Virus record (IMG/VR): IMGVR_UViG_3300009159_000211
Coordinates: 1 to 31,098 of that record
Strand: one strand, 5' to 3'
Length of the DNA: 31,098 nt
Origin: a virus
Shown here: piece by piece, positions 1 to 31,098 of the stretch
How positions within the stretch are numbered: position 1 is the first letter of the stretch
How the letters are laid out: every line of letters starts with the position of its first letter
The notes under the pieces: model-generated
What the model was told of the DNA's origin: nothing
What the model saw: the letters and a program-made list of their open reading frames with translations, nothing else
The model's database searches: none
Program-made: the position numbers and the translations under genes

Positions 1-1425
1 GTGGGCCCCAATACATTATTTGTGGGGTTCAGTAGCACCTGGTATCCCTGGCAATTAACTAACGGGGACTATGCTATTAATGAGCCTAGTAAACCACACA
101 ATAAGTATACTGGCCCTGTAATAGATGACAGTATACAAGTTAATTTTGCTAAACATGCTATTGTACAATATACTGAATATATAAGAAAAGCTAACAATAA
201 CACTAAAATCATATTGGGCGGTAGTAAAGTCTATATGTATTTTCTACCATTAATTGATAATTTCTTTATTGGATATAGTGATACTATGATTATAGACTAT
301 GCAAATAGTTTAAGCGGTCGTGGGCAGAAACGTTTATTCAGTAAGATAGTTGATTATGATAGCAAAGCACGTGACAGTAACTGGGACTTCCGTGACGCTG
401 TTATAGAATATCCAGAAGAAAGTTTTATATTACCCACGGAGACATTGTTATTAGAAGTTGGCCGTGGCTGTAGATTCCGTTGTAGTTTCTGTAGCTACCC
501 GTTGATCGGGGAAAAGAATACCGACTTATATCTAAAGCATGAAGAAGTATTATATAACGAATTATACAATAATTACATTAAACACGGGGTAACCAAGTAT
601 GTTATTGTAGACGATACATTTAATGACAGTACAGAGAAACTAGAACGTGTATTAAGTGTAGTAAAACGATTGCCATTCAAGCCCAAATTTTGGTGCTATT
701 GCCGTATTGATTTAATAGCTACACATAATGAACATATACAGTTATTAAAAGATATTGGTATACGTGAAGTATACTTTGGAATAGAAACATTTAATGTTAA
801 AGCAGGACGCACTATAGGGAAGGGTATGAATCCCGATAGAATAAAACGTACACTGGAACAATGTCATAGTGTGTGGGGCCGACAAGTTAATATAATGACG
901 GGACTAATCTGTGGATTACCCAATGATAATGTAAGTGACTTTGAGAATAGTTGCAGATACTTTGACAATACTAATGGCCCGGTTGGACATGTAAATGTTA
1001 CCCCATTACGTATATTCAAATATAAGAACGATTATTGGAACAAATATAAGTTTAAAGCAGAGTTTGAAAGTAATGCAGAACAGTATGGGTATACTTGGCC
1101 TGACGAGAATATACCTTGGTATTGGATAAAGAATGATGGTACTGACGTTACTGATTATTATATAGCAAATGAACTAGCAGTTAAATGGCAGAATATATTA
1201 GATAAACACTATACATTTCTACGCTGTTTCTTTTATACCAGTTGCTTATTAGATAATAGATTTGATTATGATATATTAATGGAATTAAGTAGTACAGATG
1301 AGTTTAATAATCATATTGGAAATACTGACATACGTGAGAGTATGAGAACACAGATAGAAGAATATTACTTTAAACCGTTATTCAGTTTTATAACCAGTAA
1401 ACGTCATCAGATACTTGGGGATTAA
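1..1425 (+). CDS. Radical SAM protein with probable B12-binding-type N-terminal domain (5' partial)
   Basis: The reading frame is open from the first base, so the true start may lie upstream of the window. Around residues 154-161 there is the radical SAM cluster motif CxxxCxxC (CRFRCSFC), which binds a [4Fe-4S] cluster for S-adenosylmethionine cleavage. Downstream come typical barrel strands, such as the VYFGIET segment followed by a GRTIGKG loop. The first ~130 residues (KIILGG, then FIGYSDTMI) resemble the Rossmann-like cobalamin-binding domain of B12-dependent radical SAM enzymes, but no clear DxHxxG is visible, so B12 binding is uncertain. The gene converges on the 2OG-oxygenase-like gene and overlaps its 3' end by 48 bp. 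It is one of six radical SAM genes in this cluster. The substrate cannot be named. Confidence 0.85.
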   Translation: MGPNTLFVGFSSTWYPWQLTNGDYAINEPSKPHNKYTGPVIDDSIQVNFAKHAIVQYTEYIRKANNNTKIILGGSKVYMYFLPLIDNFFIGYSDTMIIDYANSLSGRGQKRLFSKIVDYDSKARDSNWDFRDAVIEYPEESFILPTETLLLEVGRGCRFRCSFCSYPLIGEKNTDLYLKHEEVLYNELYNNYIKHGVTKYVIVDDTFNDSTEKLERVLSVVKRLPFKPKFWCYCRIDLIATHNEHIQLLKDIGIREVYFGIETFNVKAGRTIGKGMNPDRIKRTLEQCHSVWGRQVNIMTGLICGLPNDNVSDFENSCRYFDNTNGPVGHVNVTPLRIFKYKNDYWNKYKFKAEFESNAEQYGYTWPDENIPWYWIKNDGTDVTDYYIANELAVKWQNILDKHYTFLRCFFYTSCLLDNRFDYDILMELSSTDEFNNHIGNTDIRESMRTQIEEYYFKPLFSFITSKRHQILGD

Positions 1426-1932
1426 TCCCACGTTAGTTCCCGCATGCCAGCTATGAATATGTTCATACTGATATATACTTCCTTGCAATTCATTATAGTA
1501 ACAGTCATCTTCCGTGACAAAGACATGACCCGGAGCAGGCTTACTTAAGAACATAAAATATCGTACTAATTTTCCTAATTTTAATTGTTCTTGTTCCCAT
1601 GGATTAATGTCCCAATGCCATGGAGTACACTTGCCCGGGTATATCTCACTAACCCAACACATTAGTGGATTAGCTCCTACGAATTTTGCAAATTGCTCTG
1701 CATAGTCATAGGAGAAGTGTTCACCAGCTTGATAGTGACGATACTCTACCACATGTTCGTCATACCCGGCCAGTTCTAATGCCGTTGTTTGTCTGACGTA
1801 TTCCTGGTAGAAAGGATTATCAGGTGGCAGTATCATATGCCCATGTTGAGTATCTACATCAACACTAGCGATATCGGAAATCAATTGTTCACAATCAAAT
1901 ATAATACTAATATTACCTATGTATTTCTTCAT
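1378..1932 (-). CDS. 2OG-Fe(II) oxygenase-like protein (Asp/Asn hydroxylase-like fold)
   Basis: This 184-aa protein has the layout of a double-stranded beta-helix 2-oxoglutarate/Fe(II) oxygenase. There is a probable HxD iron-binding pair in PWHWDINP (around residue 107), a distal His in IHSWHAGTN (around residue 160), and a basic residue in the next strand. The same architecture appears in the gene at 10761-11264 (MHIDP ... GLHGAAN). Such enzymes hydroxylate or otherwise oxidise small molecules, peptides or proteins. The start codon overlaps the upstream gene's stop by 4 bp (ATGA), so the two are translationally coupled. The 3' end overlaps the convergent radical SAM gene. Family is moderately sure; substrate is unknown. 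Confidence 0.75.
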   Translation of the reverse strand: MKKYIGNISIIFDCEQLISDIASVDVDTQHGHMILPPDNPFYQEYVRQTTALELAGYDEHVVEYRHYQAGEHFSYDYAEQFAKFVGANPLMCWVSEIYPGKCTPWHWDINPWEQEQLKLGKLVRYFMFLSKPAPGHVFVTEDDCYYNELQGSIYQYEHIHSWHAGTNVGLIPKYLMTFTGYKTE

Positions 1933-2594
1933 ACTATTCCAAACTCCTTAGGTAATATCTTTAACATTTCACTGTACATACTTCTCTCTAAATTAAAACT
2001 AACTCCGTTACTTAATAATTTAAAATCATTAATTAATCCTTGCTTATTTGCATGATTTAATGGGCCACTCAATGTATTATCAAACAAGTATCTAGCATCG
2101 TCTTTGTCTATGTTTGTTACTAACGTTACTGGTACTGGATCCTGTAAAACGTTCTTATTCAATAGTTTTCGAATTACTAACTGATAACGTATCTTGTTCC
2201 CTAGATTACACGCACTATGTCTAGATCCAGCGTTCATTGTACACCATAACCCGTCACATTGTAAACTATGCATTGTTTCATCGTTTAAGTTAATTAGATA
2301 GCACTTTTCTCCGCTTAAGTTTAAATGGTATCTATCGTCTATATCAGCATGACTTATATAGCATTCGCCCCCATTTAACTTGATAATTCTAGCTTCACCC
2401 TTGTCCGACATATCTAAACTATTATATAATTCACCCCAAGCTGTGTCTACATATTCGTTACTCAATGTCCAAGGATCATAAAAGAAATCTCCTGTGGGTT
2501 CATTGATAGTAAAGCGAAATGTGTCTACGGGTATATTGTTTAATGCCCGTAGTATTAATTGATTGTTGATGGTAAATGTGGTAGGTGTAAGCAT
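1929..2594 (-). CDS. Aspartyl/asparaginyl beta-hydroxylase-like protein
   Basis: This 221-aa protein has the core of the Asp/Asn hydroxylase (2OG oxygenase) family. HADIDDRYHLNL (HxD near residue 84) is followed by a spaced SRHSACNLG and RYQLVIR, which supply the distal His and an Arg that would bind 2-oxoglutarate. The C-terminal ~70 residues have no recognisable motif. It is the first gene of a leftward operon with the next oxygenase-like gene, which it overlaps by 4 bp. A late-type octamer lies 5 nt upstream of the start, back to back with the octamer of the rightward operon. No Shine-Dalgarno sequence is visible. Function within the cluster is inferred only as an oxidative tailoring step. 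Confidence 0.72.
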   Translation of the reverse strand: MLTPTTFTINNQLILRALNNIPVDTFRFTINEPTGDFFYDPWTLSNEYVDTAWGELYNSLDMSDKGEARIIKLNGGECYISHADIDDRYHLNLSGEKCYLINLNDETMHSLQCDGLWCTMNAGSRHSACNLGNKIRYQLVIRKLLNKNVLQDPVPVTLVTNIDKDDARYLFDNTLSGPLNHANKQGLINDFKLLSNGVSFNLERSMYSEMLKILPKEFGIV

Positions 2595-2599
2595 AGAAA

Positions 2600-2607
2600 T
2601 ATTTAGT
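2600..2607 (-). promoter_or_regulatory. Late-type promoter octamer (ACTAAATA)
   Basis: ACTAAATA on the minus strand resembles the T4 late consensus TATAAATA. It sits 5 nt upstream of the ATG at 2594, leaving no room for a leader or ribosome binding site. Confidence 0.55.
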
Positions 2608-2621
2608 GCTAGGCTAATGTA

Positions 2622-2629
2622 ATTAAATA
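2622..2629 (+). promoter_or_regulatory. Late-type promoter octamer (ATTAAATA)
   Basis: ATTAAATA lies 5 nt before the ATG at 2635, in a 40-bp divergent intergenic region that also holds the octamer of the leftward operon. It resembles the T4 late consensus TATAAATA. Confidence 0.55.
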
Positions 2630-2634
2630 TTAAG

Positions 2635-3366
2635 ATGATCCCAAACGAATTTATAGAACAATATAGACATCATACACAGATATTGCATCCTATTCCGGAA
2701 CATCTCACTACAGTAGAACAAGCACGGTATATAGCTAATAGTAAATTTGGCTATATAGAACTATTAAAGAGTTTTGACGTTGATACATGGGTAGCTGAAG
2801 CCAAACAAGCAGAATCTTATTATGTGCATCACCGTGAGGGGGATAATCATGTTGGTTGGGACAGTTGCTGTATACACGGTTTGGGTACAGATAAGACGGG
2901 TGTTTGGCAGCATTATAGTGACACTGAGCCACAATATAATTGGACAGAATTAGCAGAATTAACACCCACAATTAAACAATTCTGGGAGTCAATGCCCTTT
3001 GAAAAACTATTACGTGTTAGATTTATGAGAGTGGCCCCAAATGGTTATGTTTATCCGCATAATGATAGTCCACCGAATGTTGATTTAAGTAATATAGATT
3101 TGTTAAATCATATTGTTCCCATTAATATAGCTATTACTCACCCTGAGTATTGCGTAATGGCATTGAAAGACTATGGTATTGTTCCCTGGACTCCGGGTGA
3201 TGTTAAATTGGTCAATATAACCAATGACCATTGCATTGTGAATAATTCAGTGTATAATAGAATACATATGATTGGCCATGGTATTATTGGTAATAAATTA
3301 GATGAATTTAGTGAAATGTTAGTAAAGAGTTATGAGCATACAAAAATTCCCAAGCACCCTCAATGA
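2635..3366 (+). CDS. Aspartyl/asparaginyl beta-hydroxylase-like 2OG oxygenase
   Basis: This 243-aa protein has a conserved oxygenase core in its second half. RFMRVAPNGYVYPHND supplies an HxD-type pair (near residue 138), NIAITHPEYC forms the middle strand, and VYNRIHMIGHG carries an Arg and a distal His. This order is typical of Asp/Asn beta-hydroxylase-like phage proteins. It is the first gene of the rightward operon 2635-8293. Its 3' end overlaps the next gene by 35 bp. It may hydroxylate a protein side chain or a small molecule; no direct evidence identifies the target. Confidence 0.75.
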   Translation: MIPNEFIEQYRHHTQILHPIPEHLTTVEQARYIANSKFGYIELLKSFDVDTWVAEAKQAESYYVHHREGDNHVGWDSCCIHGLGTDKTGVWQHYSDTEPQYNWTELAELTPTIKQFWESMPFEKLLRVRFMRVAPNGYVYPHNDSPPNVDLSNIDLLNHIVPINIAITHPEYCVMALKDYGIVPWTPGDVKLVNITNDHCIVNNSVYNRIHMIGHGIIGNKLDEFSEMLVKSYEHTKIPKHPQ

Positions 3367-4549
3367 TAAAAAAATAGCATACTGTATGGTAGATGATACC
3401 CATACATATAATCCAATGGCACGGGAGTATATTAAGAACATTGCGGATTATACTATCACTAACTTATACAGTAAGGGATATGATACTTTTGTAGGATTAT
3501 CCGAAAATGAACTATTAAAACAATGTGCGAATGACTATGAATATTGTGTAGTGTTCAGTCCTGGCACAGAGTTTATTAATGGTGATAATTTCTTTATTGA
3601 ATTAGAAAAAAGTTTAGATAAAGACTTCTTTATTATGGGGCATATATTAGACCGTAATGAAGCATACTATGAACTGCATCATCAGTGCTATGTAATCAAT
3701 TTAAAATACTATAAACAACACAATTGTCCGGATATTGGAAAACAAATACTAGGAAGTAAACATCGACAAATAAAGCCACACCGTAGCCATGACAATATAC
3801 ATGATGATTATACACCAGTTTGGGTGTCGGGTGGGGAAGATGAAACAGATTATAGTCACAAGATGCATGGACACAATATACTAAGTATAGCATTAGATAA
3901 TGATATCCCTGTATTAGTATTCGATGAACCATTCAGACAGAATAAAAAACATTATTATCCAGAGAATATAGATGTGTTTCTGGATCAGATTAATTATATA
4001 TACCAAAAACATAACTACTGTTTAACTACGTTTGTGCATACAGAGAATACAGACTGGCCTAATAGTAAATTAACTGATATTGAACAAGTGTTTACCCCTG
4101 CTAGCGGCACATGGTATACAGATATCATCAGTAAAACTAGACCCGTACATGTTGTTATGTATGATTACAATATTAAGGCATTAGAATACTGGAAGAACAA
4201 AGCACCCGTAATAGCTAATGTCTCATATGATTTTGTTCATTTAGACTTATTAAATGAAATAGTTGATTTACATCAATATTTTGATTACTCAAATAAAAAG
4301 ACCGTGTTTAATCTAAGCAATATCTTTGCTTATGAGGGAACAGTATCACTATATCCGTTACGATATAGATTGCATAGAGAGAACTATTGGATTAACAATA
4401 TTAATAAGTGTTTCCCTGATAGTTATATAACGTTTAGTAGCAGAGCCTGTACAGGGTTTATTGATTGTCCATTGTACGGACAATTAAGTCCAATTGATAT
4501 TAGTCAATTAAATACTCCTAGTTGGCATATGTATGGAGATTGGGTATGA
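3332..4549 (+). CDS. Putative glycosyltransferase-like protein of unknown function
   Basis: This 405-aa protein was not firmly assigned. The N-terminal half (CMVDDTHTYNPM, then EYCVVFSPGTEF and DFFIMGHILDR) reads like a GT-A nucleotide-sugar transferase fold: an alternating alpha/beta pattern followed by a CYVINLKYY strand often seen in phage glycosyltransferase-like proteins. The C-terminal part (KTVFNLSNIFAYEG) looks like a second alpha/beta domain, perhaps methyltransferase-like. It sits between an oxygenase and a PLP-enzyme gene. The next start codon overlaps its stop in an ATGA arrangement, so it is co-translated with the cluster. The coding call is sure; the function is weak. Confidence 0.75.
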   Translation: MSIQKFPSTLNDKKIAYCMVDDTHTYNPMAREYIKNIADYTITNLYSKGYDTFVGLSENELLKQCANDYEYCVVFSPGTEFINGDNFFIELEKSLDKDFFIMGHILDRNEAYYELHHQCYVINLKYYKQHNCPDIGKQILGSKHRQIKPHRSHDNIHDDYTPVWVSGGEDETDYSHKMHGHNILSIALDNDIPVLVFDEPFRQNKKHYYPENIDVFLDQINYIYQKHNYCLTTFVHTENTDWPNSKLTDIEQVFTPASGTWYTDIISKTRPVHVVMYDYNIKALEYWKNKAPVIANVSYDFVHLDLLNEIVDLHQYFDYSNKKTVFNLSNIFAYEGTVSLYPLRYRLHRENYWINNINKCFPDSYITFSSRACTGFIDCPLYGQLSPIDISQLNTPSWHMYGDWV

Positions 4550-5382
4550 GAACCGCATTAAGTTATTCTAAGAATTATCTACAGATATTCAAGCCACAAC
4601 CGTTAATTGACAGTTATTTAGAACTGTTAACTAATAATGTATTGAGTGGTCAGTTTAAATCCGAGTATGTCGAATATAGTGATTTTATAATACAATGTAG
4701 TAATTGGATAGATAGTACTACAGTGAATACATTAACTGGACTAGACAGTTATACCCGTAAAGATATTATAATAGGTTGTACTCAGTATATAGACAATCTT
4801 TATATGCAGGGCCCAGTACAAACTATTACTAATGATTATAGATATCATAATCGTCTAGGGTTATCTACTGTTACTGACGTTGGTAATTTAATACCCAACG
4901 TTCCGTTAATAATAGCAATGCCCTTCCCCAGCACCGGGGATATACATGTAAGTATGAAGGAAATACTAGATGAATGTGTTAAAAAAGATATTCCAGTACA
5001 TATTGACGGTGCATGGATTAGTTGTTGCCGCAATATTGTTTTTGATTTTAGTCATCCTAGTATCAAGTCCGTTGGGATCAGTCTTAGTAAAGGTCTTGGT
5101 CTAGGATGGAATCGTGTTGGTATTAGATATACAAAAGAGCCTGTACAGGATAGTATTAGTATAATGAACGATTTCAGTATGAACAATCGTGCATTAATAA
5201 CCATTGCAAAATACTTTATGGATAATACCCAACCGGATTATCTATGGTGGAGGCACAATATTAACTATAGTAAAGTATGCAAGGATTTTAATTTAACTGA
5301 AACCAACTGTATATATCTAGCATTAGATGATAATCAACCTGTTGGTATCAGCCCCTTATTAAGGTATTTAGAAAGAACATGA
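4546..5382 (+). CDS. PLP-dependent aminotransferase-like protein (fold type I)
   Basis: This 278-aa protein starts at the ATG overlapping the upstream stop (ATGA). It carries the two signature residues of fold-type I PLP enzymes in the correct order. An Asp in VPVHIDGAW would pair with the pyridine nitrogen. About 35 residues later, the Lys in GISLSKGLGLGWNRVG would form the Schiff base. The length is short compared with ~400 aa for typical aminotransferases, and the C-terminal domain seems reduced. Its position between putative sugar-transfer and PP-loop genes would suit the making of an amino sugar or amino acid-derived substituent, but that is inference. The next gene starts 4 bp before its stop. 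Confidence 0.72.
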   Translation: MRTALSYSKNYLQIFKPQPLIDSYLELLTNNVLSGQFKSEYVEYSDFIIQCSNWIDSTTVNTLTGLDSYTRKDIIIGCTQYIDNLYMQGPVQTITNDYRYHNRLGLSTVTDVGNLIPNVPLIIAMPFPSTGDIHVSMKEILDECVKKDIPVHIDGAWISCCRNIVFDFSHPSIKSVGISLSKGLGLGWNRVGIRYTKEPVQDSISIMNDFSMNNRALITIAKYFMDNTQPDYLWWRHNINYSKVCKDFNLTETNCIYLALDDNQPVGISPLLRYLERT

Positions 5383-6116
5383 ATAATTTTATAGTAGACA
5401 ATTTAGAGATTCCATTTAATAACGAATGGAGTAATATTGCAGTTAGTATAAGCGGTGGCGCAGATAGTGCGTTATTAGCCTATCTATTATGTAAGCATAT
5501 AACTGATAATAAATTGCCAATTGATATAGCTTTTATCAGTCATGTTAGAATGTGGAAGACTAGACCCTGGCAACGATATAATAGCTTGGATGTATATAGT
5601 TACTTCCTCCGCACGTTTAAAAACATACACTTTGAACGATATGAAAACTTTATTGCTCCTGATATTGAATGGGGCAATATAGGCCCTACATTCACAGATG
5701 AATATGGAAAGCCCAGTTCAGGGGATATTGCAGAGATTCGTAGCTATAGTGAATATATCTGTTATTATGAGAATGTAGACGCTTATTATAATGGTGTCAG
5801 TCATAATCCTAGAGGTATTGATTTAGGTGGAATGGAAAAGCGTAATGTAGAACCCACAGAAGAAAATCAATATCTACGATTAACTACACATATGAATAAA
5901 ACCGTAGTGCATCCATTTAGATTTATTGAGAAAGACTGGATCATCAGACAATACAATTCATTGCAATTAAATGAATTATTAAACAATACACGTAGTTGTG
6001 AGGGTGAATTTCCTGATATAAATTATACTACATATACACCGGGTCAATATGTACCTATATGTAATGAATGTTTCTGGTGTAAAGAAAGGTCGTGGGCAAT
6101 TGAACAATCAAAGTAA
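5379..6116 (+). CDS. PP-loop ATP-pyrophosphatase, QueC-like
   Basis: This 245-aa protein has the N-type ATP-pyrophosphatase P-loop SGGADS near residue 25, used to adenylate a carboxylate, amide or similar group. At the C terminus a Cys (RSCEGE) followed about 20 residues later by CNECFWC gives four cysteines in the spacing of the zinc site of QueC (7-cyano-7-deazaguanine synthase). A classic phage deazaguanine pathway would also bring FolE/QueD/QueE, none of which is recognisable here, so it may act on another acid. It overlaps the PLP gene by 4 bp, and the next radical SAM gene begins inside its 3' end. Confidence 0.8.
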   Translation: MNNFIVDNLEIPFNNEWSNIAVSISGGADSALLAYLLCKHITDNKLPIDIAFISHVRMWKTRPWQRYNSLDVYSYFLRTFKNIHFERYENFIAPDIEWGNIGPTFTDEYGKPSSGDIAEIRSYSEYICYYENVDAYYNGVSHNPRGIDLGGMEKRNVEPTEENQYLRLTTHMNKTVVHPFRFIEKDWIIRQYNSLQLNELLNNTRSCEGEFPDINYTTYTPGQYVPICNECFWCKERSWAIEQSK

Positions 6117-7365
6117 CACATTCTGTATGCATCCGTTTACCGGATTAGCTACACGTGAAGATGGGGCAATATTAGTATGTTGTCGCAGTCATCCTATAGG
6201 GGATATTACAAAGAATACACTAGAAGAAATATGGAATAATGACAATATGAAACGTATTCGTCATCAAGTTTGTAATAGTATACGTCCTAAAGAATGCGAA
6301 CCCTGTTTTGTATTAGAAGACCAGGGTGTTGAAAGTTTAAGACAACGACATATTACGGGTGCAATACCTGAATCACGTGCTATATTATATCCACACGCAT
6401 TAGATAGCTTACGAGAAGACTACACCATGCCATTTGAAATCCCCACAATGGAAATCAAATTGAATAACTTGTGTAATCTAAAATGCCGTATGTGTCATCC
6501 TATGGACAGCACAAGCTGGAACGATTGGCAAGAAGTAGAAGAATTCTATATTAAAGAAAACAACTATATGGTTCAAGCTATTAAAGATTTGAATTTGTTG
6601 CAGAAACCCTACTTAGATAAGTTTGAAGACAATCCTAATTGGTGGGATAGTTTTGCTAAGATTATACCATATTTCCGTCGTGCAGAATTTGCAGGTGGCG
6701 AGCCACTTATGGATCCACAACATTATCGCATATTAGACATGCTAAGTGAGTATGGACATAATATTGAGATTAAGTACGCAACCAATTTAACTACACTAGG
6801 CAAGGGTCGCAGAAACATATATGATTACTGGCCTAAGTTTAAAAGTGTAGCAGTAAACGTAAGTATAGACGGATTTGAAAATAGCCATGACTATATTCGC
6901 GGTAACGGTGATTGGAGAGAATTAATATCAAATATTAAAGAGGTACAAAAGATACCTAATCTAAATCGTATTGTTGGTGCAGTTGCTGTGCAAGTATCTA
7001 ATGTACTTGTATTAGATAAAATGATTGAATATTTCCTAAATGATTTGGGTATTGTATTTTATACTAATATGGTTAAGTATCCTAATGTATTAAGCATACA
7101 AGTATTGCCACAAGAGTTAAAAGATTTAGCTATTAGAAGATTAGAGATAGTTAGATTGCGTGTACCCACTTATAAGTATGTTATAGAACATCCTATACTA
7201 TTAAATCTAACACTAAAACAAATTGAAGGTATTATTAATTTCATTAAGTCAAATGATACATCACATTTATGGAATGATTGTATTGAATTTAATCATAGAT
7301 TAGATAAATCACGCAAACAATTAAGTTTTGAAGAAATAACCCCAGAGTTTAAACCGTATGTATAA
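6100..7365 (+). CDS. Twitch-domain radical SAM protein with N-terminal auxiliary cluster
   Basis: The N terminus carries FCMHPF ... ILVCCRS ... CEPCF, a SPASM/twitch-like set of cysteines for an auxiliary Fe-S cluster placed ahead of the core. The radical SAM core then begins with CNLKCRMC, followed by the FAGGEPLMD strand that contacts SAM. This order matches the 'N-twitch' radical SAM family. The start was set at TTG 6100, which keeps the FC motif and limits overlap with the PP-loop gene to 17 bp; ATG codons at 6049, 6064 and 6127 are alternatives. It ends with an 8-bp overlap with the next radical SAM gene. Related enzymes modify peptides, but no precursor peptide is visible nearby. Confidence 0.85.
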   Translation: MNNQSNTFCMHPFTGLATREDGAILVCCRSHPIGDITKNTLEEIWNNDNMKRIRHQVCNSIRPKECEPCFVLEDQGVESLRQRHITGAIPESRAILYPHALDSLREDYTMPFEIPTMEIKLNNLCNLKCRMCHPMDSTSWNDWQEVEEFYIKENNYMVQAIKDLNLLQKPYLDKFEDNPNWWDSFAKIIPYFRRAEFAGGEPLMDPQHYRILDMLSEYGHNIEIKYATNLTTLGKGRRNIYDYWPKFKSVAVNVSIDGFENSHDYIRGNGDWRELISNIKEVQKIPNLNRIVGAVAVQVSNVLVLDKMIEYFLNDLGIVFYTNMVKYPNVLSIQVLPQELKDLAIRRLEIVRLRVPTYKYVIEHPILLNLTLKQIEGIINFIKSNDTSHLWNDCIEFNHRLDKSRKQLSFEEITPEFKPYV

Positions 7366-8293
7366 AGTAAACAGCCGCTGGAATCATCAGGACAGTATTA
7401 AGATTGAATGGAACTTAGGCAAACGCTGTAACTATGATTGCAGTTATTGCCCAAGCGAAATACACGATAACACTAGCCCACATACCGATATCAATATACT
7501 AAAAAGCACTGTAGATAAACTCTGTGAGTTACCCAAACCAGTACGACTAAGTTTTACCGGTGGCGAACCTTGCGTACATCCTCAAATAGAAGAATTGTTA
7601 TCATATGTAAAAGAAAAAGGTATTAAGTGGCTAAGTGTTACTACTAATGGAACTAGAAAAGGTAGTTGGTATAAGCAAATGCCCGTCAATCAATATGTAA
7701 TCAGCTTGCATTTTACTGAGGGTGATTGGCGTAACGTATTAGATACTGTGCATGATATTATATGGGATAATGAAGAAACTCCTAACATTGTAGTCAATGT
7801 AATGGCTCATCATAAAATGATGAACGAATGTAAAGAAGCAGTAGAGTACTTGGAAACATTTAGTGTTCCGTATGTTATTAGACGCATACGTTGGACAGAG
7901 GGTGAGCAAGATTTGTTTGACGATATGAAGTACGACCAGAATGATTTAGACTGGATACTGAGTAAGACCGCTACTGTAAAACCCAATACATTTATACATC
8001 ACCGTGATGTATATAATCCATTAACTGTTATACATGCAAATGATGTAATCAAATTGCACTTAAACAAGTATAAGGGTTGGAAGTGCAATATTGGATTAGA
8101 AAGTCTAATGATTAATTGGGACGGTGATGTACATGGTGCTACATGTAGAGTGGGCGGTAGCTTGGGTAATATCTATAATGATACGTTTATTGTGCCCACA
8201 GAACCCGCAATATGCACACGTAACAATTGCACATGTGCGGCTGATATCCCTATTACTAAAATAAATGACTCAGTTCCGGAAATACAGACTTAG
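7358..8293 (+). CDS. Radical SAM protein with C-terminal Cys-rich (SPASM-like) end
   Basis: This 311-aa protein has the core motif CNYDCSYC (near residue 24) and the GGE motif SFTGGEPCVH. At the C terminus there is a WKCNIG, a TCRVGG and a CTRNNCTC, which would bind one auxiliary Fe-S cluster. It closely resembles in layout the minus-strand protein at 11841-12806 (CNYKCSYC, then SFSGGEPTAY, then CTTPSC), so the two are probably paralogues. The ATG overlaps the stop of the preceding twitch protein. The 3' end overlaps the convergent twitch gene by 38 bp. Confidence 0.85.
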   Translation: MYKVNSRWNHQDSIKIEWNLGKRCNYDCSYCPSEIHDNTSPHTDINILKSTVDKLCELPKPVRLSFTGGEPCVHPQIEELLSYVKEKGIKWLSVTTNGTRKGSWYKQMPVNQYVISLHFTEGDWRNVLDTVHDIIWDNEETPNIVVNVMAHHKMMNECKEAVEYLETFSVPYVIRRIRWTEGEQDLFDDMKYDQNDLDWILSKTATVKPNTFIHHRDVYNPLTVIHANDVIKLHLNKYKGWKCNIGLESLMINWDGDVHGATCRVGGSLGNIYNDTFIVPTEPAICTRNNCTCAADIPITKINDSVPEIQT

Positions 8294-9668
8294 CATCTGT
8301 CTTTCTGATACCATCTAAGTTATTCACGTATTCTTTTAAGTCCGGCAATAGATTACTGTGGTCTTCTGATGTTACAAAATTTAAGATACCCTGCCAACGT
8401 TTCCATCCATATGGGTTTACATGCCAGAAATTGTCGTCTTGTGTGTAGTTGTTCCATAGCCATTCTTTAAAGTTTTCAAAGTCTTTTACTAACTGTTCTT
8501 TATCTTCTTTAGGCAATAGTCTTGCACTTAAGAATGTAGGGATGTATAGTAAATGTAAACTAATGATTCCACCGCCGGCTTGATAGTCATCAATAGTAAA
8601 CTTGTTAATACGTTTGTATCCTTTGCTTAGTTTCCATTTAGCAAAGTCTATGATATGTTTGATATTGAATATCTGTACTGCACATGCAACATTGCAATGT
8701 ATGTTATCGGGTGCGGTGTCTAACAAGTCTAATGACTTCTCAATGTCAGTCCAATCAGTTGGGAAACGTATATATGCATTACGTGAATCACATGCATCAA
8801 TACTAAAAGCAAAACGCACACGTTTAAACTGACTCCATACATTGATTATATCTTCATTAACGAATATACCATTACTGTTGTAACGTAGACTAATCTTGTG
8901 TGCATACCCGCGCTTGATAATTTCATCTAAGAACCTACGATGTTCTTTAATCATTAGCGGTTCGCCACCAGCAAAGTATAGTTGAGTAATATTAGGAATC
9001 TGTTCAAATACTTCTTCCCAAAACTCCGGGCGCTCATACCAATAGTTGTTAAAGTCCTTGCTGTCCCATTCTATCTGACTGAATACTACATTGCTTTTAG
9101 TAACTTTGATTATCTTTTTGTAGTCGCTTACCCACCCACTGCTATCATGCGGACTACACATAACACATTTAAGATTACAAGTATGTCCTAATCGTAAATC
9201 AAAGTAACGAATCACTTCGGGCACATGTCCATCTTCCGTTGTATCTTTAATCAATTGGTCAAAGTCTAATCCATCTTTGTTCCACTCATACATTTCCCAT
9301 AACCGTTTACTGACTACCCCGTTGCTTTCTTCTTCAAAGCATTTAGTACAACTTGCGGGTATCTTACCCTCTAACATAGTTGTGCGGACACTTCGCATGT
9401 ATTCGTTGTTGAATGCGCTTAGTACAGTTTCTTTGCCAAAGTTAGCTGGCACACCATTTTCTTTTTTGACCAAGCCAACTGTATGGTCACCGGTGTGAGC
9501 GCCACTTGCATTAGTCACACAGCATAACCGTGCATCACCGTTTGGTCTTGTAGCAACATGTAGCCAGGGCAATGCACAGAATGTAGGACTACCTGTTAGT
9601 TTTTCAATTTGTCTTTGTCCTGCACCCATACGTGTTTCTTCGGGTTGAAACCAGAAATATTTACTCAT
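8256..9668 (-). CDS. Twitch-domain radical SAM protein
   Basis: This protein of about 470 aa has the same architecture as 6100-7365. The N-terminal cysteines (FCALPWLHV, RLCCVTN, CTKCFEE) form an auxiliary cluster. The radical SAM core motif is CNLKCVMC, followed by LYFAGGEPLM. The start was placed at ATG 9668 (MSKYFWFQ), which overlaps the end of the upstream radical SAM gene by 8 bp; a longer form from 9710 is possible. It is the last gene of a leftward operon that starts at 10743. Two such proteins in opposite orientation suggest an old duplication. Confidence 0.85.
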   Translation of the reverse strand: MSKYFWFQPEETRMGAGQRQIEKLTGSPTFCALPWLHVATRPNGDARLCCVTNASGAHTGDHTVGLVKKENGVPANFGKETVLSAFNNEYMRSVRTTMLEGKIPASCTKCFEEESNGVVSKRLWEMYEWNKDGLDFDQLIKDTTEDGHVPEVIRYFDLRLGHTCNLKCVMCSPHDSSGWVSDYKKIIKVTKSNVVFSQIEWDSKDFNNYWYERPEFWEEVFEQIPNITQLYFAGGEPLMIKEHRRFLDEIIKRGYAHKISLRYNSNGIFVNEDIINVWSQFKRVRFAFSIDACDSRNAYIRFPTDWTDIEKSLDLLDTAPDNIHCNVACAVQIFNIKHIIDFAKWKLSKGYKRINKFTIDDYQAGGGIISLHLLYIPTFLSARLLPKEDKEQLVKDFENFKEWLWNNYTQDDNFWHVNPYGWKRWQGILNFVTSEDHSNLLPDLKEYVNNLDGIRKTDAKSVFPELSHLF

Positions 9669-10743
9669 TGATTTTCTCTTTTTCTCTAAATTGGTCTTTG
9701 GGTTTAGCAATATCTATTGTGCCACATGTTCTAGCACATGTGATTAGTTTAGTATCGTTCCAATACTTGTGCCACACTGTTTGATATTCAGTCGAATCTA
9801 CAATATCTTTTACACTACGATTAAGTGCATTCATGTTATCAATACCGCCTAAGTCTTTCATTAAGTCGTGGTACTGTGATAGTATCTTTCTACGTACATC
9901 ACCTGCATAGTCGCCCGGCATGATATATGTATATGGTAAACTACTTAGCCAACAACATGGCATTAGTGTCTTGTAAGCATCAATATATATTTCTTTATTT
10001 TCTTGCACAAAGCAATTGATGGTAGCTTGTTGTGCTACTTGTTCTGCATTGTCTATCATTTTCTTATCAATGAACTTTAGTGTATTATCAGTGCTAGGCT
10101 TTAAGTGATGTGTTACGTTACCGTCTTTATCTAATACGGGGTATGTTGGATCCATTATGAATCTGCTACTATTCTTAACTGTAAACTGTTCAAAACCTAT
10201 TCCAATTGCTATTTTTCTAGCCTCTTCTACTTGATGTTCATTGTGTTTAAACTTAATGAATGTCCAATCTGCTCTGCCACCAGCACCGATAAATGCTGTT
10301 GCGTTTTCTAGTATCTTGTTGTAATCTGTGCCTATTCTGTATAGACTATGAGTATCGGCTAATCCGTCTAATGCAAATATAACTAAATGATCTTTGGGCA
10401 GACTCTTAGCTAATTGTTTCCACCAACTTGGGTTGCGTAAACTTCCGTTAGTATGTATAGCGATACGAGTATCTGGTGCGACAGTTTTACTATATTCGCA
10501 CATGTCGATTAGATTGTTATTAAGTAACGGGTCACCAAAGTTTCCGCAATGATAATAACTTTCTATTTGATGTAATACTTCTTCGGTCATGATGTTTTTG
10601 AAATCATCCAATGACCAATTTTGTATTTTCAATAGTGGATTCTCAAGCCCGCCGTGTACATTTCTACTGCACATTGGGCAACCGGCTTGACAGTTATTGG
10701 TAATTTCCAAATGGATTTGTTTTAATTCGTTGAACTTGAACAT
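9661..10743 (-). CDS. Radical SAM/SPASM-like protein
   Basis: This 360-aa protein has the core motif CQAGCPMC near residue 18. A GNFGDPL segment stands in place of the usual GGE motif, a variation seen in some phage members. The C terminus has cysteines (INCFV, MPCCWL, CARTCG) spaced like an auxiliary cluster site. It heads a two-gene leftward operon whose start lies 7 nt from a TATAAATA octamer. A rightward oxygenase gene starts from the other side of the same 17-bp gap. Substrate is unknown. Confidence 0.83.
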   Translation of the reverse strand: MFKFNELKQIHLEITNNCQAGCPMCSRNVHGGLENPLLKIQNWSLDDFKNIMTEEVLHQIESYYHCGNFGDPLLNNNLIDMCEYSKTVAPDTRIAIHTNGSLRNPSWWKQLAKSLPKDHLVIFALDGLADTHSLYRIGTDYNKILENATAFIGAGGRADWTFIKFKHNEHQVEEARKIAIGIGFEQFTVKNSSRFIMDPTYPVLDKDGNVTHHLKPSTDNTLKFIDKKMIDNAEQVAQQATINCFVQENKEIYIDAYKTLMPCCWLSSLPYTYIMPGDYAGDVRRKILSQYHDLMKDLGGIDNMNALNRSVKDIVDSTEYQTVWHKYWNDTKLITCARTCGTIDIAKPKDQFREKEKINE

Positions 10744-10744
10744 T

Positions 10745-10752
10745 GTTAAATA
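10745..10752 (+). promoter_or_regulatory. Late-type promoter octamer (GTTAAATA)
   Basis: GTTAAATA lies 8 nt before the ATG at 10761. It overlaps the opposite-strand octamer at 10751-10758, so one tiny divergent region would serve both operons. Confidence 0.5.
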
Positions 10753-10758
10753 TTTATA
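10751..10758 (-). promoter_or_regulatory. Late promoter octamer (TATAAATA, exact consensus)
   Basis: The minus strand reads TATAAATA, identical to the T4 late consensus, 7 nt upstream of the radical SAM start at 10743. Confidence 0.65.
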
Positions 10759-10760
10759 TC

Positions 10761-11264
10761 ATGCAATACATAGCTAATTATAATCATTGGGTTCGTCAAG
10801 AATGGGTAGACGAGATATTAAACAGTAAGGGTTGGGGTAGACCTGCTGAGGGTAAGAAACCTGATAGTGTAGAGGAAGAACGTGAATATCAACGTGCCCG
10901 TGATGCGGGATATAAAGACAGCGATATCTATTTTTATATGTTTGACAAGACCAATGTAAGTTTTACCTTAGAGTTTCCTTTTATTACGGGAGAGTATCAT
11001 TGGTGGATTACCAAGATGATGCCCGGAAACTTTATGCCCATGCATATTGACCCGCATACCGAATACCAAGCTAACAGTCAGCGTTATTGGATGCCATGGC
11101 AAGATTGGCAACCCGGACATATTTTTATGTATGAGGATACAGTAACTACTAACTATGCTAAGGGTGATTTATATTGCTATACAAATAGCAATGGATTACA
11201 CGGGGCCGCAAATATCGGATACACACCGCGTATCGTCTTGCAGATTAGTACTTACGACCGATAA
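10761..11264 (+). CDS. 2OG-Fe(II) oxygenase-like protein
   Basis: This 167-aa protein has MHIDPHT (an HxD iron-binding pair) and YWMPWQDWQPGHIFMYED. It ends with a distal His in NGLHGAAN and an Arg in TPRIVLQ. The layout matches the protein at 1378-1932, and the two are probably paralogues. ATG 10761 was chosen because it follows the late-type octamer and is preceded only by a rare TTG in frame. The 3' end overlaps the convergent methyltransferase gene by 20 bp. The target of oxidation is unknown. Confidence 0.77.
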   Translation: MQYIANYNHWVRQEWVDEILNSKGWGRPAEGKKPDSVEEEREYQRARDAGYKDSDIYFYMFDKTNVSFTLEFPFITGEYHWWITKMMPGNFMPMHIDPHTEYQANSQRYWMPWQDWQPGHIFMYEDTVTTNYAKGDLYCYTNSNGLHGAANIGYTPRIVLQISTYDR

Positions 11265-11844
11265 TCATATGCCGGGTATATAGTTGAAGTTTTAAGCTAC
11301 CACTATATAATTTGTTTATATGTGATTGCTTTTCAAACTCTTGTAATGTTGTGCATGTTCTAATATGTTCAGGTATCTTATAGTCATTGCTCTGTAACAC
11401 AATTAAACTATCTTTTGGAACATTATTCAACCATGACTCATATTGTTCTTGTGTAATATGTTCGCAACTGGTATTGATAACAACATTTCCGTGAATGGGT
11501 ACTTTGCACATGTCCCCGGTGATTGCTCTGAATCTCCCATCTTGTTCTTCTATCTTATTCATCATAGTAGCAACATGTTCACACAATGGATCAATATCTA
11601 CGCTACGGATATGTCTATAACTAGAACCTATATCTGATTGAAACATAAGACTTGCTAGTGCCCCTACCCAACCACCATGAATATCAACTGACACAACATT
11701 ATCAATATACGGCGTTAAATTTCCAATCAACCATTCTTTGCTTTTAAGTTGTCCACTCCAAAATGCATCTAGTGTACGCATTGGGTTGTTGCTTCCTCTA
11801 ATAGCACACATCCAAAAGTGTAAATGTTCTGTATCTATTTTCAT
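11245..11844 (-). CDS. Class I SAM-dependent methyltransferase-like protein
   Basis: This 199-aa protein shows a Rossmann methyltransferase pattern. VVSVDIHGGWVGALAS corresponds to the glycine-rich motif I. IRSVDIDPLCEH carries the acidic residue that binds the SAM ribose. GDM and VINTSCEHI follow as motifs II-IV. The start codon overlaps the end of the upstream radical SAM gene by 4 bp, making it the third gene of the leftward operon that begins with the duplicated glycosyltransferase. The acceptor is unknown; a sugar, peptide or metabolite made by the cluster is possible. Confidence 0.75.
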   Translation of the reverse strand: MKIDTEHLHFWMCAIRGSNNPMRTLDAFWSGQLKSKEWLIGNLTPYIDNVVSVDIHGGWVGALASLMFQSDIGSSYRHIRSVDIDPLCEHVATMMNKIEEQDGRFRAITGDMCKVPIHGNVVINTSCEHITQEQYESWLNNVPKDSLIVLQSNDYKIPEHIRTCTTLQEFEKQSHINKLYSGSLKLQLYTRHMIIGRKY

Positions 11845-12806
11845 ACTTTTACTTTAGGTATCTTACTATCTGCACTGCTAACACAGCTTGGTGTAGTACA
11901 GATTGTGGGCTTATCAAAAATAGTAAACCCTTCACTCAATGTTCCTAGTCTTTTATCATGGCAACTATAACTACGTTTCACTTCATCCTCACGTATTACA
12001 ATACCCTGATAGCCACTATTACACATCCATCCTTCAAATTTGTTAAACCCAAATGCATTGAAACGTTCGGCTTGATCTAAATGCCAAACTTTGTGTTCAT
12101 CATCTATAAGTTTTACTTGTAGCAATTCTTCTTCACGTACATGTTGTGGGAAACCTGTACGCATTAATTGTATCATATCTTCACTATATCCGTCAACAAC
12201 TTTACTAGCAGTTGGATCACTTTGTGGCTTTAGTGTTACATTGATTCCCCGCTCATGGAATCGCTTACACCGAGTATATAAGTCCATAAATTGTTCCGGT
12301 ACCATAACTTGATTAACAGTTACAAACACATTGTTTTCATTTAAGAATAATATCTTATTACCAAATTCTTTTTCATTTGCAAACTCATGGTGAAAACTAG
12401 CAGTGATACTACGGCGTCTGCTTAACTCAGTAGCCTTAAGCCATCGTTCCCACCATTGAATACCGGGACTTAAGTTAGTAGTCATGTGGATACTGTCGTA
12501 TAATACCTTTTCTGCCATCACTAGGAAGTGTTTATATGCTGTAGGTTCTCCACCACTGAAACTCCAATGAAACTTTGTGTAGCCATTATTACTAGCTTGT
12601 TGTCTAATATCGTCCATTGACCTAGTATAGATTTCTAGTTCTTGATGATCGGGTATTTGTGTGTTAGCATATGGCCAACAGTAACTACATTTGTAGTTAC
12701 AGAATCTTCCTAGTATCCAACTGATAGAGAATAAATTTTCATCAAGCATTGTTGCTTGACCAAATTTAACTATGCGCTGCCAGGGTATGTTGTTGAAATT
12801 CGTCAT
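11841..12806 (-). CDS. Radical SAM protein with C-terminal Cys-rich end
   Basis: This 321-aa protein has CNYKCSYC (near residue 36) and SFSGGEPTAY. C-terminal cysteines (WMCNSG, SYSCHD, CTTPSC) probably bind an auxiliary cluster. It is a likely paralogue of 7358-8293. ATG 12806 overlaps the upstream glycosyltransferase gene by 41 bp; an in-frame ATG at 12749 would remove the overlap but would lose a plausible N-terminal segment. It sits between the glycosyltransferase and methyltransferase genes in one leftward operon. Confidence 0.83.
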   Translation of the reverse strand: MTNFNNIPWQRIVKFGQATMLDENLFSISWILGRFCNYKCSYCWPYANTQIPDHQELEIYTRSMDDIRQQASNNGYTKFHWSFSGGEPTAYKHFLVMAEKVLYDSIHMTTNLSPGIQWWERWLKATELSRRRSITASFHHEFANEKEFGNKILFLNENNVFVTVNQVMVPEQFMDLYTRCKRFHERGINVTLKPQSDPTASKVVDGYSEDMIQLMRTGFPQHVREEELLQVKLIDDEHKVWHLDQAERFNAFGFNKFEGWMCNSGYQGIVIREDEVKRSYSCHDKRLGTLSEGFTIFDKPTICTTPSCVSSADSKIPKVKV

Positions 12807-14331
12807 ACTTATTTTTTAACCATTCGTAATTGTTTATATTGTGTAGGTCTTTTTGCGCTAGACCATACTCCCTACCAGCCAATGCACCAGCATAACATTG
12901 ATACCCATAAATAGCATCTTCATTCAGTGTACACCAAACACTCAATCTATGTTGTGTTTCTGTACTATTTTGATTTTTAATAACCTCACTAGCCAACTTG
13001 CAACATTCTCTAAATGCTGTTCTATATGTGCTATATGCATCAGTGTTAAATTGATGTATGTTACTTAATACCATAACAGGTTCATAGTATTCGCTAATGC
13101 TTGTGGTCATGTCTACGTTGTCAGTTCTCATACGTAGCACACTAGTTCTGGGTAACAGTTTAATTCCACCATGCCCATACACTAATCCGTTGATAGGGTT
13201 CTTAGCACGAAACACACGTACTTTAGGTTGTTCGTAGAATGGGATATCATATACAAAATCAAAATCATCCACTAACACAGCATCACCATCTATTGCCCAA
13301 AAGTAATCAGTCTGACACATTTTTGCGGCTTCTATGTGTGCCCTATGTATTCCTTTATAGCCTGCTAGTAGTTTTGTTCTTGGAAACTTTTCTTTGATTT
13401 TACTGAAGTTTTCCTCTGCACCTGGTTCATTGTTATGTATGAATACTATATCGTATAGTGTGTTTGTTTCGGGGCTACGTTTGACACATACGATTCTGTT
13501 TCTGTACTCAGTACTATAGTAATCTACTGGTATGTCTTGTATTCTATAGTCAATGGTATTAAGTAGTTTACCCAATCTATTACATTCGTTTTCATTAATG
13601 GTAAGACTATTGAATAAGTTATTTAAGTAGTCAAAGTCATTGACCTTTTCAATACTAAAATTCTTTTTAATCTTCATTAGGTAGCAAGCATACCTAGCCC
13701 CATAGACACAATAGATGCCGTTTTCAATGTCTTGACCCACATGCATCCATCTCCATAGTCTATCATGGTTGCGCCAATCTAACTTGAGCATACTATATTT
13801 CTCTTCCCCATCATTGAGAAGTAGTTTGATTCCTTCACGGAATCCAGCACGAAATGCTTGTTGGCTGCTACCGTTGATAGCTATATTGCTACCCACTGTA
13901 TTGATTTGTAGGTATTTTGTAAAATCAAAGTCTACCTTTACATCAACATTGGTAGTATGTTCGTGGGTTTGCATTGATTGTAGTAGAGATACTGGCCAGA
14001 CTTTTATGCCCCCGTTACCGTAAACATTCCCATTGACTATATTGTATGCACTAAAACTCAATACTGTATCATAAATGTCTTCCTTTGATACATCATACGT
14101 CTTTTGGTAAAAATAGTCCTTTACAATATTGTCCCCATCGACTATAATAACGTTTGTTGCGAAATCTTTAACTAAGTTAGCAACGGCTTTGTGGGCACTA
14201 TCACTACCCTTGACTCCATGAATGCGTAATGCATTTGGATTAAGAGTCAATAGGTGTTGATAGTTTGATTCACAATTAGGTTCGTCATAACTTAGGAACA
14301 CAGTAGGATAATCGATAGGATTAAAAATCAT
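12766..14331 (-). CDS. Tandem-duplicated phage glycosyltransferase
   Basis: This 521-aa protein consists of two homologous halves. The first has VFLSYDEPNCESNY, HGVKGSDSAH, VIIVDGDN and VYGNGGIKVWP. The second repeats the order with IVFIHNNEPGAEENF, AGYKGIHRAH, WAIDGDAV and VYGHGGIKLLP, then an AFRE segment in each half. Both halves keep a DxD-type metal and nucleotide-sugar site (DGD). This family is common in T4-like phages, where single-domain members are annotated as glycosyltransferases. The duplication suggests either two sugar-transfer reactions or one catalytic and one binding half. It heads the leftward operon and starts 4 nt from a late-type octamer. Confidence 0.85.
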   Translation of the reverse strand: MIFNPIDYPTVFLSYDEPNCESNYQHLLTLNPNALRIHGVKGSDSAHKAVANLVKDFATNVIIVDGDNIVKDYFYQKTYDVSKEDIYDTVLSFSAYNIVNGNVYGNGGIKVWPVSLLQSMQTHEHTTNVDVKVDFDFTKYLQINTVGSNIAINGSSQQAFRAGFREGIKLLLNDGEEKYSMLKLDWRNHDRLWRWMHVGQDIENGIYCVYGARYACYLMKIKKNFSIEKVNDFDYLNNLFNSLTINENECNRLGKLLNTIDYRIQDIPVDYYSTEYRNRIVCVKRSPETNTLYDIVFIHNNEPGAEENFSKIKEKFPRTKLLAGYKGIHRAHIEAAKMCQTDYFWAIDGDAVLVDDFDFVYDIPFYEQPKVRVFRAKNPINGLVYGHGGIKLLPRTSVLRMRTDNVDMTTSISEYYEPVMVLSNIHQFNTDAYSTYRTAFRECCKLASEVIKNQNSTETQHRLSVWCTLNEDAIYGYQCYAGALAGREYGLAQKDLHNINNYEWLKNKYDEFQQHTLAAHS

Positions 14332-14335
14332 ACTG

Positions 14336-14343
14336 TATTTAAA
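14336..14343 (-). promoter_or_regulatory. Late-type promoter octamer (TTTAAATA)
   Basis: The minus strand reads TTTAAATA, one base from TATAAATA, 4 nt upstream of the glycosyltransferase start at 14331. Confidence 0.55.
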
Positions 14344-14385
14344 GATTTACTACTTTCGTTTTAAATAAATTGGGTAAACTAAAGG

Positions 14386-14414
14386 TTGACGTTAAGTCAA
14401 TTTTGATGTATACT
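14386..14414 (+). promoter_or_regulatory. Sigma70-type promoter upstream of the tRNA region
   Basis: TTGACG, a 17-bp spacer and TATACT. The promoter points rightward into the tRNA region and is divergent from the late operon on the other strand. Confidence 0.7.
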
Positions 14415-14479
14415 TCACACATGAATTGAAAAACACATCTTATTTGATGTATTTTGAAACCAGGACTAAATAAAAGACT

Positions 14480-14611
14480 ATGATGAATAAAACTTGTAAC
14501 TCGCTGAAACATATGGGACTATGGTCAATAGACTCCTTAGCCTTTGTACCAGCATATCCTACAAGTATTCGCGGCACAGAGAATCAAAGAGAGGCCCGGG
14601 GAACGGAATAA
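14480..14611 (+). CDS. Possible 43-aa small protein, unknown
   Basis: An ATG-started frame of 43 codons lies about 65 nt downstream of the promoter at 14386 and ends before the terminator at 14641, so one short transcript would contain only this frame. The product has no recognised motif (it contains LWSIDSLAFVPAYP). There is no well-placed ribosome binding site; AGGA lies about 14 nt upstream. It could instead be a non-coding transcript. Confidence is low. Confidence 0.3.
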   Translation: MMNKTCNSLKHMGLWSIDSLAFVPAYPTSIRGTENQREARGTE

Positions 14612-14640
14612 CAAGTTAGCATCATAACAAATTATTTTAA

Positions 14641-14673
14641 CCCCTGGGAAACTGAAAAGTCTCAGGGGTTTTT
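14641..14673 (+). terminator. Intrinsic terminator
   Basis: A 9-bp stem (CCCCTGGGA with TCTCAGGGG, one G-T pair) and a 10-nt loop are followed by TTTTT. It would end the short transcript from the promoter at 14386. Confidence 0.85.
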
Positions 14674-14702
14674 GCTTTTGTAGCAGAAAAACAACAAGGA
14701 GT

Positions 14703-14731
14703 TTGACAGAAATTGAAAAAGAATGTAGAAT
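14703..14731 (+). promoter_or_regulatory. Possible sigma70-type promoter
   Basis: TTGACA, 17-bp spacer, TAGAAT. It follows the terminator and would drive the structured RNA and the first tRNAs, but it overlaps the start of a possible small gene. Confidence 0.55.
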
Positions 14732-14874
14732 TGGGTTCTTCTGATAAAGTGAATTGGTTAAAGAATCATTCAATGACAGAGGAACAAAAGAAAAAATTAA
14801 TTGAGGACAAACTAAAACGTGTTCTCAATCATGTAAAGTTAGTGCAGAGAGCAGACAAACTGCTTAAAAGCTAA
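14713..14874 (+). CDS. Possible 53-aa charged helical protein, unknown
   Basis: A TTG-started frame follows AAGGAG (14695-14700) by about 12 nt. The product is rich in Lys and Glu and looks helical (MTEEQKKKLIEDKL, then HVKLVQRADKLLKS), a coding-like pattern. GTG 14749 or ATG 14773 are alternative starts. These would suit the overlapping promoter-like sequence at 14703-14731 better. No family was recognised. Confidence 0.45.
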   Translation: MKKNVELGSSDKVNWLKNHSMTEEQKKKLIEDKLKRVLNHVKLVQRADKLLKS

Positions 14875-14909
14875 CTAAGTGTTAAAATGTAGAAACGAGG
14901 TCTACACTA

Positions 14910-15115
14910 CGCACTATAAACAGTAGTAAACGGGCGGACAGTATACATGAAATTCATGGCGACAACGTGAAAAGTAAGACTACTGGGTAGGGTATCAACC
15001 CTATCATAGCGTGGATGTTGAAAGATACATCACGCTATTCTAAAACACATTTCCGACAGCTGGCGGAGGTGACAATGTCCATTCGGGTGAATGTGTTTTA
15101 GAATAGCATAGTGCG
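14910..15115 (+). ncRNA. Multi-branched structured RNA upstream of the first tRNA
   Basis: The segment is closed by an 8-bp stem (CGCACTAT 14910-14917 with ATAGTGCG 15108-15115). Inside are AGTAGT/ACTACT (14922/14979), TAGGGT/ACCCTA (14988/14998) and AGCGTGGATGT/ACATCACGCT with one bulge (15008/15027). A perfect 18-bp stem pairs 15034-15051 with 15090-15107. This many nested exact stems is unlikely by chance and implies a folded transcript of about 206 nt. A further 6-bp hairpin precedes it at 14888-14906. Any match to a known RNA family was not recognised. Confidence 0.7.
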
Positions 15116-15173
15116 AGGAAAACATCAGACCCTGTGAAGGTCGAAAGTACGCACGTGACTATTAAAAATATGT

Positions 15174-15247
15174 TGGGGGTTAGTGTAGCGGTAACACCAC
15201 AGACTTTGACTCTGTTATCACTGGTTCGAACCCAGTACCCTCTGCCA
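15174..15247 (+). tRNA. tRNA-Gln (TTG)
   Basis: The cloverleaf has anticodon loop CTTTGAC on stem ACAGA/TCTGT, T-arm ACTGG-TTCGAAC-CCAGT, and an encoded CCA. The acceptor end has a U1-U72 mismatch, which suits glutaminyl-tRNA synthetase, as it prefers a weak first pair. Confidence 0.93.
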
Positions 15248-15254
15248 AATTTAT

Positions 15255-15330
15255 ATCCTGCTAGTTTATCGGTTAAGAACAGTGGCCTTTCAAGTCGCAG
15301 AGACGGGTTCGATTCCCGTGCAGGATGCCA
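15255..15330 (+). tRNA. tRNA-Glu (TTC)
   Basis: The acceptor ATCCTGC/GCAGGAT is perfect. The anticodon loop is CTTTCAA and CCA is encoded. A second tRNA-Glu(TTC) of different sequence lies at 19573. The structured motif copy A starts 5 nt after its CCA. Confidence 0.93.
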
Positions 15331-15334
15331 GTTT

Positions 15335-15395
15335 AGGATAGCAACAGCAAACAAATCCAATTTCACTTTTAATGAAAAAAAGATGCTATCCTGTT
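15335..15395 (+). ncRNA. RGGAT-CAGCAA RNA motif, copy A
   Basis: AGGATAGCA (15335-15343) pairs with TGCTATCCT (15384-15392). CAGCAA follows AGGAT after exactly 5 nt. An inner hairpin TTTCA/TGAAA has loop CTTTTAA. The 3' end reads ATCCTGTT. It lies directly after tRNA-Glu. It shares the consensus RGGAT-N5-CAGCAA ... ATCCYGYT with four other copies in this window. Confidence 0.8.
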
Positions 15396-15401
15396 TTATA
15401 T

Positions 15402-15478
15402 GCGACCGTAACTCAGTTGGATAGAGTACTAGGCTACGAACTTAGGAGTCGGGAGTTCGAATCTCTCCGGTCGCACCA
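15402..15478 (+). tRNA. tRNA-Arg (ACG)
   Basis: Acceptor GCGACCG/CGGTCGC, anticodon loop CTACGAA, and encoded CCA. An A34 anticodon normally needs TadA deamination to inosine to read the CGN codons. Confidence 0.93.
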
Positions 15479-15482
15479 ATAT

Positions 15483-15557
15483 GCTGATGTAACACAGTGG
15501 TAGTGTACTTCCTTGGTAAGGAAGAGGTCGTGAGTTCAAATCTCGCCATCAGCACCA
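15483..15557 (+). tRNA. tRNA-Thr (GGT)
   Basis: Acceptor GCTGATG/CATCAGC, anticodon loop TTGGTAA on CTTCC/GGAAG, and encoded CCA. The ACCA end is also the start of the 18-bp inverted repeat to the next tRNA. Confidence 0.93.
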
Positions 15558-15625
15558 TTATAGAAACATACTCTAACTTTATTGTGACACGTGGGTTCAT
15601 CCATGTAGTATGTTTCTATAATGGT
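15554..15625 (+). ncRNA. 18-bp perfect hairpin joining two tRNAs
   Basis: 15554-15571 (starting with the ACCA of tRNA-Thr) is the exact reverse complement of 15608-15625 (ending in the GGT that begins tRNA-Met). The loop contains a smaller hairpin, ACGTGG/CCATGT with loop GTTCAT. The stem would cover both tRNA termini in the precursor. It may guide or delay processing. Confidence 0.75.
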
Positions 15626-15698
15626 TGAGTAGCATAGTGGCTAATGCAATACCTTCATACGGTATCTATCGTCGGTTCGAGTCCGACCTCAACTACCA
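15623..15698 (+). tRNA. tRNA-Met or tRNA-Ile2 (CAT)
   Basis: Acceptor GGTTGAG/CTCAACT, anticodon loop TTCATAC on ATACC/GGTAT, T-arm GTCGG-TTCGAGT-CCGAC, and encoded CCA. It lacks the initiator features, so it is either elongator Met or the lysidine-modified Ile form reading AUA. Sequence alone does not decide. Confidence 0.88.
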
Positions 15699-15706
15699 AA
15701 TAATTT

Positions 15707-15781
15707 GGCCAATTAGCTCAGTGGTAGAGCACCGTCTTGATAAGGCGGGGGTCGATGGATCGTTCCCATCATTGGCTACCA
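15707..15781 (+). tRNA. tRNA-Ile (GAT) with unusual T-loop
   Basis: Anticodon loop TTGATAA on CCGTC/GGCGG, with encoded CCA. The T-arm is GATGG-ATCGTTC-CCATC, so positions 54 and 58 are A and U instead of the near-universal U54 and A58. The same swap occurs in tRNA-His and tRNA-Asp here. Confidence 0.9.
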
Positions 15782-15783
15782 AA

Positions 15784-15924
15784 TTTCGGGATAGACGATA
15801 TGATTGAGTCCCTTGTAATCTAGCACATGGCGGCATGTGTGACACACCAGTAGATTATAAAGGTCGATAAACTCTTGTATACGAGACAAACTAATTCAAG
15901 TGTACACCGAATTAGTTCCCGAAA
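15784..15924 (+). ncRNA. Multi-branched structured RNA between tRNA-Ile and tRNA-Ala
   Basis: It is closed by TTTCGGGA (15784-15791) with TCCCGAAA (15917-15924). Inside are TTGTAATCTA/TAGATTATAA (15813/15851, one G-T pair) capped by CACATG-GCGG-CATGTG, and an 8-bp hairpin ACTAATTC/GAATTAGT (15890/15909). The architecture resembles the 14910-15115 RNA: an 8-bp closing stem around several hairpins. No known family was recognised. Confidence 0.68.
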
Positions 15925-15934
15925 ACTTATTCAT

Positions 15935-16009
15935 GGGCTGTTAGTGATAATGGGAGCACGGGGGCTTTGCACGTCCTAGGTAAGAGTTCGATTCTCTTAC
16001 GGTCCACCA
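15935..16009 (+). tRNA. tRNA-Ala (TGC), divergent copy
   Basis: Acceptor GGGCTGT/ACGGTCC, anticodon loop TTTGCAC on GGGGC/GTCCT with wobble pairs, T-arm AAGAG-TTCGATT-CTCTT, and encoded CCA. Acceptor and anticodon stems are weak. A more standard tRNA-Ala(TGC) lies at 23805. Confidence 0.82.
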
Positions 16010-16015
16010 AACAAT

Positions 16016-16107
16016 GGAAGATAATGCAGGTGGGATGGTCCGCCGACTAGCCTTGAAAACTAGGTTCTCTTAACAGGGATGGGGTTCGACTCCTCTGTCT
16101 TCCGCCA
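16016..16107 (+). tRNA. tRNA-Ser (TGA), divergent copy
   Basis: This type II tRNA of 92 nt has acceptor GGAAGAT/GTCTTCC and discriminator G. The anticodon loop is CTTGAAA on a stem with a C31-A39 mismatch, and CCA is encoded. A more regular tRNA-Ser(TGA) lies at 23885. Confidence 0.85.
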
Positions 16108-16122
16108 AACAAAGGAATCAAA

Positions 16123-16491
16123 ATGTTAAAACAATTTAATATCGATGAACAATATATATGTGATGTAACTGTTAGAACTGAATTTGATTTAGTAAAAGAT
16201 AGAAACAATCCTACATACGATGACCTCATCAAAGTCCTTAAGGGACGGGATAAGATGACTAGCACAAGCAACAAAGACCACGATGAGTTTACCGAACTAC
16301 GTGAAGAATTGGGTAGATTAGGTTACATCAAAATTGAACGTGGATGGTGGAACGGTGATAGAGTCACAAAATCATTTAAATTGAACGAATGGTCTTTTCG
16401 TAAAAATCATAAGTTTCCTTGCGCGGCAGCACTAAGCAATAGTATTCATTGTGCTAGGAAATTTGGATGGAAGAACATTTCATCGTATTAA
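16123..16491 (+). CDS. Hypothetical protein (122 aa)
   Basis: ATG follows AAAGGAATC, a plausible ribosome binding site. The protein is mixed-charge with no signal peptide or membrane segment. It contains a segment rich in Asp, Lys and Ser (KMTSTSNKDHDE) and a C-terminal aromatic/basic part (GWWNGDRVTKSFKLNEW). It could be winged-helix-like (ELREELGRLGYIKIERG), as in small transcription factors, but no motif is decisive. It lies between tRNA-Ser and tRNA-Pro on the same strand and is presumably expressed with the array. Confidence 0.75.
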   Translation: MLKQFNIDEQYICDVTVRTEFDLVKDRNNPTYDDLIKVLKGRDKMTSTSNKDHDEFTELREELGRLGYIKIERGWWNGDRVTKSFKLNEWSFRKNHKFPCAAALSNSIHCARKFGWKNISSY

Positions 16492-16498
16492 GAATTAT

Positions 16499-16576
16499 CT
16501 GGGTATATTGTCAACTTGGTAGACGGCCGGGCTTGGAACTCGGAGGCTGGAGGTTCAAATCCTCCTACCCAGACCA
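16499..16576 (+). tRNA. tRNA-Pro (TGG)
   Basis: Acceptor CTGGGTA/TACCCAG, anticodon loop CTTGGAA on CCGGG/CTCGG, and encoded CCA. The motif copy B begins 6 nt after it. A second tRNA-Pro(TGG) lies at 22326. Confidence 0.93.
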
Positions 16577-16581
16577 CTTTT

Positions 16582-16639
16582 AGGATGCGTTCAGCAACTT
16601 TAAAAATTCAACTTTTAATTGAAAAATAAGCATCCTGTT
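16582..16639 (+). ncRNA. RGGAT-CAGCAA RNA motif, copy B
   Basis: AGGATGC (16582-16588) pairs with GCATCCT (16630-16636). CAGCAA sits 5 nt after AGGAT. An inner hairpin TTCAA/TTGAA has loop CTTTTAA. It ends in ATCCTGTT. It follows tRNA-Pro directly. Confidence 0.82.
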
Positions 16640-16648
16640 CTTTTCTAT

Positions 16649-16724
16649 GGAGTCACTAGTGTAGAGGTTCGCACCCTAGTCTGTGAAACTGGTAGTACGG
16701 GATCGTTCCCCGTGTGACTCCCCA
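16649..16724 (+). tRNA. tRNA-His (GTG) with unusual T-loop
   Basis: The acceptor GAGTCAC/GTGACTC is preceded by an encoded G that can pair with discriminator C, the histidine identity pair G-1:C73. Anticodon loop CTGTGAA; CCA encoded. The T-arm ACGGG-ATCGTTC-CCCGT has A54 and U58. Confidence 0.9.
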
Positions 16725-16736
16725 AATATTTTAATA

Positions 16737-16916
16737 TCAGTCTATAAAATCAAGCCATGGTCTACAATGTGCTATTGACATAGCAAACCACATTAAAGCC
16801 ATTTCATATGATTGGGTACCGCACACAGGCAGATTGAAGTAAAACAGATTAACAAACCCCATAATCACAAACAATGGAGTGGGGAAGAGAATGATAAATC
16901 TTTTTATATTAGACAT
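16737..16916 (-). CDS. Small membrane protein (59 aa)
   Basis: ATG 16916 gives a 59-aa protein with two hydrophobic stretches (FIILFPTPLFVIMGFVNLFY and a second around YEMALMWFAMSI), so it probably spans the membrane twice. It lies on the minus strand inside the plus-strand tRNA array. An exact TATAAATA octamer ends 4 nt before the start, which supports this start over a longer one. No Shine-Dalgarno sequence is visible. Function is unknown; small late membrane proteins in phages often relate to lysis or the envelope. Confidence 0.6.
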   Translation of the reverse strand: MSNIKRFIILFPTPLFVIMGFVNLFYFNLPVCGTQSYEMALMWFAMSIAHCRPWLDFID

Positions 16917-16920
16917 TACA

Positions 16921-16928
16921 TATTTATA
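16921..16928 (-). promoter_or_regulatory. Late promoter octamer (TATAAATA, exact consensus)
   Basis: The minus strand reads TATAAATA 4 nt upstream of the small membrane protein ATG. It touches the first base of tRNA-Phe on the other strand. Confidence 0.65.
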
Positions 16929-17003
16929 CAACTTTAGCTGATGTGGTCATAGCAGTGGGCTGAAAACTCATGGAAACTGGTTCGATTCCAGTAGGTTGTA
17001 CCA
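16928..17003 (+). tRNA. tRNA-Phe (GAA)
   Basis: Acceptor ACAACTT/AGGTTGT, anticodon loop CTGAAAA on GTGGG/CTCAT, T-arm ACTGG-TTCGATT-CCAGT, and encoded CCA. Confidence 0.92.
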
Positions 17004-17010
17004 AACCAAT

Positions 17011-17097
17011 ACCCTTATAGACAAATTGGTAAAGTCACTCTCCTCAAAAGGGAGCATCTTAAAAGATATCTGAGTTCGAATCTCAGTGGGGGTACCA
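17011..17097 (+). tRNA. tRNA-Leu (CAA)
   Basis: A type II tRNA with acceptor ACCCTTA/TGGGGGT, anticodon loop CTCAAAA, long variable arm (GCATCTTAAAAGATAT), T-arm CTGAG-TTCGAAT-CTCAG, and encoded CCA. Confidence 0.92.
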
Positions 17098-17100
17098 GTG

Positions 17101-17129
17101 TTGACAGTAATTCAATTATCTGTTATAGT
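17101..17129 (+). promoter_or_regulatory. Sigma70-type promoter before tRNA-Arg(TCG)
   Basis: TTGACA, 17-bp spacer, TATAGT. The expected transcription start falls at or just before the tRNA 5' end at 17138. Confidence 0.75.
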
Positions 17130-17137
17130 ATATACAT

Positions 17138-17212
17138 GGGTCATTAACTCAGTGGAAGAGTTCTGGTCTTCGAAACCAGCAGTCAGAGGTTCGAATCCTC
17201 TATGACCCTCCA
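17138..17212 (+). tRNA. tRNA-Arg (TCG)
   Basis: Acceptor GGGTCAT/ATGACCC with discriminator T, anticodon loop CTTCGAA on CTGGT/ACCAG, and encoded CCA. Confidence 0.93.
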
Positions 17213-17258
17213 AACTAGTTAAATAGTTATAGTGACAATAGCAACAAAGGAGTAGAAA

Positions 17259-17819
17259 ATGGCTGTTCTAGCACTAGATATCTCAGGAGTTCCCCGACAG
17301 TGGATCTCATACGATGACGCAATTACCTACCATGCAAAGAATGCAATTGCATGGGCATTAGGGGAAGTTGTAGCTAAGTATCGTGGTGGTCTTCAAAACG
17401 ACGGTGAAATGAGTTACCTAGAAACTACTAGCATTATTGCTATTAAAGGTCATGGTTTCAATCCACACAAGCATGCCAATGTTGCACTAAGCAACCGTAC
17501 ACTATTCGGTCGTGACCGTTATGTGTGTGCATACTGCGGTGGGCATTTCCCCAATTATAACAATCTAAGTCGTGACCACATTCTGCCTAAGAGCCGAGGT
17601 GGTGAAAACACTTGGATGAACGTGGTTACTGCATGTAAGGACTGTAACGCAAAGAAGGGTCACAAACTGTTAAAAGAATGTGGTCTAGAATTGTTGTACA
17701 TCCCGTATGCACCAAATCACTATGAAAACATGATTCTACAACAACGCAACATACTTGCGGATCAAATGGATTACTTGCTTGCAGGTGTTCCAAAGCATAG
17801 TAGAATCTTATTGTCGTAA
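17259..17819 (+). CDS. HNH endonuclease
   Basis: The 186-aa protein has a C-terminal HNH nuclease domain. CAYC and CKDC form a zinc ribbon around LSRDHILPKSRGGENTW, in which the DH is the catalytic His site and the Asn follows at the expected spacing. The N-terminal ~85 residues contain no recognised DNA-binding motif. ATG follows AAAGGAG by 6 nt, a strong ribosome binding site. Free-standing HNH genes often lie beside phage tRNA arrays and can act as homing or nicking endonucleases. A GTTAAATA octamer at 17218 may give extra late transcription. Confidence 0.92.
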   Translation: MAVLALDISGVPRQWISYDDAITYHAKNAIAWALGEVVAKYRGGLQNDGEMSYLETTSIIAIKGHGFNPHKHANVALSNRTLFGRDRYVCAYCGGHFPNYNNLSRDHILPKSRGGENTWMNVVTACKDCNAKKGHKLLKECGLELLYIPYAPNHYENMILQQRNILADQMDYLLAGVPKHSRILLS

Positions 17820-17821
17820 AA

Positions 17822-17862
17822 ATATCACAGGGACTCTTGACAGAAAAGTTTCCCTGTGATAT
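17822..17862. repeat. 12-bp inverted repeat around a promoter
   Basis: ATATCACAGGGA (17822-17833) and TCCCTGTGATAT (17851-17862) are exact reverse complements. The -35 hexamer lies in the loop, and the right arm overlaps the first three bases of the -10. It could be an operator, or the hairpin could end HNH transcription; no U-run follows, so the operator reading is favoured. Confidence 0.7.
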
Positions 17863-17865
17863 AAT
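17837..17865 (+). promoter_or_regulatory. Consensus sigma70 promoter
   Basis: TTGACA, 17-bp spacer, TATAAT: an exact match to the consensus. It drives tRNA-Thr(TGT) and genes downstream, and is embedded in the inverted repeat 17822-17862. Confidence 0.88.
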
Positions 17866-17884
17866 TCATGTAAATAGAATGAAA

Positions 17885-17959
17885 GCCCGATTGGCTCAGA
17901 GGTAGAGCAACCGCCTTGTAAGCGGTAGGTCGTCTGTTCGATTCAGACATTGGGCACCA
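17885..17959 (+). tRNA. tRNA-Thr (TGT)
   Basis: Acceptor GCCCGAT/ATTGGGC, anticodon loop CTTGTAA on ACCGC/GCGGT, and encoded CCA. Confidence 0.93.
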
Positions 17960-17966
17960 AATTTAT

Positions 17967-18042
17967 TCCCCAGTAGCACAGCGGTAGTTGCAGTTGACTG
18001 TTAATCAACGTGTCGGTGGTTCGATCCCATCCTGGGGAGCCA
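17967..18042 (+). tRNA. tRNA-Asn (GTT)
   Basis: Acceptor TCCCCAG/CTGGGGA, anticodon loop CTGTTAA on GTTGA/TCAAC, discriminator G, and encoded CCA. Confidence 0.93.
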
Positions 18043-18061
18043 ATTTTTCAATGGAGAAAGT

Positions 18062-18256
18062 ATGTTAGTAAGTGAAAACGCAGGTTATAAATTGTATTGT
18101 GAAGTTCGTAAACTTGACATTCATCCACAGGACAATCATGTCCGAATTTATACAACATATGACTGGGCTAAGAATCCAGATGCAGAACAAAACAAACTAG
18201 AGTTGTTCCTTAATGATAAGGAACTAGAAACACTCAGACAATCACTAACAGCCTAA
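18062..18256 (+). CDS. Hypothetical protein (64 aa)
   Basis: ATG follows GGAGAAAGT, a plausible ribosome binding site. The product is a small soluble acidic protein (VRIYTTYDWAKNPD, then LELFLNDKELETLRQSL) that looks like a beta-strand pair and a C-terminal helix. It lies between tRNA-Asn and tRNA-Arg. No family was recognised. Confidence 0.75.
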   Translation: MLVSENAGYKLYCEVRKLDIHPQDNHVRIYTTYDWAKNPDAEQNKLELFLNDKELETLRQSLTA

Positions 18257-18261
18257 TATAT

Positions 18262-18336
18262 CTGGCGTTCGTTCAACGGATAGGACATCTTTCTTCTAAA
18301 GAGATAATAGTGGTTCGATTCCACTACGCCGGACCA
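18262..18336 (+). tRNA. tRNA-Arg (TCT)
   Basis: Acceptor CTGGCGT/ACGCCGG, anticodon loop CTTCTAA on TCTTT/AGAGA, and encoded CCA. Its end is 1 nt from the stop codon of the convergent J-domain gene. Confidence 0.92.
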
Positions 18337-18337
18337 A

Positions 18338-18916
18338 TTACTTAATAAATAATTGCCAATCTTCCGTACTGTAATGATAGTTTTCTAGTATATCTAGCAT
18401 TTTGATAAAAACTATCATTGTTCTTTTGTGACCGGCAAGTTCAGTTTGTGTATGTGTAATTTTTCTTTCTACAATTGCTTGTAGAAAGTTTTCACCTTCT
18501 GTTTTTAATTTGATTTTTTTACTAATGATGGTTAATTTCCGTACAGTGTTTTCACATTCGTTGATAGCAGTTGTGGCATTGCGTTGAGCATCATATATAT
18601 CAACTTTCATCTTTAGTATTAAATCATCAAGTTCTGGGTTTATTTGTTGGGTATGGTGAGATACCATGTTAGCAAGCCTACCAAAAACTTCGTTATCAAC
18701 ACCGGCTTCTTCATAATGTTCGCCGGTTGAATCATAGTGTGAACGTTTTACCGGATCACTTAGTATTTCGTATGCTAATTTGATTCGTTTGAATTTATCT
18801 TCGGATCCTCCCTTATCAGGGTGGTGTGTTTGTGCTAGTGTCCTGTATTTTTGCTTGATTTCATCAGGGGTGCAAGTTCTTGGCAATTCAAGTTCTTCGT
18901 ATAAGGTAGTATCCAT
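18338..18916 (-). CDS. J-domain (DnaJ-like) protein
   Basis: This 192-aa protein begins with a J-domain. YRTLAQTHHPDKGGSEDKF contains the invariant HPD motif (near residue 33) that stimulates Hsp70 ATPase activity, followed by FKRIKLAYEILSDP. The rest is helical and charged, with no Gly/Phe-rich or zinc-finger region, so it is a type III J-protein that recruits host DnaK to a specific client. It lies on the minus strand within the tRNA array. A GATAAATA octamer 4 nt before the start suggests late expression. Confidence 0.9.
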   Translation of the reverse strand: MDTTLYEELELPRTCTPDEIKQKYRTLAQTHHPDKGGSEDKFKRIKLAYEILSDPVKRSHYDSTGEHYEEAGVDNEVFGRLANMVSHHTQQINPELDDLILKMKVDIYDAQRNATTAINECENTVRKLTIISKKIKLKTEGENFLQAIVERKITHTQTELAGHKRTMIVFIKMLDILENYHYSTEDWQLFIK

Positions 18917-18920
18917 AACA

Positions 18921-18928
18921 TATTTATC
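18921..18928 (-). promoter_or_regulatory. Late-type promoter octamer (GATAAATA)
   Basis: The minus strand reads GATAAATA, one base from the T4 late consensus, 4 nt upstream of the J-domain gene start. Confidence 0.6.
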
Positions 18929-18954
18929 GTGTTGTATTTTTGCAACAACATCGG

Positions 18955-18983
18955 TTTACAATAAATCGATTTGGTGCTATACT
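18955..18983 (+). promoter_or_regulatory. Sigma70-type promoter, copy 1 of tandem pair
   Basis: TTTACA, 17-bp spacer, TATACT. The region to about 19004 is an imperfect direct repeat of the promoter and leader start at 19061-19109; both share TAATGAGTTGAGA. Confidence 0.72.
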
Positions 18984-19060
18984 ATGTCTAATGAGTTGAG
19001 AGATTGATTCATAGGTGAGTTGAAGAAATGATAGCGTTGTAAAAATACAACACAAACAAT

Positions 19061-19089
19061 TTGACAATAAAGCCGATTAGATGTATAAT
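19061..19089 (+). promoter_or_regulatory. Consensus sigma70 promoter, copy 2 of tandem pair
   Basis: TTGACA, 17-bp spacer, TATAAT: an exact consensus. It is followed by a ~200-nt leader with a boxA-like element and hairpins before the next genes. Confidence 0.88.
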
Positions 19090-19301
19090 ACATTTAATGA
19101 GTTGAGAAATCAACAGGTTGTTTCAAAAAGCGAGACACGCTAGCAATAGCAAAAAGTCAAGCAGGAAACATTAAATGAGCCGGTCTCAGCCAACTGTTCT
19201 TTAAAAAGTTAATTGTCATATAGTCCCTGTTAAGTTCAGGGTACTATATGAAAACGCATTAGGTTACTAAGCCAGTAGGTAACTTAGGAGAGACTATATC
19301 A
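19090..19301 (+). ncRNA. Leader RNA with boxA-like element and hairpin
   Basis: No sizeable gene lies between 18917 and 19301. From the promoters the transcript runs through a boxA-like sequence (19195-19207). Next comes a 12-bp hairpin with one bulged base (ATATAGTCCCTG with CAGGGTACTATAT, 19217-19250) and a smaller one around GTTAC/GTAAC (19264-19288). The layout of tandem promoters, leader, boxA and stem resembles an rRNA operon leader. Confidence 0.6.
19195..19207 (+). promoter_or_regulatory. boxA-like antitermination site
   Basis: TGTTCTTTAAAAA closely resembles proteobacterial rRNA boxA (TGCTCTTTAACA in E. coli; forms with TGTTCTTTAAAAA in beta-proteobacteria). boxA binds NusB/S10 and helps polymerase read through untranslated structured RNA, which would fit a tRNA operon. 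Confidence 0.6.
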
Positions 19302-19523
19302 GTGGCCGCACTGACTCTCGCTAAGTTTACACGAAACCTTGAGATAATATCAGGAGGACGCTGGAACAACTTAGCCTGTAATGTGGTTAGAATCTTATCG
19401 GTAGACGGTACCGTGAGAAACCAGATGAAGTTCTGGAACGGTTCTAAACATCCTAATGCATTTTCATATAGTAAATTTGTGCAGGTTGGACAATCTTCCG
19501 GAGATTGTTATTTGGGTCTGTAG
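19302..19523 (+). CDS. Possible small protein (73 aa)
   Basis: A GTG-started frame of 73 codons follows AGGAGA by about 12 nt. The product (GGRWNNLACNVVRILSVDG, then KHPNAFSYSKF) has a coding-like composition but no recognised family. It ends about 50 nt before tRNA-Glu. Because it lies in a leader-like region rich in stems, it could instead be part of the untranslated RNA. Confidence 0.45.
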   Translation: MAALTLAKFTRNLEIISGGRWNNLACNVVRILSVDGTVRNQMKFWNGSKHPNAFSYSKFVQVGQSSGDCYLGL

Positions 19524-19572
19524 ATAGAAATTTCGATACCTATCGTGACTAAGATACGCACAATGTTTTTAT

Positions 19573-19647
19573 GCACGATTCGTCTATCGGTTAGGACACA
19601 TGCCTTTCACGTATGTAAGAGGGGTTCGATTCCCCTATCGTGTACCA
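19573..19647 (+). tRNA. tRNA-Glu (TTC), second copy
   Basis: Acceptor GCACGAT/ATCGTGT, anticodon loop CTTTCAC on CATGC/GTATG, and encoded CCA. It differs strongly from the copy at 15255, so it is not a recent duplication. Confidence 0.9.
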
Positions 19648-19654
19648 AGTTTTT

Positions 19655-19727
19655 AAGGGCATATCGCCTGAGCACTTCTCCCAGCAATGGGACACTAGGC
19701 TCTGCAACCTTGTCCTTACTCTTTTTT
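19655..19727 (+). ncRNA. Rod-like small RNA between tRNA-Glu and tRNA-Asp
   Basis: The 7-bp end stem AAGGGCA/TGTCCTT (19655/19711) encloses GCCT/AGGC (19666/19697) and a 5-bp hairpin TCCCA-GCAA-TGGGA with a GNRA loop. A CTTTTTT run follows, so it may act as a processed small RNA or a terminator-like element. No family was recognised. Confidence 0.55.
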
Positions 19728-19802
19728 GGTCTCAAAGTGTTCATGGACGCATACATGCCTGTCACGCATGAGGAGCGGGATCGTTACCCGCTGGGACCGC
19801 CA
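19728..19802 (+). tRNA. tRNA-Asp (GTC) with unusual T-loop
   Basis: Acceptor GGTCTCA/TGGGACC, anticodon loop CTGTCAC on CATGC/GCATG, discriminator G, and encoded CCA. The T-arm GCGGG-ATCGTTA-CCCGC has A54 and U58. Confidence 0.9.
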
Positions 19803-19808
19803 ACATTA

Positions 19809-19900
19809 GGAAGGTTGGATGAGTGGCTTAAATCAGCAGTTTGCTAAACTGCGGGGTGCCGTAAGGTGCCCCGAGGGTTCGAATCCCTCACCTTCCACCA
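19809..19900 (+). tRNA. tRNA-Ser (GCT)
   Basis: A type II tRNA with acceptor GGAAGGT/ACCTTCC, anticodon loop TTGCTAA on GCAGT/ACTGC, a long variable arm around GGGTGCCGTAAGGTGCCC, and encoded CCA. Confidence 0.93.
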
Positions 19901-19911
19901 GAGCATTTGAT

Positions 19912-19989
19912 GCCTAGATGGCAGAGTGGTCCAATGCAACGGATTGCAAATCCGTAAAACCGTCAGTTCAAATCTGACTCTAGGTTCCA
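19912..19989 (+). tRNA. tRNA-Cys (GCA)
   Basis: Acceptor GCCTAGA/TCTAGGT, discriminator T as expected for Cys, anticodon loop TTGCAAA on ACGGA/TCCGT, and encoded CCA. Confidence 0.92.
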
Positions 19990-20008
19990 AATTTTAAAGG
20001 AGAATATT

Positions 20009-20137
20009 GTGGCACATAAGCAACAAGGTATTCTAACACGTAGTCCTCAATGGTGGAAACACCTTAGAGATTGGAAGCGAGTGTTCTGGAAATCAGAACG
20101 ACAAGCACAAAAGAGAAATGTTAATAAAGGAGAATGA
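20009..20137 (+). CDS. Small basic protein (42 aa), unknown
   Basis: GTG follows AAAGGAG by 6 nt, a strong ribosome binding site. The 42-aa product is rich in Lys, Arg and Trp (RSPQWWKHLRDWKRVFW), suggesting nucleic acid or membrane contact. Its last codons contain another AAAGGAG, which would serve the next ATG at 20139; that frame hits TAG after six codons. Confidence 0.55.
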   Translation: MAHKQQGILTRSPQWWKHLRDWKRVFWKSERQAQKRNVNKGE

Positions 20138-20219
20138 CATGAAACGAGGTAAACTCTAGTGTCACTCTAAACTTCCGTATGGTTTAGGGTTGGCACGTAA
20201 AATCAATTAATACGTACAA

Positions 20220-20294
20220 CCCTTCGAGGTGTTATGGTAGCATACTCGGCTCTTACCCGATGAGGCGTCAGTTCGACTCTGACTGAAGGGACCA
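20220..20294 (+). tRNA. tRNA-Lys (CTT)
   Basis: Acceptor CCCTTCG/TGAAGGG, anticodon loop CTCTTAC with the outer anticodon-stem pair mismatched, T-arm GTCAG-TTCGACT-CTGAC, and encoded CCA. Confidence 0.88.
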
Positions 20295-20297
20295 TAT

Positions 20298-20371
20298 GGA
20301 GGTATAACTTAACGGTAAAGTAGTAGGCTTTTAACCTATTAATCAGAGTTCGATTCTCTGTGCCTCTACCA
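20298..20371 (+). tRNA. tRNA-Lys (TTT)
   Basis: Acceptor GGAGGTA/TGCCTCT, anticodon loop CTTTTAA on GTAGG/CCTAT, and encoded CCA. Its ACCA end is the first part of the long hairpin 20368-20468. Confidence 0.9.
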
Positions 20372-20468
20372 TATAAAAACACATTACTTGCCCGACCGTA
20401 AAAGTCGTGGTAAACTACAAGAGAAGTGGGTTCGAATCCCGGGGACTGGTAGTGTGTTCCTATATGGT
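20368..20468 (+). ncRNA. Long hairpin with T-arm-like domain after tRNA-Lys
   Basis: ACCATATA (20368-20375) pairs with TATATGGT (20461-20468). After a 2-nt mismatch, AACACATTAC pairs with GTAGTGTGTT (20378/20449, one G-T pair). The interior holds a 4-bp hairpin CGAC/GTCG with a 7-nt loop and a T-arm-like TGGG-TTCGAAT-CCCG. The first bases are the ACCA of tRNA-Lys, as in the hairpin at 15554-15625. A decayed or specialised tRNA-like element is possible. Confidence 0.6.
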
Positions 20469-20479
20469 AGAAAAATTTT

Positions 20480-20566
20480 GGAGATGTAGGAAAATTGGTA
20501 ACCCCAGTGGACTGTAAATCCGCCGCCCGAAAGGCACTACTGGTTCGACTCCAGTCGTCTCCACCA
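20480..20566 (+). tRNA. tRNA-Tyr (GTA)
   Basis: A type II tRNA with acceptor GGAGATG/CGTCTCC, anticodon loop CTGTAAA on GTGGA/TCCGC, variable arm GCCCGAAAGGC, and encoded CCA. Confidence 0.93.
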
Positions 20567-20573
20567 ATAATAT

Positions 20574-20661
20574 GCAACATAGGATGTAACGGGGTGTGGT
20601 TGCCTCAACCTTGAATGCTCAGGGTTTTCTTGCGTGGGTTCGAATCCCGCATGTTGCGCCA
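20574..20661 (+). tRNA. tRNA-like gene without a normal anticodon loop
   Basis: A perfect acceptor GCAACAT/ATGTTGC, discriminator G, encoded CCA and T-arm GTGGG-TTCGAAT-CCCGC are present. A D-like hairpin is GTAAC/GTTGC. Where the anticodon arm should be, AACCTTGA and TCAGGGTT form 8 bp around a 4-nt loop ATGC, so no 7-nt loop with U33 can be drawn. It may be a tRNA mimic or a decayed tRNA. The identity cannot be assigned. Confidence 0.6.
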
Positions 20662-20664
20662 AGT

Positions 20665-20884
20665 TTTGTAAGTGTTAGCAAGTGAAGTCACGCTATTCAG
20701 TATTCTTCGAAGGTACTGTATAGTAGAAGGTTGCGGGTTCGATGCCCGACTGGTCGCTTGAGTGGGACCGGTATACATGACGGCGTATCAGCTGGATGAA
20801 TCCCAAGTAACGTACCGAGTCCTAGCCCGGGCTTTATGCAAATAGGTGAATGGTGTCAATAACGATGGTGACACAACTTACAAA
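20665..20884 (+). ncRNA. 220-nt RNA with embedded tRNA-Arg-like module
   Basis: It is closed by TTTGTAAGT (20665-20673) with ACTTACAAA (20876-20884). Inside, CAAGTGA/TCGCTTG (20679/20754) makes an acceptor-like stem around an anticodon-like arm. In that arm, GTATT/GGTAC carries loop CTTCGAA, which reads TCG. A T-arm-like CGGG-TTCGATG-CCCG follows. No D-arm and no CCA are present. A further 6-bp hairpin GTGTCA/TGACAC lies near the 3' end. It could be a tRNA-mimicking RNA or a tRNA pseudogene within a structured transcript. Confidence 0.6.
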
Positions 20885-20892
20885 TTCAATAT

Positions 20893-20966
20893 GTCTCGGT
20901 AGTGTAACGGCAGCATGTCGGTCTCCAAAACCGTTGGTGGGGGTTCAAATCCCTCCCGGGACGCCA
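20893..20966 (+). tRNA. tRNA-Trp (CCA)
   Basis: Acceptor GTCTCGG/CCGGGAC, discriminator G, anticodon loop CTCCAAA, T-arm GGGGG-TTCAAAT-CCCTC, and encoded CCA. Confidence 0.92.
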
Positions 20967-20967
20967 A

Positions 20968-21174
20968 TCATTTAAAAGTATTGAATTCAGGACCGGCAAG
21001 AATAAATGGTTTTTCTTGAGGTATAAACATTGGATCAGCTACAAAAAATTTCTTTGCTAATAATTCATCTAGTACGAATTCAGCAGGTAAGCAATGACTA
21101 CTGACATCTTTATAAGGTTCAGTACCAGCTATGGTAAATAGCATTAAAAAATCATTTTTACTATCTGAGTGCAT
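20968..21174 (-). CDS. Hypothetical protein (68 aa)
   Basis: The 68-aa product (FTIAGTEPYKDVSSHC, then FILAGPEFNTF) has coding-like composition, a repeated AG-x-E turn and no recognised family. It is on the minus strand, with its stop 2 nt from tRNA-Trp. An exact TATAAATA octamer ends 5 nt before its ATG, matching the other minus-strand genes of the array. This spacing supports it as a real late gene without a Shine-Dalgarno sequence. Confidence 0.62.
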   Translation of the reverse strand: MHSDSKNDFLMLFTIAGTEPYKDVSSHCLPAEFVLDELLAKKFFVADPMFIPQEKPFILAGPEFNTFK

Positions 21175-21179
21175 GATAG

Positions 21180-21187
21180 TATTTATA
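21180..21187 (-). promoter_or_regulatory. Late promoter octamer (TATAAATA, exact consensus)
   Basis: The minus strand reads TATAAATA 5 nt upstream of the ATG at 21174, just outside the tRNA that starts at 21189 on the other strand. Confidence 0.65.
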
Positions 21188-21188
21188 T

Positions 21189-21280
21189 ACCCCTGTAGTT
21201 TAATGGTAAAACGGCGGATTTATATCCCGTAAGCAACAGATAATTGGTTCATGGGAGTTCGAATCTCCCCGGGGGTACCA
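21189..21280 (+). tRNA. Type II tRNA with TAT anticodon (Ile or Leu-like)
   Basis: Acceptor ACCCCTG/CGGGGGT, D-stem GTTT/AAAC, anticodon loop TTTATAT on GCGGA/CCCGT with an A31-C39 mismatch, a 20-nt variable region, and encoded CCA. The anticodon would read AUA (Ile), yet a long variable arm and discriminator A are leucine or tyrosine features. The amino acid is therefore uncertain. Confidence 0.75.
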
Positions 21281-21286
21281 GAATAT

Positions 21287-21315
21287 TTGACAAGTATCAA
21301 CAGATGCTATATAAT
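21287..21315 (+). promoter_or_regulatory. Consensus sigma70 promoter
   Basis: TTGACA, 17-bp spacer, TATAAT: exact consensus, 11 bp upstream of tRNA-Met at 21327. Confidence 0.88.
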
Positions 21316-21326
21316 AGAAATATGTT

Positions 21327-21402
21327 GCGCTTGTAGCTTAACGGTTAAAGCAGTGGACTCATAATCCATTGAGTGGGGGTTCGATTCCCTCCGAGCGCAC
21401 CA
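21327..21402 (+). tRNA. tRNA-Met or tRNA-Ile2 (CAT)
   Basis: Acceptor GCGCTTG/CGAGCGC, anticodon loop CTCATAA on GTGGA/TCCAT, T-loop TTCGATT, and encoded CCA. It could be elongator Met or a lysidine-type Ile reading AUA. Confidence 0.9.
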
Positions 21403-21410
21403 AAAGTTTT

Positions 21411-21484
21411 GCGGGGTTCGTATAGTGGTAATACCTTAGCCTTCCAAGCTAATGCTGAGAGTTCGATTCTCTTACCCCGCTCCA
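21411..21484 (+). tRNA. tRNA-Gly (TCC)
   Basis: Acceptor GCGGGGT/ACCCCGC, discriminator T, anticodon loop CTTCCAA on TTAGC/GCTAA, and encoded CCA. Confidence 0.94.
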
Positions 21485-21492
21485 GAGTTTTT

Positions 21493-21577
21493 GCGAGTAT
21501 GACGGAATAGGTAGACGTAGCAGACTTAAAATCTGCCGCTTTCGGGCGTCCCGGTTCGACTCCGGGTACTCGCACCA
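21493..21577 (+). tRNA. tRNA-Leu (TAA)
   Basis: Type II, with acceptor GCGAGTA/TACTCGC, anticodon loop CTTAAAA on GCAGA/TCTGC, variable arm near GCTTTCGGGC, and encoded CCA. Confidence 0.94.
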
Positions 21578-21586
21578 AGAATGTTT

Positions 21587-21670
21587 GCCCCGGTGGTGTA
21601 ATGGTAGCCACGCTGGTCTTAGAAGCCAGTGCCGAAAGGCGTGTCGGTTCGAGTCCGACCTGGGGCACCA
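21587..21670 (+). tRNA. tRNA-Leu (TAG)
   Basis: Type II, with acceptor GCCCCGG/CTGGGGC, anticodon loop CTTAGAA on CTGGT/GCCAG, variable arm GCCGAAAGGC, and encoded CCA. Confidence 0.94.
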
Positions 21671-21684
21671 ATCTTTTCTTTAGT

Positions 21685-21692
21685 GATAAATA
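21685..21692 (+). promoter_or_regulatory. Late-type promoter octamer (GATAAATA)
   Basis: GATAAATA lies 7 nt before the ATG at 21700, between tRNA-Leu and a small gene. Confidence 0.58.
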
Positions 21693-21699
21693 CATTACT

Positions 21700-21903
21700 A
21701 TGAGCATGAAAGTAAAAGTCTTTATTAACGACACCCTATACAAAACAATGACTCTCCCTACCGAGAGTTATAATCCAGCTTTTGTCTGGCCACAGATACA
21801 GGCTGACAAAGAAGCAGGACTACTTACACAGTTTGGAATTACTCCTAACTTTGGTCCCGAAGATGGCAAGTTTGCTGTCCGCATAGAAAAAGTACCTAAA
21901 TAA
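21700..21903 (+). CDS. Hypothetical phage protein (67 aa)
   Basis: ATG 21700 follows a late-type octamer with no room for a Shine-Dalgarno sequence; an in-frame frame from 21601 would run through the tRNA-Leu gene and is rejected. The product (MKVKVFINDTLYKTMTLP, then DGKFAVRIEKV) looks like a small beta-rich protein with no signal peptide. The family was not recognised. tRNA-Val begins 3 nt after its stop. Confidence 0.75.
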   Translation: MSMKVKVFINDTLYKTMTLPTESYNPAFVWPQIQADKEAGLLTQFGITPNFGPEDGKFAVRIEKVPK

Positions 21904-21905
21904 TC

Positions 21906-21980
21906 GCTTGATTAGTTCAGAGGTAGAACGCTACCTCGACACGGTAGAGGTCAAAAGTTCAAATCTTTTATCAAGCACCA
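21906..21980 (+). tRNA. tRNA-Val (GAC)
   Basis: Acceptor GCTTGAT/ATCAAGC, anticodon loop TCGACAC on CTACC/GGTAG, and encoded CCA. Confidence 0.93.
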
Positions 21981-22001
21981 ACAAACAACAAATAAATATA
22001 T

Positions 22002-22077
22002 AGCGGTGTATGGAAGTGGTCATCCGCTTGGTCTCATAAGCCAAGAATCGCTGGTTCGAATCCAGCCTCCGCAACCA
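22002..22077 (+). tRNA. Initiator-like tRNA-fMet (CAT)
   Basis: The first acceptor pair is an A-A mismatch; an unpaired 1-72 position is an initiator hallmark, as the E. coli initiator has C-A. The 3' end CCGCAACCA matches that of E. coli initiator tRNA, and the anticodon loop is CTCATAA. The anticodon stem TTGGT/GCCAA has fewer G-C pairs than the three of the E. coli initiator. An AATAAATA octamer lies 3 nt upstream (21991). Confidence 0.8.
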
Positions 22078-22086
22078 ATCATTTAA

Positions 22087-22335
22087 ATGCTAGAATATAT
22101 TATAACCTTTTTTGCTGTATTTTTTACGGATATCTTTTATACTTACTATTTGAAAGCTATACAAGATGACCAAGTAATGAAAGCCAGCATGTGGGCAACA
22201 GTTGTATTCGTGACTGCTTGCATAGCAGTTATCAATTATACTACTAACTATTGGTTACTTATTCCAGCAGGACTAGGTGCATTTTGTGGCACTTATGTTG
22301 GGATGATTTTACGTAAGAGGAATATCGGAGTGTAG
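22087..22335 (+). CDS. Small integral membrane protein (82 aa)
   Basis: This 82-aa protein has three hydrophobic segments: residues ~3-22 (YIITFFAVFFTDIFYTYYL), ~32-50 and ~55-74. It ends with a basic cytoplasmic tail (LRKRNIGV). It looks like a small phage membrane protein of unknown role. It has no Shine-Dalgarno sequence. The last 10 bases, including the TAG stop, are also the first bases of tRNA-Pro, so processing of that tRNA would cut the mRNA's end. Confidence 0.8.
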   Translation: MLEYIITFFAVFFTDIFYTYYLKAIQDDQVMKASMWATVVFVTACIAVINYTTNYWLLIPAGLGAFCGTYVGMILRKRNIGV

Positions 22336-22402
22336 CGCAGTCTGGTAGCGCACCTGGTTTGGGACCAGGGGGTCCAAGGTTCGAATCCTTGTACTCCGAC
22401 CA
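22326..22402 (+). tRNA. tRNA-Pro (TGG), second copy
   Basis: Acceptor CGGAGTG/TACTCCG, anticodon loop TTTGGGA on CCTGG/CCAGG, and encoded CCA. Its 5' end overlaps the stop of the membrane protein gene by 10 bp. Confidence 0.94.
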
Positions 22403-22422
22403 AGAATATTAAAAGGAAACAC

Positions 22423-22692
22423 ATGCAAGTTAAAGCAAGACACATTTTAGTTCAAACATTGAACGAGGCAGTAGAAGTACATAATAAACTTCAAGAAGGA
22501 CAAGACTTTTCGCAATTAGCGGCAAAGGTCAGCAAGTGTCCAAGTGGTCGCAATGGTGGAGACTTAGGCTTCTTCCAACGTGGTCAAATGGTTCAGGCAT
22601 TTGAAGATGCTACTTACAACTTAGATGTTGGTGGAACTAGTAGTCCTATTCAAACTCAATTTGGATATCATATCATTCAGAGGACTGGATAA
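22423..22692 (+). CDS. Parvulin-type peptidyl-prolyl isomerase
   Basis: This 89-aa protein is a single PpiC-like domain. It starts with VKARHILVQT and contains CPSGRNGGDLGFFQRGQMV followed by FGYHIIQ, the characteristic parvulin strands and His residues. The length matches the stand-alone parvulin of E. coli (~93 aa), with no signal peptide, so it acts in the cytoplasm. It may help fold a phage protein. ATG follows AAAAGGAAACAC, a usable ribosome binding site. It is in a cluster with small basic and methyltransferase genes between tRNAs. Confidence 0.92.
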   Translation: MQVKARHILVQTLNEAVEVHNKLQEGQDFSQLAAKVSKCPSGRNGGDLGFFQRGQMVQAFEDATYNLDVGGTSSPIQTQFGYHIIQRTG

Positions 22693-22695
22693 TAT

Positions 22696-22836
22696 ATGGC
22701 AAAAGATACCGGTAGAAATACAAAAGGGCATGTTGTTAGTAAACGTACATGTCAAGGTGGTAATAGAGCAAAAACTAGTTCTATGAATAAAACACGTGCT
22801 AACACTTTTAAGAAGTACAGAGGTCAAGGTAGATAA
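22696..22836 (+). CDS. Small basic phage protein (46 aa)
   Basis: ATG 22696 lies 3 nt after the parvulin stop, so the two are probably coupled. The 46-aa product is rich in Lys, Arg, Gly and Thr (VVSKRTCQGGNRAKTSSMN, then NTFKKYRGQGR). Similar short basic proteins ending in KKYRGQGR occur in T4-like phages of aquatic bacteria. Binding to nucleic acid or ribosomes is inferred from charge only. Confidence 0.75.
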   Translation: MAKDTGRNTKGHVVSKRTCQGGNRAKTSSMNKTRANTFKKYRGQGR

Positions 22837-22845
22837 AAGAATAAT

Positions 22846-22921
22846 GCATCCTTAACTCAGATGGTAGAGTGTCGCCTTTACACGGCGAATGTCGGCGGTT
22901 CGAGCCCGTCAGGATGTACCA
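22846..22921 (+). tRNA. tRNA-Val (TAC)
   Basis: Acceptor GCATCCT/AGGATGT, anticodon loop TTTACAC on TCGCC/GGCGA, T-loop TTCGAGC, and encoded CCA. Confidence 0.92.
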
Positions 22922-22929
22922 GAGATAAT

Positions 22930-23003
22930 GCGGGTATGATGTAAAGGTAACCTGAAACCTTGCCAAGGTTTATTTGCGAGTTCGATTCTCGCTACCCGCT
23001 CCA
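22930..23003 (+). tRNA. tRNA-Gly (GCC)
   Basis: Acceptor GCGGGTA/TACCCGC, discriminator T, anticodon loop TTGCCAA on AAACC/GGTTT, and encoded CCA. Confidence 0.93.
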
Positions 23004-23006
23004 AAC

Positions 23007-23014
23007 ATTAAATA
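23007..23014 (+). promoter_or_regulatory. Late-type promoter octamer (ATTAAATA)
   Basis: ATTAAATA lies 5 nt before the ATG at 23020 and just after tRNA-Gly. Confidence 0.5.
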
Positions 23015-23019
23015 AAATT

Positions 23020-23556
23020 ATGGCTCATCAACAACAATTTAATTATATAACTAGTCTCAAGTTACAGTTCCCTACAAGTTTTTTTAATTGTAAAATGCTT
23101 GAAGTTGGAAGTTTAAACATCAATGGCTCAATAAGAGATTATTTTACTCATTGTGATTACTTGGGAATTGACGTAGGAGAAGGACCGGGTGTTGATTTAG
23201 TATGTGAGGGTCAAAATCTTGACCATCCAGACAATACGTATGACACTGTAGGCTCATGTGAATGTTTTGAACACAATCCATATTGGATCGAAACATTTCA
23301 AAATATGTTCAGAATGGCAAAACCGGGCGCACTTGTTTTTATGAGTTGTGCTACTACCGGTAGACCAGAACATGGAACAACAAGAACATCTCCTAAAGAT
23401 AGTCCATTGACTATCGGTAAAGGTTGGGATTATTATAAAAATTTAACTGAACAAGATTTTCGTGATAATTTTGACTGTGATGCAATGTTTAGTAAATATG
23501 AATTCCAGGTAGGATCACCTCATCCGGATTTGTATTTTTATGGCTTTAAAAAATAA
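23020..23556 (+). CDS. Class I SAM-dependent methyltransferase-like protein
   Basis: From ATG 23020 the protein has 178 aa; a longer frame would start within tRNA-Gly and is rejected. KMLEVGSLNINGSIRDYF is motif I, YLGIDVGEGPGVDLV gives the acidic SAM-binding strand, and YDTVGSCECFEH with AKPGALVFMSC are motifs II-III. This pattern is close to small-molecule methyltransferases of the Methyltransf_11 type. The substrate is unknown. It differs from the cluster methyltransferase at 11245. rpoZ follows 8 nt later. Confidence 0.82.
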   Translation: MAHQQQFNYITSLKLQFPTSFFNCKMLEVGSLNINGSIRDYFTHCDYLGIDVGEGPGVDLVCEGQNLDHPDNTYDTVGSCECFEHNPYWIETFQNMFRMAKPGALVFMSCATTGRPEHGTTRTSPKDSPLTIGKGWDYYKNLTEQDFRDNFDCDAMFSKYEFQVGSPHPDLYFYGFKK

Positions 23557-23564
23557 GGAAAAAT

Positions 23565-23798
23565 ATGCCACGTATAAGTAGTGAAAAAGCAGTTCAGGCT
23601 GTAGGTAATCGTTATGACTTGGTTCTTATTGCAAGTCAACGTGTCCGAGAATTAAAAAGTGGCCATCGTGCTAAAGTTAGTATCACTGCAGGACCAAGTG
23701 TAACTGCATTGACCGAAATTGAAGAAGGTCTTATCGGTCGTGAGTATCTTAAGCGAGTTAAAGAAGATACTAAAAATCGAGAAAAAAGATTTAAATGA
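23565..23798 (+). CDS. rpoZ: RNA polymerase omega subunit-like protein
   Basis: This 77-aa protein matches the bacterial omega subunit along its length. It begins with RISSEKAVQAVGNRYDLVLIASQRVREL, which corresponds to helices 1-2 with the NRF/YxLV signature, and continues with VTALTEIEEGLIGREYLKRV, the conserved ALREI-x-G helix. Its ending is charged and short, as in beta-proteobacterial omega. Omega binds the beta' subunit and assists assembly and ppGpp response. A phage copy could replace host omega to alter promoter use. ATG follows AAGGAAAAAT. It sits 6 nt upstream of tRNA-Ala. Confidence 0.9.
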   Translation: MPRISSEKAVQAVGNRYDLVLIASQRVRELKSGHRAKVSITAGPSVTALTEIEEGLIGREYLKRVKEDTKNREKRFK

Positions 23799-23804
23799 AT
23801 AATT

Positions 23805-23880
23805 GGGGGTGTAGCTCATTTGGGAGAGCGCCTGCTTTGCAAGCAGGATGTAGCAAGTTCGATCCTTGTCACCTCCACCA
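23805..23880 (+). tRNA. tRNA-Ala (TGC), standard copy
   Basis: Acceptor GGGGGTG/CACCTCC, anticodon loop TTTGCAA on CCTGC/GCAGG, and encoded CCA. It looks like ordinary bacterial tRNA-Ala, unlike the copy at 15935. Confidence 0.95.
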
Positions 23881-23884
23881 ATAA

Positions 23885-23974
23885 GGAAGTGTGTCCGAGT
23901 GGTTTAAGGAACTGGTCTTGAAAACCAGCGAATGCTAACGTGTTCCGTGAGTTCGAATCTCACCACTTCCACCA
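23885..23974 (+). tRNA. tRNA-Ser (TGA), standard copy
   Basis: Type II, with acceptor GGAAGTG/CACTTCC, anticodon loop CTTGAAA on CTGGT/ACCAG, a variable arm, and encoded CCA. It is the last tRNA of the array. Confidence 0.94.
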
Positions 23975-23994
23975 GAGAGTTTGCCCAAAACAAA

Positions 23995-24023
23995 TTGACG
24001 GTAAACACAAAATCATATATAAT
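23995..24023 (+). promoter_or_regulatory. Sigma70-type promoter of non-coding RNAs C and D
   Basis: TTGACG, 17-bp spacer, TATAAT. The expected start (about 24030) is ~18 nt upstream of motif copy C. Confidence 0.82.
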
Positions 24024-24047
24024 ACACGTATTGAATGATTAAATTTT

Positions 24048-24214
24048 AGGATCGGTACAGCAATTTTCATTAACTATGGAAAACTAGACACCGTGGTAGT
24101 TGTTGGAGCAGAGTGCATAAAACCACCGAGCGTTGAAGGGAACTATTTAAGCAGGACTAGTAAGCACAGAGTGATGGCCTGTGTAAAATAAAAGCAGTCA
24201 ACAACGATCCTGCT
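24048..24214 (+). ncRNA. RGGAT-CAGCAA RNA motif, copy C (long form)
   Basis: AGGATCG (24048-24054) pairs with CGATCCT (24205-24211). CAGCAA follows AGGAT after 5 nt, and the 3' end is ATCCTGCT. The ~150-nt interior holds further hairpins, such as TTTTC/GAAAA next to the motif, GTGGT/ACCAC, and CACAG/CTGTG (loop AGTGATGGC). It has its own promoter and contains no gene. The interior is a large insertion compared with the 60-nt copies A, B and E. Confidence 0.75.
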
Positions 24215-24226
24215 TTCATTCATTAT

Positions 24227-24460
24227 GGGATGTGTTCAGCATTTAAAAAAACTTAACTTACCGCTATTGAAGTTGGTCGAAGGACAGTAGAAATACTCTT
24301 AGGAAACTAAGCGATGATGAAATAGTTGACAGAACGGAAAGACGTACTATGTTTCTAGTAGCAGACACAATTACTAGATAGGCAACATGAATGTTGATAT
24401 GGTCTGAGTAGCATAATCGGTCAGACCAGAAAATAAAAAAACTGCTACGAACATCCCGCT
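24227..24460 (+). ncRNA. RGGAT-CAGCAA RNA motif, copy D (long form)
   Basis: GGGATGT (24227-24233) pairs with ACATCCC (24451-24457). CAGCA follows at the same 5-nt spacing, and the 3' end is ATCCCGCT. The first stem pair is G-C instead of A-T in the other copies, a compensatory change. The interior has many exact hairpins: CTTAG-GAAA-CTAAG, CTAGTA/TACTAG, AACAT/ATGTT and GGTCTGA/TCAGACC. There is no gene of its own; it follows copy C, probably in one transcript. Confidence 0.72.
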
Positions 24461-24473
24461 AACCCAAAACAGA

Positions 24474-24502
24474 TTTACATTATATCCAAACAGTGATATA
24501 AT
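24474..24502 (+). promoter_or_regulatory. Sigma70-type promoter of the TROVE-like gene
   Basis: TTTACA, 17-bp spacer, TATAAT. The expected start (about 24509) falls at the first base or two of motif copy E. Confidence 0.82.
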
Positions 24503-24510
24503 ACTTTTTT

Positions 24511-24568
24511 AGGATGCATTCAGCAACTTTAAATTTCAACTATAAATGAAACCAAAGCGCATCCTGTT
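24511..24568 (+). ncRNA. RGGAT-CAGCAA RNA motif, copy E (5' end of TROVE-like mRNA)
   Basis: AGGATGC (24511-24517) pairs with GCATCCT (24559-24565). CAGCAA lies at 5-nt spacing. An inner helix CTTT/AAAG encloses the hairpin TTTCA/TGAAA, and the 3' end is ATCCTGTT. It is at the very start of the transcript and ends 27 nt before the ATG. It may be an independent small RNA or a 5' regulatory element of the mRNA. Confidence 0.82.
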
Positions 24569-24595
24569 GCATAACACACACGGAAGGAGTACAAT

Positions 24596-26023
24596 ATGTC
24601 AACATTTGTAGAAGCAGTAGCTAACCAAGAAGCCCGTACCACAAATGGTATGAAGGCACTTAAGTCAACCGCAAATGCTTGCGTTGATTTGTTCTTTAAT
24701 ATCGGCGCAAGCCGTGGTAAGAACATCATACCCGCATTCACTGCGGCTTATGTAGAAAATTCTGACCTAGCATTACGTATTGTCCAATGGGCACGTGATG
24801 CACGTGGTGGATCCGGCGAACGTGAATTGTTCCGTCAAGTACTAGTTCACTTGGAATTAACTAACCCAGAAGATGCTAGCCGTCTATTGGTTAAGATTCC
24901 TGAATTAGGTCGCTACGATGACTTGTTAGTGTTTAAGACCAAGCCTCTAAAGGCACAAGCATACTCTATGATAGGTGATGCATTACGTAACCGTAATGGA
25001 TTGGCTGCAAAGTGGACTCCACGTAAGGGTGATGTTGCACGTGAAATACGTGAATTCTTTGGCATGACTCCAAAGCAATATCGTAAGAGCCTTGTTGCAC
25101 TAACCAATGTTGTTGAAACACAAATGTGTGCTAACGATTGGGACAACATCAACTACAACCATGTTCCTTCAGTGGCACATGCACGTTACAAGAAGGCATT
25201 CGGTCGTCATGGTACAACTTATGCTGAATACGTAACTAAGTTGGTTAAGGGCGAAGATGGTGCCAAGATAAACGCTGGTGCAGTGTTCCCCTACGATGTA
25301 CTGAAGGGTGCTATCAACAAGTACGGTCGTAGTGCAATGACTAAGACTGAATTGGACGCAATGCAAGCCCAATGGGATGCACTGCCAAACTTTATCGGTG
25401 ATGCTAACGTGTTGCCAATGGTTGATAGTTCAGGTTCTATGACTTGTCTTGCTGGTGGTCGTGGTAGTAAGAGTACTTTGTCTTGTTTGGACGTTGCAAT
25501 CTCATTGGGATTGTATTTTGCAGACAAGAATACTGGTAAGTTCAAGGATACATTCTTGACCTTCAGCCGCACTCCAAAGCTGGTTACTCTAAAGGGTAAC
25601 ATCAATCAAAAGATTGACCAAATGAACACTGGTGAAGTCGCTAACACCGACTTGAACAAGGCATTTGATTTGGTACTTAAGACTGCGGTAGATAACAGTG
25701 TTCCTCAAGCAGAAATGCCAGGTACAATCGTTATCTTCAGTGACATGCAATTTGATGCAGGTGTTCATCACGATGACTCTGCAATCGAAATGATAGCACG
25801 TAAGTACGAGGCAGCAGGTTACGAACTACCTAAGGTAGTATTCTGGAACTTGAATGCCGCATACGGTAACAGTCCAGTTAAGTTTAACAAGGCAGGTGTT
25901 GCGCTAGTCTCAGGATTTAGCCCAGCAGTTGCACAAAGTATTCTGTCTGGTAATATGGATGACTTCTCACCGGAAGCAATCATGTTGAAGACCGTTATGA
26001 AGGATCGCTACGACCTAGCTTAA
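24596..26023 (+). CDS. DUF2828/TROVE-like RNA-binding protein with vWA domain
   Basis: This 475-aa protein has an N-terminal helical-repeat half with FFNIGASRGKN, IVQWARDARGGSGERELFR and IPELGRYDDLLV, the pattern of DUF2828, which is related to the TROVE module of Ro60. The C-terminal half is a von Willebrand A domain with a MIDAS sequence (VDSSGSM near residue 280) and IFSDMQFD later. Ro60 proteins bind Y RNAs and defective RNAs. ATG follows AAGGAG by 7 nt. The gene uses GGT, CGT and AAG codons heavily, unlike the AT-rich enzyme cluster, suggesting strong expression. Motif copy E precedes it, and a terminator follows. Confidence 0.85.
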   Translation: MSTFVEAVANQEARTTNGMKALKSTANACVDLFFNIGASRGKNIIPAFTAAYVENSDLALRIVQWARDARGGSGERELFRQVLVHLELTNPEDASRLLVKIPELGRYDDLLVFKTKPLKAQAYSMIGDALRNRNGLAAKWTPRKGDVAREIREFFGMTPKQYRKSLVALTNVVETQMCANDWDNINYNHVPSVAHARYKKAFGRHGTTYAEYVTKLVKGEDGAKINAGAVFPYDVLKGAINKYGRSAMTKTELDAMQAQWDALPNFIGDANVLPMVDSSGSMTCLAGGRGSKSTLSCLDVAISLGLYFADKNTGKFKDTFLTFSRTPKLVTLKGNINQKIDQMNTGEVANTDLNKAFDLVLKTAVDNSVPQAEMPGTIVIFSDMQFDAGVHHDDSAIEMIARKYEAAGYELPKVVFWNLNAAYGNSPVKFNKAGVALVSGFSPAVAQSILSGNMDDFSPEAIMLKTVMKDRYDLA

Positions 26024-26038
26024 GCTAAATAGTAGTAG

Positions 26039-26061
26039 ACAGACACCTAGTGTCTGTTTTT
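26039..26061 (+). terminator. Intrinsic terminator of the TROVE-like gene
   Basis: An 8-bp stem ACAGACAC/GTGTCTGT with a 3-nt loop is followed by TTTT, 16 nt after the stop codon. Confidence 0.88.
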
Positions 26062-26231
26062 ATAAGTGTTCTATATCACACCCAGCCGATAAGACTGGCT
26101 CTGTAAGTGAAAAAGATATTAGAATACTTTTAAAAACACCCTAGCAAAACACCGCATATTATTTGAGTTTACACACTCCTCGTTCTTTAATATTAATACT
26201 TTTTAGCGCATCTAGGGTGTTTTTTATGCGC
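26062..26231 (+). other. Non-coding gap with terminator-like long stem
   Basis: No gene is seen here. There is a small hairpin AGCC/GGCT (26084/26097). AAAACACCCTAG (26133-26144) pairs exactly with CTAGGGTGTTTT (26212-26223), followed by more T residues, like a terminator with a 67-nt loop. A second stem, AGCGCAT/ATGCGCT (26205/26226), encloses the right arm, so the two folds could compete or form a pseudoknot. Confidence 0.6.
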
Positions 26232-26260
26232 TTGACAATAATCCCCAAATAGTCTATAAT
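26232..26260 (+). promoter_or_regulatory. Consensus sigma70 promoter
   Basis: TTGACA, 17-bp spacer, TATAAT. It is directly upstream of the phosphatase-like gene and its operon. Confidence 0.88.
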
Positions 26261-26281
26261 ACTCTAATGAAGGAGAAAAAT

Positions 26282-26764
26282 ATGCCTTGGATTCAAAACG
26301 TAGCACTTAGCGATATTAAAAAAGGGTTTCATATTGAACCCGGTCCTAATAATTTGTTAATTCAAATTGTTGACACTGGCATGGAGTTTCCAGAACCAAA
26401 ATACAAATTCAATAGTGTTCATCAATTTCAATTCCTAGACTTAGAAGAAAAGGATACATGCATCGAACCAGAAATGAAAATCAGTGATGACCAGGCAAAG
26501 AGTTTGGTTATACTACTAAAGCAAGCATTGCTTAACCGTAGTAACGTGATTGTTCATTGTGTTGCTGGGGTGTGTCGTAGTGGCGCAGTTTGTGAAGTTG
26601 GTGTGATAATGGGTTTCGATGACACAGAAGTTTTTCGTAGTCCTAACTTGCTAGTTAAGCACAAGATGATGAAAGTGTTGGGTTTAACTTATGATGAGAA
26701 CGAAGCCCACACTATCAATGGTATAACGTTGGATAGTGGGTTAATTGTACCTAAAAACTATTAA
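26282..26764 (+). CDS. Cys-based (dual-specificity-like) phosphatase
   Basis: From ATG 26282 (after AAGGAG) the protein has 160 aa. It carries the Cys-phosphatase signature HCX5R as VHCVAGVCRSG near residue 95, with the catalytic Cys and Arg. An upstream acidic stretch (FLDLEEKDT) may supply the general acid. Similar compact phosphatases in phages may act on phosphoproteins, phosphoinositides or RNA 5' ends. It heads an operon of four small genes plus a phosphoesterase. An upstream in-frame ATG at 26267 is rejected because it lies before the ribosome binding site. Confidence 0.8.
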   Translation: MPWIQNVALSDIKKGFHIEPGPNNLLIQIVDTGMEFPEPKYKFNSVHQFQFLDLEEKDTCIEPEMKISDDQAKSLVILLKQALLNRSNVIVHCVAGVCRSGAVCEVGVIMGFDDTEVFRSPNLLVKHKMMKVLGLTYDENEAHTINGITLDSGLIVPKNY

Positions 26765-26775
26765 GGTGATATTTG

Positions 26776-27087
26776 ATGAATAAGTTGAGTGAAGATGGTA
26801 AAGTTGCTGTATTGTATAGTCCAGGCTTTGGTGCTGGGTGGTATAGCTGGAATCGTCAATATCCTGAACTAGTTTTTGATCCAGCAATCGTCAATCTAGT
26901 GATAGCAAAAAAATTTGAAGAACTTGAAACTTTTATGATATTGAAATATCCTGATGTATATTTAGGTGGTATGAAAGACTTAGAAGTTGAATGGGTTAAA
27001 GTAGATAGAATGTTTAGAATCGCAGAATATGACGGTAATGAATCAATAGAATATAAAGATGAAGATGAAATGTGGATGATAGCTTAA
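26776..27087 (+). CDS. Hypothetical protein (103 aa)
   Basis: ATG 26776 follows AAGGTGAT. The product is acidic (C-terminal EYKDEDEMWMIA) and contains YSPGFGAGWYSWN, a segment common in small phage proteins of unknown function. It starts 11 nt after the phosphatase stop, and its stop overlaps the next ATG. No family was recognised with confidence. Confidence 0.75.
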   Translation: MNKLSEDGKVAVLYSPGFGAGWYSWNRQYPELVFDPAIVNLVIAKKFEELETFMILKYPDVYLGGMKDLEVEWVKVDRMFRIAEYDGNESIEYKDEDEMWMIA

Positions 27088-27317
27088 TGACATATATTGT
27101 AGAATGCAATGAAATCGAAAAAGAGTTTGCCACACTTGATTTGGCAATGGACTATGCTAAGACATTAGATGCGTTTGTTGTAATCAAGGGTAGTGGATTT
27201 GAAGTCGCAGGTAAGTTTGGGGTAGACAGTGTAGAAAACGGTAAGACCCCGGATGGTATTGCATATACATGGAACAAAGAAAGCCGCATCGGTCGAGTGA
27301 AAAAGGAACGAGTATGA
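27087..27317 (+). CDS. Hypothetical protein (76 aa)
   Basis: The ATG overlaps the upstream stop in a TAATG arrangement, so translation is coupled. The product is a small soluble alpha/beta protein (MTYIVECNEIEKEFATLDLA, then AYTWNKESRIGRVKKERV) with a basic end. The strand-helix-strand pattern is simple, and no family is assigned. The next ATG overlaps its stop. Confidence 0.72.
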   Translation: MTYIVECNEIEKEFATLDLAMDYAKTLDAFVVIKGSGFEVAGKFGVDSVENGKTPDGIAYTWNKESRIGRVKKERV

Positions 27318-27499
27318 AATTCAGAATGTTGGAACAGCATTTTGATATGCTTGCAGGATCAGAATGGTTTGATTTAGGTCCTACAATGCCGCAACCTGGC
27401 ACAGACGAATCACGTGTAGTAACTGCTATCAAAGGAGATACTACTGAAGGTTGTTTCAGAGTTGTTCCCTTAGATAAATTAGAATTAGTTAAAGAATAA
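27314..27499 (+). CDS. Hypothetical protein (61 aa)
   Basis: The ATG overlaps the previous stop (ATGA) and follows AAAGGAACG. The product (KFRMLEQHFDMLAGSEWF, then CFRVVPLDKLELVKE) has no clear motif. The end of the gene is 10 nt before the metallophosphoesterase start, in the same operon. Confidence 0.72.
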   Translation: MKFRMLEQHFDMLAGSEWFDLGPTMPQPGTDESRVVTAIKGDTTEGCFRVVPLDKLELVKE

Positions 27500-27509
27500 G
27501 GAGATTAGT

Positions 27510-28112
27510 ATGCCGAGTGTATTTTTAGTTAGTGATACTCACTTTGGTCATACGGGTGTATGTAAATTCACACGGAATGACGGAGTGACCAAATTGCGCC
27601 CGTGGACTGATCCAGATGAAATGGATGAAGAAATGGTCAAGCGTTGGAACGAAACCGTTCGTCCAAATGATAAGGTATATCACTTGGGTGATGTTGTTAT
27701 CAACCGCAAAGCATTAAAGACATTACATCGTTTGAACGGTGACAAGGTGTTGATTCGTGGTAACCACGATATATTCCGTGACACTGAATACAATGAATAT
27801 TTCCGTGAATTGCGAGCCTATCATGTTATGAACGGTATGATATTGAGTCATATCCCAGTACATGAAGAAAGTTTGGGACGTTTTGGTGTCAACATTCATG
27901 GTCACTTGCACGCCAATCGTGTTAAAAAGCCCCGTGGATATGACGTAAAGACTAGTACTATGTTGTACAGTGATGAAATCGATACTAGATATCATTGCGT
28001 ATGTGTAGAACAAACAGACTTTCGTCCTATCTTGTTTGAAGATGTTATAAAACGCATCGTAGCCGAAGGTGGGATAGTAGGATTCAAATCAGGAAATGGT
28101 CCTACAATGTAA
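27510..28112 (+). CDS. Calcineurin-like metallophosphoesterase
   Basis: This 200-aa protein carries the five metal-binding blocks of the family in order: SDTHFGH (residues 8-14), HLGDVV, IRGNHD, LSHIPV and IHGHLH. These coordinate two metal ions and hydrolyse phosphodiesters or phosphomonoesters. Phage members are common and of uncertain substrate; nucleic acid 2'-3' phosphates, nucleotides and signalling nucleotides are all possible. ATG follows AAGGAGATT. It closes the operon and is followed by a strong terminator. Confidence 0.93.
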   Translation: MPSVFLVSDTHFGHTGVCKFTRNDGVTKLRPWTDPDEMDEEMVKRWNETVRPNDKVYHLGDVVINRKALKTLHRLNGDKVLIRGNHDIFRDTEYNEYFRELRAYHVMNGMILSHIPVHEESLGRFGVNIHGHLHANRVKKPRGYDVKTSTMLYSDEIDTRYHCVCVEQTDFRPILFEDVIKRIVAEGGIVGFKSGNGPTM

Positions 28113-28137
28113 ATAGACCCTTCGGGGTCTATTTTTT
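28111..28137 (+). terminator. Intrinsic terminator after the metallophosphoesterase gene
   Basis: A stem AAATAGACCC/GGGTCTATTT with a UUCG loop is followed by a T-run. It begins at the stop codon. Confidence 0.93.
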
Positions 28138-28139
28138 TG

Positions 28140-28147
28140 GCTAAATA
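28140..28147 (+). promoter_or_regulatory. Late-type promoter octamer (GCTAAATA)
   Basis: GCTAAATA lies 4 nt before the ATG at 28152, immediately after a terminator, so a promoter is expected here. Confidence 0.58.
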
Positions 28148-28151
28148 CTAT

Positions 28152-28262
28152 ATGAACTATATTGAATATATTGAAAATGTTTGGTTGTATTTGTTTTTAT
28201 TAATCATGTCCGGCGCCACAGGGTTTGCTTTGGGTCTTTTTATAGGATTTTTTGTGTTATAA
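28152..28262 (+). CDS. Small membrane protein (36 aa)
   Basis: An ATG-started frame of 36 codons between a terminator with late-type octamer and the peptidase gene. It starts with an acidic end (MNYIEYIE) and then has one long hydrophobic segment (WLYLFLLIM, then GFALGLFIGFFVL), with Gly residues typical of a tight transmembrane helix. It is followed by an octamer for the next gene. Function is unknown; a lysis-associated role is possible because it sits beside a peptidoglycan peptidase. Confidence 0.6.
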   Translation: MNYIEYIENVWLYLFLLIMSGATGFALGLFIGFFVL

Positions 28263-28303
28263 AAGTAGCCTAATATAGTGTTATTTTAACGTGTTTGTGT
28301 TAG

Positions 28304-28311
28304 AATAAATA
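28304..28311 (+). promoter_or_regulatory. Late-type promoter octamer (AATAAATA)
   Basis: AATAAATA, one base from the late consensus, lies 4 nt before the ATG at 28316. Confidence 0.6.
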
Positions 28312-28315
28312 TTCT

Positions 28316-29140
28316 ATGCGTAATATATTTGTAACATTATTATTATTGCCACTACTAGCGTTTGCAGGAACACATACAGTAGTGTACAACGTAACAGATG
28401 ACAGAGTTGTTCAAGGCTCTTTATACTGTAAGGAAGTTAGTATAGCTAGTATTAGTAAACTAATGACAATATACACGGTTTTGCAAGCAGACCAAAACCT
28501 CAACGAAAAATTAGCTGTAACTGGAAATAAAATTAACCATACCAAATTGAATAAAGGTATGGTTTTGACCAGACGTGAGTTAATTGATATGTCACTGATT
28601 AGCAGTGACAACTTAGCCGCAATGACATTAGCAGAACACTATCCCGGAGGAATGACACAGTTTGTTAAGGATATGAATCATCACTCTAAAGAATTGGGTA
28701 TGAAAAATACTGGTTTTGTGGAACCAACTGGATTAAGTCCTATGAACTACAGTACAGTAGGAGATGTTGTGCAATTAACAAGGGCAGTAAGTGCATTTGC
28801 TATTGTTCAGGAAGCGGCACAGACACATAGAATAATAACTAATCCAGAAACAGTTAACAAAGGGTATAAAGGTAAATCCAAGAAAAAATCTGTTAAAGAA
28901 CCAGTTAAAAAGAAATCCACTAAGTCCACTAAATTGGTAAACAATCCAACTAGTAACTATTTTGGATATGAGGGTATCATAACCATCAAAACTGGATTTA
29001 CTAATGCAGCCGGGTTTTGTATAACCATGTTGTTATATGCAAACAACCAATTATATAATATAACTGTATTAGGAGCACGTACTAAACAAGAACGTGATGT
29101 ATTAGTTAAGAAATCACTCAAGGCAATACATCAAGCATAA
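28316..29140 (+). CDS. Secreted D-alanyl-D-alanine peptidase (S11, PBP5/PBP7-like)
   Basis: This 274-aa protein starts with a Sec-type signal peptide (MRNIFVTLLLLPLLAFAG). It has the three S11 serine peptidase motifs: SxxK as SISK (around residue 46), SxN as SSDN (around residue 97) and KTG as KTGFT. It lacks the C-terminal amphipathic anchor and domain II of PBP5. A Lys/Ser-rich stretch of ~35 residues (GKSKKKSVKEPVKKK) is inserted before the KTG strand. It would cut peptidoglycan peptides in the periplasm, perhaps for lysis or lysis control. A late-type octamer sits just upstream. Confidence 0.92.
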   Translation: MRNIFVTLLLLPLLAFAGTHTVVYNVTDDRVVQGSLYCKEVSIASISKLMTIYTVLQADQNLNEKLAVTGNKINHTKLNKGMVLTRRELIDMSLISSDNLAAMTLAEHYPGGMTQFVKDMNHHSKELGMKNTGFVEPTGLSPMNYSTVGDVVQLTRAVSAFAIVQEAAQTHRIITNPETVNKGYKGKSKKKSVKEPVKKKSTKSTKLVNNPTSNYFGYEGIITIKTGFTNAAGFCITMLLYANNQLYNITVLGARTKQERDVLVKKSLKAIHQA

Positions 29141-29162
29141 TATATGCATTTTATACACAAAG

Positions 29163-29170
29163 TATAAATA
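29163..29170 (+). promoter_or_regulatory. Late promoter octamer (TATAAATA, exact consensus)
   Basis: TATAAATA lies 8 nt before the ATG at 29179. Confidence 0.65.
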
Positions 29171-29178
29171 CGTATATT

Positions 29179-29640
29179 ATGCTACACTTCATCAAAGACC
29201 TCACAGACAAATTTTTAGAATTCATCAAAGACGATCCTGTCCGCCCCGAGATATCTAAAGATTTTAGAGTTAGTGATGGCAGAATGGTAGCGGCACTTGT
29301 AGATGAAGAACAACCTGAAGCAATGGTTTGTGTTAGCTTCCATGACTTTGTACCCCAAAATGTAAATGATTTGAACACAGTACATGCTCTACCTACTACC
29401 GCAGTATTCTATACTATTTGGAGTTATAAAGCTGGTAAGGGTCGTGAGTTATTGATTCAAGCTGTCAGAGAGATTCAAAAATCACATCCTAGTGTTACAC
29501 GTTTTGTAACATTAAGTCCCAAGACAGAAGTTGCAAGACGATTTCATCTAAAGAATGGTGCTATCGTATTCCGTGAAAATATTGACACGGTAAATTACGA
29601 ATACGAACAACCAGTCGCAACAGAGTCTGACGCTAAATAA
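29179..29640 (+). CDS. GNAT-like acetyltransferase
   Basis: This 153-aa protein resembles the GNAT fold. A strand MVCVSFHDFV and TTAVFYTIWSY are followed by an acetyl-CoA-binding-like loop (GKGRELLIQAVREI) and a final ARRFHLKNGAIV, the typical helix before the last strands. The canonical Q/RxxGxG/A is only partly kept. It is preceded by an exact late octamer. The substrate is unknown. Confidence 0.7.
   Translation: MLHFIKDLTDKFLEFIKDDPVRPEISKDFRVSDGRMVAALVDEEQPEAMVCVSFHDFVPQNVNDLNTVHALPTTAVFYTIWSYKAGKGRELLIQAVREIQKSHPSVTRFVTLSPKTEVARRFHLKNGAIVFRENIDTVNYEYEQPVATESDAK
29632..29639 (+). promoter_or_regulatory. Late-type promoter octamer (GCTAAATA)
   Basis: GCTAAATA overlaps the last codons of the GNAT-like gene and lies 4 nt before the GTG start at 29644. 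Confidence 0.5.
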
Positions 29641-29643
29641 TGC

Positions 29644-30084
29644 GTGGACATACAATTCTTTTATAAAAATAATCAGCATAGCTATAAACATGAGTTTATA
29701 GTAGCTAAATTTACCAATGCTATAAAACAGGTTATAGAACTGCCTGATACACTGGAAGTATGCCTATATCCATTAGCTGATAATATTTATGGTGGCATAG
29801 ATAGAATGCACGTTAATAGGATAGGAATAAATTACAATTTAGCCTTTGAGTCTATACCCAAGATCCTCACCCATGAATTGATTCATGTCAGTCAAAAACA
29901 CTTGGGACATCTTTTAATCAAACCTAATGGTATGTGTTATTGGCATGGTATATTCTACACAAAAAAATCCCCCGAAGAAATGACCCATGAAGAATACCAC
30001 AATCTTCCATGGGAATTAGATGCCTACCATCGTCAGTCAAAAGTACTACAAGAGGCTTTGGATATCCTTGCACCAGCCACTTGA
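29644..30084 (+). CDS. Zinc metallopeptidase-like protein
   Basis: This 146-aa protein has a THELIHVSQ helix (HExxH around residue 78) and a downstream Glu in WELDAYH, the order of gluzincin-type peptidases and SprT-like phage proteins. A Gly-rich turn and aromatic strand (GMCYWHGIFY) lie between. The GTG start follows a late-type octamer by 4 nt. The HELIH site would bind zinc through both His residues and the later Glu. The target is unknown. Confidence 0.77.
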   Translation: MDIQFFYKNNQHSYKHEFIVAKFTNAIKQVIELPDTLEVCLYPLADNIYGGIDRMHVNRIGINYNLAFESIPKILTHELIHVSQKHLGHLLIKPNGMCYWHGIFYTKKSPEEMTHEEYHNLPWELDAYHRQSKVLQEALDILAPAT

Positions 30085-30109
30085 CAAATAATCAGATTGG
30101 GTATACAAT
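30081..30109 (+). promoter_or_regulatory. Sigma70-type promoter, copy 1
   Basis: TTGACA, 17-bp spacer, TACAAT. It overlaps the end of the zinc peptidase gene. The spacer (AATAATCAGATTGGGTA) is nearly the same as that at 30378. Confidence 0.8.
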
Positions 30110-30138
30110 AGCATCTTAAACATTTGAAAGGGCCAATC

Positions 30139-30357
30139 ATGACTTACGACATTGACAAGTTTGTAAACACTAACAAAGCATTTGTGACTTTTGAGGACCA
30201 GTCTGACGAAGATGAATCTCAATCTCAATTTGAGAAACTTGTTAACTTTGATAAAGTTAATACAGAAGCATACCCTGTGCTTGTCTACGAAATGAATACT
30301 AAAGCAGTAGCTTGGTATGACATTGAAATGTTCATGGGATTTGCAAAAGTAGACTAA
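30139..30357 (+). CDS. Hypothetical acidic protein (72 aa)
   Basis: ATG 30139 follows AAAGGG. The product is very acidic (VTFEDQSDEDESQSQFEK) with a C-terminal beta-like segment (YPVLVYEMNTKAVAWYD). No family was recognised. It has its own promoter, and the GIY-YIG gene follows from a near-copy of that promoter. Confidence 0.72.
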   Translation: MTYDIDKFVNTNKAFVTFEDQSDEDESQSQFEKLVNFDKVNTEAYPVLVYEMNTKAVAWYDIEMFMGFAKVD

Positions 30358-30377
30358 AAGTATTATATACTCAAAAC

Positions 30378-30406
30378 TTGACAATAAATCAAATTGGGTA
30401 TATAAT
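30378..30406 (+). promoter_or_regulatory. Consensus sigma70 promoter, copy 2 (leaderless mRNA)
   Basis: TTGACA, 17-bp spacer, TATAAT. The ATG of the next gene starts 7 nt after the -10 hexamer, where transcription is expected to begin, so the mRNA would have no leader. Confidence 0.85.
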
Positions 30407-30412
30407 ACATCT

Positions 30413-30751
30413 ATGAACTCAAAAATCAACCGCAAACGTAGAACAGACCGCAATCAAGTCATCTACTACATTCAAGACAATGTAACACTTGAGTACTACA
30501 TTGGTTTGACTGCTGTTTGTTTCGCAGGTAACGTGCGTAAGACACTTGTGCGCCGTATGCAAAAGCATATGCAACGTGCTATGACTGAGAACAAAAATTG
30601 GGGTTTGTCACGTGCCTTGCGTGAACAAGGTGCAGAAAGTTTTGTATTCGGTGTCGTTGAAGTTGTGCGTGGCAAGCGCCCTGCACACGCACGTGAGACA
30701 GAATTGATTAACACATTGCAACCAGCATTGAACACATTCGGAGTAAAATAA
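30413..30751 (+). CDS. GIY-YIG endonuclease-like protein
   Basis: This 112-aa protein is a single GIY-YIG domain. VIYYIQDN (GIY-like strand) is followed by EYYIGLT (YIG strand), then Arg and His in RRMQKHMQ. A later Glu lies in RETELINTLQP. The length fits a lone nuclease domain without a DNA-binding partner. It may be a homing endonuclease fragment or a repair-like nuclease. The next ATG overlaps the stop in a TAATG arrangement. Confidence 0.85.
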   Translation: MNSKINRKRRTDRNQVIYYIQDNVTLEYYIGLTAVCFAGNVRKTLVRRMQKHMQRAMTENKNWGLSRALREQGAESFVFGVVEVVRGKRPAHARETELINTLQPALNTFGVK

Positions 30752-30864
30752 TGACACATTCTTATTCTTGGACACTATTGTATTTGCAACGGCAAGAACG
30801 CCGTGCTAAAGTCATCGCCCGTCGCAAGGGCAAATATATCCATACTGTATGGGGTTGGAAATGA
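30751..30864 (+). CDS. Small basic protein (37 aa)
   Basis: ATG overlaps the upstream stop. The 37-aa product is rich in Arg and Lys (LLYLQRQERRAKVIARRKGK) and ends in a Trp-rich WGWK. It is coupled on both sides: the next ATG lies within its last codons (ATGA). Function is unknown. Confidence 0.62.
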   Translation: MTHSYSWTLLYLQRQERRAKVIARRKGKYIHTVWGWK

Positions 30865-31082
30865 ACGAACAAATTAGAAAACTTGTTGCGCAGGCTACTA
30901 CTCGCATTGAGCCAACCGCCGACAGTGGTGAAGGTTGGATCTTTGATAAAGAAAAGTTCGCCGAGTTGATTATCAAAGAATGTGCTAATGCTATTGTCAA
31001 TGACAGTCGCTTGAGTGATGTTCGCACTGCGAGGAATGGTTGTGTGCGAACAATCAAAGAACATTTCGGAGTTGAAGAATGA
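30861..31082 (+). CDS. Hypothetical protein (73 aa)
   Basis: The ATG overlaps the previous stop. The product is mostly helical (MNEQIRKLVAQATTRI, then FAELIIKECANAIV), with a pattern frequent in small phage proteins of unknown function. The next gene starts inside its stop. Confidence 0.72.
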   Translation: MNEQIRKLVAQATTRIEPTADSGEGWIFDKEKFAELIIKECANAIVNDSRLSDVRTARNGCVRTIKEHFGVEE

Positions 31083-31098
31083 CCAATGAAATCACAAC
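31079..31098 (+). CDS. Start of another gene (3' partial)
   Basis: ATG overlaps the preceding stop in an ATGA arrangement, and the frame is open to the window end (first residues MTNEIT). Too little is visible to assign it. Confidence 0.5.

Follow-up and report, generated by a model that had tools for sequence, protein, structure and literature searches.

The Campylobacter phages CP220 and CPt10 carry 11-12 radical SAM genes and an exchangeable gene block (Timms et al. 2010; PMC2853527). Hypervariable islands are a usual feature of T4-like phages, and those that form the host recognition clusters of pelagimyophages contain radical SAM cassettes, of which none are reported from the freshwater (fonsimyophage) genomes (PMC7029224). 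Pelagibacter phage Mosig (MT647606) has a hypervariable island between its tail-fibre and VrlC genes that encodes radical SAM, Asp_Arg_Hydrox, desaturase, aminotransferase, methyltransferase and carbamoyltransferase proteins, and the cultured 255-kb Vibrio phage K566 (OZ196521) has a single block containing four genes for twitch-like radical SAM proteins. The literature search phrases used returned no paper on what phage-encoded radical SAM proteins do. To our knowledge, reports of radical SAM enzymes in viruses are rare.

The locus described here occupies bases 1-14331 of the window, which is an entire IMG/VR record (31,098 bases). A first-pass annotation had proposed a dense cluster of 13-14 enzyme genes in about 14 kb, and the density is as described: 15 genes account for 99.6% of the sequence, 83% of neighbouring gene pairs overlap, and gaps reach 40 bp at most. 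Other samples yielded near-identical contigs (L002 and L003), which argues against an assembly artefact. No structural genes were seen in the window contig itself.

Enzyme genes of the island

The six radical SAM proteins of the earlier annotation (A, H, I, J, K and N) all match PF04055 above its cut-off and all possess a CxxxCxxC motif. Gene A (1-1425, plus strand; PF04055 5e-17) runs off the contig, so that its 5' end and operon head are not visible; its product has a B12-binding-like N-terminal region of the class B type. The best NCBIfam match of A is a PhpK-type P-methyltransferase at 5e-18, far under the cut-off of that model, and its match to the AprD4 structure is at 0.006. H (6049-7365, plus, with alternative start candidates at 6064 or 6127) and J (8256-9668, minus) are N-terminal twitch radical SAM proteins that score 327 bits (1.6e-97) and 380 bits (9.7e-114), respectively, against NF033640 (N_Twi_rSAM), for which the curated cut-off is 170 bits, and the CxxxCxxC motif is present in all 143 H-type and 163 J-type proteins. 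J is a core protein with chromosomal orthologues. I (7358-8293, plus; PF04055 3.6e-11) is a paralogue of N (11841-12806, minus; 7.6e-10), a core protein whose gene adjoins M, and K (9661-10743, minus; 3.6e-8), also in the core, has extra C-terminal cysteines.

Several genes had appeared duplicated within the cluster. The paralogy is real (H/J 3e-40, I/N 6e-14, B/L 2e-10), but the implied local copying is not borne out for H and J. Only the well-supported H and J clades of the tree were used, since many branches are long; phage and chromosomal J proteins form one supported clade and H a separate old clade, making H and J ancient paralogues and ruling out local gene duplication as their origin.

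Four proteins of the 2-oxoglutarate (2OG) oxygenase type, likewise expected, carry the HxD...H motif. B (1378-1932, minus) retains an invariant HxD...H and R and is 29% identical to its paralogue L (10761-11264, plus), in which HxD...H is also invariant. The core protein C (1929-2594, minus) resembles Asp/Asn beta-hydroxylases and proline hydroxylases, its profile matching the PDB beta-hydroxylase 7v4f at 3.9e-18, a structure that B and L match weakly, and L-proline cis-4-hydroxylase at 1.6e-4. D (2635-3366, plus) is of the Asp_Arg_Hydrox type, passes PF05118 (4.8e-6), and is often paired with E, the two being neighbours in 16 loci.

Three further proteins complete the core. F (4546-5382, plus) is a short, aminotransferase-like fold-type-I PLP enzyme in which DGAW and SxSKxxGxGxNRxG are invariant, a fold-type-I signature (PLP Lys, Asp and Arg) that includes the lysine noted earlier; it matches valine-pyruvate transaminase models at 6e-4 and has no PDB match. 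G (5379-6116, plus) is a QueC-like PP-loop ATPase with weak PP-loop and QueC matches, the invariant SGGADS noted before, a QueC-like cysteine cluster (CxxC..C) and a mean column identity of 69%. It is predicted from its sequence to be an amide- or nitrile-forming ligase, and it found no relative in the genome-contig collection, no PDB match and no cultured-phage match. M (11245-11844, minus) is very conserved (mean column identity 67%) and bears an INTSCEH motif. The methyl transfer proposed earlier for the cluster is supported here in part: a Gly-rich motif is visible by eye, but M is only methyltransferase-like, with no convincing library match, and tblastn returned no cultured-phage match.

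E and O are the glycosyltransferase candidates of the island, both assigned by fold only. E (3332-4549, plus) joins a GT-A-like N-terminal domain without DxD to a methyltransferase-like C-terminal domain, and Foldseek searches with its AlphaFold model (pLDDT 92.8) returned COLGALT1, LARGE1, KsgA and MnmM, all at low TM-scores. O (12766-14331, minus) is a glycosyltransferase-like protein of two GT-A units in tandem, in which DGD is conserved, and the two glycosyltransferase halves that had been noticed are an internal duplication (27.6% identical; repeat E-value 1.2e-17); its Foldseek matches, again at low TM-scores, are K4CP (chondroitin polymerase), LH3 and SunS. Because the TM-scores are low, only the superfamily is claimed for E and O.

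Conserved core, variable periphery and bacterial counterparts

Searches of viral contigs with J and G yielded 160 loci, reduced by dereplication to 100 including the window, and 70 of these are 15 kb or more in length (long loci). Radical SAM genes number a median of 7 per long locus and 8-17 per long phage record. K is found in all 70 long loci, J in 69, I in 68, H in 66, M in 64, C in 62, N in 58, G in 56 and F in 44. Gene order is also shared, with K-M neighbours in 49 of the 100 loci, H-I in 47, and G-H and M-N in 45 each; J and K are neighbours too, and the counts for these five pairs span 42-49 of the 100 loci. Across loci, about 95-100% of active-site motifs are intact. The island is a conserved core (N-M-K, F-G-H-I, J and C) with a fast-changing periphery: A, B, D, E, L and O are variable and more diverged among loci (O is present in 16 long loci and E in 25), and gene content differs between close relatives, strongly so in the periphery. 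In relatives the set is extended by a protein of the tryptophan halogenase type (1.8e-99), a fatty-acid desaturase (2e-20) and an epimerase, together with amidinotransferase-, SGNH-, acetyltransferase- and further oxygenase-like proteins recognised by eye. Ordinary GT2 proteins are nearly absent from phage records. One protein of relatives that is absent from the window, u1, looks like a kinase (PDB TTK, 3.6e-5) and seems to lack the usual catalytic Asp.

The background is T4-like: of 10 long relative records, 4 contain gp23 (matches between about 1e-99 and 1e-80). Comparison of gene order found a co-located set, with no relatives seen to carry the genes scattered singly. Island edges vary, being formed by a tRNA array, by u4-u9 genes or by an Mtd_N fibre gene. 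In the relative G001, structural genes flank the island on one side and a tRNA array on the other. Next to baseplate and fibre-like genes this genome has a second island, which encodes four more proteins of the twitch type together with a carbamoyltransferase, and its islands and fibre genes have carbamoyltransferase, GT25 and PfkB genes nearby. As for a linked substrate protein, no structural gene was found to co-occur consistently at island edges. An Mtd_N-family fibre gene abuts only 3 of 36 edges, and 6 of 8 records with Mtd_N have one copy no more than about 10 kb from the island against 3.6 expected by a rough hand estimate, a difference that is not significant in ten records; Mtd_N (receptor-binding) linkage was accordingly rejected as proof of the acceptor.

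The J-N-K-M set recurs in bacteria, and a core resembling that of the phages is found on the chromosomes of predatory species. Profiles of M found homologues near twitch proteins in Bdellovibrionota; in Rhizobiales, the homologues have glycosyltransferases and an ABC transporter as neighbours (neighbourhoods read by eye). In G011, a bacterial metagenome-assembled genome, the interval from tuf to the nusG-rpl-rpo operon holds an island with homologues of H, D, F, A, O, N, J, M, K and G as well as UDPG_MGDP_dh, GT2, PMT_2 and PP-loop genes. G011 and a second bacterial genome, G013, encode 12 twitch genes each above cut-off, and their other twitch loci have flippase-, GT4- or exporter-like neighbourhoods. 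Nine of these 24 twitch genes lie within 10 kb of a GT2 or GT4 match, versus 8-15% in the background (p 0.02 and 0.01; two genomes). Some chromosomal copies (L300 and L303) lie among housekeeping genes. Nucleotide-sugar synthesis and export genes, of which none were found in the window, are present next to bacterial homologues.

Late-type promoters

Late-type octamers had been reported at every visible operon head, and this is the case for all five (C, D, K, L and O), each of which has a TAAATA-type octamer near the start codon, with exact TATAAATA only at K. The octamers for C and D lie in a divergent promoter region at 2595-2634. K and L share GATATAAATATTTAACA (minus strand), placed between both ATGs in a 17-bp bidirectional late-type promoter that extends from the K ATG to the L ATG (10744-10760). 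Upstream of O (14332-14350, minus), an octamer of the TTTAAATA type starts 12 nt before the ATG. Exact TATAAATA occurs 4 times in the AT-rich window versus 5.3 expected, no excess over chance. The significance of the motif comes from its position across relatives. When scored across loci as NWNAAATA starting 11-16 nt before the ATG, the octamer was found at 129 of 384 operon-head genes versus 46 of 1327 internal genes, mostly at 12-13 nt, and a Shine-Dalgarno-like motif accompanies 3 of the 129 octamer-bearing heads versus 310 of the 1327 internal genes.

The -10 element of T4 late promoters is such an octamer, and if the island octamers act in the same way, transcripts would start at or near the ATG. 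A position 12-13 nt before the ATG without a Shine-Dalgarno motif makes late, apparently leaderless expression of the island likely. In G001, several structural genes that were checked lack the tight octamer spacing, and gp23 has a normal Shine-Dalgarno motif.

Candidate products and closest known systems

We tentatively favour, at somewhat less than an even chance, a modular late tailoring island of large, uncultured aquatic T4-like phages that makes an unusual surface-glycan-type unit. The core (radical SAM proteins N-K, J and H-I, with M, F, G and C) would build this unit, for example a C-H-functionalised, aminated, amidated sugar or a sugar-linked amino acid. The rapidly exchanged periphery, consisting of A, B/L, D, E and O in the window and of halogenase, desaturase, amidinotransferase-like, acetyltransferase-like and SGNH-like proteins in relatives, would decorate and transfer it. 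The product would most likely end on the envelope glycan of the infected cell or on virion fibres, where its variability could pay through receptor masking or recognition. The first-pass annotation had envisaged an unusual modification made late in infection on virion protein, glycan or host envelope; the co-located set, late-type promoters and T4-like background are consistent with it, and among the acceptor classes surface glycan appears best supported.

Surface glycan is favoured because of the bacterial context and the GT-A folds of O and E, and proximity to GT2 and GT4 genes in two genomes is the main, modest support for a glycan-type product. Furthermore, analogous islands in Mosig and CP220 adjoin tail-fibre genes. 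Several observations point the other way: recognisable glycosyltransferases are not universal, nucleotide-sugar and export genes are missing from the window, and E lacks DxD. In addition, the enrichment comes from two genomes with modest p values (0.01-0.02), L300 and L303 sit among housekeeping genes, and the varying edges abut an Mtd_N-family gene in only 3 of 36 cases.

Rival readings rank behind surface glycan in the order protein, free product and nucleic acid. A fibre or whisker protein of the virion could have its side chains hydroxylated, methylated, cross-linked or glycosylated in a RiPP- or collagen-like manner, which we regard as unlikely, if the strongest of these rivals. Radical SAM, beta-hydroxylase and B12-type radical SAM enzymes together resemble polytheonamide-type tailoring, the folds nearest to O and E include hydroxylysine glycosyltransferases and the peptide S-glycosyltransferase SunS (at low TM-scores), D and E are often neighbours, and Mtd_N-type receptor-binding proteins occur near several islands. 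Against this, the edges have no consistent structural gene and Mtd_N proximity is not beyond chance in ten records. As had been noted before, there is also no precursor peptide: no gap exceeds 40 bp, no conserved small ORF was found within the island, and a search for recognition domains of the PqqD/RRE type found none in 10 relative records, on which grounds a RiPP reading was rejected. It is less probable still that a diffusible natural product or cofactor is made late, for instance against competitors or for host manipulation. The halogenase, desaturase and amidinotransferase-like proteins of relatives and the large combinatorial variation recall a natural-product repertoire, but no NRPS, PKS or RiPP scaffold genes, exporter or resistance gene were seen, and a lytic phage would probably gain little from secretion.

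Hypermodification of nucleic acid, either phage DNA or the tRNAs of the array after the island, is the least probable of the rivals. Base hypermodification is known to involve QueC-like PP-loop, radical SAM and PLP enzymes, and in the window, G001 and G002 the island has a tRNA array next to it. However, tRNA arrays stand at only 3 of 36 edges, the island of G004 is present with zero tRNA in 200 kb, and no DNA- or tRNA-binding domain was found; tRNA modification from the adjacent array was rejected on the edge count. QueD occurs in 4 of 10 relatives, far outside the island, in which G is the only, QueC-like, candidate, in agreement with the earlier remark that a standard deazaguanine set is missing; deazaguanine DNA modification was discarded on the absence of QueD from the island. 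An insertion hot spot that gathers auxiliary enzymes with separate functions is nearly as improbable. The mosaic gene order of the periphery, and the commonness of hypervariable islands in T4-like phages, would suit such unconnected cargo, but even strongly diverged loci keep the core genes together and in the same order, most neighbouring pairs overlap, and J-N-K-M recurs outside phages.

A broader form of the surface-glycan reading, which we consider doubtful, is a complete, evolvable phage pathway, its core common to predatory bacteria, for an undescribed class of radical-SAM-made surface glycans, with antigen-like genome-by-genome diversification and late leaderless bidirectional promoters. 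Given the core with its shuffled periphery, the counterpart on chromosomes and the fixed promoter layout, the long-standing question of how phages use radical SAM enzymes becomes testable, on a single core pathway with about 100 natural variants and few candidate acceptor classes.

CP220 and CPt10 share with the present phages a T4-like nature, many radical SAM genes (the 8-17 of single phages here are at about that level or more), an amidinotransferase and an exchangeable block, in their case upstream of a tail-fibre gene. The similarity is distant only, with K 23% identical, and in the locus compared (L202) only K-, I- and amidinotransferase-type profiles match, and none of F, G, J and M. 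Mosig is matched by profiles D, F, K, I, M, u3, u11, u38 and u40, but has no twitch (H/J) or G match and fewer radical SAM genes. K566 shares an RNA-binding protein family, but only the twitch profile matches, and homologues of M, G and F are not recognised. The islands of Bdellovibrionota and of the metagenome-assembled genome (G013 and G011) have an orthologous J and homologous N, K, M and O, with G, D, F and A homologues as well in G011, and differ in being chromosomal and in carrying sugar dehydrogenase, GT2- and GT39-type genes. Radical SAM islands are already known in Campylobacter phages and pelagiphages; relative to these, the present set is larger, with a core of its own and a link to islands on bacterial chromosomes.

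Late-type promoters at operon heads

Late-type octamers at operon heads, both in the window and among the 384 operon-head genes of related loci, lie mostly 12-13 nt upstream of the ATG, and the genes that they precede are without a Shine-Dalgarno sequence. This arrangement suggests that the mRNAs of the island of tailoring-enzyme genes are late and leaderless. The octamers are often palindromic promoters common to divergent genes. Window 2595-2634 and 10744-10760 are divergent late-type promoter regions.

From the island to the tRNA array

The roughly 800 bases separating the island from the tRNA array (window 14350-15170) are mostly devoid of convincing genes, and a terminator-like hairpin lies near 14640-14675. 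The array itself (window 15174-23974) comprises 35 tRNA genes that together represent all 20 amino acids, with a single-domain parvulin-type peptidyl-prolyl isomerase encoded within it (22423-22692). Rfam matches in the window were to tRNA only, with no other RNA family. At window 24596-26023 is a gene for an RNA-binding protein of family phrog_850 (DUF2828/DUF7788), which is present in 682 phage records.

Related phage records

tmRNA genes are predicted near the phage tRNA arrays of two long records with a related island, G001 and G002 (L177 9886-10279; L197 12470-12886). Very large RCC1-repeat proteins, possibly fibre proteins, are encoded near the island of G001 (L173 12381-20000 and L174 1-11904), and a second site in the G002 genome, at ~32-47 kb, carries several more genes of the halogenase family (u44) and of family u45.

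Follow-up and report, generated by a model that had tools for sequence, protein, structure and literature searches.

The window, a whole IMG/VR record of 31,098 bases, is a fragment of a probable jumbo phage genome that is tied to larger contigs by synteny, and it carries an array of 35 tRNA genes on the plus strand (15174..23974). Enclosed in this array is an open reading frame (ORF) of the same strand (23565..23798, +), with an ATG start, a TGA stop, and an AAGGA Shine-Dalgarno-like stretch immediately 5' of it, which encodes a 77-aa protein resembling RpoZ, the omega subunit of RNA polymerase. The stop of a gene for a SAM-dependent methyltransferase (22960..23556, +; phrog_32762, E = 5e-73) is separated from the omega start by a gap of 8 nt; 7 nt beyond the omega stop begins tRNA-Ala(TGC) (23805..23880, +), near the end of the array, whose final gene is tRNA-Ser(TGA) (23885..23974, +). 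Located 3' of the array is a gene for a DUF2828/DUF7788 (vWA) RNA-binding protein (24596..26023, +; phrog_850, E = 1e-141), and after it come genes for a dual-specificity phosphatase-like protein and a metallophosphatase. At most of the related loci examined, omega likewise sits in or beside a large tRNA array, with a methyltransferase cluster nearby at 31 of 98 loci and the DUF2828/DUF7788 gene at 26 of 98, and most of the genes neighboring omega in the window have counterparts in like surroundings in both a 45-kb relative and a 367-kb contig that encodes the T4-type capsid protein Gp23.

Between the array and the vWA gene, which is Ro60-like, about 600 noncoding bases (23995-24595) hold two strong sigma70-like promoters. 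Y-RNA-like genes might be expected in this interval; Rfam searches and folding gave no clear support for them. A structured noncoding RNA next to the array was rejected as a candidate, as nothing except tRNA exceeded the Rfam cut-off beside the array and the fold z-scores were -0.09 and -1.48. Within the tRNA arrays of two omega-carrying relatives, ARAGORN predicted tmRNA genes (L035:6614-6941 and L065:5467-5872), with the predicted tags ANDELYALAA and ANDEVYALAA.

The identification of the ORF product as omega, first made from the letters alone in a preliminary description, was borne out by profile search: the protein scored 42.8 bits against Pfam RNA_pol_Rpb6 (PF01192; curated cut-off, 26) and 34.5 bits against the NCBIfam rpoZ model TIGR00690 (curated cut-off, 23.6). 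Omega chains from the PDB matched it with a best E value of 2e-11 over residues 1 to 68, and others over residues 1 to 73. The match had been described as running from end to end, which holds for most of the 77 residues but not for the C terminus, since the curated models stop at about residue 57 and the last 15 or so residues are not conserved. An AlphaFold2 model (mean pLDDT, 83.6) has the omega fold, and its top structure matches in the PDB are the omega chains of the E. coli and Vibrio polymerases (TM score of about 0.7). Profile, fold, phylogeny, and phage context therefore agree in supporting the conclusion that this gene, which is under purifying selection (see below), encodes an omega subunit belonging to a phage.

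To describe omega as rare in phages, as had been done initially, is correct for cultured phages and not for uncultured ones. We found 95 relatives in IMG/VR by single-sequence scan and at least 397 by alignment scan, some of them on contigs of 315 to 367 kb with a T4-type Gp23 capsid gene, a gp55-like late sigma factor, and large tRNA arrays. PF01192 was found in all 32 of a diverse set of family members, and a profile built from these 32 scored gammaproteobacterial omegas highest (73.6 bits) and Firmicutes-type omegas far lower, the bacterial group names here being those of the PDB entries listed. Among 50,697 records of cultured phages there was no clear omega, only matches of 38 to 49% identity; one GenBank phage match that was inspected proved to be bacterial chromosome (gmk-rpoZ-spoT), and the others were short, unannotated, or bacterial-looking. 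At least part of the record CAKLQH020000003.1 (L166), named "Acinetobacter phage MD-2021a," is made up of bacterial chromosome, carrying pil genes, ispH, gmk, rpoZ, and spoT. A first profile scan of the genome contigs with the phage omega alignment returned zero matches. A PHROG search with the 32 members matched no family, text searches of the literature, where the Greek letter omega is unsearchable, turned up no account of an omega encoded by a phage, and the words omega and rpoZ were absent from two major huge-phage surveys. Omega is already known as a universal polymerase subunit; what is apparently new is a phage-specific clade of it, a large family under selection that appears to be undescribed in the literature and phage family libraries searched.

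To find out what kind of phage carries omega, the larger related records were searched for capsid and transcription genes; as these records may be incomplete, single absences are weak, while the overall pattern is consistent. Gp23 was present in 9 of 18 records and a gp55-like late sigma factor in 8 of 15, whereas domain 1 of beta' (PF04997) was found in none of the 18, a result that is valid for cellular-type beta' and that stands against 14 positives in 14 control genomes. Within this scope, the 18 records give no sign of a phiKZ-type multisubunit polymerase, and the relatives instead show the combination expected of group-2 (T4-superfamily) jumbo phages, namely, Gp23 and a phage sigma factor and no polymerase. 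The Gp23 of the 367-kb record is 64 to 68% identical to the capsid proteins of Vibrio phage 2.275.O, PA5oct/Paride, and 121Q, which fall with the group-2 jumbo phages, described as having Gp23 capsids and their own sigma factors and lacking an RNA polymerase (PMC7824862). Because beta' was not found in the 18 records and a gp55-like sigma factor was present in 8 of 15, the omega-carrying phages very probably rely on the host polymerase. The gp55-like sigma match in the 367-kb contig (G003:50712-51101, the record of L011) holds an in-frame TAG, which could reflect a sequence error, a frame break, or recoding. Two candidate partners of omega were considered and rejected: phage-encoded ppGpp metabolism, as a RelA/SpoT synthetase was found in none of 15 related records and an HD_4 hydrolase domain in only 1 of 15, and RpbA (phrog_1285), which was not found in the 15 records by a search run without a positive control. 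The single HD_4 domain, of the alarmone hydrolase type, lies at G016:17801-18091 (the record of L069).

The preliminary description had recommended placing the protein in an omega phylogeny. We built a maximum-likelihood tree from few alignment columns, with 43 omegas from phages and 53 from bacteria, the bacteria being Pseudomonadota only. In it, all phage proteins fell on one side of a single branch with support of 100/99.9, forming one clade apart from the Pseudomonadota omegas. The nearest bacterial omegas found share at most about 51% identity with phage omega, and they differ also in setting, bacterial rpoZ lying in gmk-rpoZ-spoT and phage omega in a tRNA array. The median dN/dS of the phage omegas is 0.13 (479 pairs), and that of the window omega against its nearest relatives is 0.07 to 0.28; the phage omegas are under purifying selection, and omega is an old, maintained phage gene.

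The in vivo role of omega and of ppGpp site 1 has long been debated, and because omega helps to build this site, the phage family offers naturally occurring variants with which the function of both could be probed. We compared 98 phage and 140 bacterial omegas, the latter all from Pseudomonadota, in a joint alignment (E. coli numbering for A2, R3, K45, and R52). Phage omega has the core of bacterial RpoZ of the gammaproteobacterial type: the fold and the motifs NR(Y/F)DLVL..R.R and A..EIE.G are common to both, with N15 and R16 in 92 of 98 phage proteins, R26 and R28 in all 98, and A48/E51 in 96; many phage members also have the MxR N terminus, and the best profile matches are the Vibrio and E. 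coli omegas. Beyond this core, the two sets part. A2, R3, and K45 are invariant in the bacterial proteins and R52 is present in 139 of 140, while phage omegas have R3 in 73 of 98, K45 in 6, and R52 in 12, so that the trio R3, K45, and R52 is complete in 139/140 bacterial and 0/98 phage omegas. Conversely, A9/I22/E29 is found in every phage omega and R59/Y61/L62 (phage numbering) in 93 of 98, both against 0 of 140 in bacteria, and the phage proteins are further set apart by a GREYL motif. The phage C-terminal tail is short (median of 7 residues past L62) and basic (+4), whereas the bacterial tail is long and acidic (-4), and 59 of the 98 phage proteins have an N-terminal extension.

The window omega retains R3 and has P, G, and T in place of A2, K45, and R52, respectively; it thus lacks both the MAR N terminus and the K45 and R52 of a proteobacterial ppGpp site 1, although the contact made by K45 and R52 is itself putative. 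The best-documented omega contact segment comprises residues 2 to 5 (PMC7676912), within which R3 lies. With regard to the initial suggestion that the phage may uncouple polymerase from ppGpp, then, the loss of K45 and R52 and of the complete trio is in its favor, whereas R3 is kept in the window and in most of the family, and the effect would be confined to site 1. The losses of K45 and R52 would also be ordinary if the host group has no site 1, as the comparison covers Pseudomonadota only.

Strong sigma70-type and T4-like late promoters had been cited at the outset as further signs of polymerase modification. Three strong sigma70-like sites do exist in the window (12/12 at 26232, 11/12 at 23995, and 11/12 at 24474), but the total count of sigma70-like sites, 11, is what chance would give (10.7). 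The T4-type late promoter TATAAATA occurs 4 times in the window, with 5.3 expected by chance; given this lack of enrichment, the claim of T4-like late promoters did not hold, and they were discarded as support for polymerase modification.

Judging from the conserved core residues and the fold, subunit exchange is the most likely function of phage omega, and we think it fairly probable that the protein enters the host enzyme and serves there as an alternative omega whose ppGpp site-1 face is altered. During infection, a T4-superfamily jumbo myophage lacking an RNA polymerase of its own would produce a dedicated omega, and since the core of an omega homologue is intact, this protein would be expected to bind host beta', replacing host omega or competing with it. 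The resulting polymerase would retain the structural benefit of omega while showing a different surface, made up of the altered site-1 face, the phage-specific GREYL motif, and the short basic tail. Such an exchange would most likely serve to maintain an assembled host enzyme that goes on transcribing phage genes, among them those of the adjacent tRNA array, in a setting where host omega is limiting or transmits a regulatory signal. A weaker response through site 1 is our leading guess as to the specific effect. Site 2, which would remain with DksA in a polymerase carrying phage omega, has been described as more critical than site 1 (PMC7700224), and any decoupling from ppGpp would therefore be only partial. 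That this uncultured clade swaps in an omega blind at site 1 and so detaches the polymerase from part of starvation signaling is a tentative reading that we consider rather doubtful. The cultured cousin Paride requires host relA/spoT and rpoS on dormant cells (PMC10761892), which is suggestive of an interaction between this jumbo lineage and starvation physiology; Paride itself has no detectable omega.

Phage omega might instead be a plain replacement that leaves regulation as it is and only helps, late in infection, to assemble and stabilize the host enzyme, its residue differences reflecting drift or matching to the host. The retained structural core, the known role of omega as a beta' chaperone (PMC7700224), and the R3 kept in 73 of 98 proteins are all consistent with this, but the phage-only residues (A9/I22/E29 and R59/Y61/L62) point beyond a generic scaffold, and we regard it as possible but unlikely. 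In a second alternative, suggested by analogy, a phage transcription factor would dock on GREYL and the basic tail and bring host polymerase to phage promoters. GafA binds host omega directly in directing transcription of RcGTA (PMC9638019), and the patch is conserved in phage omegas only; however, across the 98 loci no conserved transcription factor gene was found beside omega, whose neighbors are methyltransferase, phosphatase, vWA RNA-binding protein, and tRNA genes, and such a platform seems improbable. It is more improbable still that the protein has its role somewhere other than in RNA polymerase, for instance on tRNAs or ribosomes, as its recurring association with tRNA arrays and its basic tail could be taken to indicate, given that the omega fold and the residues common with bacterial omega are kept across the family. 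Finally, bacterial contamination or recent capture of a host gene, of which at least one GenBank "phage" match (gmk-rpoZ-spoT context) is an instance, has a negligible probability for the window omega and is ruled out by context and tree, as the gene is located in a phage tRNA array that shows synteny with contigs encoding Gp23 and belongs to a single phage clade, for which the highest identity to any bacterial omega found is about 51%.

Known phage strategies either supplement the host polymerase with sigma factors, inhibitors, or modifiers or bring in a complete enzyme. If an alternative omega does enter the host enzyme, core-subunit exchange would be a distinct strategy of phage take-over. 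The small proteins with which T4 binds host polymerase (gp55, RpbA, and AsiA), of which a gp55-like sigma factor is also found in the omega relatives, add or inhibit factors, whereas an omega homologue would take the place of one of the core subunits. Jumbo phages of the phiKZ type, which form group 1 of Iyer et al., likewise encode relatives of cellular polymerase subunits; they differ in that their beta and beta' are split and a sigma factor is lacking, whereas the omega phages have a gp55-like sigma and no beta' that we could find, which is the life style of group 2 (PMC7824862). The gene transfer agent RcGTA is another phage-like element that works through omega, with the difference that its activator binds host omega and the omega phages bring their own (PMC9638019). 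As a counterpoint, PA5oct/Paride and 121Q-PBECO4 (group 2.2), cultured phages of the same jumbo lineage with the same transcription style and the capsid identity given above, manage without a detectable omega, unlike their uncultured relatives.

Elsewhere in the window, a block at 1-14331 resembles several radical-SAM-type proteins, as judged by eye from their motifs, and also contains genes that look like those of glycosyltransferases and methyltransferases; the 45-kb relative (L173) has a comparable block. A D-alanyl-D-alanine carboxypeptidase-like gene (Peptidase_S11) at 28316-29140 is kept in relatives.
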